DNA from: Argopecten irradians
Taxonomy: Eukaryota; Mollusca; Bivalvia; Pectinida; Pectinidae
DNA: 64,000 bases
Assembly: GCF_041381155.1 (NCBI RefSeq)
Contig: NC_091140.1
Coordinates: 21,790,864 to 21,854,863, forward strand
Reading direction: 5' to 3'
Made by a program: the position numbers and the translations under genes. The notes under the pieces were generated by a model. That model was not told where the DNA came from. It saw only the letters and a list, made by a program, of their open reading frames with translations, and made no database searches. Of the stretch, positions 1-64,000 are shown piece after piece; position 1 is the stretch's first letter, and every line of letters begins with the position of its first letter.

Positions 1-154
1 AGTATCTCTCGTCATACACCTTAAAAGTTATAATGACTAGACAACACATAATGACTAGATTTAAGTATATGTAATTTGATGAGTACTATTCAAGACTTAG
101 TCTTGACTGATTGCACAGGGATTATTATGCCCAAATACACAGTGCCACTGCCAA

Positions 155-3100
155 TCAGGTTTTATCCCTATTGATAACGATATAGTAGTTCACAAATCTA
201 ATTTCACAGGGGCACGAATGTTCTCCCTTTTTGGATAGCGTCGTGTCTCTGTTGGAACTGAGTTGGCTGGCGGTGTCACTACCTCCAGTGTGGCTGGTGG
301 AGCCGTGATAGTTTGTTGGTACCGGTATAGTCGATGGTGCTAAGCTGACTGGTGGTGTCGGTGCAGATGATGGCACCATTACCTCTGGTTCCGGTTCCAT
401 AGCGATCTGTGTTGCACGAACTTGGTCTGTATGACGTCTCCAAATACTACCATTGCCAGTATCAACTTTGTATGAAAGCGGACCAGTTTGTTGTGTAATC
501 TGACCTGCAATCCACTTTCCCCCTCCGCGATAGTCGCGAACCAAAACTTGCTGGCCGGTCTTAAACTGGCGTACTTTAGACCCACAGTGAGAAGATATCT
601 TCATTCGTTCCTGTCCCTTCTGAACTCTCGCGAATACATTTGGTTTGAGACAGTCTAATCGAGTCCTCAGACTTCTACCATACAGTAATTTTGCTGGGGT
701 TTCGCCTGTTGAAGCGTGTGGTGTGGTTCTGTACTTGAGTAAGAAGTTACTAAGTTTATGTTGGAGAGATCGGTTGTCTCCCTTGGCTTGTTTCATAGCC
801 TGTTTAAAGGACTGTACAAAACGTTCGGCAAGTCCGTTTGTCCGTGGATGGTACGGTGCTGAAGTAGTGTGTTGAATGCCGTTCTGTTTCAGGAATTGTT
901 TGAATTCCTCACTTACAAATTGTGGCCCGTTGTCCGAGACAATCTGTCGTGGCATACCTTGTTGAGAGAATAAGATTCGTAATTTCTCAATGGTGTGTGT
1001 GGCTGTTGTAGACTTCATTGGGTAGACCTCAGGCCATTTACTGTGAGCATCAACAATGATGAGAAACATACTGTTGAGAAACGGCCCGGCAAAGTCAATA
1101 TGGAGCCTATCCCAAGGGGTGGTTGGCCACTCCCAGGGATGAACTGGTGCGGCTCGCGGTGTATTACTCGTAGATTGACATCCAGAGCAGGACTTACACA
1201 TGTTCTCTCTATGTCCGAATCAATGTTTGGCCACCACACATAACTTCGAGCAATGGATTTCATCCTGACTACGCCCACATGCCCATCATGAATTTCCTGT
1301 AGTACTCTTGTTTGTAGCGTGTTAGGGACGATAACTCGGTTACCCCATAACAATACATTTTGATGTACGTTCAGTTCTGTAGCACGGTTACGAAAAGGTT
1401 TGTACACATCGTCACATGGAAATTCTGTACTTCCTTGTAGAACAGCCTCCAATACTTTCGACAGTACTGGATCTCGCATTGTTTCCTTGCGTACTTGTGT
1501 GTCCGACACTGGTAATTGTTCTATCTGTGAGGTATAGAACAAAGATGAGGTGTCTGTATAGTCACCCTGAGTCTTTAAAGGAAGTCTGCTGAGTCCATCA
1601 GCATTTGCGTGGTTATGAGTGTTCCTATACTCAATGCTGTAGGTGTGTCCAGAAAGAAACATGGCATACCTTTGTAATCTTGCTGCGGTCATGGTAGGTA
1701 TCGATTTGTTTGGATGCAAGATGCTGACCAGTGGCTTGTGATCGGTCACTAAGGTAAAATGACGTCCGTAGAGATATGTGTTGAACTTTTGTACACCCCA
1801 ATAGAGACCCAAGGCCTCCTTGTCGATCTGTGAATATCCCGTCTCAGCCTTTGTCAGTGATCGTGAAGCGAATGCCACAGGTCGCTCTGTTCCGTCCTCT
1901 GTGATATGGGAAAGTACACACCCCAATCCATAAGGTGAAGCGTCGCATGCTAGCTTTACTGGAAGCTTAGGGTCATAATGACAGAGAACTTGTTCCGACG
2001 TGATAAGTTCCTTTACCTTCTGAAAAGATTGATCACACTCGTCTGTCCAGCACCATTTGTTGTCATGCTGTAGTAGTTGATTCAGTGGTGCCTCCACAGT
2101 AGCTAGGTTAGGAAGGAATCGGCGGTAATAGTTTTACCAATCCCAAAAATGAACGCAGCTGTGTCATATTCTCTGGTTTAGGGGCTTTCACGACTGCCTC
2201 GACTTTATCTGGAGATTTGTGGAGTCCTTCGCCATCAATGATATGGCCACAATAGGTGATCTTCTCTTTAAAGAAATTACATTTTGACAAGTTTGCTGTA
2301 AGGTTGTAGCTCTCCAGCCGATCGAGTACAGTGTTAATGTTCTGTAAGTGCTCTTCATCAGTTTTACCACTAATGATCATGTCATCCAATATGCATGAAG
2401 TAAATGGAATGTTCTGTAGGACTTGGTCCATAGCCTTTTGCCATATAGCCGGAGCAGATGAAACTCCAAATGGTAATCTGTTATACCTAAACAGACCCTT
2501 GTGAGTGTTTATGGTGAGCATTTCCTTCGAGCTTTCCTCCATTTCCATCTGGTTGTATGCATTTGTCAAATCAATCTTTGTAAATTTCTTGCCTCCAGCC
2601 AGAGATGAAAAGATATCCTCTATCTTCGGTAGAGGATAATGCTCTACCTTCATCACTGGATTGATTGTGACCTTATAGTCACCGCACACGCGCACTTGTC
2701 CAGACTTCTTTAAGGCAGGAACAATAGGAGACGCCCAGTCACTGTACTGTACAGGACTAATGATGCCACTATCCTGTAGTCTTTGTAGTTCAGCTTCTAC
2801 CTTGGGTTTTTAATGAATAGGGTACGGTACGAGCTTTGTGAAATTTAGGCTGTGCGTTCTCCTCCAAGTACAGCTGAGCCTTAATACCTTTAAGTTTTCC
2901 CATTCCAGTAAAAACAGTCTTGTGTTTATCAAGTATTGCCTGTAGTTCCTTCTCTGTATGTGAAGTGTTTGTATCCTGTTGTTTTGAAGCCTTCAAATTA
3001 TTGATTTCTTTCCAATCGAGCTTGAAATGTTGTAACCAGTCCCTTCCGAAAAGTGCTGGTCCCTTCTGTCGTACTACTAGTACGTCTAATTCAGCAGTTT

Positions 3101-4298
3101 GGTCATTGATACTGACTGGTATCCTCAAAGCTCCCACAGGTATTATTTGTTCCCCGGAGTATGTCCGTAGTTTTATTGTACTACGCCTGAGAGGCCTGTT
3201 GCTGAAATGTTGTTTATATGTCACCTCAGGTAAGATGGATACTGAGGATCCTGTATCTAATTCCATAGGAATAGTGCTGCCACCTATGTTAGGTTTCACT
3301 ATGATAGGGTTGACAGTGTTTACATTGTTAATTGTGTCCATTTGGAACATAGGCTCAAATGTATCATATCCCTCCTCCCCAGGACCTTCATCTACATACC
3401 TCACTGTTTTTCCATGTCCAGATTTCTTCTTAGACATACATGCAGCAACAATATGTCCCTTTTTGTTACAGAAATGGCATGTAGAGTTCACATGTTTACA
3501 GTTGTCGAATTTGTGTGTGGTTGCTCCGCATCGCCAACAGGGTTTGAAAGTACGAGTAGATTTATTCACATGGCCCCCTGTTGCTCCACTAGTATGATTG
3601 TTGTGATTGGAGTTACCTCCCTTCCCCCGACGTTGTGTATGGGAATTTATTTTATTTACAGGTTCTGAACGTTTGTGTTGTAGCTCGAGTGCATCACGAC
3701 TAGCTGTTTCCATAGCGACAGCAGTTTTCACAGCCGTTTCTAAATTAAGCTCTGTCTCAGCAAGTAGCCGCCGTTGTATGTTGTCTTTATGAATACCACA
3801 GACAAAACGATCGCGTAATGTGGTCTCCAAGTGGTCTCCAAAATTACAGTGTATCGAAAGTTTCCGCAACTCTGCGATATATGACATGGCGCTCTCGTCC
3901 GAACGCTGATCTCGTTTATGGAAACGAAAACGCTCGGCGATCTCTGACGGCTTGGGGCATAGGTGGTTCTTCAATATAACAATGATATCATCAAAAGTTT
4001 TATCAGCAGGCTTGTCTGGAGCACATAGGTTTTTTAATAAACCGTAAGTTTTAGCACCAATTACTGTGAGAAACGAAGCCACCTTAACATCACCGTCAAT
4101 GTTGTTTGCGGTGAAATAGAGTTCTGCCCATTCAACATATGTTTCCCATGACTCGATTGAGTCATCAAATTGTCCGATCTTACCAATAGATCGAGTGTGA
4201 CGTTGTGGTGCGTTTTCACCCATTGTCGTAGGTTGTACCACAATCCTCGTCGCCAGAAATGTGTTACGTCTGGGGCTGATGACAAACATCAACAACAC
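155..4298 (-). mobile_element. Ty3/gypsy LTR retrotransposon fossil (gag-pol)
   Basis: Fossil LTR retrotransposon on the minus strand. Reading from the right, parts in order are: gag with two CCHC zinc knuckles (CWRCGATTHKFDNC and CHFCNKKGHIVAAC), an aspartic protease (ELDTGSS), reverse transcriptase with a DD catalytic pair, RNase H (ACDASPYGLG) and integrase (HIDFAGP, DNGPQFVSEEF). The order RT-RNase H-integrase is that of Ty3/gypsy. The integrase and RNase H resemble the Mag/K02A2.6-like group (inference). It is broken, with roughly three breaks, yet all domains remain easily readable, so it looks fairly young. The downstream LTR would lie beyond the left edge, so LTR divergence cannot be used for dating. 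Same orientation as the HSPA12-like exons to its right. Confidence 0.93.
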
Positions 4299-4760
4299 GT
4301 GTTCGCCATTATAGAACTACTTTTTATTGACTAACAGACAGACAGGTTGTATTCTTACGCAGGGCGTAACTAATGACTGGAACCAAACTATATAAATCCG
4401 GATCATAGCAAACTAAATACATAACAGAAATATGCCACCATAAGTTTCCATGCACAAAAACAAACTTATTTAAAGGAAAGCAATGATCTAAAGATAACAT
4501 ATTTAACTAAAACAAACGTGAACATTTTAGTTTTCTATGGTTTAATTCATTTATTTAGGGAAAGGTATATAAAGGACGTGTTTGGTTATGTGATGTAGGT
4601 CGTCCTCAGAATTGTTACAAGATCATTTTCATATCTTGTCTCACTGTTTATAAAAAAGTGCTCTATAACCGTGTGGTCTATCAGTTCAAAACCGCACGTT
4701 GATTTTTACCCAATATATCGACACGCACCTGTCACCAGTTGCGGACTTCTTCTCGACTCA
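4265..4760 (-). repeat. Probable 5' LTR and primer-binding region of the Ty3 fossil
   Basis: Immediately upstream of gag on the minus strand lies a non-coding stretch with a TATA-like box (near 4389), an AATAAA-type signal (near 4325) and, at about 4245-4260, a tRNA primer-binding-like sequence starting TGGCGACGAGG. This order is what a 5' LTR plus primer-binding site would show. The outer boundary is a guess because the partner LTR is outside the window. Confidence 0.5.
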
Positions 4761-4887
4761 CGTTATACCATACATATCCCATCATTAGTAATCTGTTATT
4801 GATGTAGTGTCATGACAATTTACACAATTTACGAAGTCACCAGCTTTCAGATTATAAAGAAATCGATACGGTCTCAGACACAATACA

Positions 4888-5043
4888 TTACAAAGTTTTG
4901 TTCCCTTACGGGTAGGTATTAATTGTTACGCAATTATTATGCGAGTTACACGTCATATTTTTCAGTGAAAACGACGTAATATTCGCTCATGAAAAAATGA
5001 CGTCACAATAGATAACTACCCACAAGGGCAGGCAACTTTGTAA
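4888..5043. mobile_element. Palindromic MITE, family A, copy 1
   Basis: A foldback element of about 155 bp. The left arm reads TTACAAAGTT...CCCTTACGGGTAGGTA; the right arm is its imperfect reverse complement ending GCAACTTTGTAA. The interior has several TGACGTCA-like octamers. The same element occurs at 18056-18210 and 44687-44816. There is no coding capacity, so it is a non-autonomous DNA transposon (inference from structure). Confidence 0.8.
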
Positions 5044-5156
5044 TATGCAAATACTGAATACTTATAGGAGAGTTTTGATGGACACTGTCGGCCAGTGTAC
5101 ATAAAACATAAAAGGAAATTAATTATACGCTACCTTAGCCACGATAATACAGCGGT

Positions 5157-5219
5157 CAGCGGACCCTCGATAATCCGTCCGAAACCCAAATCGACGTCCA
5201 GATTATTGAGGGTCCACTG
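5157..5219. mobile_element. Short Tigger-type foldback MITE
   Basis: A 63-bp palindrome: CAGCGGACCCTCGATAATCC on the left and a matching arm ending GGGTCCACTG on the right. The terminal motif CAGYGGACCCTCRATAATC resembles ends of pogo/Tigger-family elements. A related single arm (GTCCAGATTATCGAGAGTCCA) lies near 41573-41593. A pogo-type transposase also occurs in this window at 25428-30439, but no link between them is shown. Confidence 0.55.
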
Positions 5220-5259
5220 CATGCTGATTTTCTGTATAAACTCAACTAAAAAAACTTAC

Positions 5260-6909
5260 CACTTCCGCTGCCTCCCGCATAAACTGTTTCGCGCTGTCTG
5301 ACCAGATTGCCGGGACAGTGAGGACCCAGAGAATTTCCGACTCTTTCATGATGCCCTTGGTTTTACATGTCGTGATGGCATGATCCTTCAAATACTTGAT
5401 TGATGCAGTAAAAACCTTGTCCGCTCGCATGGGCTGGCCCTGATCATCTTTGAGGGTGAACGATCGATTTAAAGACTGCGTTGCAAAACAAAGAGAAATA
5501 AAGAAGTCTCTTTAATTCAATGAATTGGCGTTACGATTGTTGATCAAATACACTTTTAAAATGTCACAATGCGTTTCGTATAGCGTAAAACAGCTGGATT
5601 TGTCGTATTTATAATATAATACATCGCGAACATTAATTACCGCGAACATAAGTACCTTTACAGATATATCTTTATCAATGGGACTGATTCATGTACCACG
5701 TGATATCTGATAACGTTTGTACGGGACTATTGTTTCTATTGGTGATGGAAGACGTTAAAAGAGGATATCCCGCGCTAACGTCATTTCAGCGGGAATATTG
5801 CAAAGAGTTAGATTCCATCACCACTGGAGAAACTAGTCCCACACAAACGTTATCGGGTATCACGTCCCATTAGTCTCTTTCAATATCATATTGCTATCTA
5901 AGACATAAAATGAAGAGGAAATGTTAATTAATTTACAATTATTTTTATCTGATCTATCGTCACAGTATTGATCAACATATTTTAGTGTCATATTTTATTG
6001 ATGTTAGTAACACATACCAAGTTTTCGAGAAGTTGCATTTTAAATCGTTGAAAATAACGCCATCCATTATGTTTTTTTAAGGTCAGATTAGAATATTTGT
6101 CCTCCGCTATAAATCCAAAGGAGTGGAATTCCTCATCGGGACTGAAGAGAACAGTGGTAGAAGTCTTCAAAGATATCAGGTTGCCTGACGCTGCAGTCCA
6201 GTAATTGGATGACACCTGTAGTGGGTCTCGTTGGAATTCGGCGCGATACGAGAAGGCGTACCCCGAGTATGTAGTTCCAAAGTCAATGGCGACATCAAGT
6301 AGATGTGGCCCATCAGGAGGTCTCCTAGCTGCACCTAGAGCTTTAGTAGCATCAGCTGGGTCTCCACTAGATCTGAAGTGTTGATCAATTGTCTTATAAA
6401 TTCATTTTTTTCTAATCTCAATTTAAAATTAGGTTTTGCTTTGTATAAGTCTTACGACAATGAAATAAGACTCATAAGTCATTGTTTTATTATTTATAAC
6501 ATTCATATGTTAATTTAGATATGATAACCACTTACGAGAAAAACTTGAGTTATGCCTCTGAGAATACAAATAAATATAGCACTTTGTTCATACACTAACA
6601 TATAAATAAGGGCACTATAAACAGATTCATTATGGAACTATCTTTACCACGAAAATGATTTTAATCAGGTTAGCACATTTAATATGTATTACATAAATGT
6701 AAATACTATTCCTACGCTCCAAAGAAAGTATTTTAGCTCAATCATGATTTAGCCCAGAAACGACAATGATTGGTAAATCATTATTGATGCAGATATGATT
6801 GGATCATTAAGTATAGAACTCATTAAACCTAATTGTTTTAATAAATCTCCACATACTGCTTATTCGTGGACTTTTTACTGGAAAAAAGACCACGCTTTAT
6901 CTTCTTCAT
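5260..6909 (-). CDS. HSPA12-like HSP70-family protein, 5' three exons
   Basis: Divergent HSP70 family of the HSPA12A/B type, an actin-fold ATPase. Three minus-strand exons fit together: 6857-6945 (ATG at 6909-6907, 17 codons plus two bases, donor GTATGT), 6018-6372 (acceptor CAG, donor GTATGT) and 5260-5475 (acceptor CAG, donor GTAAGT). Phases 2 and 0 match at both joins and no stop intervenes, giving 208 residues. Residues 1-18 are basic; the nucleotide-binding phosphate-1 motif AIDFGTTYSGYAFS is at about 46-59; LWVLTVPAIW followed by AKQFMREAA at about 185-206 is diagnostic for HSPA12. Full HSPA12 proteins run near 675 residues, so about 70% is missing. No further exon is seen between 1 and 5240; the Ty3 fossil lies there. 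It could be a whole gene running off the left edge or a partial duplicate. Confidence 0.88.
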
Positions 6910-6945
6910 AGTGAAAGTTTCCTCTTTTGTAGTCCTTGATTACAT
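6910..6945 (-). other. 5' UTR part of the HSPA12-like first coding exon
   Basis: The exon carrying the start codon begins at 6945 after a consensus acceptor (TTATTATTTCAG), leaving 36 untranslated bases before the ATG at 6909. This implies at least one upstream non-coding exon further right, and a promoter that was not located. Confidence 0.55.
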
Positions 6946-7858
6946 CTGAAATAATAATAGTAGATTTTACAGCACATATTGTCTTCTTCACCAGAAATTT
7001 CACAAATTGCACCAACATTTTAAACATAATACATGTATGTAACAGACCATCCTGAGTGGATTGATCGATTATCTATTAATCAAGTACCCAAATACCTATA
7101 CGTATATAAATCTATACGTTATCAAACATATTTCCATTTGCTTTGGACTGACTACTATATAACGTTACCAAACAAAAAGGGAATTTATAAGATCATACAT
7201 CTTCTATAACTAACGCGCGTTATTCAATTTGTCTGTAATCCTTTGAGAATTATAGGACCATAAATCACCCCAAGAAGGAAGTTTAATGCTGAAATTATTC
7301 TCTACATAGATAACACACGAACGTCCTACATATGGACCCTGCCAACGTTGTTTATATGCCCAATATGCCTGTTGCTATGTTGTTAACTCGTAAGTTGCAT
7401 GTAATTTTGAAATCTGCTATTTAACCTATCTAAAATTTACAAATAAATGTTGAAAAGAAAAGTGTATTATTTTTCTCTTCTCTTGAAGAATTACAAACAA
7501 TCAAAAACATAGATCATGACATGGGACAGATTAGGATAACGAGTTTTAAATTAAATAAAACCTCACCTTTTTATCTTTTTACTTCCTTGTAACATTAAAG
7601 GCGAAGTAAAGGACTAAAGAAAACAAATGCGCGTAACAATGTCATTGTTATCATATTTTACGTTATTCAAATTCTAAAATTTTATCAAGTATTCACAATA
7701 AGTTGCCAATCCTTAAATAATATTTTTTCAGCATAAAAATGATCATTTTACTCCCTGTAATCATCAGGTAACCACGGCCAAATCTATTCACGCAATTATT
7801 ATATTTACTTATGTGGTTTGATGGTTTATTTGGTAATATGTATCTCTTTACATTTATC
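6946..7858. other. AT-rich non-coding interval
   Basis: Probable 5' intron or upstream region of the HSPA12-like gene. No open frame of coding quality, no clear repeat and no RNA gene were recognised. Confidence 0.4.
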
Positions 7859-8305
7859 AAAGTTGTATGGGTCATAATTTCCATACTGGCGAATCAGGAA
7901 AAGCTTTTAATATGTTATTCATCACCAAAAGTCACCAACATCTTGACAATATCAACACCTACATGTACGATGCAGAAGTTCAATCAAATAAAGTTTGACT
8001 GCCACACTTATATTTACGGATGAGGTCATACGGTCATGTGATCTGCAATTTCATTTCACATTTCACATTGTTATTACTGTATAAATTGAGGGTATGTTTC
8101 ATCCAATCATTCGTAAGGCATAGAAACATGAACCTTTACATAAATAAATGCTGTGTTGTAACTAATGTTTATAAGGCATTAAACCCTTTGTCTGTCCATT
8201 TGAATGATTTTACAGTTTTAACTCATCAAACCTTATGGTCTGCAATAGATAACCGAAGCAAAAATAACTTATGAAATGTTCATCTGGTTATGGCACATAT
8301 AGATT
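7859..8305. mobile_element. MITE family B, copy 1 (older)
   Basis: About 450 bp, alignable along its length with 27188-27710: shared stretches include GCTTTTAATATG, ACATACGGTCA-like, TTTATAAGGCATTA and GTCTGTCCATTTGAATGATTTT in that order. Its terminal arms AAAGTTGTATGGG and GGCACATATAG are decayed forms of the clean inverted repeats of the other copy. There is no transposase, so it is non-autonomous. Small open frames here are part of the repeat, not genes. Confidence 0.75.
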
Positions 8306-8689
8306 AGAGGTATATATATCCATGCATACTTACTACCAGTCAGCTTTTATCTTCCATTGCTAGTTCAATAGTTTTCTTGGTATCAAAGAACATGTATGTA
8401 TATATATATAGTGACACATTGATAATCAATATGTGGACAACGCATGCACAACCTCCAAAAGAACTAAGAAGACAGATCTGCAAACAAGTTCGATTATGAG
8501 ATAAGGTGGTCATATGGCAAAGTGGTGTCTCTTTAAAGTTTTCAAGAAAAAAATTAAACACTTACATTTGTACATATATACATGTACGGTAAACAAACTA
8601 GGTTATAGTTCGAGATAGTTCTCGTCAGTAAAACGTCTGATACATAACTTTCATTTTGCAAGCTTATCAAGAGGGACGCAACCATTTTG

Positions 8690-8885
8690 GGTCAACCTAA
8701 AGGATGACGGTAGGTGCTGCTGTGGTTGCGTCACTTGAAGGAGTGACAACGTCACCACGCATGCGTCTAACTTAAACAGAGGTAAATGGTACTTCATGTC
8801 ATCTCGGATGAGGTTGTGTTGGTGTAGCATGATGTAAATAGCCTCCTATATTCCTCGCTGCTTACATATCAGGTCAACGGTATGA
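8690..8885 (-). mobile_element. Penelope-like retroelement C-terminal remnant (tentative)
   Basis: The minus strand reads, with stops, DLICKQRGI, then EAIYIMLHQHNLIRDD, then YHLPLFKLDA. The pattern EAIYI..H...L.RD...Y.LP resembles the segment after the GIY-YIG endonuclease of Penelope-like elements. Only about 60 residues remain and stops are present, so it is a dead fragment. The family call is by eye only. Confidence 0.35.
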
Positions 8886-8948
8886 CTAGTCTCCATGTCA
8901 TATTCTCAGAAAGCCGAATGAAATGTTATAACTCCGTACAACATGCCA

Positions 8949-8995
8949 CAAGGACCTGGCACGAATTTTTTTAACCAACAGTATACATATATATA
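8949..8995. repeat. Dispersed terminal-type repeat (CAGGGACCTGGCACGAA), copy 1
   Basis: This stretch is nearly identical to the reverse complement of 51060-51112 and related to 48731-48765: ACCTGGCACGAA, TTTAACCAACAG and TATACATATATATATA in order. The three copies suggest ends of a transposon family; no partner end was found near this copy. Confidence 0.6.
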
Positions 8996-9479
8996 TATTA
9001 TAGTATTAAGGGTATGAACTCGGCGGTTGAGAAAACGGACCTGAATTTTTTAAGACCGTGATTTTTTTTTAATTAACTGTCTCTATACACCATTGACGTA
9101 CATCTAAAGAGATATAAGTTATCTTTCCACTGAGTGCTAGCTGAACAAAATTGGCCAAGTATTGACCAAGTTATGGCCTGGTGAATCGTGAAATTTACGA
9201 AAAATATGCTAGGTAGACATTTCCCTGTCCGCTCGAAATGTCATCTCGGCTCGAACGGGTACCTTAAAAACCAAGCCGAAATCACAAAAACAGGATTGTC
9301 AACATTATCCATAACTGTGTTCATCCACAATCTCCTTTGGAGGTGTCATGTCCCGTACTTTGTAGAAACTCCATTTAAACATCATGCTACTCACTTATAT
9401 TAACCAGTGCGCCATAAAACATCCCACTCATAATCCGTGAAAAGAAAAAATTGCATTGCCAACTGAAAGCAGCTTAATG

Positions 9480-10876
9480 CTGATATTTACCATAGATAAC
9501 ATTTTTATAATATTTGAATATTTAATGGACGGACAAGACATTTTTCCGCGTTTAAATTATGATTAATTTGCTGGCAGTCCATAAGCAACTTAATGTATTT
9601 TATAATTATTCCAAGCTATGGCACCTTAAAGTTAACATCGATAAGACGAAAGTTATGGTTTTTGGTAGAGGGAATCTATCTCGAGATATAAGGTTCACTT
9701 TTAATGGTAACAACGTGGAAATTGTGAAAAATTTCAAATATCTTGGTGTTTATTTCACCAAAAATGGCTTCACGCAGTTTAATGTTAAGAAATTATATGA
9801 AAAGGGTATAAAAGCGATGTATGGTGCCATTGCTAAATGTAGGAGTCATAATCTATCTATTGATTGTAATTTAGATATTTTTGATAAAGCTATAAAACCT
9901 GTTATATTATACGGTTGTGAGGTTTGGGGATTTTGTGATTATAAACTTTTAGAACGTCTCCACCTTAAATTTTGTAAACATATTCTTAAGTTGAAAACAT
10001 CAACACCCAACTTCATGGTATACGGGGAACTTGGTAGATTCCCATTATCTATCAGTATTAAAGTTCGCACGATTGGCTATTGGGCAAGGATGATAGAATC
10101 ATCACATAACAAGCTTAATTATAAACTGTTCCAGATTACTAATAATTATAATACACAGTGGTTAAAATGTATTAAAAGTATTTTTGAAGAATGTAATCTT
10201 GTTAATGTTTTCGAGAGAAGGGAATTCACTAGTTCACATTGTTTGAAAAAAGTTATTTTCCATGCCCTCAAAAGTAATTTTATATATAGTTGGAAAAATG
10301 ATGTTTTCAACTCTCCGAAAGGTACCAATTATAGAATTTATAAGCATGATCTGATTTTTGAAAACTATTTGATTGTTCTTCCTCCACGTCTGGCGAAGGC
10401 CTATTGTAAATTTAGAACATGTAATGTAAAACTAGCGGTTGAATGTGGCAGATGGATTAATATACCAAGACAACAACGATTTTGTAGCATGTGTAACTTA
10501 AACGAAATTGGAGATGAGTTCCATTATTTATTTAACTGTACTGATGATCACTTAGTATCCAATAGAAAGAAATTTATGTCTAGATACTATTATGAAAGAC
10601 CAAATACTTTTAAATTTGATACTCTATTTAATTATGTAGTTAACAATGAACTTATTTCACTTACAAAATTTATAATTATTATACAAGACAGACTTAATTC
10701 AGTTCATTAATATAACCAGTATATTATATATGTATATTCTAGTAGATGTGTAATATGTACTGCACTATTTCATTGTTAATGCTGTTTACATGTATATGTC
10801 CTGTTTATATATTCTCTACACTACTGTTTGTATGTTTACGAGAATAAAATCTTTGTCATTGTCATTGTCATTGTCA
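9480..10876 (+). mobile_element. 5'-truncated non-LTR retrotransposon (LINE)
   Basis: The frame 9559-10710 (383 residues, uninterrupted) is the C-terminal part of a LINE reverse transcriptase. It begins just after the point where the catalytic YADD box would stand, continues through a thumb-like segment (KLWHLKVNIDKTKVMVFGRGN-type; KYLGVYF), the KPVILYGCEVWG motif near residue 112, and a C-terminal C-x2-C...H-x4-C knuckle (CSMCNLNEIGDEFHYLFNC). The 3' UTR holds AATAAA near 10842 and ends in tandem ATTGTC hexamers (10855-10875). The 5' truncation plus microsatellite tail is the usual product of target-primed insertion. The open frame suggests a fairly recent insertion. Clade not resolved. Confidence 0.88.
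10852..10876 (+). repeat. (ATTGTC)n tail of the LINE
   Basis: About four copies of the hexamer TTGTCA directly follow the polyadenylation-like signal of the preceding LINE, as expected for LINEs that end in a microsatellite instead of poly(A). Confidence 0.75.
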
Positions 10877-11420
10877 ATTGAACAACTTGCAAATCACCAC
10901 TAAGGTTATATGCTAGCAGTGCTTTCCAAATTAGTTACAGCTACCCTTAGATTATCTGACTCAGGCTACCTTTTACCTAGATCAGAAACTTAATGTAATT
11001 AAGGACTTTTACCTTATATTGATGTGTTTCGTTTGTGAAGTGTCTGGTGTGTGTTTTTGACGAATAATTATAACACGAATCCAGTGAAAGATAATAGACT
11101 GTCGATTACATAATGGATAGTTCTTACAAGTCCCGATTAAGTTTTCACATTTACCTTCCACATAACTATCAAATTTACGAAAACTTCCCTCACGAAGCTA
11201 TATAGCATGTGTGTCGTTTCTAGAATAAAGCAATTCTGTTCTACATATAAGGTGTTAGAAGTGCGTCTGATATCCCCATTGCATGATCGTAAAAGCCGAC
11301 TAGATTAAGAATTGTGTCTTTTTTATTCTTCATGGCCGCCTATTTTCTTCCCAACGTCTCCATGGACATAGGATCTATTTTGGCAATGAGTTGACCACTG
11401 GGCCCGTTACCATACAAATA
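10877..11420. other. Non-coding interval, nothing recognised
   Basis: No coding exon, repeat or RNA gene could be supported here. Confidence 0.4.
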
Positions 11421-11422
11421 TT

Positions 11423-11486
11423 TTCTCAGGCAGATTTTTTACTAAAGTTTATGATTTTTACATAGTAAAACATCTGTCTGAGAAAG
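11423..11486. repeat. Small foldback repeat
   Basis: Inverted arms TTTTCTCAGGCAGATTTTTTACT and AGTAAAACATCTGTCTGAGAAA, written here only as a short palindromic unit of about 64 bp. It directly abuts the SINE on its right. Probably a miniature transposon. Confidence 0.55.
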
Positions 11487-11489
11487 GTT

Positions 11490-11872
11490 TATGGTGCCTG
11501 GCCACCGGTCTCTTTGAGGAAGGCTCTGGGTTCCGTCCCCTGGCCGAGACACACCATACACTACTGTAGTCTACAAAAGTGGTAGTGTCTGCTCCTGCTT
11601 ATAGCTCAACATGTAGGGGTTGGGACGACTAATTTACCTGCTGTCGGTGGAGTGTGACCAGTTGATATGTGCTCGTTCATTATCTGTTGGCGGCGTGCTT
11701 CATTGTGATAGCATTATTAAAAGACAGTTCCAATATCACAAAAATCCACAACCAAAACACTGTAGTCGTCCAAGCAAGTACGCATTTCACACACGCAACA
11801 CACCGCATGACTGCAGGTCGTCCTTAATGACTTTGACTGTTGGTAGGGAAAGCTAATCCAACAACCAACAAA
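11490..11872 (+). mobile_element. tRNA-headed SINE, copy 1
   Basis: A-box-like TGGCCACCGGT and B-box-like GGGTTCCGTCCCC stand about 30 bp apart at 11497-11540, followed by a body shared with 16571-16905: GGCCGAGACACACC, GTGGTAGT..CTGCTCCTGCTTA, GGGACGACT, GTGTGACC, GGCATGCTTCA-like. It ends in an A-rich, CAA-containing tail. The head suggests RNA polymerase III transcription. Which named molluscan SINE this is cannot be settled here. Confidence 0.72.
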
Positions 11873-12241
11873 CCATTTGCTGATTTTAAACACTTTTCAT
11901 AATCTAACCATGTAAGTAAAAAAGTACTAAAATAATGATCTCACATTCTAATTTTTGCTTTAGACATTTTAGGATGTTTTCGATAGACAGTGACTATCAC
12001 AGTTATCTTGCTTTGTGGATGGGCATTTGGTATTTGCCGAATATCGGTGGATGTCCTTTCAAGTCGTTGCCTTGCACATTTCAAGCTTCAGTGTCTCACA
12101 ATATTTATTTTAATACTTGATGAGATTGACGTTTGCCTTCACCTTGCTGATGATAATGAAACAAGCTTCATAAATTTGAAAAATACCTCAACAAATTAAC
12201 GTGTAATTGTATATATTCTCTGTGTATCACTTTCTGTTTTA
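11873..12241. other. Non-coding interval
   Basis: Contains short open frames with hydrophobic runs (11935-12120) but no convincing start or paired splice sites. No gene is called. Confidence 0.35.
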
Positions 12242-12349
12242 GATACATCAATGTTGGAGGAAGTGGCACTTTTATGGTCATGGTTTTCTGCATAACTTGT
12301 TGTTTACGATACAAACGTTTAGTGGAAAGGCGCCATTCAGATACCAGGC
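12242..12349 (+). CDS. Candidate internal exon with partial membrane segment
   Basis: A 108-bp stretch is bounded by a good acceptor (TTTCTGTTTTAG) and a consensus donor (GTAAGT). In one frame it encodes GGSGTFMVMVFCITCCLRYK followed by RLVERRHSDTR, i.e. the end of a membrane helix, juxtamembrane cysteines and a basic cytosolic stretch. A second frame is also open, so the call is weak. Neighbouring exons of the same gene were not found. Confidence 0.28.
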
Positions 12350-13633
12350 GTAAGTGTCCATCAACATATCAAATCCAATGTAAAATTCATACTATTCCTA
12401 CAGCCTAATGTTTGTATAAATCATGTGCATTTGTTTTAAATCTTCACGCCATAAAACCATCAATATACATTAAATATCAATATTTCTTATTGTGAAGGCG
12501 CTAACAGATTCCCAAACTGTAATGATCTTCAATGGCTAAATCAGCTATGCTATTAGGCATCTTAAAGGTCTTTACACATGTAAGTAAAATTGACCATTTG
12601 GCCACAATAACCGTCAGTGCCTCTGGTTAAGATATGGTTATTTTAACAAATTGGCATATTTTGCCCAACTATCTGCATTCATTCGCTTTCAGTATTTGGT
12701 TATGTAATCGACGACTTGGCCTCTGTACCCAGGGCCATGTAGATTTTGTGTGGTCAAGTGATTTGAATTTTGTGTATTGTTGAAATTGTTGTGGCGGCTA
12801 TTGTTGTCGGCAGTCATTTGGCATTAATTGTTAAGCGGTAACCAATATAACATTAACATACAAATACAATGATAGAATTAACATGCGTAGTATTATGTGT
12901 TTTAATCTTATTTTCAATGAAATATTTGGATGATCTACCTCCTTCAATATGTAATTGATTTGGTGACGCATTAGAAATATTTCCATGTACACTGTATATT
13001 AAAGAATACTTACTGACTTGATCAGCAATAGTACATTGTAAGCTAAGGTTTGTTATTATATCGGTATCATTAGGTGTGAGTTACTATAAGTACTACACAT
13101 AATTTATGATCTACTATTCAAATTAAGTGTCCCGTGTGTATATAGATTTAGTTCAAAGTTGTCCTTATTCTATATTTAGCGTGTACCTCTCGGTACAGCT
13201 ATAAGTATTCCATGATGAATGCAAGTCATATAGATCTCAAAATTGATGTTTGATACGAAGATGATATATATTTTACACTTCATTTACTCATCACACCAGT
13301 AAAATTACTTACTTGTAAATAACGGTTGTGGGTATGAGGATACCTCGGATGATTTTTTCGTGGTTATGGGTTGGTCATTTTTGCCGTTACTGCATTCTTC
13401 CAATTGCATCCTCTTACAAAGGTCAATAAATCTCTTGCTAACACAGTTGAGTCCACACATAATCCCTTTTCATGGCCAATCAGAATTACGCGACCATGAA
13501 TGGATCCGGCTGAGCAAGTGTGGAGTCGGACATAATAAAACTATTGAAAGAGAGAGGTGATTTATGAACTCACCCTGTTGTAATGATTTGGCCAATCAAT
13601 TTGTATCTCGAAATTGAAAAGGACCAACATACC
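12350..13633. other. Non-coding interval
   Basis: No exon, RNA gene or clear repeat recognised; sequence is AT-rich and unstructured to the eye. Confidence 0.35.
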
Positions 13634-13764
13634 AATGTTGACAAGATTTTTAAAAAGACAATGCAATACGAAAACTCAATGTTGACAAGATTTTTAAAAA
13701 GACAATGCAATACGAAAACTCAATGTTGACAAGATTTTTAAAAAGACAATGCAATAAGAAAACT
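13634..13764. repeat. 44-bp tandem repeat, three copies
   Basis: Three nearly identical copies of a 44-bp unit beginning AATGTTGACAAGATTTTTAA; the third has one substitution (CAATAAGAAA for CAATACGAAA). Not coding. Confidence 0.9.
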
Positions 13765-14284
13765 GCATTTATTTAAATGAGCTTCAAAAACGTTCTAGAA
13801 GTAATGTTAGGGTTAATTATCATATGATAGCTGAAAAGCAACTTTAAAGGTAATGTATACTAAGAAAACGTTTTAACTCTTCAGTAACCTTTATATTAAC
13901 AAATGACACTTTGAAATTGACCGATCGCTAGGTGTAATATAGCCATGCCTCGTGCTCGCAACTCACGTGTACCTATTTAATGTCGGAGCAAACGTAGAAT
14001 ACACATTTGAAAATATATGCATTCTATCAATTAAGAATGGCATTGGCTTTAAATATAATTCATTTACACAATTAAAGTTTCCAACAATTTGTTTTAGTTT
14101 TTTACCTTTAACTTTTGCGCATTTTCTTTCGATCGTTGAACGGAGCTTGATAATAGTCCCATTGCAACATTTCCCAGAGTCAAAATGGGTAATGACAAGT
14201 ACAGGTTATTGCATTGCTTTTGAGGAATAAGTGATATATTAGACTCCAGGGAAGCGAAGGTGTGACTAGAAATAACTGAGTCAA

Positions 14285-14420
14285 TGTATACTTCTTAGGC
14301 CAAAAAAATGTCTGCTTAGGGTTACATTGGCAAAAAAATAGGGTCGGTCGGTCTGTCGGATTTGTTTTCTTTTTTTTAGTGTTTTTCACTCTAAAATGAT
14401 GGCCGGAACCGGAGTCTGAG
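14285..14420. repeat. Dispersed repeat with AAAAAATAGGGTNGGTCGGTC motif
   Basis: The run AAAAAAATAGGGTCGGTCGGTC with nearby TTAGGCCAAAAAAA recurs at about 27990-28045 as AAAAAAATAGGGTAGGTCGGTC with TTTTTTTTGGCCTAAG. Shared order suggests a dispersed short element; boundaries are not defined. Confidence 0.5.
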
Positions 14421-14663
14421 ATTGAAATCCCGACTTTTTAAAAACAAAAAATCTTCGTTTGATTTACATTATGCTTCAATACTAGGAGTACTCGAATTTT
14501 AATGCATTAGTTTACTGCATACTTCCAACCACTCATAACACAAAAACCATACAATAACCTTTACATTCACAACCAACACATTGGACGTGCGTTAATTCTT
14601 TATTTGTTAAAATACCGTGAGGGGTTGTTGTAACAACCGAATATTGTAGATAAAAAACGACAT

Positions 14664-15755
14664 ATGTAAAGGATGGTATACCTGGTGTACCGCTGCACTA
14701 TCAGTGGCTGATCCGATGTAAAGGATGGTATACCTGGTGTACCGCTGCACTATCAGTGGCTGATCCGATGTAAAGGATGGTATACCTGGTGTACCGCTGC
14801 ACTATCAGTGGCTGATCCGATGTAAAGGATGGTATACCTGGTGTACCGCTGCACTATCAGTGGCTGATCCGATGTAAAGGATGGTATACCTGGTGTACCG
14901 CTGCACTATCAGTGGCTGATCCGATGTAAAGGATGGTATACCTGGTGTACCGCTGCACTATCAGTGGCTGATCCGATGTAAAGGATGGTATACCTGGTGT
15001 ACCGCTGCACTATCAGTGGCTGATCCGATGTAAAGGATGGTATACCTGGTGTACCGCTGCACTATCAGTGGCTGATCATCCGATGTAAAGGATGGTATAC
15101 CTGGTGTACCGCTGCACTATCAGTGGCTGATCCGATGTAAAGGATGGTATACCTGGTGTACCGCTGCACTATCAGTGGCTGATCCGATGTAAAGGATGGT
15201 ATACCTGGTGTACCGCTGCACTATCAGTGGCTGATCCGATGTAAAGGATGGTATACCTGGTGTACCGCTGCACTATCAGTGGCTGATCCGATGTAAAGGA
15301 TGGTATACCTGGTGTACCGCTGCACTATCAGTGGCTGATCCGATGTAAAGGATGGTATACCTGGTGTACCGCTGCACTATCAGTGGCTGATCCGATGTAA
15401 GAATAGTGCACATGGTGATCCGATGTAAAGGATGGTATACCTGGTGTACCGCTGCACTATCAGTGGCTGATCCGATGTAAAGGATGGTATACCTGGTGTA
15501 CCGCTGCACTATCAGTGGCTGATCCGATGTAAAGGATGTATACCTGGTGTATGCACATCAGTGGTGTCCATGTAAAGAGGATACTGGTGTACCGCTACTA
15601 TCGGTCTGGATGTACCTGGTGTACCGCTGCACTATCAGTGGCTGATCCGATGTAAAGGATGGTATACCTGGTGTACCGCTGCACTATCAGTGGCTGATCC
15701 GATGTAAAGGATGGTATACCTGGTGTACCGCTGCACTATCAGTGGCTGATCCGAT
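14664..15755. repeat. 52-bp minisatellite, about 21 copies
   Basis: The unit starts TGTAAAGGATGGTATACCTG and ends TGGCTGATCCGA; most copies are identical, with a scrambled patch at 15395-15420 and 15525-15620. Contains the palindromes GGTATACC and GGTGTACC. The period is not a multiple of three, so the open frame on the minus strand is not a gene. Confidence 0.97.
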
Positions 15756-16570
15756 AAATAAACGGATTGAACCGTATTTCATTAAAGTAAAACACAAACT
15801 GTGGTGCATGTAAAATACCGTATAGCAAGTTATTTTCTTTTGTCAAAATTTCGCGATGGTGACTTAAATCAAAGAAAATTACATTTCAAGGATATTATGT
15901 CGTGTTCTGGCAAAAAGGGAACTTAAAATGTAGATATTTCAACTATTACTGTATTTGACCCACTAAGCGCACGGGGTGCTTAAAATCGAAGCAAATGAAG
16001 GGGTGCTATTAGAACCAAATTTGGACTAGTCTTCCATAAAATAACAGCACATAGTAAGCCATAAATCAATTTGTACTGAAATCAACACAGAAACCGATAC
16101 AGATTTCATATTTTTCGAGCTGTATTTAATATATTTAAGTAAAGTTAAGGCCTAAAAGGAGGGAGCGCTTACAGGGATGGAAACTCTTATTGGGTGACGC
16201 AATATTAATCTCCGACATCACATACAATATAAATACATATCAGATAAAAACAATAACTCCACATTCACCAAATCTTTCATACAGTCTATTTCTAATAAAG
16301 GAGGAAATCATACAGATATATTGGCAACATAAAATGAAATTTACTGGCATATGATGATGATATCAACATATGTATATATAGTATTCTTTATATAGCATTT
16401 CAAGATAGTAATAATCTAGTGAAAAATTAGGAGTGTATGTAAACATCATATAATATTTACATCATTTCTACATCATTTATATAGATATTTCATATAACTT
16501 TATATATACATATTTTCTATGTAAGTTACATCACCGGGTTTGGTTTGATTGGCTTAACATTCAAGTACAT
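15756..16570. other. Non-coding interval
   Basis: AT-rich sequence with TATATA runs near 16370-16510. No exon or RNA gene supported. Confidence 0.35.
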
Positions 16571-16905
16571 CCTGTCCCCTGGCCGAGACACACCAAAGTC
16601 TATAAAAGTGGTAGTTTCTGCTCCTGCTTAGCGCTCAGCATACAGGGAGTGGGACGACTGGTTTGCCCGTTGTCAGTATAATGTGACCGGGTGGGGTGTG
16701 TTGCTCGGTGTCTTCGGCGGCATGCTTCAGTGATATAGCACTATAAAAAGGGCAAGAGTTCCACTATACAAGAAGACACAACATGAATATACATGTACCG
16801 CAGTCTCCTAAAACAGTAAAAACACACACCTCGCACTGTCCTTACATGACCATAGCTGTTAATAGGACGTTAATTAATCAAACAAACAAACAAACAAACA
16901 TCCGG
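16571..16905 (+). mobile_element. SINE, copy 2, with (CAAA)n tail
   Basis: Shares the body of the SINE at 11490 (GTCCCCTGGCCGAGACACACC split across the B-box, CTGCTCCTGCTTAGCGCTCA, GTGGGACGACTGG, GGCGGCATGCTTCAGTGATA) and ends in five CAAA units at about 16880-16900. The tRNA-like A-box region seems absent, so the 5' end is truncated. Confidence 0.75.
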
Positions 16906-17884
16906 GGTCATTGAAGGTCAGTTCAGGTTTACAAAGTGTAAGAAACACCGGGGTATCCTGATAACAACAACCGACCAGCAGTCAGTACCTGACAACTGAT
17001 CTACACGAGACTTAATTCGTGACCTAGAAGAGGATGGCATATGGTAGGATGTTAAAAACGCCCTCTTTAGTCGGCCCCTACATCACCGGGAACAGATCTA
17101 GAAGACACGACAACCGATTTATAGGTCCAACATCAAAACCACACACCATAAATTCGTTATTCTAAGGATGTGGAACAGACCAATCAGCATAAATTTAAAA
17201 AGTGGTCTTTATAGCCAATCAGTCTTTATATACAGGAGTCTAAAATTGGCCATTTGGACCATAAGAAAGTGGACTTAATAGACAGGTGGTCTTTATACAG
17301 AGGTGCTCGCTAAGGTTGGTTTTACGTTCAACGTTGTGATGGCAGTATTTCTTATGTATTTTATCTTATTTCATCAATAAAAATGTGACTGCAGTATTGT
17401 GAATGTATATTTTTTTCATCAATTAATTAAATATTTCATCTTCTTTCATCAATAAAGATGACGATGTGACTGCAATATTTTACACGTATTTTATCTTATT
17501 TCATCAATAAAGTTTTGACTGCAGTATTTTATATTCATATTACCTAAACTTTTTAATTAAGATATGATTGCAGTATCGTTTGATGGTTTCCGCATAACAT
17601 CTGCAAGGGTCATCTGTTATAGCAACACAAATCTCGTCTTTTTATGTATTTTTTTTTTGTAAAAATTATCTGCGGTATCCTGGACAGTTTTCACCTTTCG
17701 TACAATGAGCAATCCATATTCCAGTAAGGAATATTTCTCAGGACAACGAAGTAAAAGATCACCACACACCACACAATTTTAAGACCAAAGATCATATTAT
17801 TTTGCTATCCTTAACGAAAATCTTCAATAAAATAAATAAATAAAATAAAAAGTGAAGTATTAGACACTGACATCATCTGAACGC
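16906..17884. other. Non-coding interval with degenerate short repeats
   Basis: At 17330-17560 the phrases CATCAATAAA and GACTGCAGTAT recur three to four times at about 65-bp spacing, a decayed tandem repeat. No coding exon recognised, although downstream exons of the cysteine-rich gene (18322-20407) could lie here. Confidence 0.4.
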
Positions 17885-18036
17885 GTGAATGAGTATAGTT
17901 AAACATAATATCCACATGATTGAGTATAGTTAAATACAATATCCACATGAATGAGTATAGTTTTAAAACATAATATCCACATGATTGAGTATAGTTAAAC
18001 ATAATATCCACATGATTGAGTATAGTTAAACATATG
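17885..18036. repeat. 31-bp tandem repeat, interrupted by a MITE
   Basis: About five units of ATGAGTATAGTTAAACATAATATCCAC-type sequence (quoted as 20-base core GAGTATAGTTAAACATAATA). A further piece, ATAGTTAAATACAATATCCACATG, resumes at 18227-18250 beyond the MITE at 18056-18210, showing that the MITE landed in the array. Confidence 0.85.
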
Positions 18037-18055
18037 AGTATTTCGCCTTATCATA

Positions 18056-18210
18056 TTACAGAGTTAGTTCCCTTGCGGGTAGGTATCGATTGTTACGTCA
18101 TTATTTTGTGAGCGCAATTCACGTTGTTTTCTCCGAAACATATGACGTTACGCTCGTAAACATATGACGTCACAATCAATACCTACCCGCAAGTGCAGAT
18201 AACTCTGTAA
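18056..18210. mobile_element. Palindromic MITE, family A, copy 2
   Basis: Clean foldback of 155 bp: left arm TTACAGAGTTA..CCCTTGCGGGTAGGTAT, right arm ATACCTACCCGCAAG..TAACTCTGTAA. Interior carries TGACGTTA and TGACGTCA motifs. Inserted into the 31-bp array, so it is younger than that array. Confidence 0.88.
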
Positions 18211-18321
18211 TATGCAAATTCGGAATAGTTAAATACAATATCCACATGTAAAATTTCCATATTTGTTTTGTACATTTGGTGTTTTACCACTTCCTAAATT
18301 TGATATGTACGTATGCCTTAC

Positions 18322-20407
18322 AGCACCTTTTGTTGTCACAGCAACAGCAACAGAAGCAAATACAGCAAGAAACGAGAAATACCACGGCAATGATCATAAT
18401 GATGACAATCCATCTGTAAAATAAACAAAACATATGCTGAGTAATTTGAAATTGACCAAAAGATAGATCAATACTTATTGTTACATATATAATAGACCTA
18501 TTTTAGGGATTTTTTAGTATAATAGGGTTTGACGGAGAAAACCCCTTTATCAACGATGATTATATTTAAACAAGAGGTCAAAGGACTAAAAGCTGTCAAC
18601 ATTTGCAATAGTCAAGTAAGAGATGAATTAAATATGGTGTCGTGGCCATTTTGGATTTGTGAACAATCCTACAAATAAAAATACTTGATCGGGACCATAT
18701 ACAATGGCGTATGCATGATGTACATATTACGTAGCTCACGCATGACGTTTTAGTCTGGTATTAAACAAGAAAAGGAAATGTGTTTTGATGTTTAAGAATT
18801 CATAAAGCTGATTTTGTTAAGAAAGGTTCTAGTCTCATTGTTCACCCATGCGTTCAGCCGTGTTGTTGCATCAATACTTTCTGATTTTCACTTTCCTTTT
18901 CTGTGAATAGCATTGATGACTCAATCTGATTAAAACCGCCATTATACACTACGTTATGGTGTATAATAGTGATCTGTATTTTATTCAGATTGATTGATGA
19001 CTAGGTCTAGTATACGATGTTTTCTACCAAGGGTGGCGCAAAATATTATTTTCATAAAATCACAGAAAAGGAGCATTCTTTAGACTCCATAATCTCAAAT
19101 TAAGTCTTCCTATTTTTTTATACGCACACATTCTGACGGAAATAGTCGACACATAACCAGGTCCTTTCACTGCTCTCGGCCCGGAAGTCAATGTCGTCAC
19201 AGCAGTAATACCGTTTTGTGTCATTAGAAGACTTGTAGCAACAGTAGTCCTTACACCACATGACCTCGTTGCCCTTGGTTACGGTGGTGTATGATGGATT
19301 GGTCTCTGTACTATCATTAATATCTACCTTTCCAGTATGTGCTAGGCAACACTCGCTTCCAGCCGCCCCAGAAACTATGGAAATAAAATGTTTTACTTAT
19401 ATTTGCAGATCATGAGGATAATATGATTGTATTAAACCATTTACGAATATTTTGAAAATATAAAAGTGGTCATTTACAATAATGGCGAGTTAGTATGGAA
19501 AACGGACATCGAAAAGAGATTGGAGGGGTGAATTAGAAAATGTTCAGCATCTCTATAATGACTCAACCGATTAGGAATAACGTGCAATACCAGATCGAAC
19601 AGAAACGTATCATGAAACCACCAGACATATGTCACCACTTCCGACATATGACTATCCGTTTGTCATTTGGTACTGTATTCCGTAGTATACAGAGTGGTGA
19701 TTTCGTGACTTAGCCGTACAGCCAAATATTTACTTTGAATCTTTAATTAATCATAGGAACTAGCCTACCATAAACAGTATGTGGTAGGAAATGTTTAGGA
19801 TCTCTATGGACTCAACCAAATGTGTGACTTCAGCACTGTGAACATAAAAGGTCCACTACCTAATCTAATAACGACGGCAATTCCTCAGAATTATCAATCT
19901 CGTTTGACATTCCATTTTTAAAAAGTCGTTTCGGAAAGGTACAAAGCCTTTTTAAAAGAGAACAACAATTTTTCTGTTGATTGTTATAAATATTATTGCC
20001 ATAAATGGTGAAAACTATTATCATTACTAGTCTAGTAATTAATTATTATTAATTAGAATGCTTTAATGAATCTTGATATATTTCATCCTTTCACCCTTTT
20101 AAGGTATTTATTTCTATCTAGTATTTGCCTATTTTCTTGTATGTAAATCATCATTATTGTAGTACGATACTCTATGTTAATATACATGTATTTTTAAAGC
20201 TGATAACGAGAAGAAATTTCGCTAATACTGCATCACACATATTTATAATAATATACTTAAGATGTTTCAAGCTAATACTGCATCACACATATTTATAATA
20301 ATATACTTAAGATGTTTCAAGAAGTTAAAGGTCACCACGTGCACCATTCTCTTAGGCCTACCTAACAGGCCAATGCCAACAGAAACACAAAGTATCCAGG
20401 CAGCCAT
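18322..20407 (-). CDS. Small cysteine-rich type I membrane protein (Shisa/CYYR1-like)
   Basis: Three minus-strand exons join cleanly. Exon 1: ATG at 20407-20405 to 20362, donor GTAGGC, phase 1. Exon 2: 19374-19128, acceptor CCATAG, phase 2. Exon 3: 18413-18322, acceptor TTTTACAG, donor GTAAGG, phase 1. The product has a signal peptide (MAAWILCVSVGIGLLVSGAA), an 80-residue ectodomain with eight cysteines in the pattern ECC..WC..YCC..YYCC..LC and two N-glycosylation sequons (N35, N66), then a membrane helix from about residue 99 (WIVIIMIIAVVFLV) and a juxtamembrane cysteine cluster (CCICFCCCC), probably palmitoylated. This architecture is that of Shisa-like and CYYR1 proteins, single-pass adaptors of membrane traffic. 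The cytosolic tail exons were not found. The exon 2 donor (GTGCGT) is weak but the only one that keeps frame. Confidence 0.8.
18905..18998. repeat. Short palindromic repeat in an intron
   Basis: ACTCAATCTGATTAAAA..ATTATACAC faces GTGTATAAT..TTTATTCAGATTGATTGA. A foldback of about 90 bp inside the last visible intron of the cysteine-rich gene. A related phrase, GGATCTGTATCTTAATCAGATTG, lies near 51490. Confidence 0.55.
20222..20318. repeat. Tandem duplication of about 50 bp
   Basis: GCTAATACTGCATCACACAT and the following 28 bases to ATGTTTCAA occur twice in a row (20222-20268 and 20271-20318). Lies in the first intron of the cysteine-rich gene. Confidence 0.9.
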
Positions 20408-20796
20408 CTTCTCATCCTCGGTAACCCAGGCGATATATACACTAACGTAATATCCGGGCCGACGATGCCATCTTCTGTAACCGTGGGATGGATCGCAGGT
20501 TTATTTATAGAACGGAACGAATTCTATGTCGTCATTTCCGGAATTGAACAAGGTGCGTGGGTACGTTTGAATGTGTCTTATCTCAGGAGAATGTCATTAT
20601 TTAGTCCAATAATGTACACTGCATCACAAAACTGTCACGTAAGTATTCTTTTAACACTATTTGATAGCGATATTAATATGTTAATCCTCAACATTAGGAA
20701 AGAAGTTGAGTGAGCACCCCGCGCTTGTATAACCCGCAACCCAAAACGTTCCTTTATGTCCGGAACCGTTGCGCATCATTGGTATTTTATAGACCT
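20408..20796 (-). other. Upstream region of the cysteine-rich gene
   Basis: Holds the 5' UTR and probably the promoter of the minus-strand gene starting at 20407. A plus-strand open frame at 20465-20713 has no supporting feature. The promoter-like inverted repeat at 20797-20882 begins here. Confidence 0.35.
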
Positions 20797-20882
20797 ATCC
20801 ACATCAATCCGCCATCTTGAAATTTTAGAGTTATCCTCCCCTTGATCGGAGTAAAGACACTTCCGGTTTTCGTTACGTACAC
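20797..20882 (+). repeat. Left arm of an inverted repeat pair with ETS-like site
   Basis: Reads inward as TATAGACCTATCCACATCA, GAGTTATCCTCC, CGGAGTAAAGACACTTCCGG. The same blocks in the same order appear on the opposite strand at 24827-24905. CACTTCCGG is an ETS-family binding motif. The arms may be ends of a 4.1-kb transposon or two divergently placed promoter-like repeats. Confidence 0.6.
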
Positions 20883-23800
20883 TGTAATATAGTAACAGCT
20901 TACTACCTTTGGAACGAATTTTCCCGATTTGTTACACGTTTCTTTGCTGTGTTGCTGCTAATATTATTTGAATTACATATTTCCATATATGTAGGTGTTT
21001 TTTTATCGTAAATATTGGATAGTTTCCCAACATTTTCGTTCATTTTTTTTGAGTGGGCGTGGCCGATATTAAAGTTTCAGTGGAGGGTTCATTCAACTTT
21101 GTAAGTCCGATCTTATGTCTTCCATCTTCCCCGAGAATGTATTAAAGCATGGTGAAAATAGCATGTGGTAATGTATCCACTTATTACGATAATGTATGCG
21201 TTTATTCCGACATTTTCTCACTAAAACCATCATATATATGTACCAGAAACATGCAATGTATACAGGTTTTTGTATACATCTTACATGTATATATATGTGT
21301 ATGTTTGTGTGTACATATCGAAGTTTTTAAAAGAACTCGGTACATTCACTGGCATATCATGCCTAAATTCCAAACTAGAAAATCAAGATGTTCGTCTGCA
21401 GAGTGAGACTGTTTTTGACCTTCAATTGTACCTTTGAAAGTAATTTACAAGTACATTGTACATGATCCAAATTGGTGATGAAAACCACTACATGTAGTTC
21501 ACGCACCGTGTTTACCTCTCATATGTGGTGTCTATTAAAATATAGGAGTCTTGTCATTTGAAATAGAAATACAATGTATGTATGATTTTTTTCCTCATAT
21601 AAACAGCACCCTTCCATCCAAAAGTCTAAAATACAATAATGACATTTGTGCATACAAAGATTTTTTTTTGCATATGTTGTAATATTTTCCATGTGTTCTT
21701 TCTGCACCCAAGGCTCTGGAAATAAAACTGTTACATGCAGCTTACCATCACCAAATGTATTGCTTATGTTTATCCTACTTGTAATAGTTTAAATAAATTA
21801 TTTTTGTGAAGCCAAATCTTACATGGATTGACTTGTACCTTGAAAGGTTTGCTTTATGAAAGACTTTGTAAATGATGATAGTCAATTCATTCTAATAAGA
21901 TTTTTTAATGCCAATCATGATATGTAGGCCTACCTTTATGTAGATAGATATATTTCAATATTTCTTTTCAAAATGAAAAGCACACTCTTTACACATACTT
22001 CATAGCAATATGTTGGTGATTTATTAGATACGTATATCCTGAAAGTGGACATGGTTTCAAGTAAAAAAAAATAGACAAATATGAAATGATCTAATCCTAA
22101 AAGCAGATGACAACAATAGGTACAGGTATTTGTTGCTGTCTAAATGAAGAGGAAGCTGAATGAATGTACATGTACAGTATGTACTTGTTTTTTTGTGTGT
22201 GTATATTTATGTGAATTGTACTCCACCGCCTTCATGAAGAAGTTAAACCTGTTACCTCTTCCATTTTTGTGTTAATATTTTTTTAAGTGAAACATAGATT
22301 GTCAACAATCAAACAAATTATTTATAGATTGATGATTACTATATAGTACAAATAATGCAAGTACATACATCAAACCATGTAGTGATACAAATGCACTTTG
22401 ATAATGTATGATACTACAGTAACTTATGTAAAAATGCATAAAGTCTTTTAAGAATGCAGTAACTATTCTAGAAATATACATCTATACATTAATCTCATTT
22501 TAGCCAGTATGGTACCTTCAAACTTAAGAAACATAGAATCAGGGATCCTATATATATACATGTACATGTATATCAAAACTGGGAAGAAAACCTGGCCTAT
22601 CTACATGTATTTTACATATTTAATATACATTATGTATATATACATGTAAATCAATACAATAATTGTAAATCTCTTGTAAAGTTACAGAAGCTAGTATACT
22701 GCCCAAAACAAAAGAAAACAATATCTTCAAATCTTGGTATTTCCAATATGACAGATATCTTGTAGTCTTCACTAGCCTCATTGAATTTTCCCTTTATGGG
22801 AAATGGCCATGACAATAACCCATAGGGAAACTGTGAAACAATTTTACACTATGTAGCTTATATATATTAAGTCACATCATAGATAATGGTAATTGTAGGT
22901 AGGTTTGAAGACAAATTTATTTATTTTTGTAATTGGAAAATGGATGGTGGGACATAGAGAATTCTGAAAATTGATTCTTTTATGCCCTCTTGAAAATATT
23001 CAAGTTCATATGATCTTTTCCCTACCAATGCATCCAGAATGGGTTATTATTGAGGTTAGTTTCAAGCAAGGATTTATAAGTGTCTGTGTCCTTGGTTTAA
23101 AGATTTTATAGCTCTCAAATCACTGTGACCTGGCTTTAGGCAAGTACAATAGCCAAATATGCATTTTAATCGTCACTACAAGTACATTGTTGCAAGACAT
23201 AAACATACACTTATACATGTACACAATTACCACATTAATTTAGACTCTAGAGGAAGATAGATTGCATGTTTCCAGATGTGGTTTATTAGATGACAGCTTC
23301 AGGCTACAGGTACGGTACATACTAGACTTTTAAGTGGGGAAAGTTTACAGGTTATGATTTTTAATTTCCGCAAATTTTATTATGCATGAAAACACACATA
23401 CTGTAAATGGATTAGGTAACAGGCTAAGTCTATATAAATCTTCTCCATAGTGGTGTAATACATATATATTGATTATATTAATTTAGTTTTATTTAACTAC
23501 TCCATACACACACACACACACATATTCATTCTCTTTTCATTCCGGTAGGCTAATGGTTTATATTCAATCGTCGAATTTAATTAGGATTGTGAATATGGAC
23601 TTTATGTGTACATGTATAAAAATATTTATACATGAATTATTTTTTTATAACATTAGATAACAAAAGGACATAAATTGGAATTTGTACAAATGGTTAGATA
23701 TACATGTAGTTCAACAGAGACAATAGAGATGTCATCTTAAACATTTACCAGGTAGTTGCAGAAATACATTTATACCGTGTGACTTTGGACAAGATAAATC

Positions 23801-24016
23801 ATATCGGTTCCTATCTTCATGTGAATCTATGTCACCAAAGTGGGCAACTCCATCTTAAAAAAAAGAAGATCACTGCATTGTTTCTATTGACAAAGATATT
23901 ATTTCAATATTCTAGAATTATAATTCAAGAATATAGCAGAAATATGCAGTCCAGCAGGATTTTCATTATTCATTTTAGCTTTAAATATACCTAGCAATGG
24001 TGCTAAAGTTATATCA
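20883..24016. other. AT-rich interval between the inverted arms
   Basis: About 3.1 kb with TACATGTA-rich sequence and no transposase-like frame. At 21360-21402 a short frame MPKFQTRKSRCSSA ends in a usable donor (GTGAGA) and could be a first exon, but nothing else supports it. Confidence 0.35.
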
Positions 24017-24138
24017 GGATGGAGTGTGTTCCAAATTGGCATGACATCAGGAAAGAAGCTATTGCCAAAATTGATCTAAACGAAGAAGAACCTACACTTT
24101 ATGTTACCTCAGATTATGTAGTTATGTACAGGTTATGA
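24017..24138 (+). CDS. Candidate exon of unknown function
   Basis: Bounded by an acceptor (TATATCAG) and a possible donor (ACAG|GTTATG). It reads MECVPNWHDIRKEAIAKID then LNEEEPTLYVTSDYVVMYR without a stop, and its amino-acid mix looks coding against the AT-rich surroundings. It lies between the inverted arms at 20797 and 24905. Family not recognised. Confidence 0.3.
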
Positions 24139-24826
24139 TAGTAGAAATGTGTACATTCATACAAGTACATATATAGATAACAAGATGTTGTTAACATAGT
24201 ATTACTTTATTCAGTCAAAATACATTAACTGACATAAGTTTGACATTCTGTCAATAATAATTAGCATCAGCATAGTTTTAATGTAAATAAATGTATTTCT
24301 ATGAAGTTTGTGTTGGTATGCGACACGTCAATCTACTACACGTACATGTACCTGGTCGAAGCAGATACATATACATAAGTGTACATGTGTATTATGAAGA
24401 CGCAGTATTTACATATAAAAATATATTGATCTATTTCACTGAAAACGGCAACTTTTAAGTGCTAGAATTAAACTAAAAACGTTTACAAAAAATAGGATAT
24501 GTAGACGTTATATTTGTACCTGTCAAATTACAGTCAACAGTAATACAGGGTGTATATGTAAAGTATCTACAAAATGTAGGCCTACGCGTAAATTGTATTA
24601 CGGCGATATCATCATACCGCCATTATCACGTCACCGGCGACTTAGATTCGGTAGTTTTTGCACTAAATTTAACTTGACAGTTAACAATATTCTTTCATGA
24701 TGTTTAAGCAACAGTTCAATATCCAAACGTAACTCACATATACCTCTAACTTTTCGTAATTAACTAGTTTTACGTGAAAGATCGGCTGACGTTTACTACC
24801 ATACAATGCTCTGTCCATGTAAACCG

Positions 24827-24905
24827 GAAGTTGCTTTACTCCGGGCGCCACTATCGCTTTACAAAGGACGATAACTCAAAAAAAGTTATGTGGATACGTC
24901 TATAG
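24827..24905 (-). repeat. Right arm of the inverted repeat pair with ETS-like site
   Basis: On the minus strand: TATAGACGTATCCACATAA, GAGTTATCGTCC, CGGAGTAAAGCAACTTCCGG. It matches the arm at 20797-20882 block by block with different spacers, so the pair is diverged rather than recent. Confidence 0.6.
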
Positions 24906-25427
24906 ATGTTCTAAAATAAGGTCGTTAGCCTTATGATAATTTCAGGTAGAATAAAAAACACTGAACTGCATATAAATTTAGAAATATAACTTCATATTTA
25001 TGTCTTCATTTATGGAATTAAATGCAAGGCTCAAGTACAATATTATTTTCCACATAAACAATTCTATCCCTAATTGACATATCACCAGAAACATATGTTT
25101 CTGATATCACATATCCAGGGCCATCTGCAGATCGGTATATTATATTATTGTGACAAGAGTTTCATTGGTCTACTCTAGATCTGGTATTGAATGTGTTCAG
25201 AATTGATATGATGACAATTCCATGAACAATATAAAGAAATACATACTTAATAAATCAAAATTAATTTTCAAAAAATAATGTAATATTCATTACAAATAGA
25301 GTAGTAATTTCAAAAATATCAATGTATGTTAATCGGAATAATGTTCATGACAATTTACAATTGTAATTTACAATTTATTTCAGATATGACTGCATGCAGT
25401 TTGATAGATTCATAAATACATGTATGG

Positions 25428-26997
25428 TTATATTTTAGGGCATTGACCACAGAGCCACTTGGACCCCACATGTTTGGCCTTTTCAAATGCCCGGTAAACA
25501 GGCAATGGCAAACACATTTGATGAAAACTTTTAAGACATTCATTGTCTTCACAAGTAGCCCAAAAGATTGACCTTTCTTCCAAGCTTACCTCACTTTGAT
25601 CGCACGTGCATACTTTGCATATCAAGTCAGATTCTGAGGTAGGCAACTCGCACTGGTGGGATGATTCAGGAGACTGACAACTTTGTGATACGTCCAACTC
25701 ACAGAATGATGATGAAGACGGTTCATTTGACTCGTCAAGAGAAGATAGACACAGAGGTTGAAGTAGACTGAGTGGAATTAGCGCAAATAGGACAAAACCA
25801 ATCACTGTTTATTAACAGACTTAAGTCAACCTCAGCATGCACGGAGGTTGGCAAGTAATCTCTGTGAAACCAATGACAGCAATTAGCATTGTCACACCCA
25901 ACCCACAGAATCCCATTGTCCTCATCATCTGTCATCCCAGTCGCCTTGCACAAATTTGGCCGTCGGACCCACCTGGATTAAAAGTTGTAAAAAGTAAATG
26001 ATCAGTTTATTAGAAATTAACTAAATATTCACTCATGAAAAGTTTTACTAAATGTTTTCGCCAGATTATATCCAATGACTTGGGAATCATTAACACAACT
26101 TACAAGATTTATGCAAATTTTGATCTTCCATTTTGAAATAATTTATAAGTACCTTGAGTGATCCAGATTTCGTTTTTTCATTGTCAGTAGACAGTAGTAG
26201 TGATGTTGTTTTTTCTTTGGTTCTGAAAAAAAAGTCAAAAACACTTGTAAATGAACATTCATACAGTTTCCATGTTTAATACTATTTAAAAAATTTGGTT
26301 AACAGTTTATTCAATTAAAATGACTATAAGAAAATTTCTTCAACTACCTTTTTAGAATTCCTTTTCCTTTTTGATTGTGTTTCTGGCCCCTCAGAAGTGT
26401 TACCATTGTTTTCCTGAAAGCAATTACAAATGTATATGTATTCATGTGACTTTAATGAGGAATGCCAATTCCTGGTAATAGATATAGTACACTGTGTATA
26501 TTTGTTAGTATTTTCATTAACACATTTTTAATTTTTAAATCCTGGATGTCAACCTTTTTATCATATTTAATTTCTAATATTTTCAATGTATGGCCATTTT
26601 AAATTGGATATTATATATTATTGTTACATGTATATATACCTCCAACATCGATAAAGCAGAAGCAAATATGTCTAGTCCATGTGAGGTCTTTTGTTGGCTC
26701 TGAAAGATAAAGTTAATTGTAAATTTGAGCACATTGAATAGCAAAAAGAAATTGCTCTCAAGAAAGTTATGAGTTGAGCCCCCCCCCCCCCCCTCCCCCT
26801 CCCACCCCCGCACTTATTACCGTCATTTATTACTATTTCAACTGCATCTATCTTGGTTCATATTGATATGAAAGTGTAATTTTAGTTTGATTTTTTACCT
26901 TTTTCAAATTTCTTCTCCGTTTTGGATGTTTTATTATTGGCAACTCTAGATCTTGATCCGTTTCTGTTGTCCATTGATCAGCCTGACTTGATGTTTC
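25428..26997 (-). CDS. Linker and tandem PHD-finger-like exons of the pogo element
   Basis: Small exons at 26997-26899 (33 codons, ends KRRRNLKK), 26699-26640 (20 codons), 26413-26348 (22 codons, ends SKRKRNSKK) and 26222-26153 precede the last exon, 25972-25428. The basic ends look like nuclear localisation signals. The last exon holds PHD module 1 (GCDNANCCHWFH..WFCPICA, with Tyr where the HxxC cysteine is expected) and module 2 (CKVC..C-EDNEC-LKSFHQMC..WLCGQC), which has a full C4HC3 set. The two modules are in different frames. Phases of the small exons do not all agree, so an exon is missing from this model or the tail is decaying. PHD fingers usually read histone H3 tails, which would suit chromatin targeting (inference). 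Confidence 0.68.
26777..26815 (-). other. C-rich run, G-quadruplex-capable on the minus strand
   Basis: Sixteen consecutive C followed by CCCCCT, CCCA and CCCCC tracts. On the minus strand this gives at least four G-tracts in 35 bases, in a linker intron of the pogo element. Also a likely sequencing or assembly weak point. Confidence 0.7.
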
Positions 26998-27187
26998 CTG
27001 TAAACATTTCCCATTCTTATACAATGCCACAATTTATCCTTTTTATAGCATGATAAAAAAGAATGAAAGACCATATTACATAAAACTTTGTACATGTACA
27101 GTGTACATGTATATATTTTATGAATAATTTTGGGACATCTCTATATTTTTTTCTCTTATTAGTGAATGTAATTATTTTCACTATCTA

Positions 27188-27710
27188 TTAAAGTTATATG
27201 TGCCGTATTTTTCATAGTCACGAACCAAGAAGAGCTTTTAATATGCTATTCAACTCCAAAAGTTACCAACATTTTGAGAATTACAATACTTTCGATGTAT
27301 AGGTTTTAATTTTACAAGTACAAAAAGGACTGAAAATGATTTTTGGCAGTACTGCCAAAAATCATTATATTAACATCTTCAGTGTAATGAAATGAGTACA
27401 TACGGTCAGACCATGAAGCCATCTTGTTGTCCACAATTTCATTACACATTTTCACAGTATTATTAGTAATTGTTAAGTGATTTCTGAAGGTATATTTCCA
27501 TCTAAACATATATATGGCATAAAAAACAAGAATTTCACAGTGCATAACCAATGTGTTCTAACTAACGTTTATAAGGCATTATATACGATTGTCTGTCCAT
27601 TTGAATGATTTTCACAGCTTTATTCATTAAAACTTATGGTTTTAAATAGATTATTGAAGAAAAAATAACATGTCCAAATTTTCGACCAGTTACGGCACAT
27701 ATAACTTTAA
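27188..27710. mobile_element. MITE family B, copy 2 (TTAA-flanked)
   Basis: Perfect 16-bp inverted repeats AGTTATATGTGCCGTA and TACGGCACATATAACT, each flanked outside by TTAA, the target site of piggyBac-type elements. Homologous to 7859-8305 along most of its length. Non-coding; the 79-codon minus-strand frame inside is accidental. Sits within the pogo element. Confidence 0.88.
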
Positions 27711-28217
27711 TGTATCACAATTAATTCAAGGAAGTTTGAAATTGTTCAATAATGCTGATAGCAGTTTTCTTTTTCTGATATATAGGACTTTTTATTCTTT
27801 ATATCACATATAAAAATCTATTATATATGTACTTTTGATGATCTCTTCTTATTGCATTCCTTTGCCTTGAGTTGATTGACTATTTCATCACCAGAATAAG
27901 GTAAAGTCAAGGTCATTGTTAATAAGTTGGATGATTTGTTAAGTAAGCTAGGCCAAAACAAATTATATGCATGTTTCAGGTTACATGACTGAAAAAAATA
28001 GGGTAGGTCGGTCGGGAATTTATTGTATTTTTTTTGGCCTAAGCATCACATTTATTTCTTGTTTCAATAAACATTTAAGAAAAAGTTATAGGTTAAGTAG
28101 GTGTTGGAGGAAGAATCATTTTATTCTTTCATGTGAAGCTGCAAATGGAATATTTTAATTCTTCAAAATAAGAGATGTCAAATGGATAATAGTTTTAAAT
28201 CTGGTATTGTTGTTCAC

Positions 28218-30439
28218 CTGTTATAACTCTTGATGTTGTAACTATTCTAGTGCTTTTCTGTTTTTTAGCAGTTCCAATAATTGGAAGGAATATGTCTGCA
28301 AGCTCAGCTGGAATCAGACCCTGAGTGACCAATGGGTGACCTCTTACAAACTGGCCACATGTTTCACACAATGGGTCTGGTCTACAGATAGAAGTGGATT
28401 GGTTATCTCCCCCTGGACCAGGTTGTGAAAATTCTGGGTCACATGGAGTAAGCTTCCCCTTGTCTTTTGCATTCTCATCAACAGGACAAACCCCACACTT
28501 TGGGAATCCAGTTTTTATGTTGTATGGACTAAATACTTTGTCCACAGCTGTCCTAAGAACCTGAGCAAATCTAGAATATAAAGGTATAATTCCTTTATTT
28601 ATATTTTGATAGGAATAAAATCTCCAAGTCATTTACATTTCCTTTTTTAAGTTTTTAATTTTTTTTTATTTAAAATTTATTTCAAAGATAAAATTATAGC
28701 TCAAAAAGTTACACCATTCATTTAGGAGACACATACAAGAGCAGATACATTTGTATTGGATAGACCACATGATTTATGTTGATGATATGAATATGATACT
28801 ATAGATTAATTACCTATTTTTTCCTATAATCAGGTTTGGATTGGCATAACCCAGACTAACAGCCAAGCCAGTGACAGCTTTTTTTAATGGTCGGAGGAGA
28901 GCGACATCTAATTGCTGTAAAATGTGGGTGGTATGTGGAGGTAGGCAATACAGCTCTACCTGATTATCCCTGGCTGTCTCCACAAGATCAAGGGACAAGT
29001 GGCTCTCATGGTTGTCCATGATTAGCAACAAGGGGCGCTCTTTAGTGGCATGGACAAGAAACACCTGCTTGAACCATTTATGGAAAAGTTCACCATCCAT
29101 GTAGCCATTTGGAGAGGTTCCAAAAAGCCAGTCACCAGGAATTCCTGAAGAATTAATTTACAACTTATTTGAAAATATGTAATCATTGGTAATTTTGCTA
29201 GTTTTCTTTTACTTCTTTAATTAGCATTTTTCTAATAATTGAAGATAATATTTTGTTTCTGTTCATAATGATATAACACATTTATGTAAATGTAGAGTGA
29301 GTGTTAAATGAGTTTATGTATTTCATTATGCATTATTCTTTTAGTCGATTTATTATATGATAACATTGGTTTTTTAGATAACTTCGTGAAATCACATACC
29401 ATCTCTATATGCTCCACTTGGAAAGCTTTTCTCATATATGACAAAAGTTGGAAGAACTTTGCCACCTCCAGACACACAAACATTGGCCGTAGTATGAGAA
29501 GATGTCACAACTTGTCGTGAATGTGAATGGGTATTTGTAACACACACCCTGTCTTCAGCAGCCAACCCCTTCCCAAACCCAGTTTCATCGACATTGTATA
29601 TCTGGCTGGGTTTATTGCCAAGATCTGTTTTGATTAACACATAAGTAAGTACCACATTTGTGTGTAGGAAAAACATAATTACAAACAGAAATGATGACTT
29701 AAAATAGTAAAGTGCTAAAAAAATACACATGTACCTGAAATTGTTTAAAAAGGGAGATAATCCATTCCAATCATTCATTATTTGACATATTTTCTGTGAT
29801 GTTGTAAATGTAAAACACTTGCTTTAACACATTGCTTACCAATAAACATGCATTCAATATTTCATATTGGTACTACTACAAGCAAAACTTAAAGGAGAAT
29901 CCACTAAATTGAATACTTTTTTATCAATTAACTATTTATACATATTGTTGATCACACTGTTTTGATCTTGAATTTTTGTTTGAACCTACCAAGTCTCTCT
30001 ATTGTTTCCTTTAGAAGATTGAAATGGTTCATCATGACTGTAGAATTTGACATTCTGAGCCTTCCCCGATCCAGAGTCTGGGCCTTCCTCATTTTAAGTT
30101 CTGGATGGCATGCCAAAAAGCTTCTAAACCACTTGTAGGATGGACCATTCTGTCCCACATTGCTGCTTCTTCCTTTTTTTTCGTGATTATACCTCTCACA
30201 AACAGTTTAATTATCTTAAAAGTGAGGGGAAGTGAACGTTCTTGGCAATATTGCATATAAGAAATGAGATGCACCTCTTCCAGCTGTGAAAGAACTCTAA
30301 TAGGCTGGCCTTTAAGTTGATCACGGCAATGACGTTTTAATGTCATATGGCTAATATGGTGTTTCTTTGCTGATTGCCTAATGGGCTTGCCAGTTTTGAC
30401 CTCTTTTATTGCATCTGTCAGGCGACTTTTGTCGTAATT
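28218..30439 (-). CDS. pogo-type transposase: HTH and DDE_1 exons
   Basis: Four exons: 30439-29990, 29624-29400, 29144-28814 and 28570-28218. Donors and acceptors agree in phase (1, 1, 2) at all three joins. Exon 1 has a psq-like HTH (IRQSAKKHHISHMTLKRHCR) and a CENP-B-like second HTH (ILQVVPKW-type; PSYKWFRSFLACHPELKMRK), bind terminal repeats in this family. The acidic triad reads IYNVDETGFG (exon 2), LLIMDNHESHLS and QQLDVALLRPLKK (exon 3). Exon 4 continues with VLRTAVDKVFSPYNIKTGFPKCGV, quoted as AFxxxxI..GFPKCG type. Exon 1 is frameshifted at a poly-T run near 30172-30180. No initiator Met is seen; a short first exon should lie to the right. Confidence 0.85.
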
Positions 30440-31000
30440 CTTTTTTTTTATTTGACTAAATAAAATAAATGAGAGAAAGTTTTCAGGTTGTTTTATCATT
30501 TCCATTATAATTAAGAATTTAATCAGATTCAAAAATTTTCCTTATACACAGACATTAGCTTTACAGGAAAATTCGAATTGAACATCATTAAGAGCTTGGT
30601 ATTGGCCATGGATTGACTTGACTTGTTGGAATTACAGAACATTTTCTTTCTATTTGATTTATACAGCACAGAATTAAGTTCTAATTTAAAGCGTACATTG
30701 GAATGTGATGTAGGCTACAGAAATGTTTGTCTCTTTTTAATGTATTAAATGTATTGTTCATGAATAACTCTATATAATAATAGTTCAAAAAAATTGAAAA
30801 ATCCGGATTTTTTCAAACATTATTATAGAGCACCTGCCTGACCGACATGCGCACATGATCAAAGTAAAGTAAGATGACCTTATACCTTATAAAGGGTGAA
30901 AATAAATTTTCTTTTGTTGTATAAAAAATTAGTTAAAAAATCATATTTTACAAATTTTTTTATATATTTTTTTTCCAGAGAATTTTACATATTCAGAGAT
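30440..31000. other. AT-rich interval upstream of the pogo exons
   Basis: Probably holds the missing first exon and promoter of the pogo element. A short palindrome lies at 30790-30815 (TTGAAAAATCCGGATTTTTTCAA). No terminal repeat of the element could be matched. Confidence 0.35.
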
Positions 31001-31009
31001 ACATGGTTA

Positions 31010-31445
31010 TTTCACTCACACCATACACACCCACTCATGATCACATCATATTCAGTATGATATCATTATATTGCCATCTTCATATATCATCATCATTCTA
31101 AAAAAATTACCATCACATTCACATCATTCAGCCTCATCAATGATCATCATTCGTACACGCATCATCATTAATTAATCATACCCATATACTATTATTTACC
31201 AGAAAAATTATTCTATTATAATCTATCAGGTAGTTCTCATCAAAGATAATCATAAACCGATAGACCCACTCACATCATCATTCAACATGACATAGATACA
31301 ATATCATCATAATAAATCATCATCATCGACAATGATCATCATATACACTTACATCATCACTAATATGATATCAATACGATTGTCATCCTCATCAATTGCC
31401 ATCATACCGACACACAGATCATCATCCATAATGATATCACTGTTT
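31010..31445. repeat. CATCAT-rich low-complexity stretch
   Basis: Interspersed ATC/CAT trinucleotides (ATCATCATC phrases) over about 430 bases. The plus-strand frame at 31332-31577 follows from this bias and is not called a gene. Confidence 0.75.
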
Positions 31446-31689
31446 TATTACTATTCTTATCAACAACACATTACATTATTCATCCTTGTCAATTCTCTAT
31501 CACCCTACATGCATACTACAATAACATTACATTTCAACATGACTTCTATATATAGTATTATTATCAGAATTCCCTAACCATTATCATACATAAAATGTGA
31601 TCAAATCAAAAATCTAAATCTCTGACACATTCATACACACTTAGAAACCCAAGCGGACATACTTGAGACACGCACGTACAAGTCACACT

Positions 31690-31830
31690 CACACGTACAA
31701 AACACACACATATACAAGACAATGAGAGAGAGACAGGGAGAGGGGGATGAGAGAGAGAGACAGGGAGAGGGGGATGAGAGAGAGAAAGAGTGACAGAGAG
31801 ACAGGAAAGAGAAGGGATATGTGAGAAAGA
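31690..31830. repeat. GA-rich microsatellite with a 28-bp tandem pair
   Basis: AGAGAGAGACAGGGAGAGGGGGATG occurs twice in a row (31726-31776), within a purine-rich GAGA tract. Overlapping Ser/Leu-rich frames on the minus strand are by-products. Confidence 0.8.
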
Positions 31831-31984
31831 AGTGAATGTTCTGAGAGTAAGACAGAGAAGTAACATGTGGAAAGTACCAAAGAAGGCTTATATACCGGCG
31901 GTCCGGCGTCAATTACTACAAGAAGCTTTACTTTTCTCCATAACCGCTGGTCGAGATTTAATAGTATATGGGGCTACAATTTTA

Positions 31985-32245
31985 CAATATGATGCTAAAC
32001 CCCCGGGGGGCTGAGGGCGGGGCCAAATAAATATAGAACAACACATGGACATATAAAGAGTTGAAACCAAATGGGATTACAATGGGCATCCTTATAAGGG
32101 TGGGGTTACAACAAGTTTGGGGTATGGCCACATATTTTTCTCCTGAAATAAGCATGAGATAGTAAGTGTATCGTTTTTCTTGGGTGTTCTGAGAAGGGGT
32201 AAGCCCCCGGGTGGCCCTGAGGGGCGGGGTATAATATTACTCTTT
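31985..32245. repeat. Pair of GC-rich related repeats
   Basis: AACCCCCGGGGGGCTGAGGGCGGGGCC (core CCCCGGGGGGCTGAGGGCGG) at 31998 and GCCCCCGGGTGGCCCTGAGGGGCGGGG-type sequence at 32202 are alike, about 205 bp apart, and stand out in AT-rich DNA. Likely a dispersed repeat; family unknown. Confidence 0.55.
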
Positions 32246-32399
32246 ACCATAAGCAATGTGTCTCTGAATTTTATAGTAATCTTGAATCAAATTAACCAAA
32301 ACCTTAACATTTAATGAATCATGTAAGCATGTGGTTTTATATATTTTTGTGTTTAGAAAATTTAGTGTAAGAAAATTAATTTCATTGTCAATTCTGTTG

Positions 32400-34640
32400 T
32401 AAATATCGTTGCTTGTTTATTTATGGCAAAGGGAATAATAAGAACTTCTAATAAAGCTTCAAAGCTTGTCAGAAAATTTTGAACCTCATTGCATTCCCAT
32501 AAGATATGATTATTTGTCTACCATCTATAATGCAAAAAGTACAGTGTGTATTATTTGTAAGACAAGTCTTGTAAATAAAACAGTTGGTCGATAAAATATT
32601 ATGGTTTATTCGAAATTATAACCATTGGAATTTAGTAATGAGATTCACCTTAAATGGAAGAGAATATATCTTTTTCTATGTGTCAATATTGAAATCAAAT
32701 ATAGTTCCCCATTTACACTGAGCAAGTTTAATATACTGGTGTTTTCCTGTAGAAATACAATAAGCACTTTATAAAAGTCCTTAGAACCTTTCTTCTTTTT
32801 CAAAAAGAATTTCAAGGTCTGTAGATATATTATTGGGAATGGTAAAACACTGTTTGTGAATTTGATTTTTAAAATAATTGTTAATGCTTCCTAACAGTCC
32901 ATGAAACCGAAGATAGTTTGTTACATTGCCATGTAACTCACAAAATTCTTCGAAAGAGTAAAAGGAGCAAGTTGTTTTAGCCTTCATTAAATCATTTATT
33001 ATCATTATTCCATTCTTAAACCAGTTTAAAAAAACTGGGGGTTTTTATCAACAACTATATTCTTATTATACCACAAAGACGCTTTAAGCCCAGAACTATT
33101 GTATTTCTTGTACGGTTCTTTTAATCTAAGTTTTTACCGTGCATTAAATCTTGGTTCCATAAAACATATCTATTGTAAGCTTGACTTCGTTTTATGTATT
33201 CACAACCATAGTTTGCTAAAATATGAGGATTTATCCAAGTTTTTAAAATGCATAACCATTTTCCATCTAGGCCATGGGCTAGGAGGGTCCAACATGCATT
33301 CCCCCAAACCTCCGCACCAATATTTTTCTGAACCCTTATGACCCACTGATCACAAATCAAAATGGCCGCCATCTCGAAATTCACTAAAAATTAAAAAATA
33401 GTCATAACATTGACATTTTTCAACAGAAGTAGACAATGAGGTATCAAAATGACCACAATAGAACCTATTCTGACCTAAAAATCCTTCTTATCCAGTCAAG
33501 TTTTAAATTTCTCCTCAGGATTTGGTAAAGAAATGAATAGATGTTTCAACTTGGATATCAATAATCGTTTTATTATACTAAACTCTTCCTATTGGAGTCA
33601 GCTTTCTTTTACTCCATCCTACAAGGCGAGTATTTCACCTAGGTAGCGTCCTGATTGAAAACTTATCTGATCAGACTTTATTAATTTATCTAAAATTAGT
33701 TTATGTCTACTAGCTATTGAACCAGAGTCAATTTTATAAACAATATTTAAAAAGGGAGATTGGTCTCCAATTTTTTATGAAATATTTTGATTTATTAGCC
33801 TTAGGAACATGTATACAAGTAAGTATGGCTGACATTAGGTAACTGATAATTGACCATTTAAAAAAAATTAATAAAACGTACAATAAAATTCCCTAGTTGC
33901 TTCCAAAAACATTTTTTGAAATTCTGAAGTAAAACCATCTGACCCATGGCTTTTATTATTTTTCATGTTTTTAAGTGTTTGACAGCTTCTTTTAAACCTT
34001 CTTAAGTAATTGCCTCTTCTTGGTTTAATTTAGGGATTTCGTAGTTTCCTTGAAACTCATTTAAGTTAATGTATGTCCCTGATATCACTTGCTATCCCAT
34101 GTAGCTGTTCGTAAAAAGATTTGAAAATATCCCCTTGTTTTGTGATAACTTCCCCATTATCCCGTTGTAATTTTGGAATTGTTTTTGATGCGAAATTCCT
34201 GTTTTCTAAATTGGATAAATAATATGTTGGCTTTTCAGCTTCATCAATCCATACTCCTTTGCCCTTACCATAACCCTTTAATTTAATGTATGCGAATATC
34301 TTCTATTCTTTTTCTCTGACTCAACTTTTCTAAATCTATATTAGTCTGAGTAAGATATTGTTTTTTCTCTGATTTCTAATAATAGGATTTCCAAAAATAG
34401 CTGGTCATCTATAACTAATTATAACTCTGAATCAGGAATGGTATCGATCATATCTACATTGTATACAGGAAGACAGTATCGAGTCTTTATTTCTTTAATA
34501 ATTTTATTTATGGCATTAAGAAAATTTTGGTCGCGTAATAATGAATTATTAAATTCCCAAAAAGCTCTACCTTTATTAAATCAATTAAATTTTAATGTAT
34601 TAGTTGTGTATGTGGAAGGAATGATCTGATCTATAACCCG
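32400..34640 (-). mobile_element. L1/Tx1-type LINE remnant
   Basis: Read from the right on the minus strand: the end of an APE-type endonuclease with the SDH box (SGYRSDHS near 34625), the linker GRAFWEFNNSLLRDQNF, ENRNFASKTIPKLQRDNGEV, the RT entry motif MKNNKSHGSDGFTSEF (near 33960), and a C-terminal knuckle region HILWECNEVQNFLTSFEALL (near 32480). The set is typical of L1/Tx1 LINEs. Many stops and frameshifts show it is old. Its 5' side stops exactly where the 57-bp minisatellite starts. Interior 33270-33400 holds a short repeat with ATGGCCGCCAT. Confidence 0.8.
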
Positions 34641-34646
34641 AATCTA

Positions 34647-36912
34647 TGTGGATACTGGTGGTTTGTGTTTGAGAGACTGTGGTATGTTGGTGATGTGTCT
34701 CCTTGTGGTTTATGTGTGCTTGAGAGACTGTGGTATATTGGTGATGTGTCTCCTTGTGAATACTGATGGTTTGTGCTTGAGAGACTGTGGTATGTTGATG
34801 ATGTGTCTCCTTGTGGATACTGGTGATTTGTGTTTGGGAGACTGTGGTACTTTGTTGATGTGTCTCCTGGTGGATACTGGTGATTTGTGTTTGGGAGACT
34901 GTGGTACTTTGTTGATGTGTCTCCTGGTGGATACTGGTGGTTTGTGTTTGAGAGACTGTGGTATGTTGGTGATGTGTCTCCTTGTGAATACTTGTGGTTT
35001 GTGTTTGAGAGACTGTGGTATGTTGGTGATGTGTCTCCTTGTGAATACTTGTGGTTTGTGTTTGAGAGACTGTGGTATGTTGGTGATGTGTCTCCTTGTG
35101 GATACTGATGGTTTGTGTTTGGGAGACTTTGGTGATGTGTCTCCTTGTGGATACTGATGGTTTGTGTTTGAGAGACTGTGGTATATTGGTGATGTGTCTC
35201 CTTGTGAATACTTGTGGTTTGTGTTTGAGAGACTGTGGTATGTTGGTGATGTGTCTTCTTGTGAATACTTGTGTTTTGTGTTTGAGAGACTGTGGTATGT
35301 TGGTGATGTGTCTCCTTGTGGATACTGGTGATTTGTGTTTGAGAGACTGTGGTATGTTGGTGATGTGTCTCCTTGTGGATACTGGTGGTTTGTGTTTGAG
35401 AGACTGTGGTATGTTGGTGATGTGTCTCCTTGTGAATACTTGTGGTTTGTGTTTGAGAGACTGTGGTATGTTGGTGATGTGTCTTCTTGTGAATACTGAT
35501 GGTTTGTGTTTGAGAGACTGTGGTATATTGATGATGTGTCTCCTTGTGGATACTGATGGTTTGTGTTTGAGACTGTGGTACTTTGGTGATGTGTCTCCTT
35601 GTGGATACTGGTGGTTTGTGTTTGAGAGACTGTGGTATGTTGGTGATGTGTCTCCTTGTGAATACTTGTGGTTTGTGTTTGAGAGACTGTGGTATGTTGG
35701 TGATGTGTCTTCTTGTGAATACTTGTGTTTTGTGTTTGAGAGACTGTGGTATGTTGGTGATGTGTCTCCTTGTGGATACTGGTGATTTGTGTTTGAGAGA
35801 CTGTGGTATGTTGGTGATGTGTCTCCTTGTGGATACTGGTGGTTTGTGTTTGAGAGACTGTGGTATGTTGGTGATGTGTCTTCTTGTGAATACTTGTGGT
35901 TTGTGTTTGAGAGACTGTGGTATGTTGGTGATGTGTCTTCTTGTGAATACTGATGGTTTGTGTTTGAGACTGTGGTATGTTGGTGATATGTCTCCTTGTG
36001 GATACTTGTGGTTTGTGTTTAAGACTGTGGTATGTTGGTGATTGTGTCTCCTTGTGGATACTGGTGGTTTGTGTTTGAGAGACTGTGGTATGTTGGTGAT
36101 GTGTCTCCTTGTGAATACTTGTGGTTTGTGTTTGAGAGACTGTGGTATGTTGGTGATGTGTCTTCTTGTGATACTGTGGTTTGTGTTTGAGAGACTGTGG
36201 TATGTTGGTGATGTGTCTCCTTGTGATACTTGTGGTTTGTGTTTAGACTGTGGTATGTTGGTGATTGTCTCCTTGTGGATACTTGTGGTTTGTGTTTGAG
36301 AGACTGTGGTATGTTGGTGATGTGTCTCCTTGTGGATACTGGTGGTTTGTGTTTAAGACTGTGGTATGTTGGTGATGTGTCTCCTTGTGGATACTGGTGG
36401 TTTGTGTTTGAGAGACTGTGGTATGTTGGTGATGTGTCTTCTTGTGAATACTTGTGGTTTGTGTTTGAGAGACTGTGGTATGTTGGTGATGTGTCTTCTT
36501 GTGAATACTGATGGTTTGTGTTTGAGACTGTGGTATGTTGGTGATATGTCTCCTTGTGGATACTTGTGGTTTGTGTTTAAGACTGTGGTATGTTGGTGAT
36601 GTGTCTCCTTGTGGATACTTGTGGTTTGTGTTTGAGAGACTGTGGTATGATGGTGATGTGTCTCCTTGTGAATACTTGTGGTTTGTGTTTGAGAGACTGT
36701 GGTATATTGGTGATGTGTCTCCTTGTGGAAACTGGTGGTTTGTGTTTGAGAGACTGTGGTATATTGGTGATGTGTCTCCTTGTGGATACTGGTGGTTTGT
36801 GTTTGAGAGACTGTGGTATGTTGGTGATGTGTCTCCTTGTGGATACTGGTGGTTTGTGTTTGAGAGACTGTGGTATGTTGGTGATGTGTCTCCTGGTGGA
36901 TACTAGTGGTTT
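34647..36912. repeat. 57-bp minisatellite, about 40 copies
   Basis: The unit TGGTTTGTGTTTGAGAGACT plus 37 further bases to TGTGAATACTTG repeats with point variants (GGATACTGG/GAATACTTG, CTCC/CTTC) and a few units shortened by one to five bases. Because 57 is a multiple of three, long frames stay open in several phases on both strands (for example LRDCGMLVMCLLVDTGG), which explains the apparent proteins here. Units 35165-35560 and 35625-36000 match in variant order, a higher-order repeat of about eight units. Confidence 0.97.
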
Positions 36913-39900
36913 GAGTACATGTGCAGGTATGTGTGACTGAGAAAAATAATATATGATTGGATGCAATATCAAGCTTCTAAGGTTTTGTTTAATCATAAGC
37001 AAATTCCTATTTTCAAACATGACTTTTGAGTATCATGTTCTTGATTACTGCTGCCATGAGAAGCCCCTGGTTGTCTTACTTTCATCGGACATTATTCCGA
37101 AACCTGTGGCCTCTCATCTCTATAGAGCAACCATTCAAGTTGCTGAATCCTCTCTTAAATTTGTTGTAGAGAATACCAGATAACATAAATACCCTCTGTA
37201 GGCAATTAGTTTAGGCAGGAATACAAGTCCCATGGTGCATTTCACGCCAAAAATCATATCTATAACAATTGTATCTATTTTCAAATATGATGCTTCGGTT
37301 AGATAAGAGAATGTTCATATCAAGTAAACAGAATACGAAAGTAAATTTAGAACATGTTGAAGTTATTTTTCCTATTAACCAGGCAGTTCAAAATCAGAGT
37401 TAGATGTTTTAGCAAAGATGTGGAAATTATCGTTTTGAGATGTATATTATATTTATTTTTATGTCTTTGACCACTGATTTGGTCAATTAAAGTCTATGAA
37501 AAATAGTCGAATCCTCGATATACGGCATGATTGACCATTTCAGTGTAACCAAAATGTTTCATGTGGTAGAAAATCAGACACTCAGCTATGGGTTTATAGG
37601 AACTCAGCAGTTAGTATTTTAGTAATGACGTAATGTTTCAACAGTGTTTTATCGTGATAAACATATAAAATTATTGGAATACTGACTAGCGAATGATGTC
37701 ACAAGAACTTTCTATCTCTGATAAACTATATTACAGACATATAACAGAAAAAAAGAAACAAAAACAAGACGAGATAGTTTTTTCAACTATTTTAATATAA
37801 ATATGCATCATATTTTGAATAACAGTTTTGAACAATGAAGAAGTATACCTCAGCTGGACATTTAAAGTGTGTCTATTGGGTTTAATAAATATGATATCAG
37901 ATCATTAATTTATTCATACCTTTCAACTTTTTTAAATTCTCTTTTCCCTTTTGCTATCAATTTCAGTGATACATATTTAGCCAATATTTCCACATGTGCA
38001 TGAATTATATCATTTCCAAGAAAACTTGAATCACCAAATTTACAGAAGATCTGTAATTATGTTGTACATTTAGAAGAATGACTTTATAAGGCAAAGCTTC
38101 AACTTTCCTTTCAAACTTTCTCCTTACATTTTTTACTGAAAAAGCGTGCTTTTGCAGTATTGCTACGGCCCGGATGACCCACTAATTTAAATGCGATTGA
38201 CCTCTCATTTGCATGCGATTTTTTCTTTTTTCCTCTTTCTAGAACAAATATGCTGCCATAGTGCAGTTTAATTGTAATAAACAACTTCTATGGCATTTCA
38301 TTAAATAGAATAGTTTCAAACATGTCTACAAAAACTATAGCATGAACGTCTATAATTGAAAAATAGTGAGGATAATTTGCATCAGTGGTAGCGATCGGTG
38401 GCCTAATTCTCGCCAGTCGTTTGCATATATTTATGTAAACATCCGGTTTGGGTAACACTAAATAAAGGAATTGTCAGGATTTTGGTATGTAAGTATCTAA
38501 TTGTACTTTGATGTATACATTCATAATCTATTATATAATGACAATTTTTTTAATTCATCGTGACGTAAGAAAGATACAAAAGTTGTTTGTTTTTACATGT
38601 ATTATATTGATAGTCATTTTGGAGAACAGGTACGTTCGTATATTGTGATCATGTCATTACGATGGCCCACTGAATTTAACCAAGTCTCACTCAAACAGAC
38701 GCTTGCTAACTACGTACGCATCAAGCGTCTGGGTGATCTATGCAGAAGCTAACAAACACGATAAATTCTGAGTTACGCTGGCTCCTTATCATTTCGCACG
38801 GATTGTCAACTAACGCATCCTTTCATTAACGAGGGAATATTTAATACATGGATACAGATACAATATCGTGACACTCAGGAATAGTGTAAACGGCCGAATG
38901 TAAACAAAGACGTCATCAAGCAAAGCGGACCTGTGATGTACATATAACTTGCAAGTCAAGAGACATTTTCCATTTAATTATCAAGCGTAATAAATGCATT
39001 CTCATATCTGAAAAACACCGAAGAATATTTGAACACTGCATGTTGCAAGCCACCTTGCTAGTAAACCACGGAATTCTTTTCGTATTTGGAGACATAAGCA
39101 GTGAAAATCGTAAGTTTCATTTCGTTTTGCTTCTTTGCCTATCATGCCTATGGGTCGGTATATTATTATATGAACTATTTGACAGACATCGGCACATGAA
39201 GTGAACTTACAACATCATGAGTATGTGTGAATTCCTGCTAACATCCATATAATCGACGTTTTATTTTATTACAACGCAACGAACAAAATTTAATATCACT
39301 TTAAATTTGAAGTAGTTTGTTGTTATATTAGCAGTTGACAAGATTCATTTTTGGTATTATTTTCTAATGCGATGACATCAAATTTAATATTAATGCATGA
39401 GTCAATTCAATTTACCAGATTGTCAATATGTCTATAAACACCACAAATCATGTGTTTATTTGTAGGCAAAACAATGCATGATATAGATCCATAAAAAATA
39501 CGTACATATGTGTGTAATACACATGTGAATACAGAATTTCTTTAGATAAATAGAAGAATTGTAATGCTAGATTTATTTAAGACAATTAATATCTGGGATT
39601 TCGAAATTGGCGGTATGAACTTAAAACATCGATTAAACAGTCACTACATATAGTCCCGAGATCTCGTGCACAGCAAAATCCCGTCAAAGTCTCGGTTAAT
39701 ATAATTTCCGGAATATATAGCAACGAAGCGCACCGCAGCTTCGTTACATATAACTTCATGGATTCAGAGAATTTATAATAACACTTACCAAAATAAACAA
39801 TAACCTGTGCACTGTAATATATCATACATGGTAAATTTACACTTGCTCAATATTACCAGTATTTGGTTTAAAGTAAGTTTTGCTAACAGTAAAAAGCATT

Positions 39901-39957
39901 GTATTTCATCAATGTGTATCAGGTATAGGAGACAAATTAATTATGATGCTAATATAT
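36913..39957. other. Long interval without a supported gene
   Basis: AT-rich. A plus-strand frame ending at 37183 (LDYCCHEKPLVVLLSS, KPVASHLYRATIQVAESS) has coding-like composition but no splice support. The stretch 38395-39110 is less AT-rich with scattered CG and donor-like sites, possibly a promoter or non-coding first exon. Nothing firmer can be said. Confidence 0.35.
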
Positions 39958-40310
39958 TTAAAGATGCTCCACCGCTGACAAATGGTATTTTTTCACTATC
40001 AAAAACGGCAGCAGACGATTTAATATTTTTTTTCAGTTACAAAAGTTACTTACTTTACACCATTACCGCCGTTGAAAAGTTTGAGCTTCTAATTTCACTT
40101 CAAGTTAAAAATATAAAAAAAAAATATAAAAATTCTGTAGCACTATATCCTATATGGAATGAAGTACTGATTGCGCTTGACCCAAAGGCAAAATAAATTA
40201 TTTTATATTTTTTTTGTGTTAATTAGACTTATGCATACACGATTAAACACTAATTATTGTTCAAATGATGAATATCATTTATACAGCTGTCGGCGGTGGA
40301 GCATCTTTAA
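39958..40310. mobile_element. TTAA-flanked MITE, family C
   Basis: Inverted repeats AGATGCTCCACCGCTGACA and TGTCGGCGGTGGAGCATCT (one mismatch), each flanked outside by TTAA. Total about 345 bp, non-coding. The 129-codon plus-strand frame at 39807-40196 runs through it and is not a gene. Confidence 0.87.
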
Positions 40311-42684
40311 CTCAAAGTACTTGTATACATGAGTCCAATTTCTTCCTTTTGTCATTGTTAGATGATTTCTGTAACTTTTTTTATAACAAATTAAGAATAT
40401 TGATATATATGTTAAATTTTATAATTACAGGACTCATTGGCTAGTCATCTGAAGCAGATTCATAATTGTTGAAGACTGGAGATTATCAGGATTACTTTGG
40501 AAGCAGTGAAATGATTCTAAGGATGACTACCAGGCATATATTAAACTAGCTGCGACAACATACATGTAGCTCTGGACAACAGGCATATGGGTTGGCGCTT
40601 CTCATTCGCATTGTTTCATAATGCCAATTAAAACACCAAAATACAAAAAAAGTAAATCCAGTATATTTGCAACTTTTGCAAAGAGTTGTCACCATTTGAC
40701 ATACTGCCGATTGTTGTCTGTGGAGAGATAGAAGGTGTTTAAACTTTTAACTTCACAGACTGACTCACGTGTTAGTCTTTCTGTTTTGTTGTAAAATTCA
40801 AACAAACAAAAAAGAGTTTTCTTGGCTTGAATGAAACACACTATATATGTTCTGACAGACGGTCATTATCAGAACTACAATTCTGTCCCATTGACTGTAA
40901 TGTTGCAAAACATCAAGTGATGACAATTAGCGAGTGTCGAGTAACTTTGCATTTAGATATATATAGAAATATCCTACATTTATAATATAATATAAACTGA
41001 TAATTTATTTACCCATCATCACGTCTGAATTATCATTACTACAATGTATATTTCAATGATTCACATCTGTGACACGGCCATATAAGTACATTGTATATGG
41101 AATGACATTCATTTGTTTGCTACAACAGAAACATATTAAACAGTTTTACTTGTTGACTTTGTGCAGTGTGTTCACCAAAATGACACAAATTAACACTTCT
41201 GGTGACATAGCCCGTTGGTTGTTCCCATCAGTTGATGCCTCTATCAAATGTTTTTACAACTGTTTCTGATCTTGTTACCAATACATGTATAAACAGTTGT
41301 AAGTAATGTGACATTAACAACAAGTTGCCAATAATGTGTGATTACATGTACGTTAATTTCATATCCTTAACATAATTAAATGGGGAAAAAAAACCTTTAA
41401 AACATAACAAACAAAGTATTTATTTTAGTACATAAACATAAAAAACCCATCATTGATTTACAAGGTCAAGGGGAGTAACTTGTAGATGACAATTTCAAAA
41501 TTGACTAGGGTACACGAAATTCGGCAGTCCAGAAAATTTGTAATCTGGACGGTTTAGGCTGGGAACGAAGGTGTCCAGATTATCGAGAGTCCAATGTACA
41601 TGCATATGTCAATGTATACAAATAACACACTAATTTTGAGAATGGTTGTTTTAATATGCTGTTAAGAATTCTCAGTGTCCATTTTATGCATTATATAGAG
41701 ACAGTATCATACTGAATCTGACTTTGATATGACTTTTCTTCAATATTGCAGCAAAGTATCAAGAACTGCTCATTACTTACTAATATGCCTGAATACATTG
41801 TGTGTATCACAGAAGAGAACTAGAAAAAAATAATGTATTGTGATGTTATTTCATGTTTGTATTAAAGTATTTTTGAATAAACATAATTCAAAACAATTCA
41901 GTTTTGATTTTGATGCAGTAACCAATTCTTTAAATGAACATTTGACCCTTAGTTTTTGTCATTTCATTTCTTCTCTTGATAATTATCTAATTAATTGCCT
42001 TTTGCCCTTTCCTCCTGTAATAGATCTGTACCACATAGTTCATCGAAAAAAAAATACTTGTACCGTATTTATTATATGCATTGCACATAGTTCTTTATAA
42101 ATGAGGTCTGTAAACAACATTTGCAGCATAAGCCATGAACTTTGTAAAAATGCCATCAAGGGATATCCATGTGTCAGATTATACTTTCTTCTTAATGGAG
42201 TCTTAATGTTTCCCTTGTTGTCATTTTACTGCAGATTGTTATTAGCTGTAGGTCTCCATGGCCTTGTCCTCAAGATCAATTATCAAATAATCATAACTAC
42301 AAAATTTTTTCTTTATTTTGTTATTCAGACTATTATATTCAAACATTAGAGAAAAGGTCACATGACACTGACTATAAATATTTGTTGAAACTGTTGAATT
42401 CAAGATAGGTTCAAAGTTCAAATCTAAAAGAAATTTTCTAGCATTTTCTCAAAATCTTCTCATAATTTTTAGATTCATCTTTTGATATGAGGAGGAATGG
42501 TTGTCTGCAATCTTAACAATTTATCCAAAATTAATGAAATGAATACTTGGAAGATAAATAACCCAACTAGATAATGACATGAGACTTGCAAGAAAATACA
42601 CACCCTAAAATGTTACTAATGACATATTTGCCTTCTTTGAACTAAATTTTTGTTACATCGATGCTTTTTCAGTTCAGTACTTAC
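40311..42684. other. Interval without a supported gene
   Basis: Should contain later exons of the minus-strand gene that starts at 43254, if that gene is whole, but none was recognised. Near 41510-41595 lies a single arm of a Tigger-type end (GTCCAGATTATCGAGAGTCC). Plus-strand frames at 41840-42349 show no domain. Confidence 0.35.
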
Positions 42685-43254
42685 AGTACTTTGATTCTCC
42701 TTGCCTGGTACATCTTTCCAAACTTTCGCATAAGATCCTGATACAATGGCCTGACATCTTGTGGCATTTCTGTAATCCCTTAAATATCCTCTCAATTTGT
42801 CGTGTAATCCTGACTTGTCGAGATCTATCCGATCCTGTAATTTTCTCTGTGTTAATGAAGTAACATTCAAGAACAGCCAGATAACAAAGATCGTCGGAAT
42901 GTGGAGTTTCTCTTGTGCTCCGCCTGACCATAGTTCTAACTCATCCTTGATATGGAGGAGATAGTCATTTTCAGGATCATAAAGACAGACAGTAACATGC
43001 TCAGATGTTGCTCCAAATGTTGGAATTAAGAAACCTGACAGTGTTGCTGACTGCATGTTAACTTGAGCAAAGCCATTTGTTATAGCTTGAGCTAAAATTT
43101 GATTCATCACTTTATGTTCTAAGAGAATAGATTCATCCTCACAATCATTAACTTTCATCTGTTTAAATGGCGGTACATCCCTGCCACTGTCCTGATCATC
43201 CTCATCGTCATCATCTGTCTTAATTCTTTTTCTTCCAGGAACTGTAACAGCCAT
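42685..43254 (-). CDS. Unrecognised protein, first coding exon
   Basis: 190 open codons from ATG (43254) to a consensus donor (AGTACT|GTAAGT at 42685/42684), after which the frame soon stops, as expected at an intron. Residues 1-35 are basic then acidic (GRKRIKTDDDDEDDQDSG), resembling a nuclear localisation signal followed by an acidic stretch. Residues from about 45 to 190 look globular: ILAQAITNGFAQVNMQSATL, SGFLIPTFGATSEHVTVCLY, then DLDKSGLHDKLRGYLRDY. No family is recognised. The exon is clean, with ordinary codon content, and I take it as a real host or element-borne gene. A 39-bp minisatellite begins 75 bases upstream of the ATG. Confidence 0.7.
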
Positions 43255-43329
43255 TGTTTAGTTCAGCAGTATATCTACTCTGCCCTGCCATGTTCCACTC
43301 GCACCTGTTTAAAATATGGATGTATTGGA

Positions 43330-44632
43330 AACAAATAAAAGCTTACCTATTACACTAATCAATACAGCTACAAATAAAAGTTTACCTATTACACTAACCA
43401 ATACAGCTACAAATAAAAGTTTACCTATTACACTAACCAATACAGCTACAAATAAAAGTTTACCTATTACACTAATCAATACAGCTATAAATAAAAGTTT
43501 ACCTATTACACTAACCAATACAGCTACAAATAAAAGTTTACCTATTACACTAACCAATACAGCTACAAATAAAAGTTTACCTATTACACTAACCAATACA
43601 GCTACAAATAAAAGTTTACCTATTACAACTCAATACAACTACAAATAAAGTTTACCTATTACACTAACCAATACAGCTACAAATAAAAGTTTACCTATTA
43701 CACTAATCAATACAACTACAAATAAAAGTTTACCTATTACACTAACCAATACAGCTACAAATAAAATTTACCTATTACACTAACCAATACAGCTACAAAT
43801 AAAAGTTTACCTATTACACTAACCAATACAGCTACAAATAAAAGTTTACCTATTACACTAATCAATACAGCTACAAATAAAAGTTACCTATTACACTAAC
43901 CAATACAGCTACAAATAAAAGTTTACCTATTACACACCTATTAAAAGCTTACTATTACACTAACAATACAGCTACAAATAAAGTTACCTATTACACTAAC
44001 CAATACATAAATGCTTACCTATTACACTAATACAATACACTACAAATAAAAGTTACCTATTACACTACCAATACACTACAAATAAAAGTTTACACTACAA
44101 TTACACTACACCAATAAAGCTACACAAATATAAAGTTTACCTATTACACTAACCAATACAATACAAATAAAAGCTTACCTATTACACTAACAATACAGCT
44201 ACAAATAAAAGTTACCTATTACACTACAATACAGCTACAAATAAAAGTTTACCTATTCACATAACAAAAGCTACAATAAAATTTCACCTATTACACTAAC
44301 CAATACAGCTACAAATAAAAGTTTACCTATTACACTAACCAATACAGCTACAAATAAAAGATTACCTATTTCACTAATCAATACAGCTACAAATAAAAGT
44401 TTACCTATTAACAACCAATTACACTAACCAATACAGCTACAAATAAAAGTTTACCTATTACACTAATCAATACAGCTACAAATAAAAGTTTACCTATTAC
44501 ACTAACCAATACAGCTACAAATAAAAGTTTACCTATTACACTAACCAATACAGCTACAAATAAAAGTTTACCTATTACACTAACCAATACAGCTACAAAT
44601 AAAAGCTTACCTATTGCACTAACCAATACAGC
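43330..44632. repeat. 39-bp minisatellite, about 33 copies
   Basis: The unit ACAAATAAAAGTTTACCTAT plus TACACTAACCAATACAGCT. Copies are near identical at 43330-43640 and 44430-44632, while the middle (43920-44290) is scrambled by small deletions. 39 is a multiple of three, so open frames on both strands are artefacts. It starts 75 bases upstream of the ATG at 43254, so it may lie in the promoter or a 5' intron of that gene. Confidence 0.96.
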
Positions 44633-44686
44633 TGCAATGATATATTTGTTTTGATAAAATTTGTATAACTTTATCCTGAGTTATTC

Positions 44687-44816
44687 CCTTGCGGGTAGGT
44701 ATCCATTATAACGTCATTATCTTTCAACGAAATTATCTAAAAAGTATGACGTTACATAATACATTCCCAAACACATGACGTCACAATCAATACTTACTCA
44801 CAAGGACATGTAACTC
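44687..44816. mobile_element. Palindromic MITE, family A, copy 3
   Basis: CCTTGCGGGTAGGTATC on the left and ATACTTACTCACAAGG on the right, interior TGACGTTA and TGACGTCA as in the copies at 4888 and 18056. Outer arms are shorter and more diverged. Lies directly beside the 39-bp array. Confidence 0.78.
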
Positions 44817-44888
44817 AAATACAAAACATCTGTTTCACAATACCATGATTGGCTTTGATTTGATACATTCCATATCCTGTTTCAAATA

Positions 44889-45600
44889 ATTAGGGCTTTT
44901 CACCATGTGGTGAAAAGACCTATTGTTTTTGTTCTGTTTTTTATTATTATTCTTCTACACTTTTTTTTGTGTCCAAAAGATCTTCAAAATGGTAAGAGGT
45001 ATGCCAATGGCCTTATTGTTATATTGTATGGCATGAGTTGAAGGGGTGACCGCAACATTTTTAAGTAGGTCAAAAATCCAAGATGGCCGCCATGACGTCA
45101 TACCTAAAAAGTTTAAAACAGCCATAACTCAAAAACCGTTTAAGATACAGCAAATATTTTTGATGTTTTATGTAGATCGTATAAAAGACTAACTTTTATT
45201 CAATTACAGCAATTAGGTCAGAGGTCAAACAAAAAAGTTCGCTATGGGGTCAAAGTTCGCGAATTTTTATTTTTTTTTGATTATCCGAAATTTCTTTTTA
45301 CATATCGATGCAGAATGTCATTCTGATGAATTTGGTGTCTTTTATTTGTTGGTAGCACTTCCGGTTAATGCTGTATGCCATTTTGAAAAACAATCCTTTG
45401 ATCTTTGCTAAATTCCCGCCAAAATGTTTAACATTATATATTGTCGAACTGAATGACTAATATAGTCTGTAATTGCTATAGAAAAGACCCCTCTAATGTT
45501 CTCTAACGTTTGATATGATTTTTATCTTCATCAAAAAAACGATATGACATAAAGACAATGACTACTGCTAGGTTTATTATCGGGATTCATTAGTAGTAAG
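44889..45600. repeat. Dispersed element headed by a hairpin
   Basis: Begins with the perfect hairpin CTTTTCACCATGTGGTGAAAAG (22 bases: core TTTTCACCATGTGGTGAAAA), then CTATTGTTTTTGTTCTG and a TTATTATTATTCTTCT run. Further on it has AAGATGGCCGCCATGACGTC and CATAACTCAAAAACCG phrases. On the minus strand the hairpin is followed by CCCTAA|T, which resembles a Helitron 3' end (hairpin then CTRR before T). No Rep/helicase is seen. Right boundary uncertain. Confidence 0.5.
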
Positions 45601-45818
45601 TAAGACTCATGATGGATTTAGACTTTGCTTGATATTGAATATGAACTTGGATAGCACAAAAACTTTCTATGTATGAATGAAATCAAAATTGCAAATGGAA
45701 TGCTGTATGACTTTAATGATTATAAAGTTCCTTAAAAATGAAGATTGGAACCAAGGTCATTTAAGGTCGTGCCAGGTTTAGGAGGTAGAGTCAGTAACTT
45801 CACTTAGGTTTTAAACCT

Positions 45819-45878
45819 TGAGGTGGAGGGCTAAAACCTCTGAGGTGGAGGGCTAAAACCTCTGAGATGGAGGGCTGT
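45819..45878. repeat. 22-bp tandem repeat, about three copies
   Basis: TGAGGTGGAGGGCTAAAACC plus TC, repeated at 45819, 45841 and 45863; the last copy is partial and diverged. Confidence 0.85.
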
Positions 45879-46129
45879 GGTAATACGGTATGTCTTAACC
45901 ACTTGGCAATTGCCATCCTCTTATAGAAGCCAAAGCATTCCATAAATCTTCATATAAATCATTGAATGGAGAAAGCTAAGATACCCGTATAATCTGTGTT
46001 AAATGTATACCACATATATAAACCCTGACATCTCTCACCTAGCCTCCATCACATTTGTCAACCTTTAATTTGTATATCCCTATCTTAGTGTGAGAGCCCG
46101 CTGCCGATCTAGATCCCCCCCGCTTCCTA

Positions 46130-47300
46130 CGCCCCTGTATTTGTCAATAACATCATTAAGAATTTGAAGAAATTTTTCATATATGTCATTAACATCATTT
46201 GAATGGCCAATTAGAGTATCTCAGTCTATTGATTGTAATTCGTTATTAATGAAATCCCAGTTGGCACTTTCAAATTGATAAAAAGTTTTTTTGTAAGATT
46301 TTTCACGCAGTGTTTTGAAAACAAGATTTAAAAGAATAGTACAATGGTCACTACAAGTTGGAGGTAGTACCTCAGTGTTACTAACAATGTTAGGATTGTT
46401 TGTAAAAAAGACATCAATACTTTTAGCAGATGTGTCAGTTATGCATGTTGGTGTTTGGATTAGGCTGTCTAGTTGGTATTTTGTTAAAATAGTGTGTACA
46501 TGTGAAGTGTTGGGGAGTCTCATCATGTCCTGATTGATGTCACCAGTAATGATTACATTAGTGTTCAAGTCAATCAAGTTTTCTATAAGATCATCAAAAT
46601 GTTGCCAATAGTTAACTCTGGAGTTAGGTGGACGATAGATGCAACACAAAAGATTTTTTTTATTAGAGGTTTGCACTTCTATAACTAAATTTTCAATATT
46701 GGGGTTTTCCAGATCAGTTCGTCTGGTAGATATTAAGTTTTCTTTGGTAAAAATCAGTATACCACCTCCATTATCTTTTTCTCTATCTCGTCTGAACATA
46801 ACTGGGTGTGAATTTAGTGCCAAGCTATCATCAGTTATAGTGTTGTTTAAGTGTGTTTCAGTTAAGCAGACTATATCATATTCCGAAAATTCAGTTTCAA
46901 TAATATCTGATTTGTTTCTAAATGATCTCACATTAGAAGGAATAACTGACAAGTTAGATAGGTAATGTCTCTCAGGGGGTTGACCAGGATTGGGATGAAC
47001 ATCACCACTTAGAAGTATTAATAAAGTTGACAAATAGAAAATTAAAAGAAAAAGTATTTTATAATGTATACATATGACATTTATGAAACCGTTTGGGCTT
47101 AGTAGAAAAGTGTAGTCTATTGGCCCTGGATTAGGATGGATGTCACCAGATAGCTCCAATAAGAAAATACTCTGATGGGCAAACAAAACATTTTTGATTT
47201 GCATAGCAATAATTTGAATTATTAACATGTATAGGGTAAACAACAAATAAGCACTTCCACACACACATTCATACCAAAAGTAGAGATTAATATACATTTT
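46130..47300 (-). mobile_element. LINE 5' half: 2A-like peptides and APE endonuclease
   Basis: An open frame of 358 codons (47297-46221, minus). Hydrophobic N-terminal segments (residues 15-50 and 72-96) are each followed by a 2A-like motif: SGDIHPNPGP at 50-59 and SGDVHPNPGQ at 97-106. Then comes an APE endonuclease: IPSNVRSFRNK, CLTETHL, GGGILIF, CIYRPPN, IITGDINQD, and the SDH box CSDHCTILL near residue 330. Beyond a stop at 46221 the frame continues with SNDVNDIYEKFLQIL before ending near 46130 against a GC-rich unrelated repeat, so RT is absent. 2A-like signals at LINE N-termini are known in marine invertebrates; here Glu is replaced by His. Probably a CR1-like clade (inference). Confidence 0.87.
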
Positions 47301-47489
47301 AATAGAATATTACTGCTAACTTTAGTAGGTAGCAGTTCAATTAATATAAGAATTACTCTGAAAGAAGAGTATTTATGTAACATAGACAAGTTGTTATTTA
47401 GTTGCGACTTCACAAAGGTAATTAATTAAGTAATATTTGGTCTAAATATAGATCTGTGGTTACATATAAGATAATATATATACAAACAG

Positions 47490-47737
47490 CAGTTTGGATA
47501 CAGTCAAAGGGGGACAATAAAATAAATAAAATAGAGTAGCTAGAATAGTATGTACATTGTAGCTTGTTAACAGCAACAACGGATTTGAATACAATCAAAG
47601 GGAGACAACCAGTAAATATAGTATAGCTTGTAATTGGCAATAATTGGTTTGGATACAGTCAGAGGGAGACAACCAATAAATAAAATAGAGTAGCTAGAGT
47701 AGTTTGTAGCCTACATTGTAATTAGCAACAACACATT
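47490..47737 (-). repeat. Three tandem monomers upstream of the LINE frame
   Basis: The phrase TTTGGATACAGTCAAAGGGGGACAA recurs (core GATACAGTCAAAGGGGGACA) at 47492, 47583 and 47649, each followed by ATAAATAAAATAGAGTAGCTAG or a shortened form and TAGCAACAAC. It lies 190-440 bp upstream of the LINE start codon in its 5' UTR position, like promoter monomers of some LINEs. Confidence 0.7.
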
Positions 47738-48004
47738 TGTCCTGTTAATTATCTAGTGATAAGTATTTAGGTAAAAATTATGAGCAGAAAACACTAAAAT
47801 ACAATATGTAAAAGCCAAGTCTTGCTATTTTTTTTAAATACTCAAATTATTTGATCTATTGATATAATATAGGCATTATTGCTAACTTATTAGTGGCTAT
47901 TTATATCACTATACAGCCATAAAAAGGAGAGATATTATAACATAGTACAAGAATAGCTAATACAAGGTCAACTCATAAACTCTGAACGAGATAGTTTTAA
48001 CTAG

Positions 48005-48222
48005 TCCGCTAAACCTGCCTATATTATTAGTTTTTTTTTAATTTTTTTTTTGCCTAATATATAGTCAGCTCGCGGTACCTCTTAAAAATGTGAAATCGTA
48101 GGCCAGATTTGGCTACGCTACGCTACGTCAGCGGCATATTTCTAATATATATATATTTGCAAAAAAAAAAAAAAAAAAAAAAAAAAATTAAAACGCCTAA
48201 TAATATAGGCAGGTTTAGCGGA
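48005..48222. mobile_element. MITE with 26-bp inverted repeats and poly(A/T) arms
   Basis: TCCGCTAAACCTGCCTATAT(TATTAG) on the left faces CTAATAATATAGGCAGGTTTAGCGGA on the right (20-base core TATAGGCAGGTTTAGCGGA). Subterminal T-runs and A-runs (up to 28 A) also pair. About 218 bp, no coding capacity. Confidence 0.87.
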
Positions 48223-48730
48223 TCATGTACACGTCTGTTCTGTAGCTAAAACCGGCAAGGTATACATTATAATTGGAAATGGTGTAACAATAAATTAACT
48301 GATGTGAGCGAATATAATCAGTATAATGCATAAGATCAAAATTAAATTCAGGGATAACTCGTAGAATTACAAATAACGTTTCGTATTTCTTCACGGCTAT
48401 GTGTAATATGTATTTTAATGCGTTCACGTATCGATATAGATATTATGCTCATCATAAGCGACCGTGCTTAGTCACATGACTTCAAAGACTCGATCTGACC
48501 GTTGGTCGGAATATTCCCGCTTAATCCATTGTTCATGAGAAGTCCGGCGAACTGACAACACAATTTTGAGCTTCCGAATTGCAACACTTTATAAAGGCAA
48601 AAGGCAAGTCCGTTCTGAACATTTCATTTATATGATATATAATATGATATACAATACAGTATTGTTTAGATTTAAAGACTTATTAACAAAGTCTTACATT
48701 CCCGTATGTGAAGTAATACTGGCATAAATC

Positions 48731-48765
48731 ACAGGGACCTGGCAAGAATTTTATAACCAACGGCA
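48731..48765 (+). repeat. Left arm of the GGGACCTGGCA inverted repeat
   Basis: CACAGGGACCTGGCAAGAA then TTTTATAACCAAC. Faces the inverted copy at 51078-51113 across 2.35 kb that contain a decayed LINE and MITEs. Third copy at 8949. Confidence 0.65.
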
Positions 48766-48997
48766 ACGGTATTTATCTCTCCTCTCAAAAAACCTAAAAC
48801 CACATGTACGTTTTTTGTATTGTTTTTCTCTTTGTTTGATATAATATGTGAGCCACCGAACATTGAACATACTCATGAACATATCTCAGTTTCTACATGC
48901 AATTTCTACATGTGCACACATCACAATCATTTGAGTTATCGCACAAAATTACAATTACATGTATTTTTTTTATGAAAACCATGAACTTCTCAATATT

Positions 48998-49547
48998 TTA
49001 AGGTTTAAGACCCTGTTTAAACTAGTGATGTTTTTGTATGCCTATACATTGTATATCACTGTATTCACTTCTTAGGTGTATTTGCATAACATACATATAC
49101 ATGTACCTTAGTTACTAAACATCCTCGATATTCCAGGGGTTCCGATCACTTACGATCTCTATACGAGCAGAGATAGTAAGTGATCGGAACCCCTGGAGTA
49201 TCGAGGATGGTTACTAAAAAGTGTCAATGCATCCGTACTAACTTTACTAGATATAATACTGTTGACTCTGTATAGGCTGATGTGTTGTTTGTAAATTTTG
49301 GCAAATTATGCAAAAAATGTAATTTTTCAGTTTTGCATGTCCACAGGGTTCAGTACATATTTCTGTCACCAAACAACCATGTCATTATGTTTACTAGTGT
49401 TTATAGCATGTAGTAGGAACGCTGGTTTGACCGGATTCGACTTTATAAAGGCATACACATATACATTGTTTGGAAAATTTGACATTATTTAGGTTTTCTT
49501 CAACTACAGCTTAGACATGATATATTAAACAGGGTCTTAAACCTTAA
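48998..49547. mobile_element. TTAA-flanked MITE, family D, with nested palindrome
   Basis: TTAA then GGTTTAAGACCCTGTTTAA on the left and TTAAACAGGGTCTTAAACC then TTAA on the right: perfect 19-bp inverted repeats with TTAA target duplications, total 542 bp without the flanks. This is the piggyBac-type signature. No transposase; the frame 49298-49492 is accidental. It is inserted in or beside the decayed LINE that continues at 49560. Confidence 0.88.
49112..49218. repeat. Long near-perfect hairpin inside MITE D
   Basis: Arms of about 43 bp: TACTAAACATCCTCGATA..CCAGGGGTTCCGATCACTTA and its complement TAAGTGATCGGAACCCCTGG..TATCGAGGATGGTTACTAA, with about 20 bases between. Much better preserved than its host MITE, so a younger foldback insertion. 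Confidence 0.85.
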
Positions 49548-49559
49548 TTGCCCATTCAA

Positions 49560-51055
49560 GATCTCATTTTACACTCTTCTATTTCAGGTTATACACGGTT
49601 ATTTCAGTAATACAAACTTTATTCTAGTCCTACATATTTTACTATTAATTTGTATGGATATACATGTAAAACCTGGTCAAGGCACAAACACTGATATATT
49701 GACTATATTCCACATAAATATTCGCAGCTTAAGAAATAAAATAACTCACCTCCAAAACATTGCAGGTGAATTCCACGTATAGTATGCATCACCGAATCTC
49801 ATTTAGACAGCACTATTTCTGATGACGATATACAGACCGTGTACATTCCTATGGTGGAGGTGTTGTCGTCTATATATTTTATTATATTTATGCCAAACGT
49901 TGTCTTGACTTAGAATTTCCATCAGGTGAAGTCGTATGGGTAGAATATTCTTTAATAATTCCTCATACCTCCTTTACACAGTTACAGACCCAATGATAGT
50001 ATAAATCCTCTTTGGGAACAATTTGAAAACTCCACTGAAACCGCACTTGATGAAAATCGGCATGTAATAATAGTTGAAGACTTGAACATTTGACTCTCAG
50101 AAACCCGTCACATATACTTAGTGATAGTATACGTCCATATTCCTTTTCCAATGTCATACACTAACCTGCACGTGTAGGTCAAACGCGCGCTTTGTCACTA
50201 GATCCCGTACGCGTGCTGGTCAGCGATGCGTGCGAAATAGAGCTTGCCGGTGTTATCGATGTATGTAGATCACGATATATTTCTGATCATGATATCGATG
50301 CCACTATGATTGAAATGTACCAAGGATTTATAAGTGAGATATACGTCCTTGAATGTACTAATAATTGTTTACGTTCGATCTGGTGACCATGGTATAAAAA
50401 TGCTAATTACCGATCTTATACAAAATATGCCAGGTCCCTATGGTTGTTATTTAGAGGCGCTCAATCATGTAATGATATGAGTAAATTTTTTTTTCTGAAA
50501 AAAAAAAATACTCGGACCATGCCCATGTTTGTATTCCCACTAAAAATATTATTATAAGACCTAATGATAAGCCGTGTTTACCTATGAATTACGACATGAA
50601 ATAAGAGTGAGAAATAGGTTACATAAAAAAAAACTTAAACGTAGCTATCCATTGCTAAATTTAGATAAATTTGAAAAAGCAATAATTTTAAAACGCAGAA
50701 CCAGGGAATTATTTTTCGCTAATGTAAATGGACTATTAGACAATTTTGCCAAAAACAACCAAAAAGATTTCTGGAAACTTCTGCGTAATTTAATAAAGGG
50801 TTGTGATAGAGTTTCTAATATCCCCATTAAGATATCATGTTAATAATACTATTATGGTAGATAATGAACGAAAAGCTAATGTTTTAAACGATTACTTTAT
50901 ATCTATATCAACCTTATGTGATACTGGTGTTCCCTTACTATATGTTAATACCAGAACACAAAGTCGTTTGGGCGATGTTTTTTTTACGCATACTGATATT
51001 ATCGATATTCTAAGTTCCTAGACATAGGCAAAGCTGTAGGTTTTGATAAAATATT
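49560..51055 (+). mobile_element. Decayed LINE (endonuclease and RT entry)
   Basis: Plus-strand pieces in order: a worn 2A-like stretch (LLLICMDIHVKPGQ, 49640-49680), endonuclease start FHINIRSLRNKI (49712), WGGGVV-like residues near 49850, then the EN-RT linker frame 50574-50843 with NGLLDNFAKNNQKDFWKLLRNLIKG (quoted core NQKDFWKLLRNLI) and the RT entry GKAVGFDKILL near 51020. Numerous stops; RT proper missing. Related in plan to the LINE at 46130-47300 but on the other strand. Confidence 0.75.
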
Positions 51056-51057
51056 AC

Positions 51058-51113
51058 TGTAATAAATATATATATATGTATACTGTTGGTTAAAACATTT
51101 CGTGCCAGGTCCC
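51058..51113 (-). repeat. Right arm of the GGGACCTGGCA inverted repeat
   Basis: Minus strand: CCACAGGGACCTGGCACGAA then TGTTTTAACCAACAG and a TATACATATATATA run, nearly identical to 8949-8995. It truncates the LINE at its left. Confidence 0.7.
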
Positions 51114-51170
51114 TGTGGACATGGTAAATAGACTTATCTGATTAAAATACTTATAACCACTCCGTTCAAA

Positions 51171-51463
51171 AGAGGATCTGACAACATCCCATAAGAGGTC
51201 ATGTTCGCATGACCTTTATACCACCTGTACATCAAATCAAAAGCATTTTCTACTCCTAGCTACATCAATTGAAAACGCCATTTCGTCCCAGTATAAATAT
51301 ACACTTAGCTTTGTTGTGCTCTTTGGGCGAGATGACTATGTACATTAAATAATTCTGACTGGTTTTTTTAAAACTGTTTCGTCCCAAAACAATTCTGGCA
51401 GCAGCAATATTTTTCAAAAGGTCACCAGAACGTGACCCCTAATGGGATGTTGTCAGATCCTCT
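51171..51463. mobile_element. MITE with AGAGGATCTGACAACATCCC ends
   Basis: AGAGGATCTGACAACATCCC on the left and GGGATGTTGTCAGATCCTCT on the right form perfect 20-bp inverted repeats, followed inward by imperfect pairing (AAGAGGTCA..GACCTTT with AAAAGGTCACC..GACCCC). About 293 bp, non-coding. Confidence 0.87.
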
Positions 51464-52255
51464 GATCAAACGTGCATAGTGATAATAAGGATCTGTATCT
51501 TAATCAGATTGGGACTAGTCTGGAGTAGCTGGGGCTAAAAAGGCTAACTTTGGTCATATTTACTGAGCAATCGGAACTCCTCGGGCATTCTCTAAAGAAT
51601 ACAAATAAAAAAAGAATATTTTCTCGTTTACGGAAAGTGATGAAGGTTCCCGATTGATTTACTGAGTTAAAGGCCCTCTGGGCCTCTTGTACTTATTATA
51701 TTTGGTGATTTAATATCCTGGTTGAGGATTATTTTCAGAAATTACCAGAGATTATATAGTACATGTAGTTTGTGTAATACATAAAGGGAGACAATCTGTT
51801 CCCACTCTATAACATTAGTCTAGGGGAGACAATCCATTCCTTTATAACATTACCTCCCTTTAATAGATAATGCTTTAATTTCTTTTTTCCTTTTCCCAAT
51901 TATCATTTCATCTTTACAATATATATAAACATATAATTACATATACTCCTATACATACACTTTTACTCACTTTCACACCCCCATTCAAATTTCTGATTTA
52001 TATTGGTCAATCAATCTATATCCATCTTTCCATACTTTTGTTAGCCTTCTTTTTTCTTATAAATAATCATAATCTTTATTGTATATTTTCAGAATATATT
52101 CCACACTCATTTGCTTTCATTCTCTTACTCATTCATCATGGTTTAAGATAAAAACATAAGAAACATTTCGTTATGATTTTTAGTTATAATTCTTTAGTAT
52201 ATTGTCACTGTAACTTTTTGTAATATAATTTTTGTGAATTTAGAATTAAGTGTTT
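51464..52255. other. Non-coding interval
   Basis: Contains short direct phrases GGGAGACAATC(T/C)(G/A)TTCC at about 51785 and 51822, and pyrimidine-rich sequence at 51860-52200. No gene recognised. Confidence 0.4.
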
Positions 52256-52257
52256 TT

Positions 52258-53065
52258 ATACCCCGCCCAACGAAGTTGGCGGGGTATATACAAATGGGTT
52301 CCGTCCGTCCGTCCGTACGAATGGTTTCCGGAGCATAACTCTAAAACCAGTAGAGATATTTCCACGAAACTTCATACACACATTGGTCTTATGGTCTAGT
52401 AGTGCCTTTTGCTATTTTTAGGTTTTCATTTTTTGCATTTTTTCCGTAACCATGGAAGCATTGCTGAAAATATCATATTTTTGTACCAGGTTCGTTCCGG
52501 AGCATAACTTTAAAACCAGAAGAGATATTTCCACGAAACTTCATACACACATTGGTCTTAATGTCAAGTAGTGCCCTTTGCTATTTTAAGGTTTTCACTT
52601 TTTGCACTTTTTTTCTGTAACCATGGAAACATTGCTGAAAATGGCAGATTTTTGTGTAAGAATCGTTTCCGGAGCACAACTCTAAAACCAGCAGAGATAT
52701 TTCCATGAAACTTCATAGACACATTGTTCTTATGGTCTAGTAGTGCCTTTTGCTATTTTTAGGTTTTCATTTTTTTGCACTTTTTCCGTAACCATGGAAA
52801 CATTGCTGAAAATATCATTTTTGTACCAGGTTCGTTTCCGCAGCATAACTGGAAAACCGGTTGAGATATATGCACGGAACTCCATAGGCACATTAGTCTT
52901 ATGGTCTAGTAGTGCCTTTTGCTATTTTAAGGTTGTCACTTTTTGTACTTTTTCCTGTAACCATGGAAACATTGCTGAAAATGGCAGATTTTTGTGAAAG
53001 AATCGTTTCCGGAGCACAACTCTAAAACCAGCAGAGATTTTTTCATGAAACGTCATAGACACACT
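52258..53065 (+). repeat. Hairpin-headed tandem repeat of about 170 bp
   Basis: Starts with the hairpin CCCCGCCCAACGAAGTTGGC(GGGG), then GTCCGTCCGTCCGT, followed by four to five units of 168-173 bp, each GTTTCCGGAGCATAACTCTA ... AACCATGGAAACATTGCTGAA. Units start near 52325, 52493, 52665, 52838 and 53007, the last truncated. Not coding. Confidence 0.85.
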
Positions 53066-53495
53066 TTATGTAGGACTTCTAATTTTGTATTATGCTTTAC
53101 TTTTAATTTAATATACATGCAGTAAAACTCAGATATATCAAACTCAATTACTATGAACATTCACTTAATTCCTATGTAACTCGTCGCTGTTTAAAACAAA
53201 TCAAAAATCGCACTGTTAGCTGCTGAACTTTGTTAAAGCTAAGATCAATTCTGGTATTTTTCAAAGAAGCAAATATTTTTAAAGTCGGTTTCACTTTGTT
53301 AAAAAAATATAAATATGTTTGTATATATTCTTCAATTGCAGTTGGGTTTTAAAATACTTTCCCTATACTCTGACTAGCATATAAAATTAATGCATTAATT
53401 GATTTAGCTCTCCATTGGCGGGGGATCTGAATGACTATGTCCTTGTTTATGATGGCATCTAGTTTATCTTTATACAAATATCTTGCTATCTATAC
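53066..53495. other. Non-coding interval
   Basis: AT-rich flank between two repeat domains. No exon, RNA gene or repeat recognised. Confidence 0.35.
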
Positions 53496-53613
53496 AGGTG
53501 GTCCTGAGATGTATTGTCTCCCCTTCATTGGTCAGCCAATCAAAAACGTTTTGCAAACTGATCGTCGCCGAGCTGTGCAGGAGATCAAAGGGATCCGAAC
53601 TATTTACCGTTAA
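53493..53613 (+). CDS. Candidate exon upstream of the large array
   Basis: After a usable acceptor (CTATCTATACAG) the frame reads GGPEMYCLPFIGQPIKNVLQ then TDRRRAVQEIKGIRTIYR and stops at 53613. Composition looks coding. No good donor follows, so it would be a last exon or a fragment. Whether it belonged to the gene that supplied the exon-like part of the array at 53761 is a guess. Confidence 0.35.
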
Positions 53614-54246
53614 AAGTTTTGCTAAATAATAAGCGGTATCGCTGTAATTGAAATTTATTGATCATTTTACACTTGAACAGCAAGCTGAAAACAGCTAACC
53701 GGGTGTCTCTCAATCCATTTGATATTTATTATAATTTAATTATATTAATTAACTATATGTTTCAGTTTTCCCAGATCCATTTGACGACAGGAAAGGCAAC
53801 ATGGTAAGCATCCTTGTATGAAGACGGATGGTTCACCTCCATGAATGGTATACTTGAGTCGTGAAAAACTACCAAGTGCATTTAGGTAAGTATACTCTCA
53901 CTGTGACAACACCCGGTATATCTGCCAGGTTAATGCATTTTCATCAATTTGTGCGCAAATGTGCCATGCGACATTGCGATAATGTGCCATGCGACAGTGT
54001 GTTTGTCACATGGCTCATTGTTGTATTGTCGTCATGTCGCCCATGCGACAGTGCGACAAAGCCTAAATCAATCACCATAGAAATCAGAAATATCTAGTTT
54101 TCGACTTATCAATTGGAAGGGAAAGTCGACCATATTGATTGACGTTTCGAAATAAGCAATTGATATATATATTGCCATTACAATAATTATGTATTTTCTT
54201 CTCTCGCAATGGTAACCACGATGTTTCAGTTTTCCGAGGCCCTACG

Positions 54247-54572
54247 ACGACAGTAAGGGCAACATGGTAAGCATCTTGGATGACGACGGAGGGTTCACCT
54301 CCATGAATGGTATACCCGAGACCCGAGTGACGACAGGAAGGGCAACATGGTAAGCATCATTGGATGACGACGGAGGGTTCACCTCCATGAATGGTATACC
54401 CGAGACCCGAAGTAACGACAGGAAGGGCAACATGGTAAGCATCATTGGATGACGACGGAGGGTTCACCTCCATGAATGGTATACCCGAGACCCTAGTGAC
54501 GACAGGAAGGGCAACATGGTAATCATTAGATGACGACGGAGGGTTCACCTCCATGAATGGTATACTGGAGTC
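54247..54572 (+). repeat. 84-bp subrepeats in the array, four copies
   Basis: The block GACGACAGGAAGGGCAACAT ... GAATGGTATACCCGAGACCC repeats four times at 84-85 bp spacing. The same internal amplification recurs as two to three copies at about 54945, 56010, 57150, 58190, 59250, 60310, 61365 and 62465. Confidence 0.88.
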
Positions 54573-55733
54573 GTGAAAAACTACCAAGTGTTTTTAGGTA
54601 AGTATACTCTTACTGTGACAACACCCGGTATAAAATGTGCCATGCGACAGTGCGATAATGTGCCATGCGACATTATGTTTGTCGCATGGCTCATTGTTCC
54701 AATGTCGCATTGTCACACATGCGACATTGCGACAAAGCCTAAATCAATCACCATAGAAATCAGAAATATCTAACTTTCTACTTATCAAATAGAAGGGGAA
54801 AGTCGGCCATGTTGATTGACGTGTTAAAATAAGCACTTCATACATATATTGCTATTACAGTAATGATAGATTTTCTTCTCTCGCAAATGGTAACCACGAA
54901 ACGTGGCCGTTGTTGGAGACTATATGTTTCAGTTTTCCGAGACCCGAGTGACGACAGGAAAGGGCAACATGGTAAACATCCTTGGATGACGATGGATTGT
55001 TCAATTCCATGAATGGTATACTGGAGACCCGAGTGACGACAGGAAGGGCAACATGGTAAGCATCCTTGGATGACGACGGATGGTTCACCTCCATGAATGG
55101 TATGCTGAGAGTCTTGAAAAACTACCAAGTGCATTTAGGTAAGTATACTCTCACTGTGACAACACCCGGTATATCAGCCAGGTTAATGCATTTTCATCAA
55201 TTTGTGCGCAAATGTGCCATGCGACATTGCGATAATGTACCATGCGACAGTGTGTTTGTCGCATGGCTCATTGTTGTCAATGTCGTCATTGTCGCCCATG
55301 CGACAGTGCGACAAAGCCTAAATCAATCACCATAGAAATCAGAAATATCTGATTTTCGACTTATCAACTGCAAGGGAAAGTCAGCCATATTGAATGACGT
55401 TTCGAAATAAGCACTTCAAATATATATATTGCCATTACAGTAATGATATATTTTTTTCTTTCGCAAATGGTAACCACGAAACGTGGCCCTTGTTGGAGAC
55501 TATATCTTTCAGTTTTCCGAGATCCGAGTGACGACAGGAAGGGCAACATGGTAAGCATCCTTGGATGACGACGGATGGTTCAACTCCATGAATGGTATAC
55601 TGAGAGTCTTGAAAAACTACCAAGTGCATTTAGGTAAGTATACTCTCACTGTGACAATACCCGGTATATCTGCCAGGTTAATATATTTTCATCAATTTGT
55701 ACGCAAATGTGCCATGCGACAGTGCGATAATGT

Positions 55734-55762
55734 GCCATGCGACAGTGTGTTTGTCGCATGGC
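55734..55762 (+). repeat. Representative hairpin of the array unit
   Basis: GCCATGCGAC, nine loop bases, GTCGCATGGC; flanking AATG/CATT extends the stem across one T-T mismatch. The hairpin is kept in most central units, while several carry deletions that remove it (for example near 59600 and 61740). Confidence 0.8.
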
Positions 55763-58700
55763 TCATTGTTACAATGTCGCATTGTCACCCATGCGACAGT
55801 GCGACAAAGCAAAAATCAATCGCCATAGATTTCAGAAATATCTAACTTTCTACTTATCAAATAGAAAGGAAAGTCGGCCATGTTGATTGACGTGTTAAAA
55901 TAAGCACTTCATATTTATATTACCATTACAATAATTCTATATTTTCGTCTCTCGCAAATGGTAACCACGAAACGTGGCTGTTGTTAGAGACTATGTCTTT
56001 CAGTTTTCCGACAACCGATGACGACGGTAAGGGCAACATGGTAAGCATCCTTGGATAACGACGGATGGTTCACCTCCATGAATGGTATACTGGATATCCG
56101 AATGACGACAGGAAGGGCAACATGGTAAGCATCCTTGAGTGACGACGGATAGTTCACCGCCATGAATGGTATATCCGAGACCCGAGTGACGACAGGAAGG
56201 GCAACATGGTAAGCATCCTTGGATGACGACGGATGGTTCACCTCCATGAATGGTATACTGAGAGTCTTGAAAAACTGCCAAGTGCATTTAGGTAAGTATA
56301 CTCTTACTGTGACAATACCCGATGTATCTGCCAGGTTAATGTATTTTCATCAATTTGTACGCAAATGTGCCATGCGACATTCGATAATGTGCCATGCGAC
56401 AGTGTGTTTGTCGCATGGCTCATTGTTTCAAATGTCGCATTGCGACAAAGCCTAAATCAATCACCAAAGAAATCAGAAATATCTGATTTTCGACTTATCA
56501 AACTGCAAGGGAAAGTCAGCCATGTTGAATGACGTTTAAAATAAGCACTTCAATATATATATTGCCATTACAGTAATCATATATTTTTTTCTTTCGCAAA
56601 TGGTAACCACGAAACGTGGCCCTTGTTGGAGACTATATCTTTCAGTTTTCCGAGATCCGAGTGGCGACAGGAAGGGCAACACGGTAAGCATCCTTGGATG
56701 ACGACGGATGCTTCACCTCCATGAATGGTATACTGAGAGTCTTGAAAAACTACCAAGTGCATTTAGGTAAGTATACTCTCACTGTGACAACACCCGGTAT
56801 ATCTGCCAGGTTAATGTATTTTCGTCAATTTGTACGCAAATGTGCCATGCGACAGTGCGATAATGTGCCATGCGGTAGTGTGTTTGTCGCATGGCTCATT
56901 GTTACAATGTCGCATTGTCGCCCATGCGACATTGCGACAAAGCCTAAATCAATCACTAAAGAAATCAGAAATATCTAATTTTCGACTTATCAAGTGCAAG
57001 GGAAAGTCAGCCATATTGAATGACGTGTTAAAATAAGCACTTCATATATATATTGCCATTACAGTAATGATATATTTTCTTCTCTCGCAAATGGTAACCA
57101 CGAAACGTGGCCGTTGTTGGAGAATATATGTTTCAGTTTTCCGAGACCCGAGTGACGACAGGAAGGGCAACATGGTAAGCATCCTTGGATGACGATGGAT
57201 TGTTCAATTCCATGAATGGTATACTGGAGACCCGAGTGACGACAGGAAGGGCAACATGGTAAGCATCATTGGATGACGACGGATGGTTCACCTCCATGAA
57301 TGGTATACTGAGAGTCTTGAAAAACTACCAAGTGCATTTAGGTAAGTATACTCTCACTGTGACAACACCCGGTATATCTGCCAGGTTAATGCATTTTCAT
57401 CAATTTGTACGCAAATGTGCCATGCGACAGTGCGATAATGTGCCATGTGACAGTGTGTTTGTCGCATGGATCAAATGTGCAATGCGACAGTGCGACAAAG
57501 CCTAAATCAATCACCATAGAAATCAGAAATATCTAACTTTCGACTTATCAAATAGAAGGGAAAGTCGGCCATGTTGATTGACGTTTTAAAATAAGCACTT
57601 CATATATATATTGCCATTACAATAATTATATATTTTCTTCTCACGCAAATGGTAACCACGAAACGTGGCCGTTGTTGGAGACTATATGTTTCAGTTTTCC
57701 GAGACCCGAGTGACGACAGGAAGGGCAACACGGTAAGCATCCTTGGATGACGACGGATGGTTCACCTCCATGAATGGTATACTGAGAGTCTTGAAAAACT
57801 ACCAAGTGCATTTAGGTAAGTATACTCTCACTGTGACAACACCCGGTATATCTGCCAGGTTAATGTATTTTCATCAATTTGTACGCAAATGTGCCATGCA
57901 TGCGATAATGTGCCATGCGACAGTGTGTTTGTCGCATGGCTCATTGTTCCAATGTCGCATTGTCGCCCATGCGACAGTGCGACAAAGCCTAAATCAATCA
58001 CCATAGAAATCAGAAATATCTAATTTTCGACTTATCAAATAGAAGGGAAAGTCGGCCATGTTGATTGACGTGTTAAAATAAGCACTTCATATATATATTG
58101 CCATTACAATAATTATATATTTTCTTCTCTCGCAAATGGTAACCACGAAACGTGGCCGTTGTTGGAGACTATATGTTTCAGTTTTCCGAGACCCGAGTGA
58201 CGACAGGAAGGGCAACATGGTAAACATCCTTGGATGACGATGGATTGTTCAATTCCATGAATGGTATACTGGAGACCCGAGTGACGACAGGAAGGGCAAC
58301 ATGGTAAGCATCCTTGGATGACGACGGATGGTTCACCTCCATGAATGGTATACTGAGAGTCTTGAAAAACTACCAAGTGCATTTAGGTAAGTATACTCTC
58401 ACTGTGACAACACCCGGTATATCTGCCAGGTTAATGTATTTTCTTCAATTTGTACGCAAATGTGCCATGCGACATTCCGATAATGTGCCATGCGACAGTG
58501 TGTGTATTGTTCCAATATCGCATTGTCGCCAATGCGACAGTGCGACAAAGCCTAAATCAATCACCAAAGAAATCAGAAATATCTAATTTTCGACTTATCA
58601 ACTGCAAGGGAAAGTCAGCCATATTGATTGACGTTTCGAAATAAGCACTTCAAATATATATTGCCATTACACTAATTATATATTTTCTTCTCTCGCAAAT

Positions 58701-61700
58701 GGTAACCACGAAACGTGGCCCTTGTTGGAGACTATATCTTTCAGTTTTCCGAGACCCGAGTGACGACAGGAAGGGCAACATGGTAAGCATCCTTGGATGA
58801 CGACGGATGGTTCACCTCCATGAATGGTATACTGAGAGTCTTGAAAAACTACCAAGTGCATTTAGGTAAGTATACTCTCACTGTGACAACACCCGGTATA
58901 TCTGCCAGGTTAATGCATTTTCATCAATTTGTACGCAAATGTGCCATGCGACAGTGTGATAATGTGCCATGCGACATTGTGTTTGTCGCATGGCTCATTG
59001 TTACAATGTCGCATTGTCACCCATGCGACAGTGCGACAAAGCAAAATTCAATCACCATAGATTTCAGAAATATCTAAGTTTCGACTTATCAAATGAAAGG
59101 AAAGTCGGCCATGTTGATTGACGTGTTAAGATAAACACTTCATATTTATATTACCATTACAATAATTCTATATTTTCGTCTCTCGCAAATGGTAACCACG
59201 AAACGTGGCTGTTGTTAGAGACTATGTCTTTCAGTTTTCCGACAACCGATGACGACGGTAAGGGCAACATGGTAAGCATCCTTGGATAACGACGGATGGG
59301 TCACCTCCATGAATGGTATACTGGATACCCGAATGACGACAGGAAGGGCAACATGGTAAGCATCCTTGAGTGACGACGGATAGTTCACCGCTATGAATGG
59401 TATATCCGAGACCCGAGTGACGACAGGAAGGGCAACATGGTAAGCATCCTTGGATGACGACGGATGGTTCACCTCCATGAATGGTATACTGAGAGTCTTG
59501 AAAAACTGCCAAGTGCATTTAGGTAAGTATACTCTTACTGTGACAATACCCGATGTATCTACCAGGTTAATGCATTTTCATCAATTTGTGCGCAAATGTG
59601 CCATGCGACAGTGCGACAAAGCCTAAATCAATCACCATAGAAATCAGAAATATCTAAAGTTCTTCTTATCAAATAGAAGGGAAAGTCGGCCATGTTGATT
59701 GACGTATTAAAATAAGCACTTCATATATATATTGCCATTACAATAATCATAATTTTCTTCTCATGCAAATGGTAACCACGAAACGTGGCCGTTGTTGGAG
59801 ACTATATGTTTCGGTTTTCCGAGACCCTAGTGACGACAGGAAGGGCAACACGGTAAGCATCCTTGGATGACGACGGATGCTTCACCTCCATAAATGGTAT
59901 ACTGAGAGTCTTGAATAACTACCAAGTGCATTTAGTTTAGAATACTCTCACTGTGACAACACCCGGTATAACTGCCAGGTTAATGTATTTTCGTCAATTT
60001 GTACGCAAATGTGCCATGCGACAGTGCGATAATGTGCCATGCGACAGTGTGTTTGTCGCAACATTCATTTTTCTAATGTCGCATTATCGCCCATGCGACA
60101 GTGCGACAAAGCGTAAATCAATCACCTTAGAAATCAGAAATATCTAATTTTCGACTTATCAACTGCAAGGGAAAGTCAGCCATATTGAATGACGTTTCGA
60201 AATAAGCACTTCAAATATATATTGCCATTACAGTACTGATATATTTTCTTCTCTCGCAAATGGTAACCACGAAAAGTGGCCCTTGTTGGAGACTATATGT
60301 TTCAGTTTTCCGAGACCCGAGTGACGACAGCAAGGGCAACATGGTAAAAATCCTTGGATGACGATGAATTGTTCAATTCCATGAATGGTATACTGGAGAC
60401 CCGAGTGACGACAGGAAGGGCAACTTGGTAAGCAACATTGGATGGCGACGGATGGTTCACCTGCAGGAACGGTATACTTGAGTCGTGAAAAACTACCAAG
60501 TGCATTTAGGTAAGTATACTCTCACTGTGACAACAGCCGGTATATCTGCCAGGTTAATGCATTTTCTTCAATTTGTACACAGATGTGCCATGCGATATTC
60601 CGACAATGTGCCATGTGACAGTGTGTTTATCGCATGGCTCATTTTTCCAATGCGACAATGCGACAGTGCGACAAAGCCTAAATCAATCACCAAAGAAATC
60701 AGAAATATCTAATTTCCGACTTATCAACTGCAAGGGAAAGTCAGCCATATTGATTGACGTTTCGAAATAAGCACTTCATATATATATTGCCATTACAATA
60801 ATTATATATTTTCTTCTCTCGCAAATGGTAACCACGAAACGTGGCCCTTGTTGGAGACTATATGTTTCAGTTTTCCGAGACCCGAGTGACGACAGGAAGG
60901 GCAACATGGTAAGCATCCTTGGATGACGACGGATGGTTCACCTCCATGAATGGTATACTGAGAGTCTTGAAAAACTACCAAGTGCATTTAGGTAAGTATA
61001 CTCTCACTGTGACAACACCCGTTACATCTGCCCGGTTAATGCATTTTCATCAATTTGTACGCAAATGTGCCATGCGACAGTGTGATAATGTGCCATGCGA
61101 CATTGTGTTTGTCGCATGGCTCATTGTTACAATGTCGCATTGTCACCCATGCGACAGTGCGACAAAGCAAAAATCAATCACCATAGATTTCAGAAATATC
61201 TAAGTTTCGACTTATCAAATGGAAGGAAAGTCGGCCATGTTGATTGACGTGTTAAGATAAGCACTTCATATATATATTACCATTACAATAATTCTATATT
61301 TTCTTCTCTCGCAAATGGTAACCACGAAACGTGGCTGTTGTTGGAGACTATATCTTTCAGTTTTCCGAGACCCGAGTGACGACAGGAAGGGCAACATGGT
61401 AAGCATCCTTGGATGACGACGGATGGTTCACCTCCATGAATGGTATACTGGAGACCCGAATGACGACAGGAAGGGCAACATGGTAAGCATCCTTGAGTGA
61501 CGACGGATAGTTCACCGCTATGAATGGTATATCCGAGACCCGAGTGACGACAGGAAGGGCAACATGGTAAGCATCCTTGGATGACGACGGATGGTTCACC
61601 TCCATGAATGGTATACTGAGAGTCTTGAAAAACTGCCAAGTGCATTTAGGTAAGTATACTCTTACTGTGACAATACCCGATGTATCTACCAGGTTAATGC

Positions 61701-64000
61701 ATTTTCATCAATTTGTGCGCAAATGTGCCATGCGACAGTGCGACAAAGCCTAAATCAATCACCATAGAAATCAGAAATATCTAAAGTTCTTCTTATCAAA
61801 TAGAAGGGAAAGTCGGCCATGTTGATTGACGTGTTAAAATAAGCACTTCATATATATATTGCCATTACAATAATTATATATTTTCTTCTCACGCAAATGG
61901 TAACCACGAAACGTGGCCGTTGTTGGAGACTATATGTTTCAGTTTTCCGAGACCCGAGTGACGACAGGAAGGGCAACACGGTAAGCATCCTTGGATGACG
62001 ACGGATGCTTCACCTCCATAAATGGTATACTGAGAGTCTTGAATAACTACCAAGTGCATTTAGGTAAGTATACTCTCACTGTGACAACACCCGGTATAAC
62101 TGCCAGGTTATGTTTTTTCGTCAATTTGTACGCAAATGTGCCATGCGACATGCGATAATGTGCCATGCGACAGTGCGATAATGTGCCATGCGACAGTGTG
62201 TTTGTCGCAACATTCATTTTTCTAATGTCGCATTATCGCCCATGCGACAGTGCGACAAAGCGTAAATCAATCACCATAGAAATCAGAAATATCTAATTTT
62301 CGACTTATCAACTGCAAGGGAAAGTCAGCCATATTGATTGACGTTTCGAAATAAGCACTTCAAATATATATTGCCATTACAATAATGATATATTTTTCTC
62401 TCTCGCAAATGGTAACCACGAAACGTGGCCCTTGTTGGAGACTATATCTTTCAGTTTTCCGAGAACCGAGTGACGACAGGAAGGGCAACATGGTAAAAAT
62501 CCTTGGATGACGACGGATTGTTCAATTCCATGAATGGTATACTGGAGACCCGAGTGACGACAGGAAGGGCAACATGGTAAGCATCCTTGGATGACGACGG
62601 ATGGTTCACCTCCATGAATGGTATACTGAGAGTCTTGAAAAACTACCAAGTGCATTTAGGTAAGTATACTCTCACTGTGACAATACCCGTTATATATGCC
62701 AGGTTAATGTAATTTTATCAATTTGTACGCAAATGTGCCATGCGACAGTGTGATAATGTGCCATGCGACAGTGCGACAAAGCCTTAATCAATCTCCATAG
62801 AAATTAGAAATATCTAAAGTTCTTCTTATCAAATAGAAGGGAAGGTCGGCCATGTTGATTGACGTGTTAAAATAAGCACTTCATATATATATTGCCTTTA
62901 CAATAATTATATATTTTCTTCTCACGCAAATGGTAACCACGAAACATGGCCCTTGTTGGAGACTATATGTTTCAGTTTTCCGAGACCCGAGTGACGACAG
63001 GAAGGGCAACATGGTAAGCATCCTTGGATGACGACGGATGGTTCTCCTTCATGAATGGTAAAAAAGAGTCGTGAAAAACTACCAACTGCATATAGGTAAG
63101 TATACTTTAACTTACATAATTGTAAAGAAATTATTCTAAATAATGAATGTTTATCATTTTTTGCAACTATACGTCATTCGAGAACTCGACATGCGCCATG
63201 CGACAGTGTGTTTGTTGCATAGCGCATTGTCGTACTTGTCAAATGACATATTGTCGCACTATCGCATGGCATATTGGCGCACTGTTGCATGAACCATTGT
63301 CGTATTCATTGACGTTTCGAAATAAGCACGTGATATATACTGCTATCACGCTAATTATATACCTTTTTCTCTCGCAAATGGTAATCACGTACGGTGGCCG
63401 TTTTTAGAGACTATATGTTTCAGTTTTCTGAGACCCGAGTGACGACAGAGAGGGCAACATGGTAAGCATCCTTAGATGTCGACTCATTGTTAACCTCCAT
63501 GAATGGTAAACTGGGGTCATGAAAAACTACCAACCGCATTTAGGTAAGTATACTTTGATTTACGTATTTGTTAAGAAAGTATTCTAAATAATGAATTTTT
63601 ATCAATTTTATCGACTTTTCGCCATGCGATAACTCGACAATGCGCCATGTGACAATGTTTTTGTCGCATAGCGCATTGTCGGACTGTTGCATGGCATAAT
63701 GTCGCACTGTCGCATGGCGCATTGTAGTATTGATTGATGTCTCGAAATAAGCACATCATACATACTGCTATCACACTAATTATATACTGCTTTCTCTTGC
63801 GAATGGTAACCACAAGAGGTGGCCGTACCATATGTTTTAGTTTTCCGAGACCCGAGTGACGACAGGAAAGGCAACATGGTAAGCATCCTTGGATGACGAC
63901 AGATGGTTCACCTCCATGAATGGTAAACTGAAATCGTCACGAACTACAAACTGCATTTAGGTAAGTATAAAAACGTGACAAACATATATCCAGAATATCT

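Follow-up and report, generated by a model that had tools for sequence, protein, structure and literature searches.

A tandem array of exon-like units in the scallop Argopecten irradians as probable cargo of a large non-autonomous Helentron-type transposon

Introduction

Rolling-circle transposons of the Helentron type that carry tandem repeats (HINEs) are known in oyster (PMC7492417). According to the parts of that report considered here, Cg_HINE of the Pacific oyster is non-autonomous, combines a 5′ subterminal repeat, its adjacent complement and a microsatellite with a 3′ subterminal repeat and a palindrome, and inserts at T-rich targets without target duplication. Its central repeats are satellite-like arrays with monomers of ~138 to 181 bp, present on average at 3.6 and at most at 29.3 per array. 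For mite, Culex and Drosophila, the sections of PMC4067079 drawn on here likewise describe Helentrons and HINEs with subterminal inverted repeats, a 3′ palindrome, a TT target and no duplication; some copies contain tandem repeats, and clusters occur. Maize Helitrons, as portrayed in the relevant part of PMC4528327, have captured exons and give rise to chimeric transcripts.

Here, we analyzed a 64,000-nucleotide stretch of A. irradians DNA (the window), which ends in a tandem array of exon-like units. Copies of this array are dispersed through the genome, vary in array length and share common ends, and one full copy has an exact empty site. Judged from sequence, a large rolling-circle transposon of the Helentron type, itself non-autonomous, most probably (about 0.88) carries the array as tandem-repeat cargo. 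The scallop element resembles Cg_HINE in its non-autonomy, both ends, target and satellite-like central repeats. In contrast to Cg_HINE, its units are 372 to 703 bp long with nested sub-repeats, its arrays span 9 to 18 kb, the elements measure 31 to 35 kb, and LINE pieces and other repeats are added as cargo. It shares with the mite, Culex and Drosophila elements all of the features listed above but differs from them, as far as that account goes, in a 3′ end with CTAG, as in canonical Helitrons, and in that no autonomous partner with matching ends was identified. Like the maize elements, it is a rolling-circle element with exon-like cargo; unlike them, its exon-like piece forms a tandem array, and a source gene was not found. 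Among HINEs with tandem repeats, this element size and unit plan are unusual.

Array extent and unit structure

About 20 exon-like units had been noted in the window, and 20 unit starts were indeed located between positions 53,760 and 63,835. The array reaches ~67,287, 3.3 kb beyond the window, with 28 starts in total and a partial last unit. Each unit contains one to four copies of an ~84-bp sub-repeat bearing a 38-bp block and its GTAAGC; 3.8 copies are nested in unit 2 (54,246 to 54,565, forward strand). The core of unit 4 (55,507 to 55,641, forward strand) consists of TTTCAG, the 38-bp block, GTAAGC, a second block and AGGTAAGTAT.

Alignment of 27 units separated units 1 to 17 (class A; 53,760 to 62,969, forward strand) from units 18 to 27 (class B), with the class change at 62,970. 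Within the window, class B comprises units 18 to 20 (62,970 to 64,000, forward strand) and goes on in the adjoining piece L009 to window coordinate 67,287. Divergence of the edge units, previously noted as a trend, is present but mild, the main break being this change of unit class. Tandem amplification of the unit was correctly proposed and includes a block duplication (58,739 to 62,448, forward strand), in which units 10 to 12 (from 58,739) pair with units 14 to 16 (from 60,865) at nearest-neighbor divergences of 2.1%, 1.7% and 2.9%. As for the proposal that an exon with flanking intron was amplified, the amplification stands, and the evidence establishes an exon origin neither way.

Two further elements described as kept in the units are incompletely retained. 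The hairpin GCCATGCGAC/GTCGCATGGC was exact in 6 of the 27 units and, allowing one mismatch in each arm, was present in 14, and the octamer TGTCGCAT was missing from 9 of 27 units and from both strands of one. The hairpin sits in the spacer, which is less conserved by column than the core (0.76 versus 0.94); columns 226 to 250, containing one hairpin arm, diverge by just 14% between the unit classes. No Rfam family matched the window at its gathering score.

The array is not a local exon amplification, nor is the unit confined to this locus: exact matches to a 32-mer from its core number 263 across the genome, against 0 for the reversed sequence. The distance from unit 1 to the right side of the array was 9.4, 10.2, 10.3, 13.5, 15.2 and 17.6 kb in six copies.

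Element ends and insertion site

The 5′ end of the element lies at 44,890 to 44,919 on the forward strand and reads TTAGGGCTTTTCACC ATGT GGTGAAAAGACC, a 5′ subterminal repeat with its adjacent complement. It forms a common border with unrelated flanks in the window and in three other copies (L025, L026 and L027), and its 29-mer occurs in 165 exact genomic copies (reversed control, 0). In other copies, the 3′ end reads GTGAAAAGCCC-GCC-AAATTGTC-TAT-GACAATTT-CTAG, followed by T; a 35-mer of this end has 143 exact genomic copies (reversed control, 0), and L029, L031, L032 and L033 terminate at one common CTAG. Subterminal inverted repeats, for which the HINE criterion is 11 to 15 bp, are present at both ends (GGGCTTTTCAC at the 5′ end and GTGAAAAGCCC at the 3′ end). 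Beside the 5′ repeat stands the complementary repeat and then a microsatellite (CTTTTCACC ATGT GGTGAAAAG, then ATTATTATT, an ATT microsatellite). The 3′ palindrome AAATTGTC TAT GACAATTT is placed 4 nt from the end; other copies show it, whereas the window copy does not. The 3′ end of the window copy is unclean, a point against the HINE explanation: homology to other copies stops at ~74,183, and HINE ends are stacked at C7:21,893,888.

Among 14 array clusters on C1 to C6, 10 had an exact same-strand 3′ end at most 60 kb downstream (chance, ~0.4% each). Both ends were present in 6 clusters. Counted against the HINE explanation, 4 were without a nearby exact 3′ end and 8 without a nearby exact 5′ end.

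Among 38 5′ ends, 15 were preceded by another such end and left out of the count; TT preceded all 23 isolated ones, and an A occupied position −3 in 21 of these. A T followed 14 of 14 3′ ends, some of which precede another HINE. The copy on C5, ~35.0 kb from end to end, interrupts a tandem repeat of the host, and two neighboring units of that repeat provide its exact empty site, without target duplication or loss. The target can be read as T-T; with this empty site, A|T is equally possible.

These junctions bear on whether the element is a canonical Helitron instead of a Helentron or HINE, which we regard as unlikely. The 3′ hairpin with CTAG is compatible with CTRR, and A|T insertion, in keeping with the A at −3 and the T after CTAG, is one of three junction readings. 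However, the 5′ end is TT rather than TC, and the subterminal repeats at both ends, the 5′ complement and the microsatellite fit the HINE plan as set out in the consulted parts of PMC4067079 and PMC7492417.

A Helitron-type replication domain is absent near the window copy: none of the 104 Helitron_like_N matches in the genome, some of them in frames of >3,000 amino acids, falls on C7 near 21.8 Mb. No autonomous partner sharing these ends was identified on C1 to C6, where a distance of 196 kb or more separates each of the 16 Helitron_like_N places from the exact ends examined; this was counted against the HINE explanation.

Splice-like signals and coding potential

The predicted retention of splice-like signals was borne out, with TTTCAG, GTAAGC and AGGTAAGTAT exact in 24, 25 and 24 of the 27 units, respectively; the alignment omits inner sub-repeats, and the GTAAGC count therefore refers to the last sub-block of each unit. 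In the window array, the acceptor AG was kept in 26/27 units, the first GT in 27/27 and the second GT in 26/27. GT followed all 42 sub-blocks across the array, in 36 cases as GTAAGC. The signals were conserved at 0.980, compared with 0.933 elsewhere in the core (p = 0.015 by circular shift, with signals chosen by eye and the value uncorrected for that choice). Mismatch to consensus was 1.8% at the signals versus 6.2% in the rest of the core for the window array and 3.4% versus 10.3% for the C11 array, in local alignments, a method biased toward the ends, which contain two of the signals.

Classes A and B diverge by 11% in the core and by 34% elsewhere; by column, divergence is 7% over the first 50 columns and 14 to 16% over the 75 that follow, and it reaches 73% at most in the spacer. 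Core and splice-like columns have been preserved approximately threefold better over the older divergence, which the HINE explanation does not account for and which was counted against it. Copies that separated recently differ by 1.9% in the core, 1.9% in the spacer and 1.4% at splice-like positions, and the core, signals included, does not change more slowly than the spacer (44/2,410 versus 55/2,852 substitutions; Fisher p = 0.84). Selection on the splice-like sites relative to the rest of the unit, the absence of which had been named as evidence against the original prediction, was not apparent in recent rates, which are equal in core, spacer and signals (295 signal positions compared). From these substitution patterns, no current selection on the signals was detected.

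The first unit had been read as coding and the later ones as altered versions of it. Unit 1 is readable as FPDPFDDRKGNM and most later blocks as FRDPSDDRKGNM, but unit 1 already runs into a stop directly after FPDPFDDRKGNMVSILV. Nor do only later units lose frame, as stops interrupt all three frames in 26 of 27 blocks, with unit 23 alone open, in one frame. Over the first 38 nt, one frame is open in 24/27 units and a different one in 23/27, and an open 12-codon stretch therefore carries little weight. Among ten proteins searched against Pfam (array-unit translations, a 38-amino-acid fragment, and other cargo and flank frames), a LINE endonuclease was the sole match above the curated cutoff. 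PDB returned nothing significant for one unit translation or for the 191-amino-acid frame at L009:7556–8128. A coding origin of the unit found no support in these searches, the translations tried having no Pfam or PDB relative. A candidate exon border at 53,498, where homology to L017 starts directly after AG, is in fact the edge of a stretch replaced in L017.

The element may have captured a genuine exon together with its splice sites and amplified it internally, with units still spliceable into transcripts. This would suit the better preservation of the signals than of the rest of the core, the low divergence of the first columns, and the exon capture described for rolling-circle elements in the pertinent part of PMC4528327. 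Against it stand the stopped frames, the missing protein relatives, the equal recent rates and the C11 cores, in which the essential G is altered at the first donor in 3/16 and at the second donor in 4/16. No source gene was found either, by searches not designed to see one behind array copies. The exon reading of the units is weak, and we consider such a capture improbable.

Cargo and assembly of the element

Next to the 5′ end, a short, 3′-truncated HINE (44,920 to 45,546, forward strand) comprises a T-rich tract, the ATT microsatellite and an interior common to the right-hand HINE copies, with a 95% match between 44,946 to 45,542 and window coordinates 77,352 to 77,955. No 3′ hairpin for this left HINE was found between window coordinates −10,000 and 84,000. 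Cargo left of the array extends from 46,115 to 53,497. It contains an antisense LINE endonuclease frame with a Pfam match (46,224 to 47,309, reverse strand), at 362 amino acids the longest cargo frame, LINE-like remnants recognized by eye at ~49.5 to 51 kb on the forward strand, and a 169-bp tandem repeat (52,319 to 53,063). A fragment with a 38-amino-acid frame and a stop (53,497 to 53,613, forward strand) is itself a dispersed repeat; 150 of 191 candidate places were scored, every one matching. To the right of the array, a second HINE 5′ end is present at window coordinates 72,620 to 72,635.

Position 46,115 is a border common to six fetched copies whose left side differs from the window. 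It was at one point taken as the left border of the element; it marks where architectures diverge, and the end is 44,890. More than one element architecture exists, which was counted against the HINE explanation. Long terminal repeats, considered for the sequence recurring at 44.9, 73.6 and 77.4 kb, were dropped in view of the hairpin end and the junctions.

Copying of 30-kb pieces by ordinary DNA repair or recombination, with the HINE ends as mere insertions into them, would fit copies that are often rearranged, stacked or truncated and the common short HINEs with identical ends, but is very improbable given that transposon ends form the outer border on the left in four cases and on the right in four, and that one copy has an exact empty site with nothing lost or duplicated.

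Under the favored reading of the array as HINE cargo, a short HINE would have lost its own 3′ terminator, and rolling-circle transposition may then have read through ~27 kb of neighboring DNA, including LINE pieces, other repeats and the array, until it reached the next HINE and ended at the 3′ hairpin of the latter. The resulting 31- to 35-kb compound could have spread using proteins supplied by Helitron or Helentron elements at other genomic sites. Block duplication together with unequal exchange would have multiplied the units, and the splice-like signals may be remains of an exon that predates amplification or may have arisen by chance and been inherited in common.

Biological implications

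There is a slim chance that an exon was captured, amplified into dozens of copies in a rolling-circle transposon and spread genome-wide with the array. If so, wherever an array landed in an intron, the host gene would acquire many ready-made cassette exons, sites for back-splicing or recursive splice sites at AG|GTAAGTAT.

With the array as HINE cargo, a rolling-circle transposon would have delivered an entire satellite-like array, whose units are several hundred bases long, to many loci, in a compound whose size, ends and empty site are all visible. A second, internal HINE end next to the outer one is consistent with such elements gaining long cargo by read-through capture. Long flanking pieces are mostly 92 to 99% identical between copies, and as array length varies between copies with such flanks, the family could serve to date array turnover relative to the age of the insertions.

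Dispersal and layout of the array

The array of exon-like units that begins at window position 53,760 recurs across the A. irradians genome together with its flanks. A 133-bp query around unit 1 matched at 92 to 100% identity at all 40 scored places, out of 1146 first-look candidates. A 32-mer from the core (TTTCAG, a 38-bp block, GTAAGC, a second block, and AGGTAAGTAT) had 263 exact matches (reversed control, 0), the first 100 listed being grouped in clusters on contigs C1 to C6. An exact 30-mer of unit 1 had 6 (control, 0). The left flank (44,890 to 53,760) was found at 98 to 99% identity at C5:13.98, C5:23.6, and C7:18.9 Mb and on C97, and the right flank (67,250 to 74,000, extrapolated window coordinates) was matched over most of its length, at 92 to 99%, at more than 10 other places.

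Twenty unit starts lie within the window (53,760 to 63,835), and all of them have the 38-bp block together with TTTCAG or a near match to it. The array extends to about 67,287 in L009, the right-hand continuation of the window, giving 28 starts in total with a partial final unit. Unit length ranges from 372 to 703 bp, partly owing to 1 to 4 copies of an ~84-bp subrepeat. Units 1 to 17 (class A, to 62,969) and 18 to 27 (class B, after 62,969) have a common core and different spacers. Between classes, mean divergence was 11% for core columns and 34% for the remainder; within classes, the corresponding values were 5% and 8% (A) and 11% and 16% (B). In 25-column windows, A-B divergence was 7% over the first 50 columns, 14 to 16% over the next 75, 14 to 73% in the spacer where measurable, and 14 to 23% in the last 110 columns. 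Units 10 to 12 pair with units 14 to 16. The right side of the array lay between 9.4 and 17.6 kb from unit 1 in six copies, and array length therefore changes.

Immediately to the right of the array is a tandem repeat of ~100 to 120 bp (L009:3380-4340), which other copies keep and in which every unit has the complementary pair GGTTATG/CATAACC. The array copy at C7:27.84-27.85 Mb looks braided, with two distinct stretches interleaved and many small insertions, and is probably an assembly consensus artifact.

Several other features were observed. A 38-amino-acid frame (53497-53613) is present at 150 scored places, several of them inverted pairs ~0.9 to 1.6 kb apart [e.g., C14:17,050,203(−)/17,051,127(+)], and this pairing suggests a repeat family with inverted ends. 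Frames resembling a Ty3/gypsy-type polyprotein and a DDE-type transposase were recognized by eye in translations of 155-4316 and 28195-30541. A 57-bp minisatellite of ~40 copies (34647-36913) has several frames open over long stretches, and two more minisatellites, with 52-bp and 39/117-bp units, occupy 14664-15755 and 43331-44637.

Splice-like signals

The original prediction was that an exon with flanking intron had been amplified with its splice signals and a hairpin kept. Counting against this reading are stops in every frame in 26 of 27 blocks and block lengths of 106 to 121 nt in single-block units, which do not keep phase. Nor is the hairpin generally kept, as 6 of 27 units have an exact copy. 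No gene that could have supplied the core turned up in searches whose reach ended at the numerous array copies.

Conservation of the splice-like signals held in part. Of 27 units, 24 have an exact TTTCAG, 25 an exact GTAAGC, and 24 an exact AGGTAAGTAT, and the 22 signal columns were kept at 0.980 versus 0.933 for the remaining core columns (circular-shift P = 0.015, uncorrected, with signals picked by eye beforehand). In local alignments, which favor the core ends where two of the signals are located, mismatches were 1.8% in signals versus 6.2% elsewhere for the window (28 cores) and 3.4% versus 10.3% for an array on C11 (16 cores). Both comparisons speak for the original prediction. However, among the 16 cores on C11, the essential G was altered in three first and four second donors, which counts against the exon reading.

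Selection on the splice-like sites relative to the rest of the unit, on which the original prediction turned, was not apparent in recent copies (four fetched copies; pieces of ≥93% identity and ≥400 bp). Differences per site came to 40/2115 for the core without signals, 4/295 for signals, 55/2852 for the spacer, and 78/4433 for sequence beyond the array. Neither core plus signals versus spacer (Fisher P = 0.84) nor signals versus core (P = 0.65, with low power for signals) differed. Individual copies varied, with fewer core than spacer changes in one (L016) and more in two (L017 and L018). The greater similarity of cores than of spacers between the old classes could reflect an earlier function, rapid spacer turnover, or gene conversion restricted to the core.

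Element ends and insertion site

Four copies (the window, L025, L026, and L027) have a common 5′ start, TTAGGGCTTTTCACC ATGT GGTGAAAAGACC, and their flanks are unrelated; the initial 50 to 60 bp are repeated several times in succession in L025 and L027. Four others (L029, L031, L032, and L033) have a common 3′ end, GTGAAAAGCCC GCC AAATTGTC TAT GACAATTT CTAG, with unrelated sequence beyond. Exact matches numbered 165 for a 5′ 29-mer and 143 for a 3′ 35-mer (reversed controls, 0). TT directly preceded 23 of 23 isolated 5′ ends, after exclusion of 15 of 38 that another 5′ end directly precedes. T directly followed 14 of 14 3′ ends, of which two are a one-letter variant and some adjoin another non-autonomous Helentron (HINE).

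A full copy of 34,989 bp (C5:13,958,335-13,993,323) lies inside a host tandem repeat. Two adjacent host units without the element read GTTAATTTGTCATATTT, and the occupied unit reads GTTAA[TTAGGG...CTAG]TTTGTCATATTT; target duplication and target loss are thus both absent, and the cut position can be read as between A and T or between T and T. Both ends also surround the array at C2:6,453,353-6,483,989 (30.6 kb) and C12:9,935,558-9,967,657 (32.1 kb, from end coordinates). On C1 to C6, 47 of 63 exact 5′ ends had a same-strand exact 3′ end within 70 kb, and 35 of these 47 pairs, spaced 1.2 to 6.7 kb, are short family members. Of the 14 array clusters among the matches listed on these contigs, 10 were followed within 60 kb by an exact 3′ end on the same strand, against an expectation of ~0.4% for a randomly chosen place; both exact ends were present around 6 of the 14.

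In the window copy, the 3′ end is unclean: homology to other copies stops at ~74,183, and C7:21,893,888 has a stack of HINE ends. To the left of 46,115, six fetched copies differ from the window. HINE 3′ ends are also stacked head to tail in steps of ~1.3 to 3.0 kb at C5:23585498-23601448 and C10:20844134-20850474, as rolling-circle concatemers would give.

Identity and proposed origin

Judged by its sequence, the array-bearing element has the features of a HINE. Its ends, junctions, and tandem repeats match those described for HINEs (PMC4067079) and for oyster Cg_HINEs, which carry tandem repeats (PMC7492417). The longest cargo frame is a LINE endonuclease on the opposite strand, and a 191-amino-acid cargo frame (L009:7556-8128) had no significant relative in Pfam or PDB. 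No Helitron-type gene was found close to the window copy (0 of 104 Helitron_like_N matches in the genome were on C7 near 21.8 Mb), and the 16 such matches on C1 to C6 were all more than 195 kb away from the exact ends used for comparison. Potential partners are present in the genome, with Helitron_like_N frames of up to 3146 amino acids.

We infer read-through capture as the origin of the element, as the left HINE is missing its 3′ end and another HINE has a 5′ end of its own at 72,620-72,635. Transposition would begin at the 5′ end of the left HINE, pass its lost terminator, continue for ~27 kb, and stop at the 3′ end of the next HINE.
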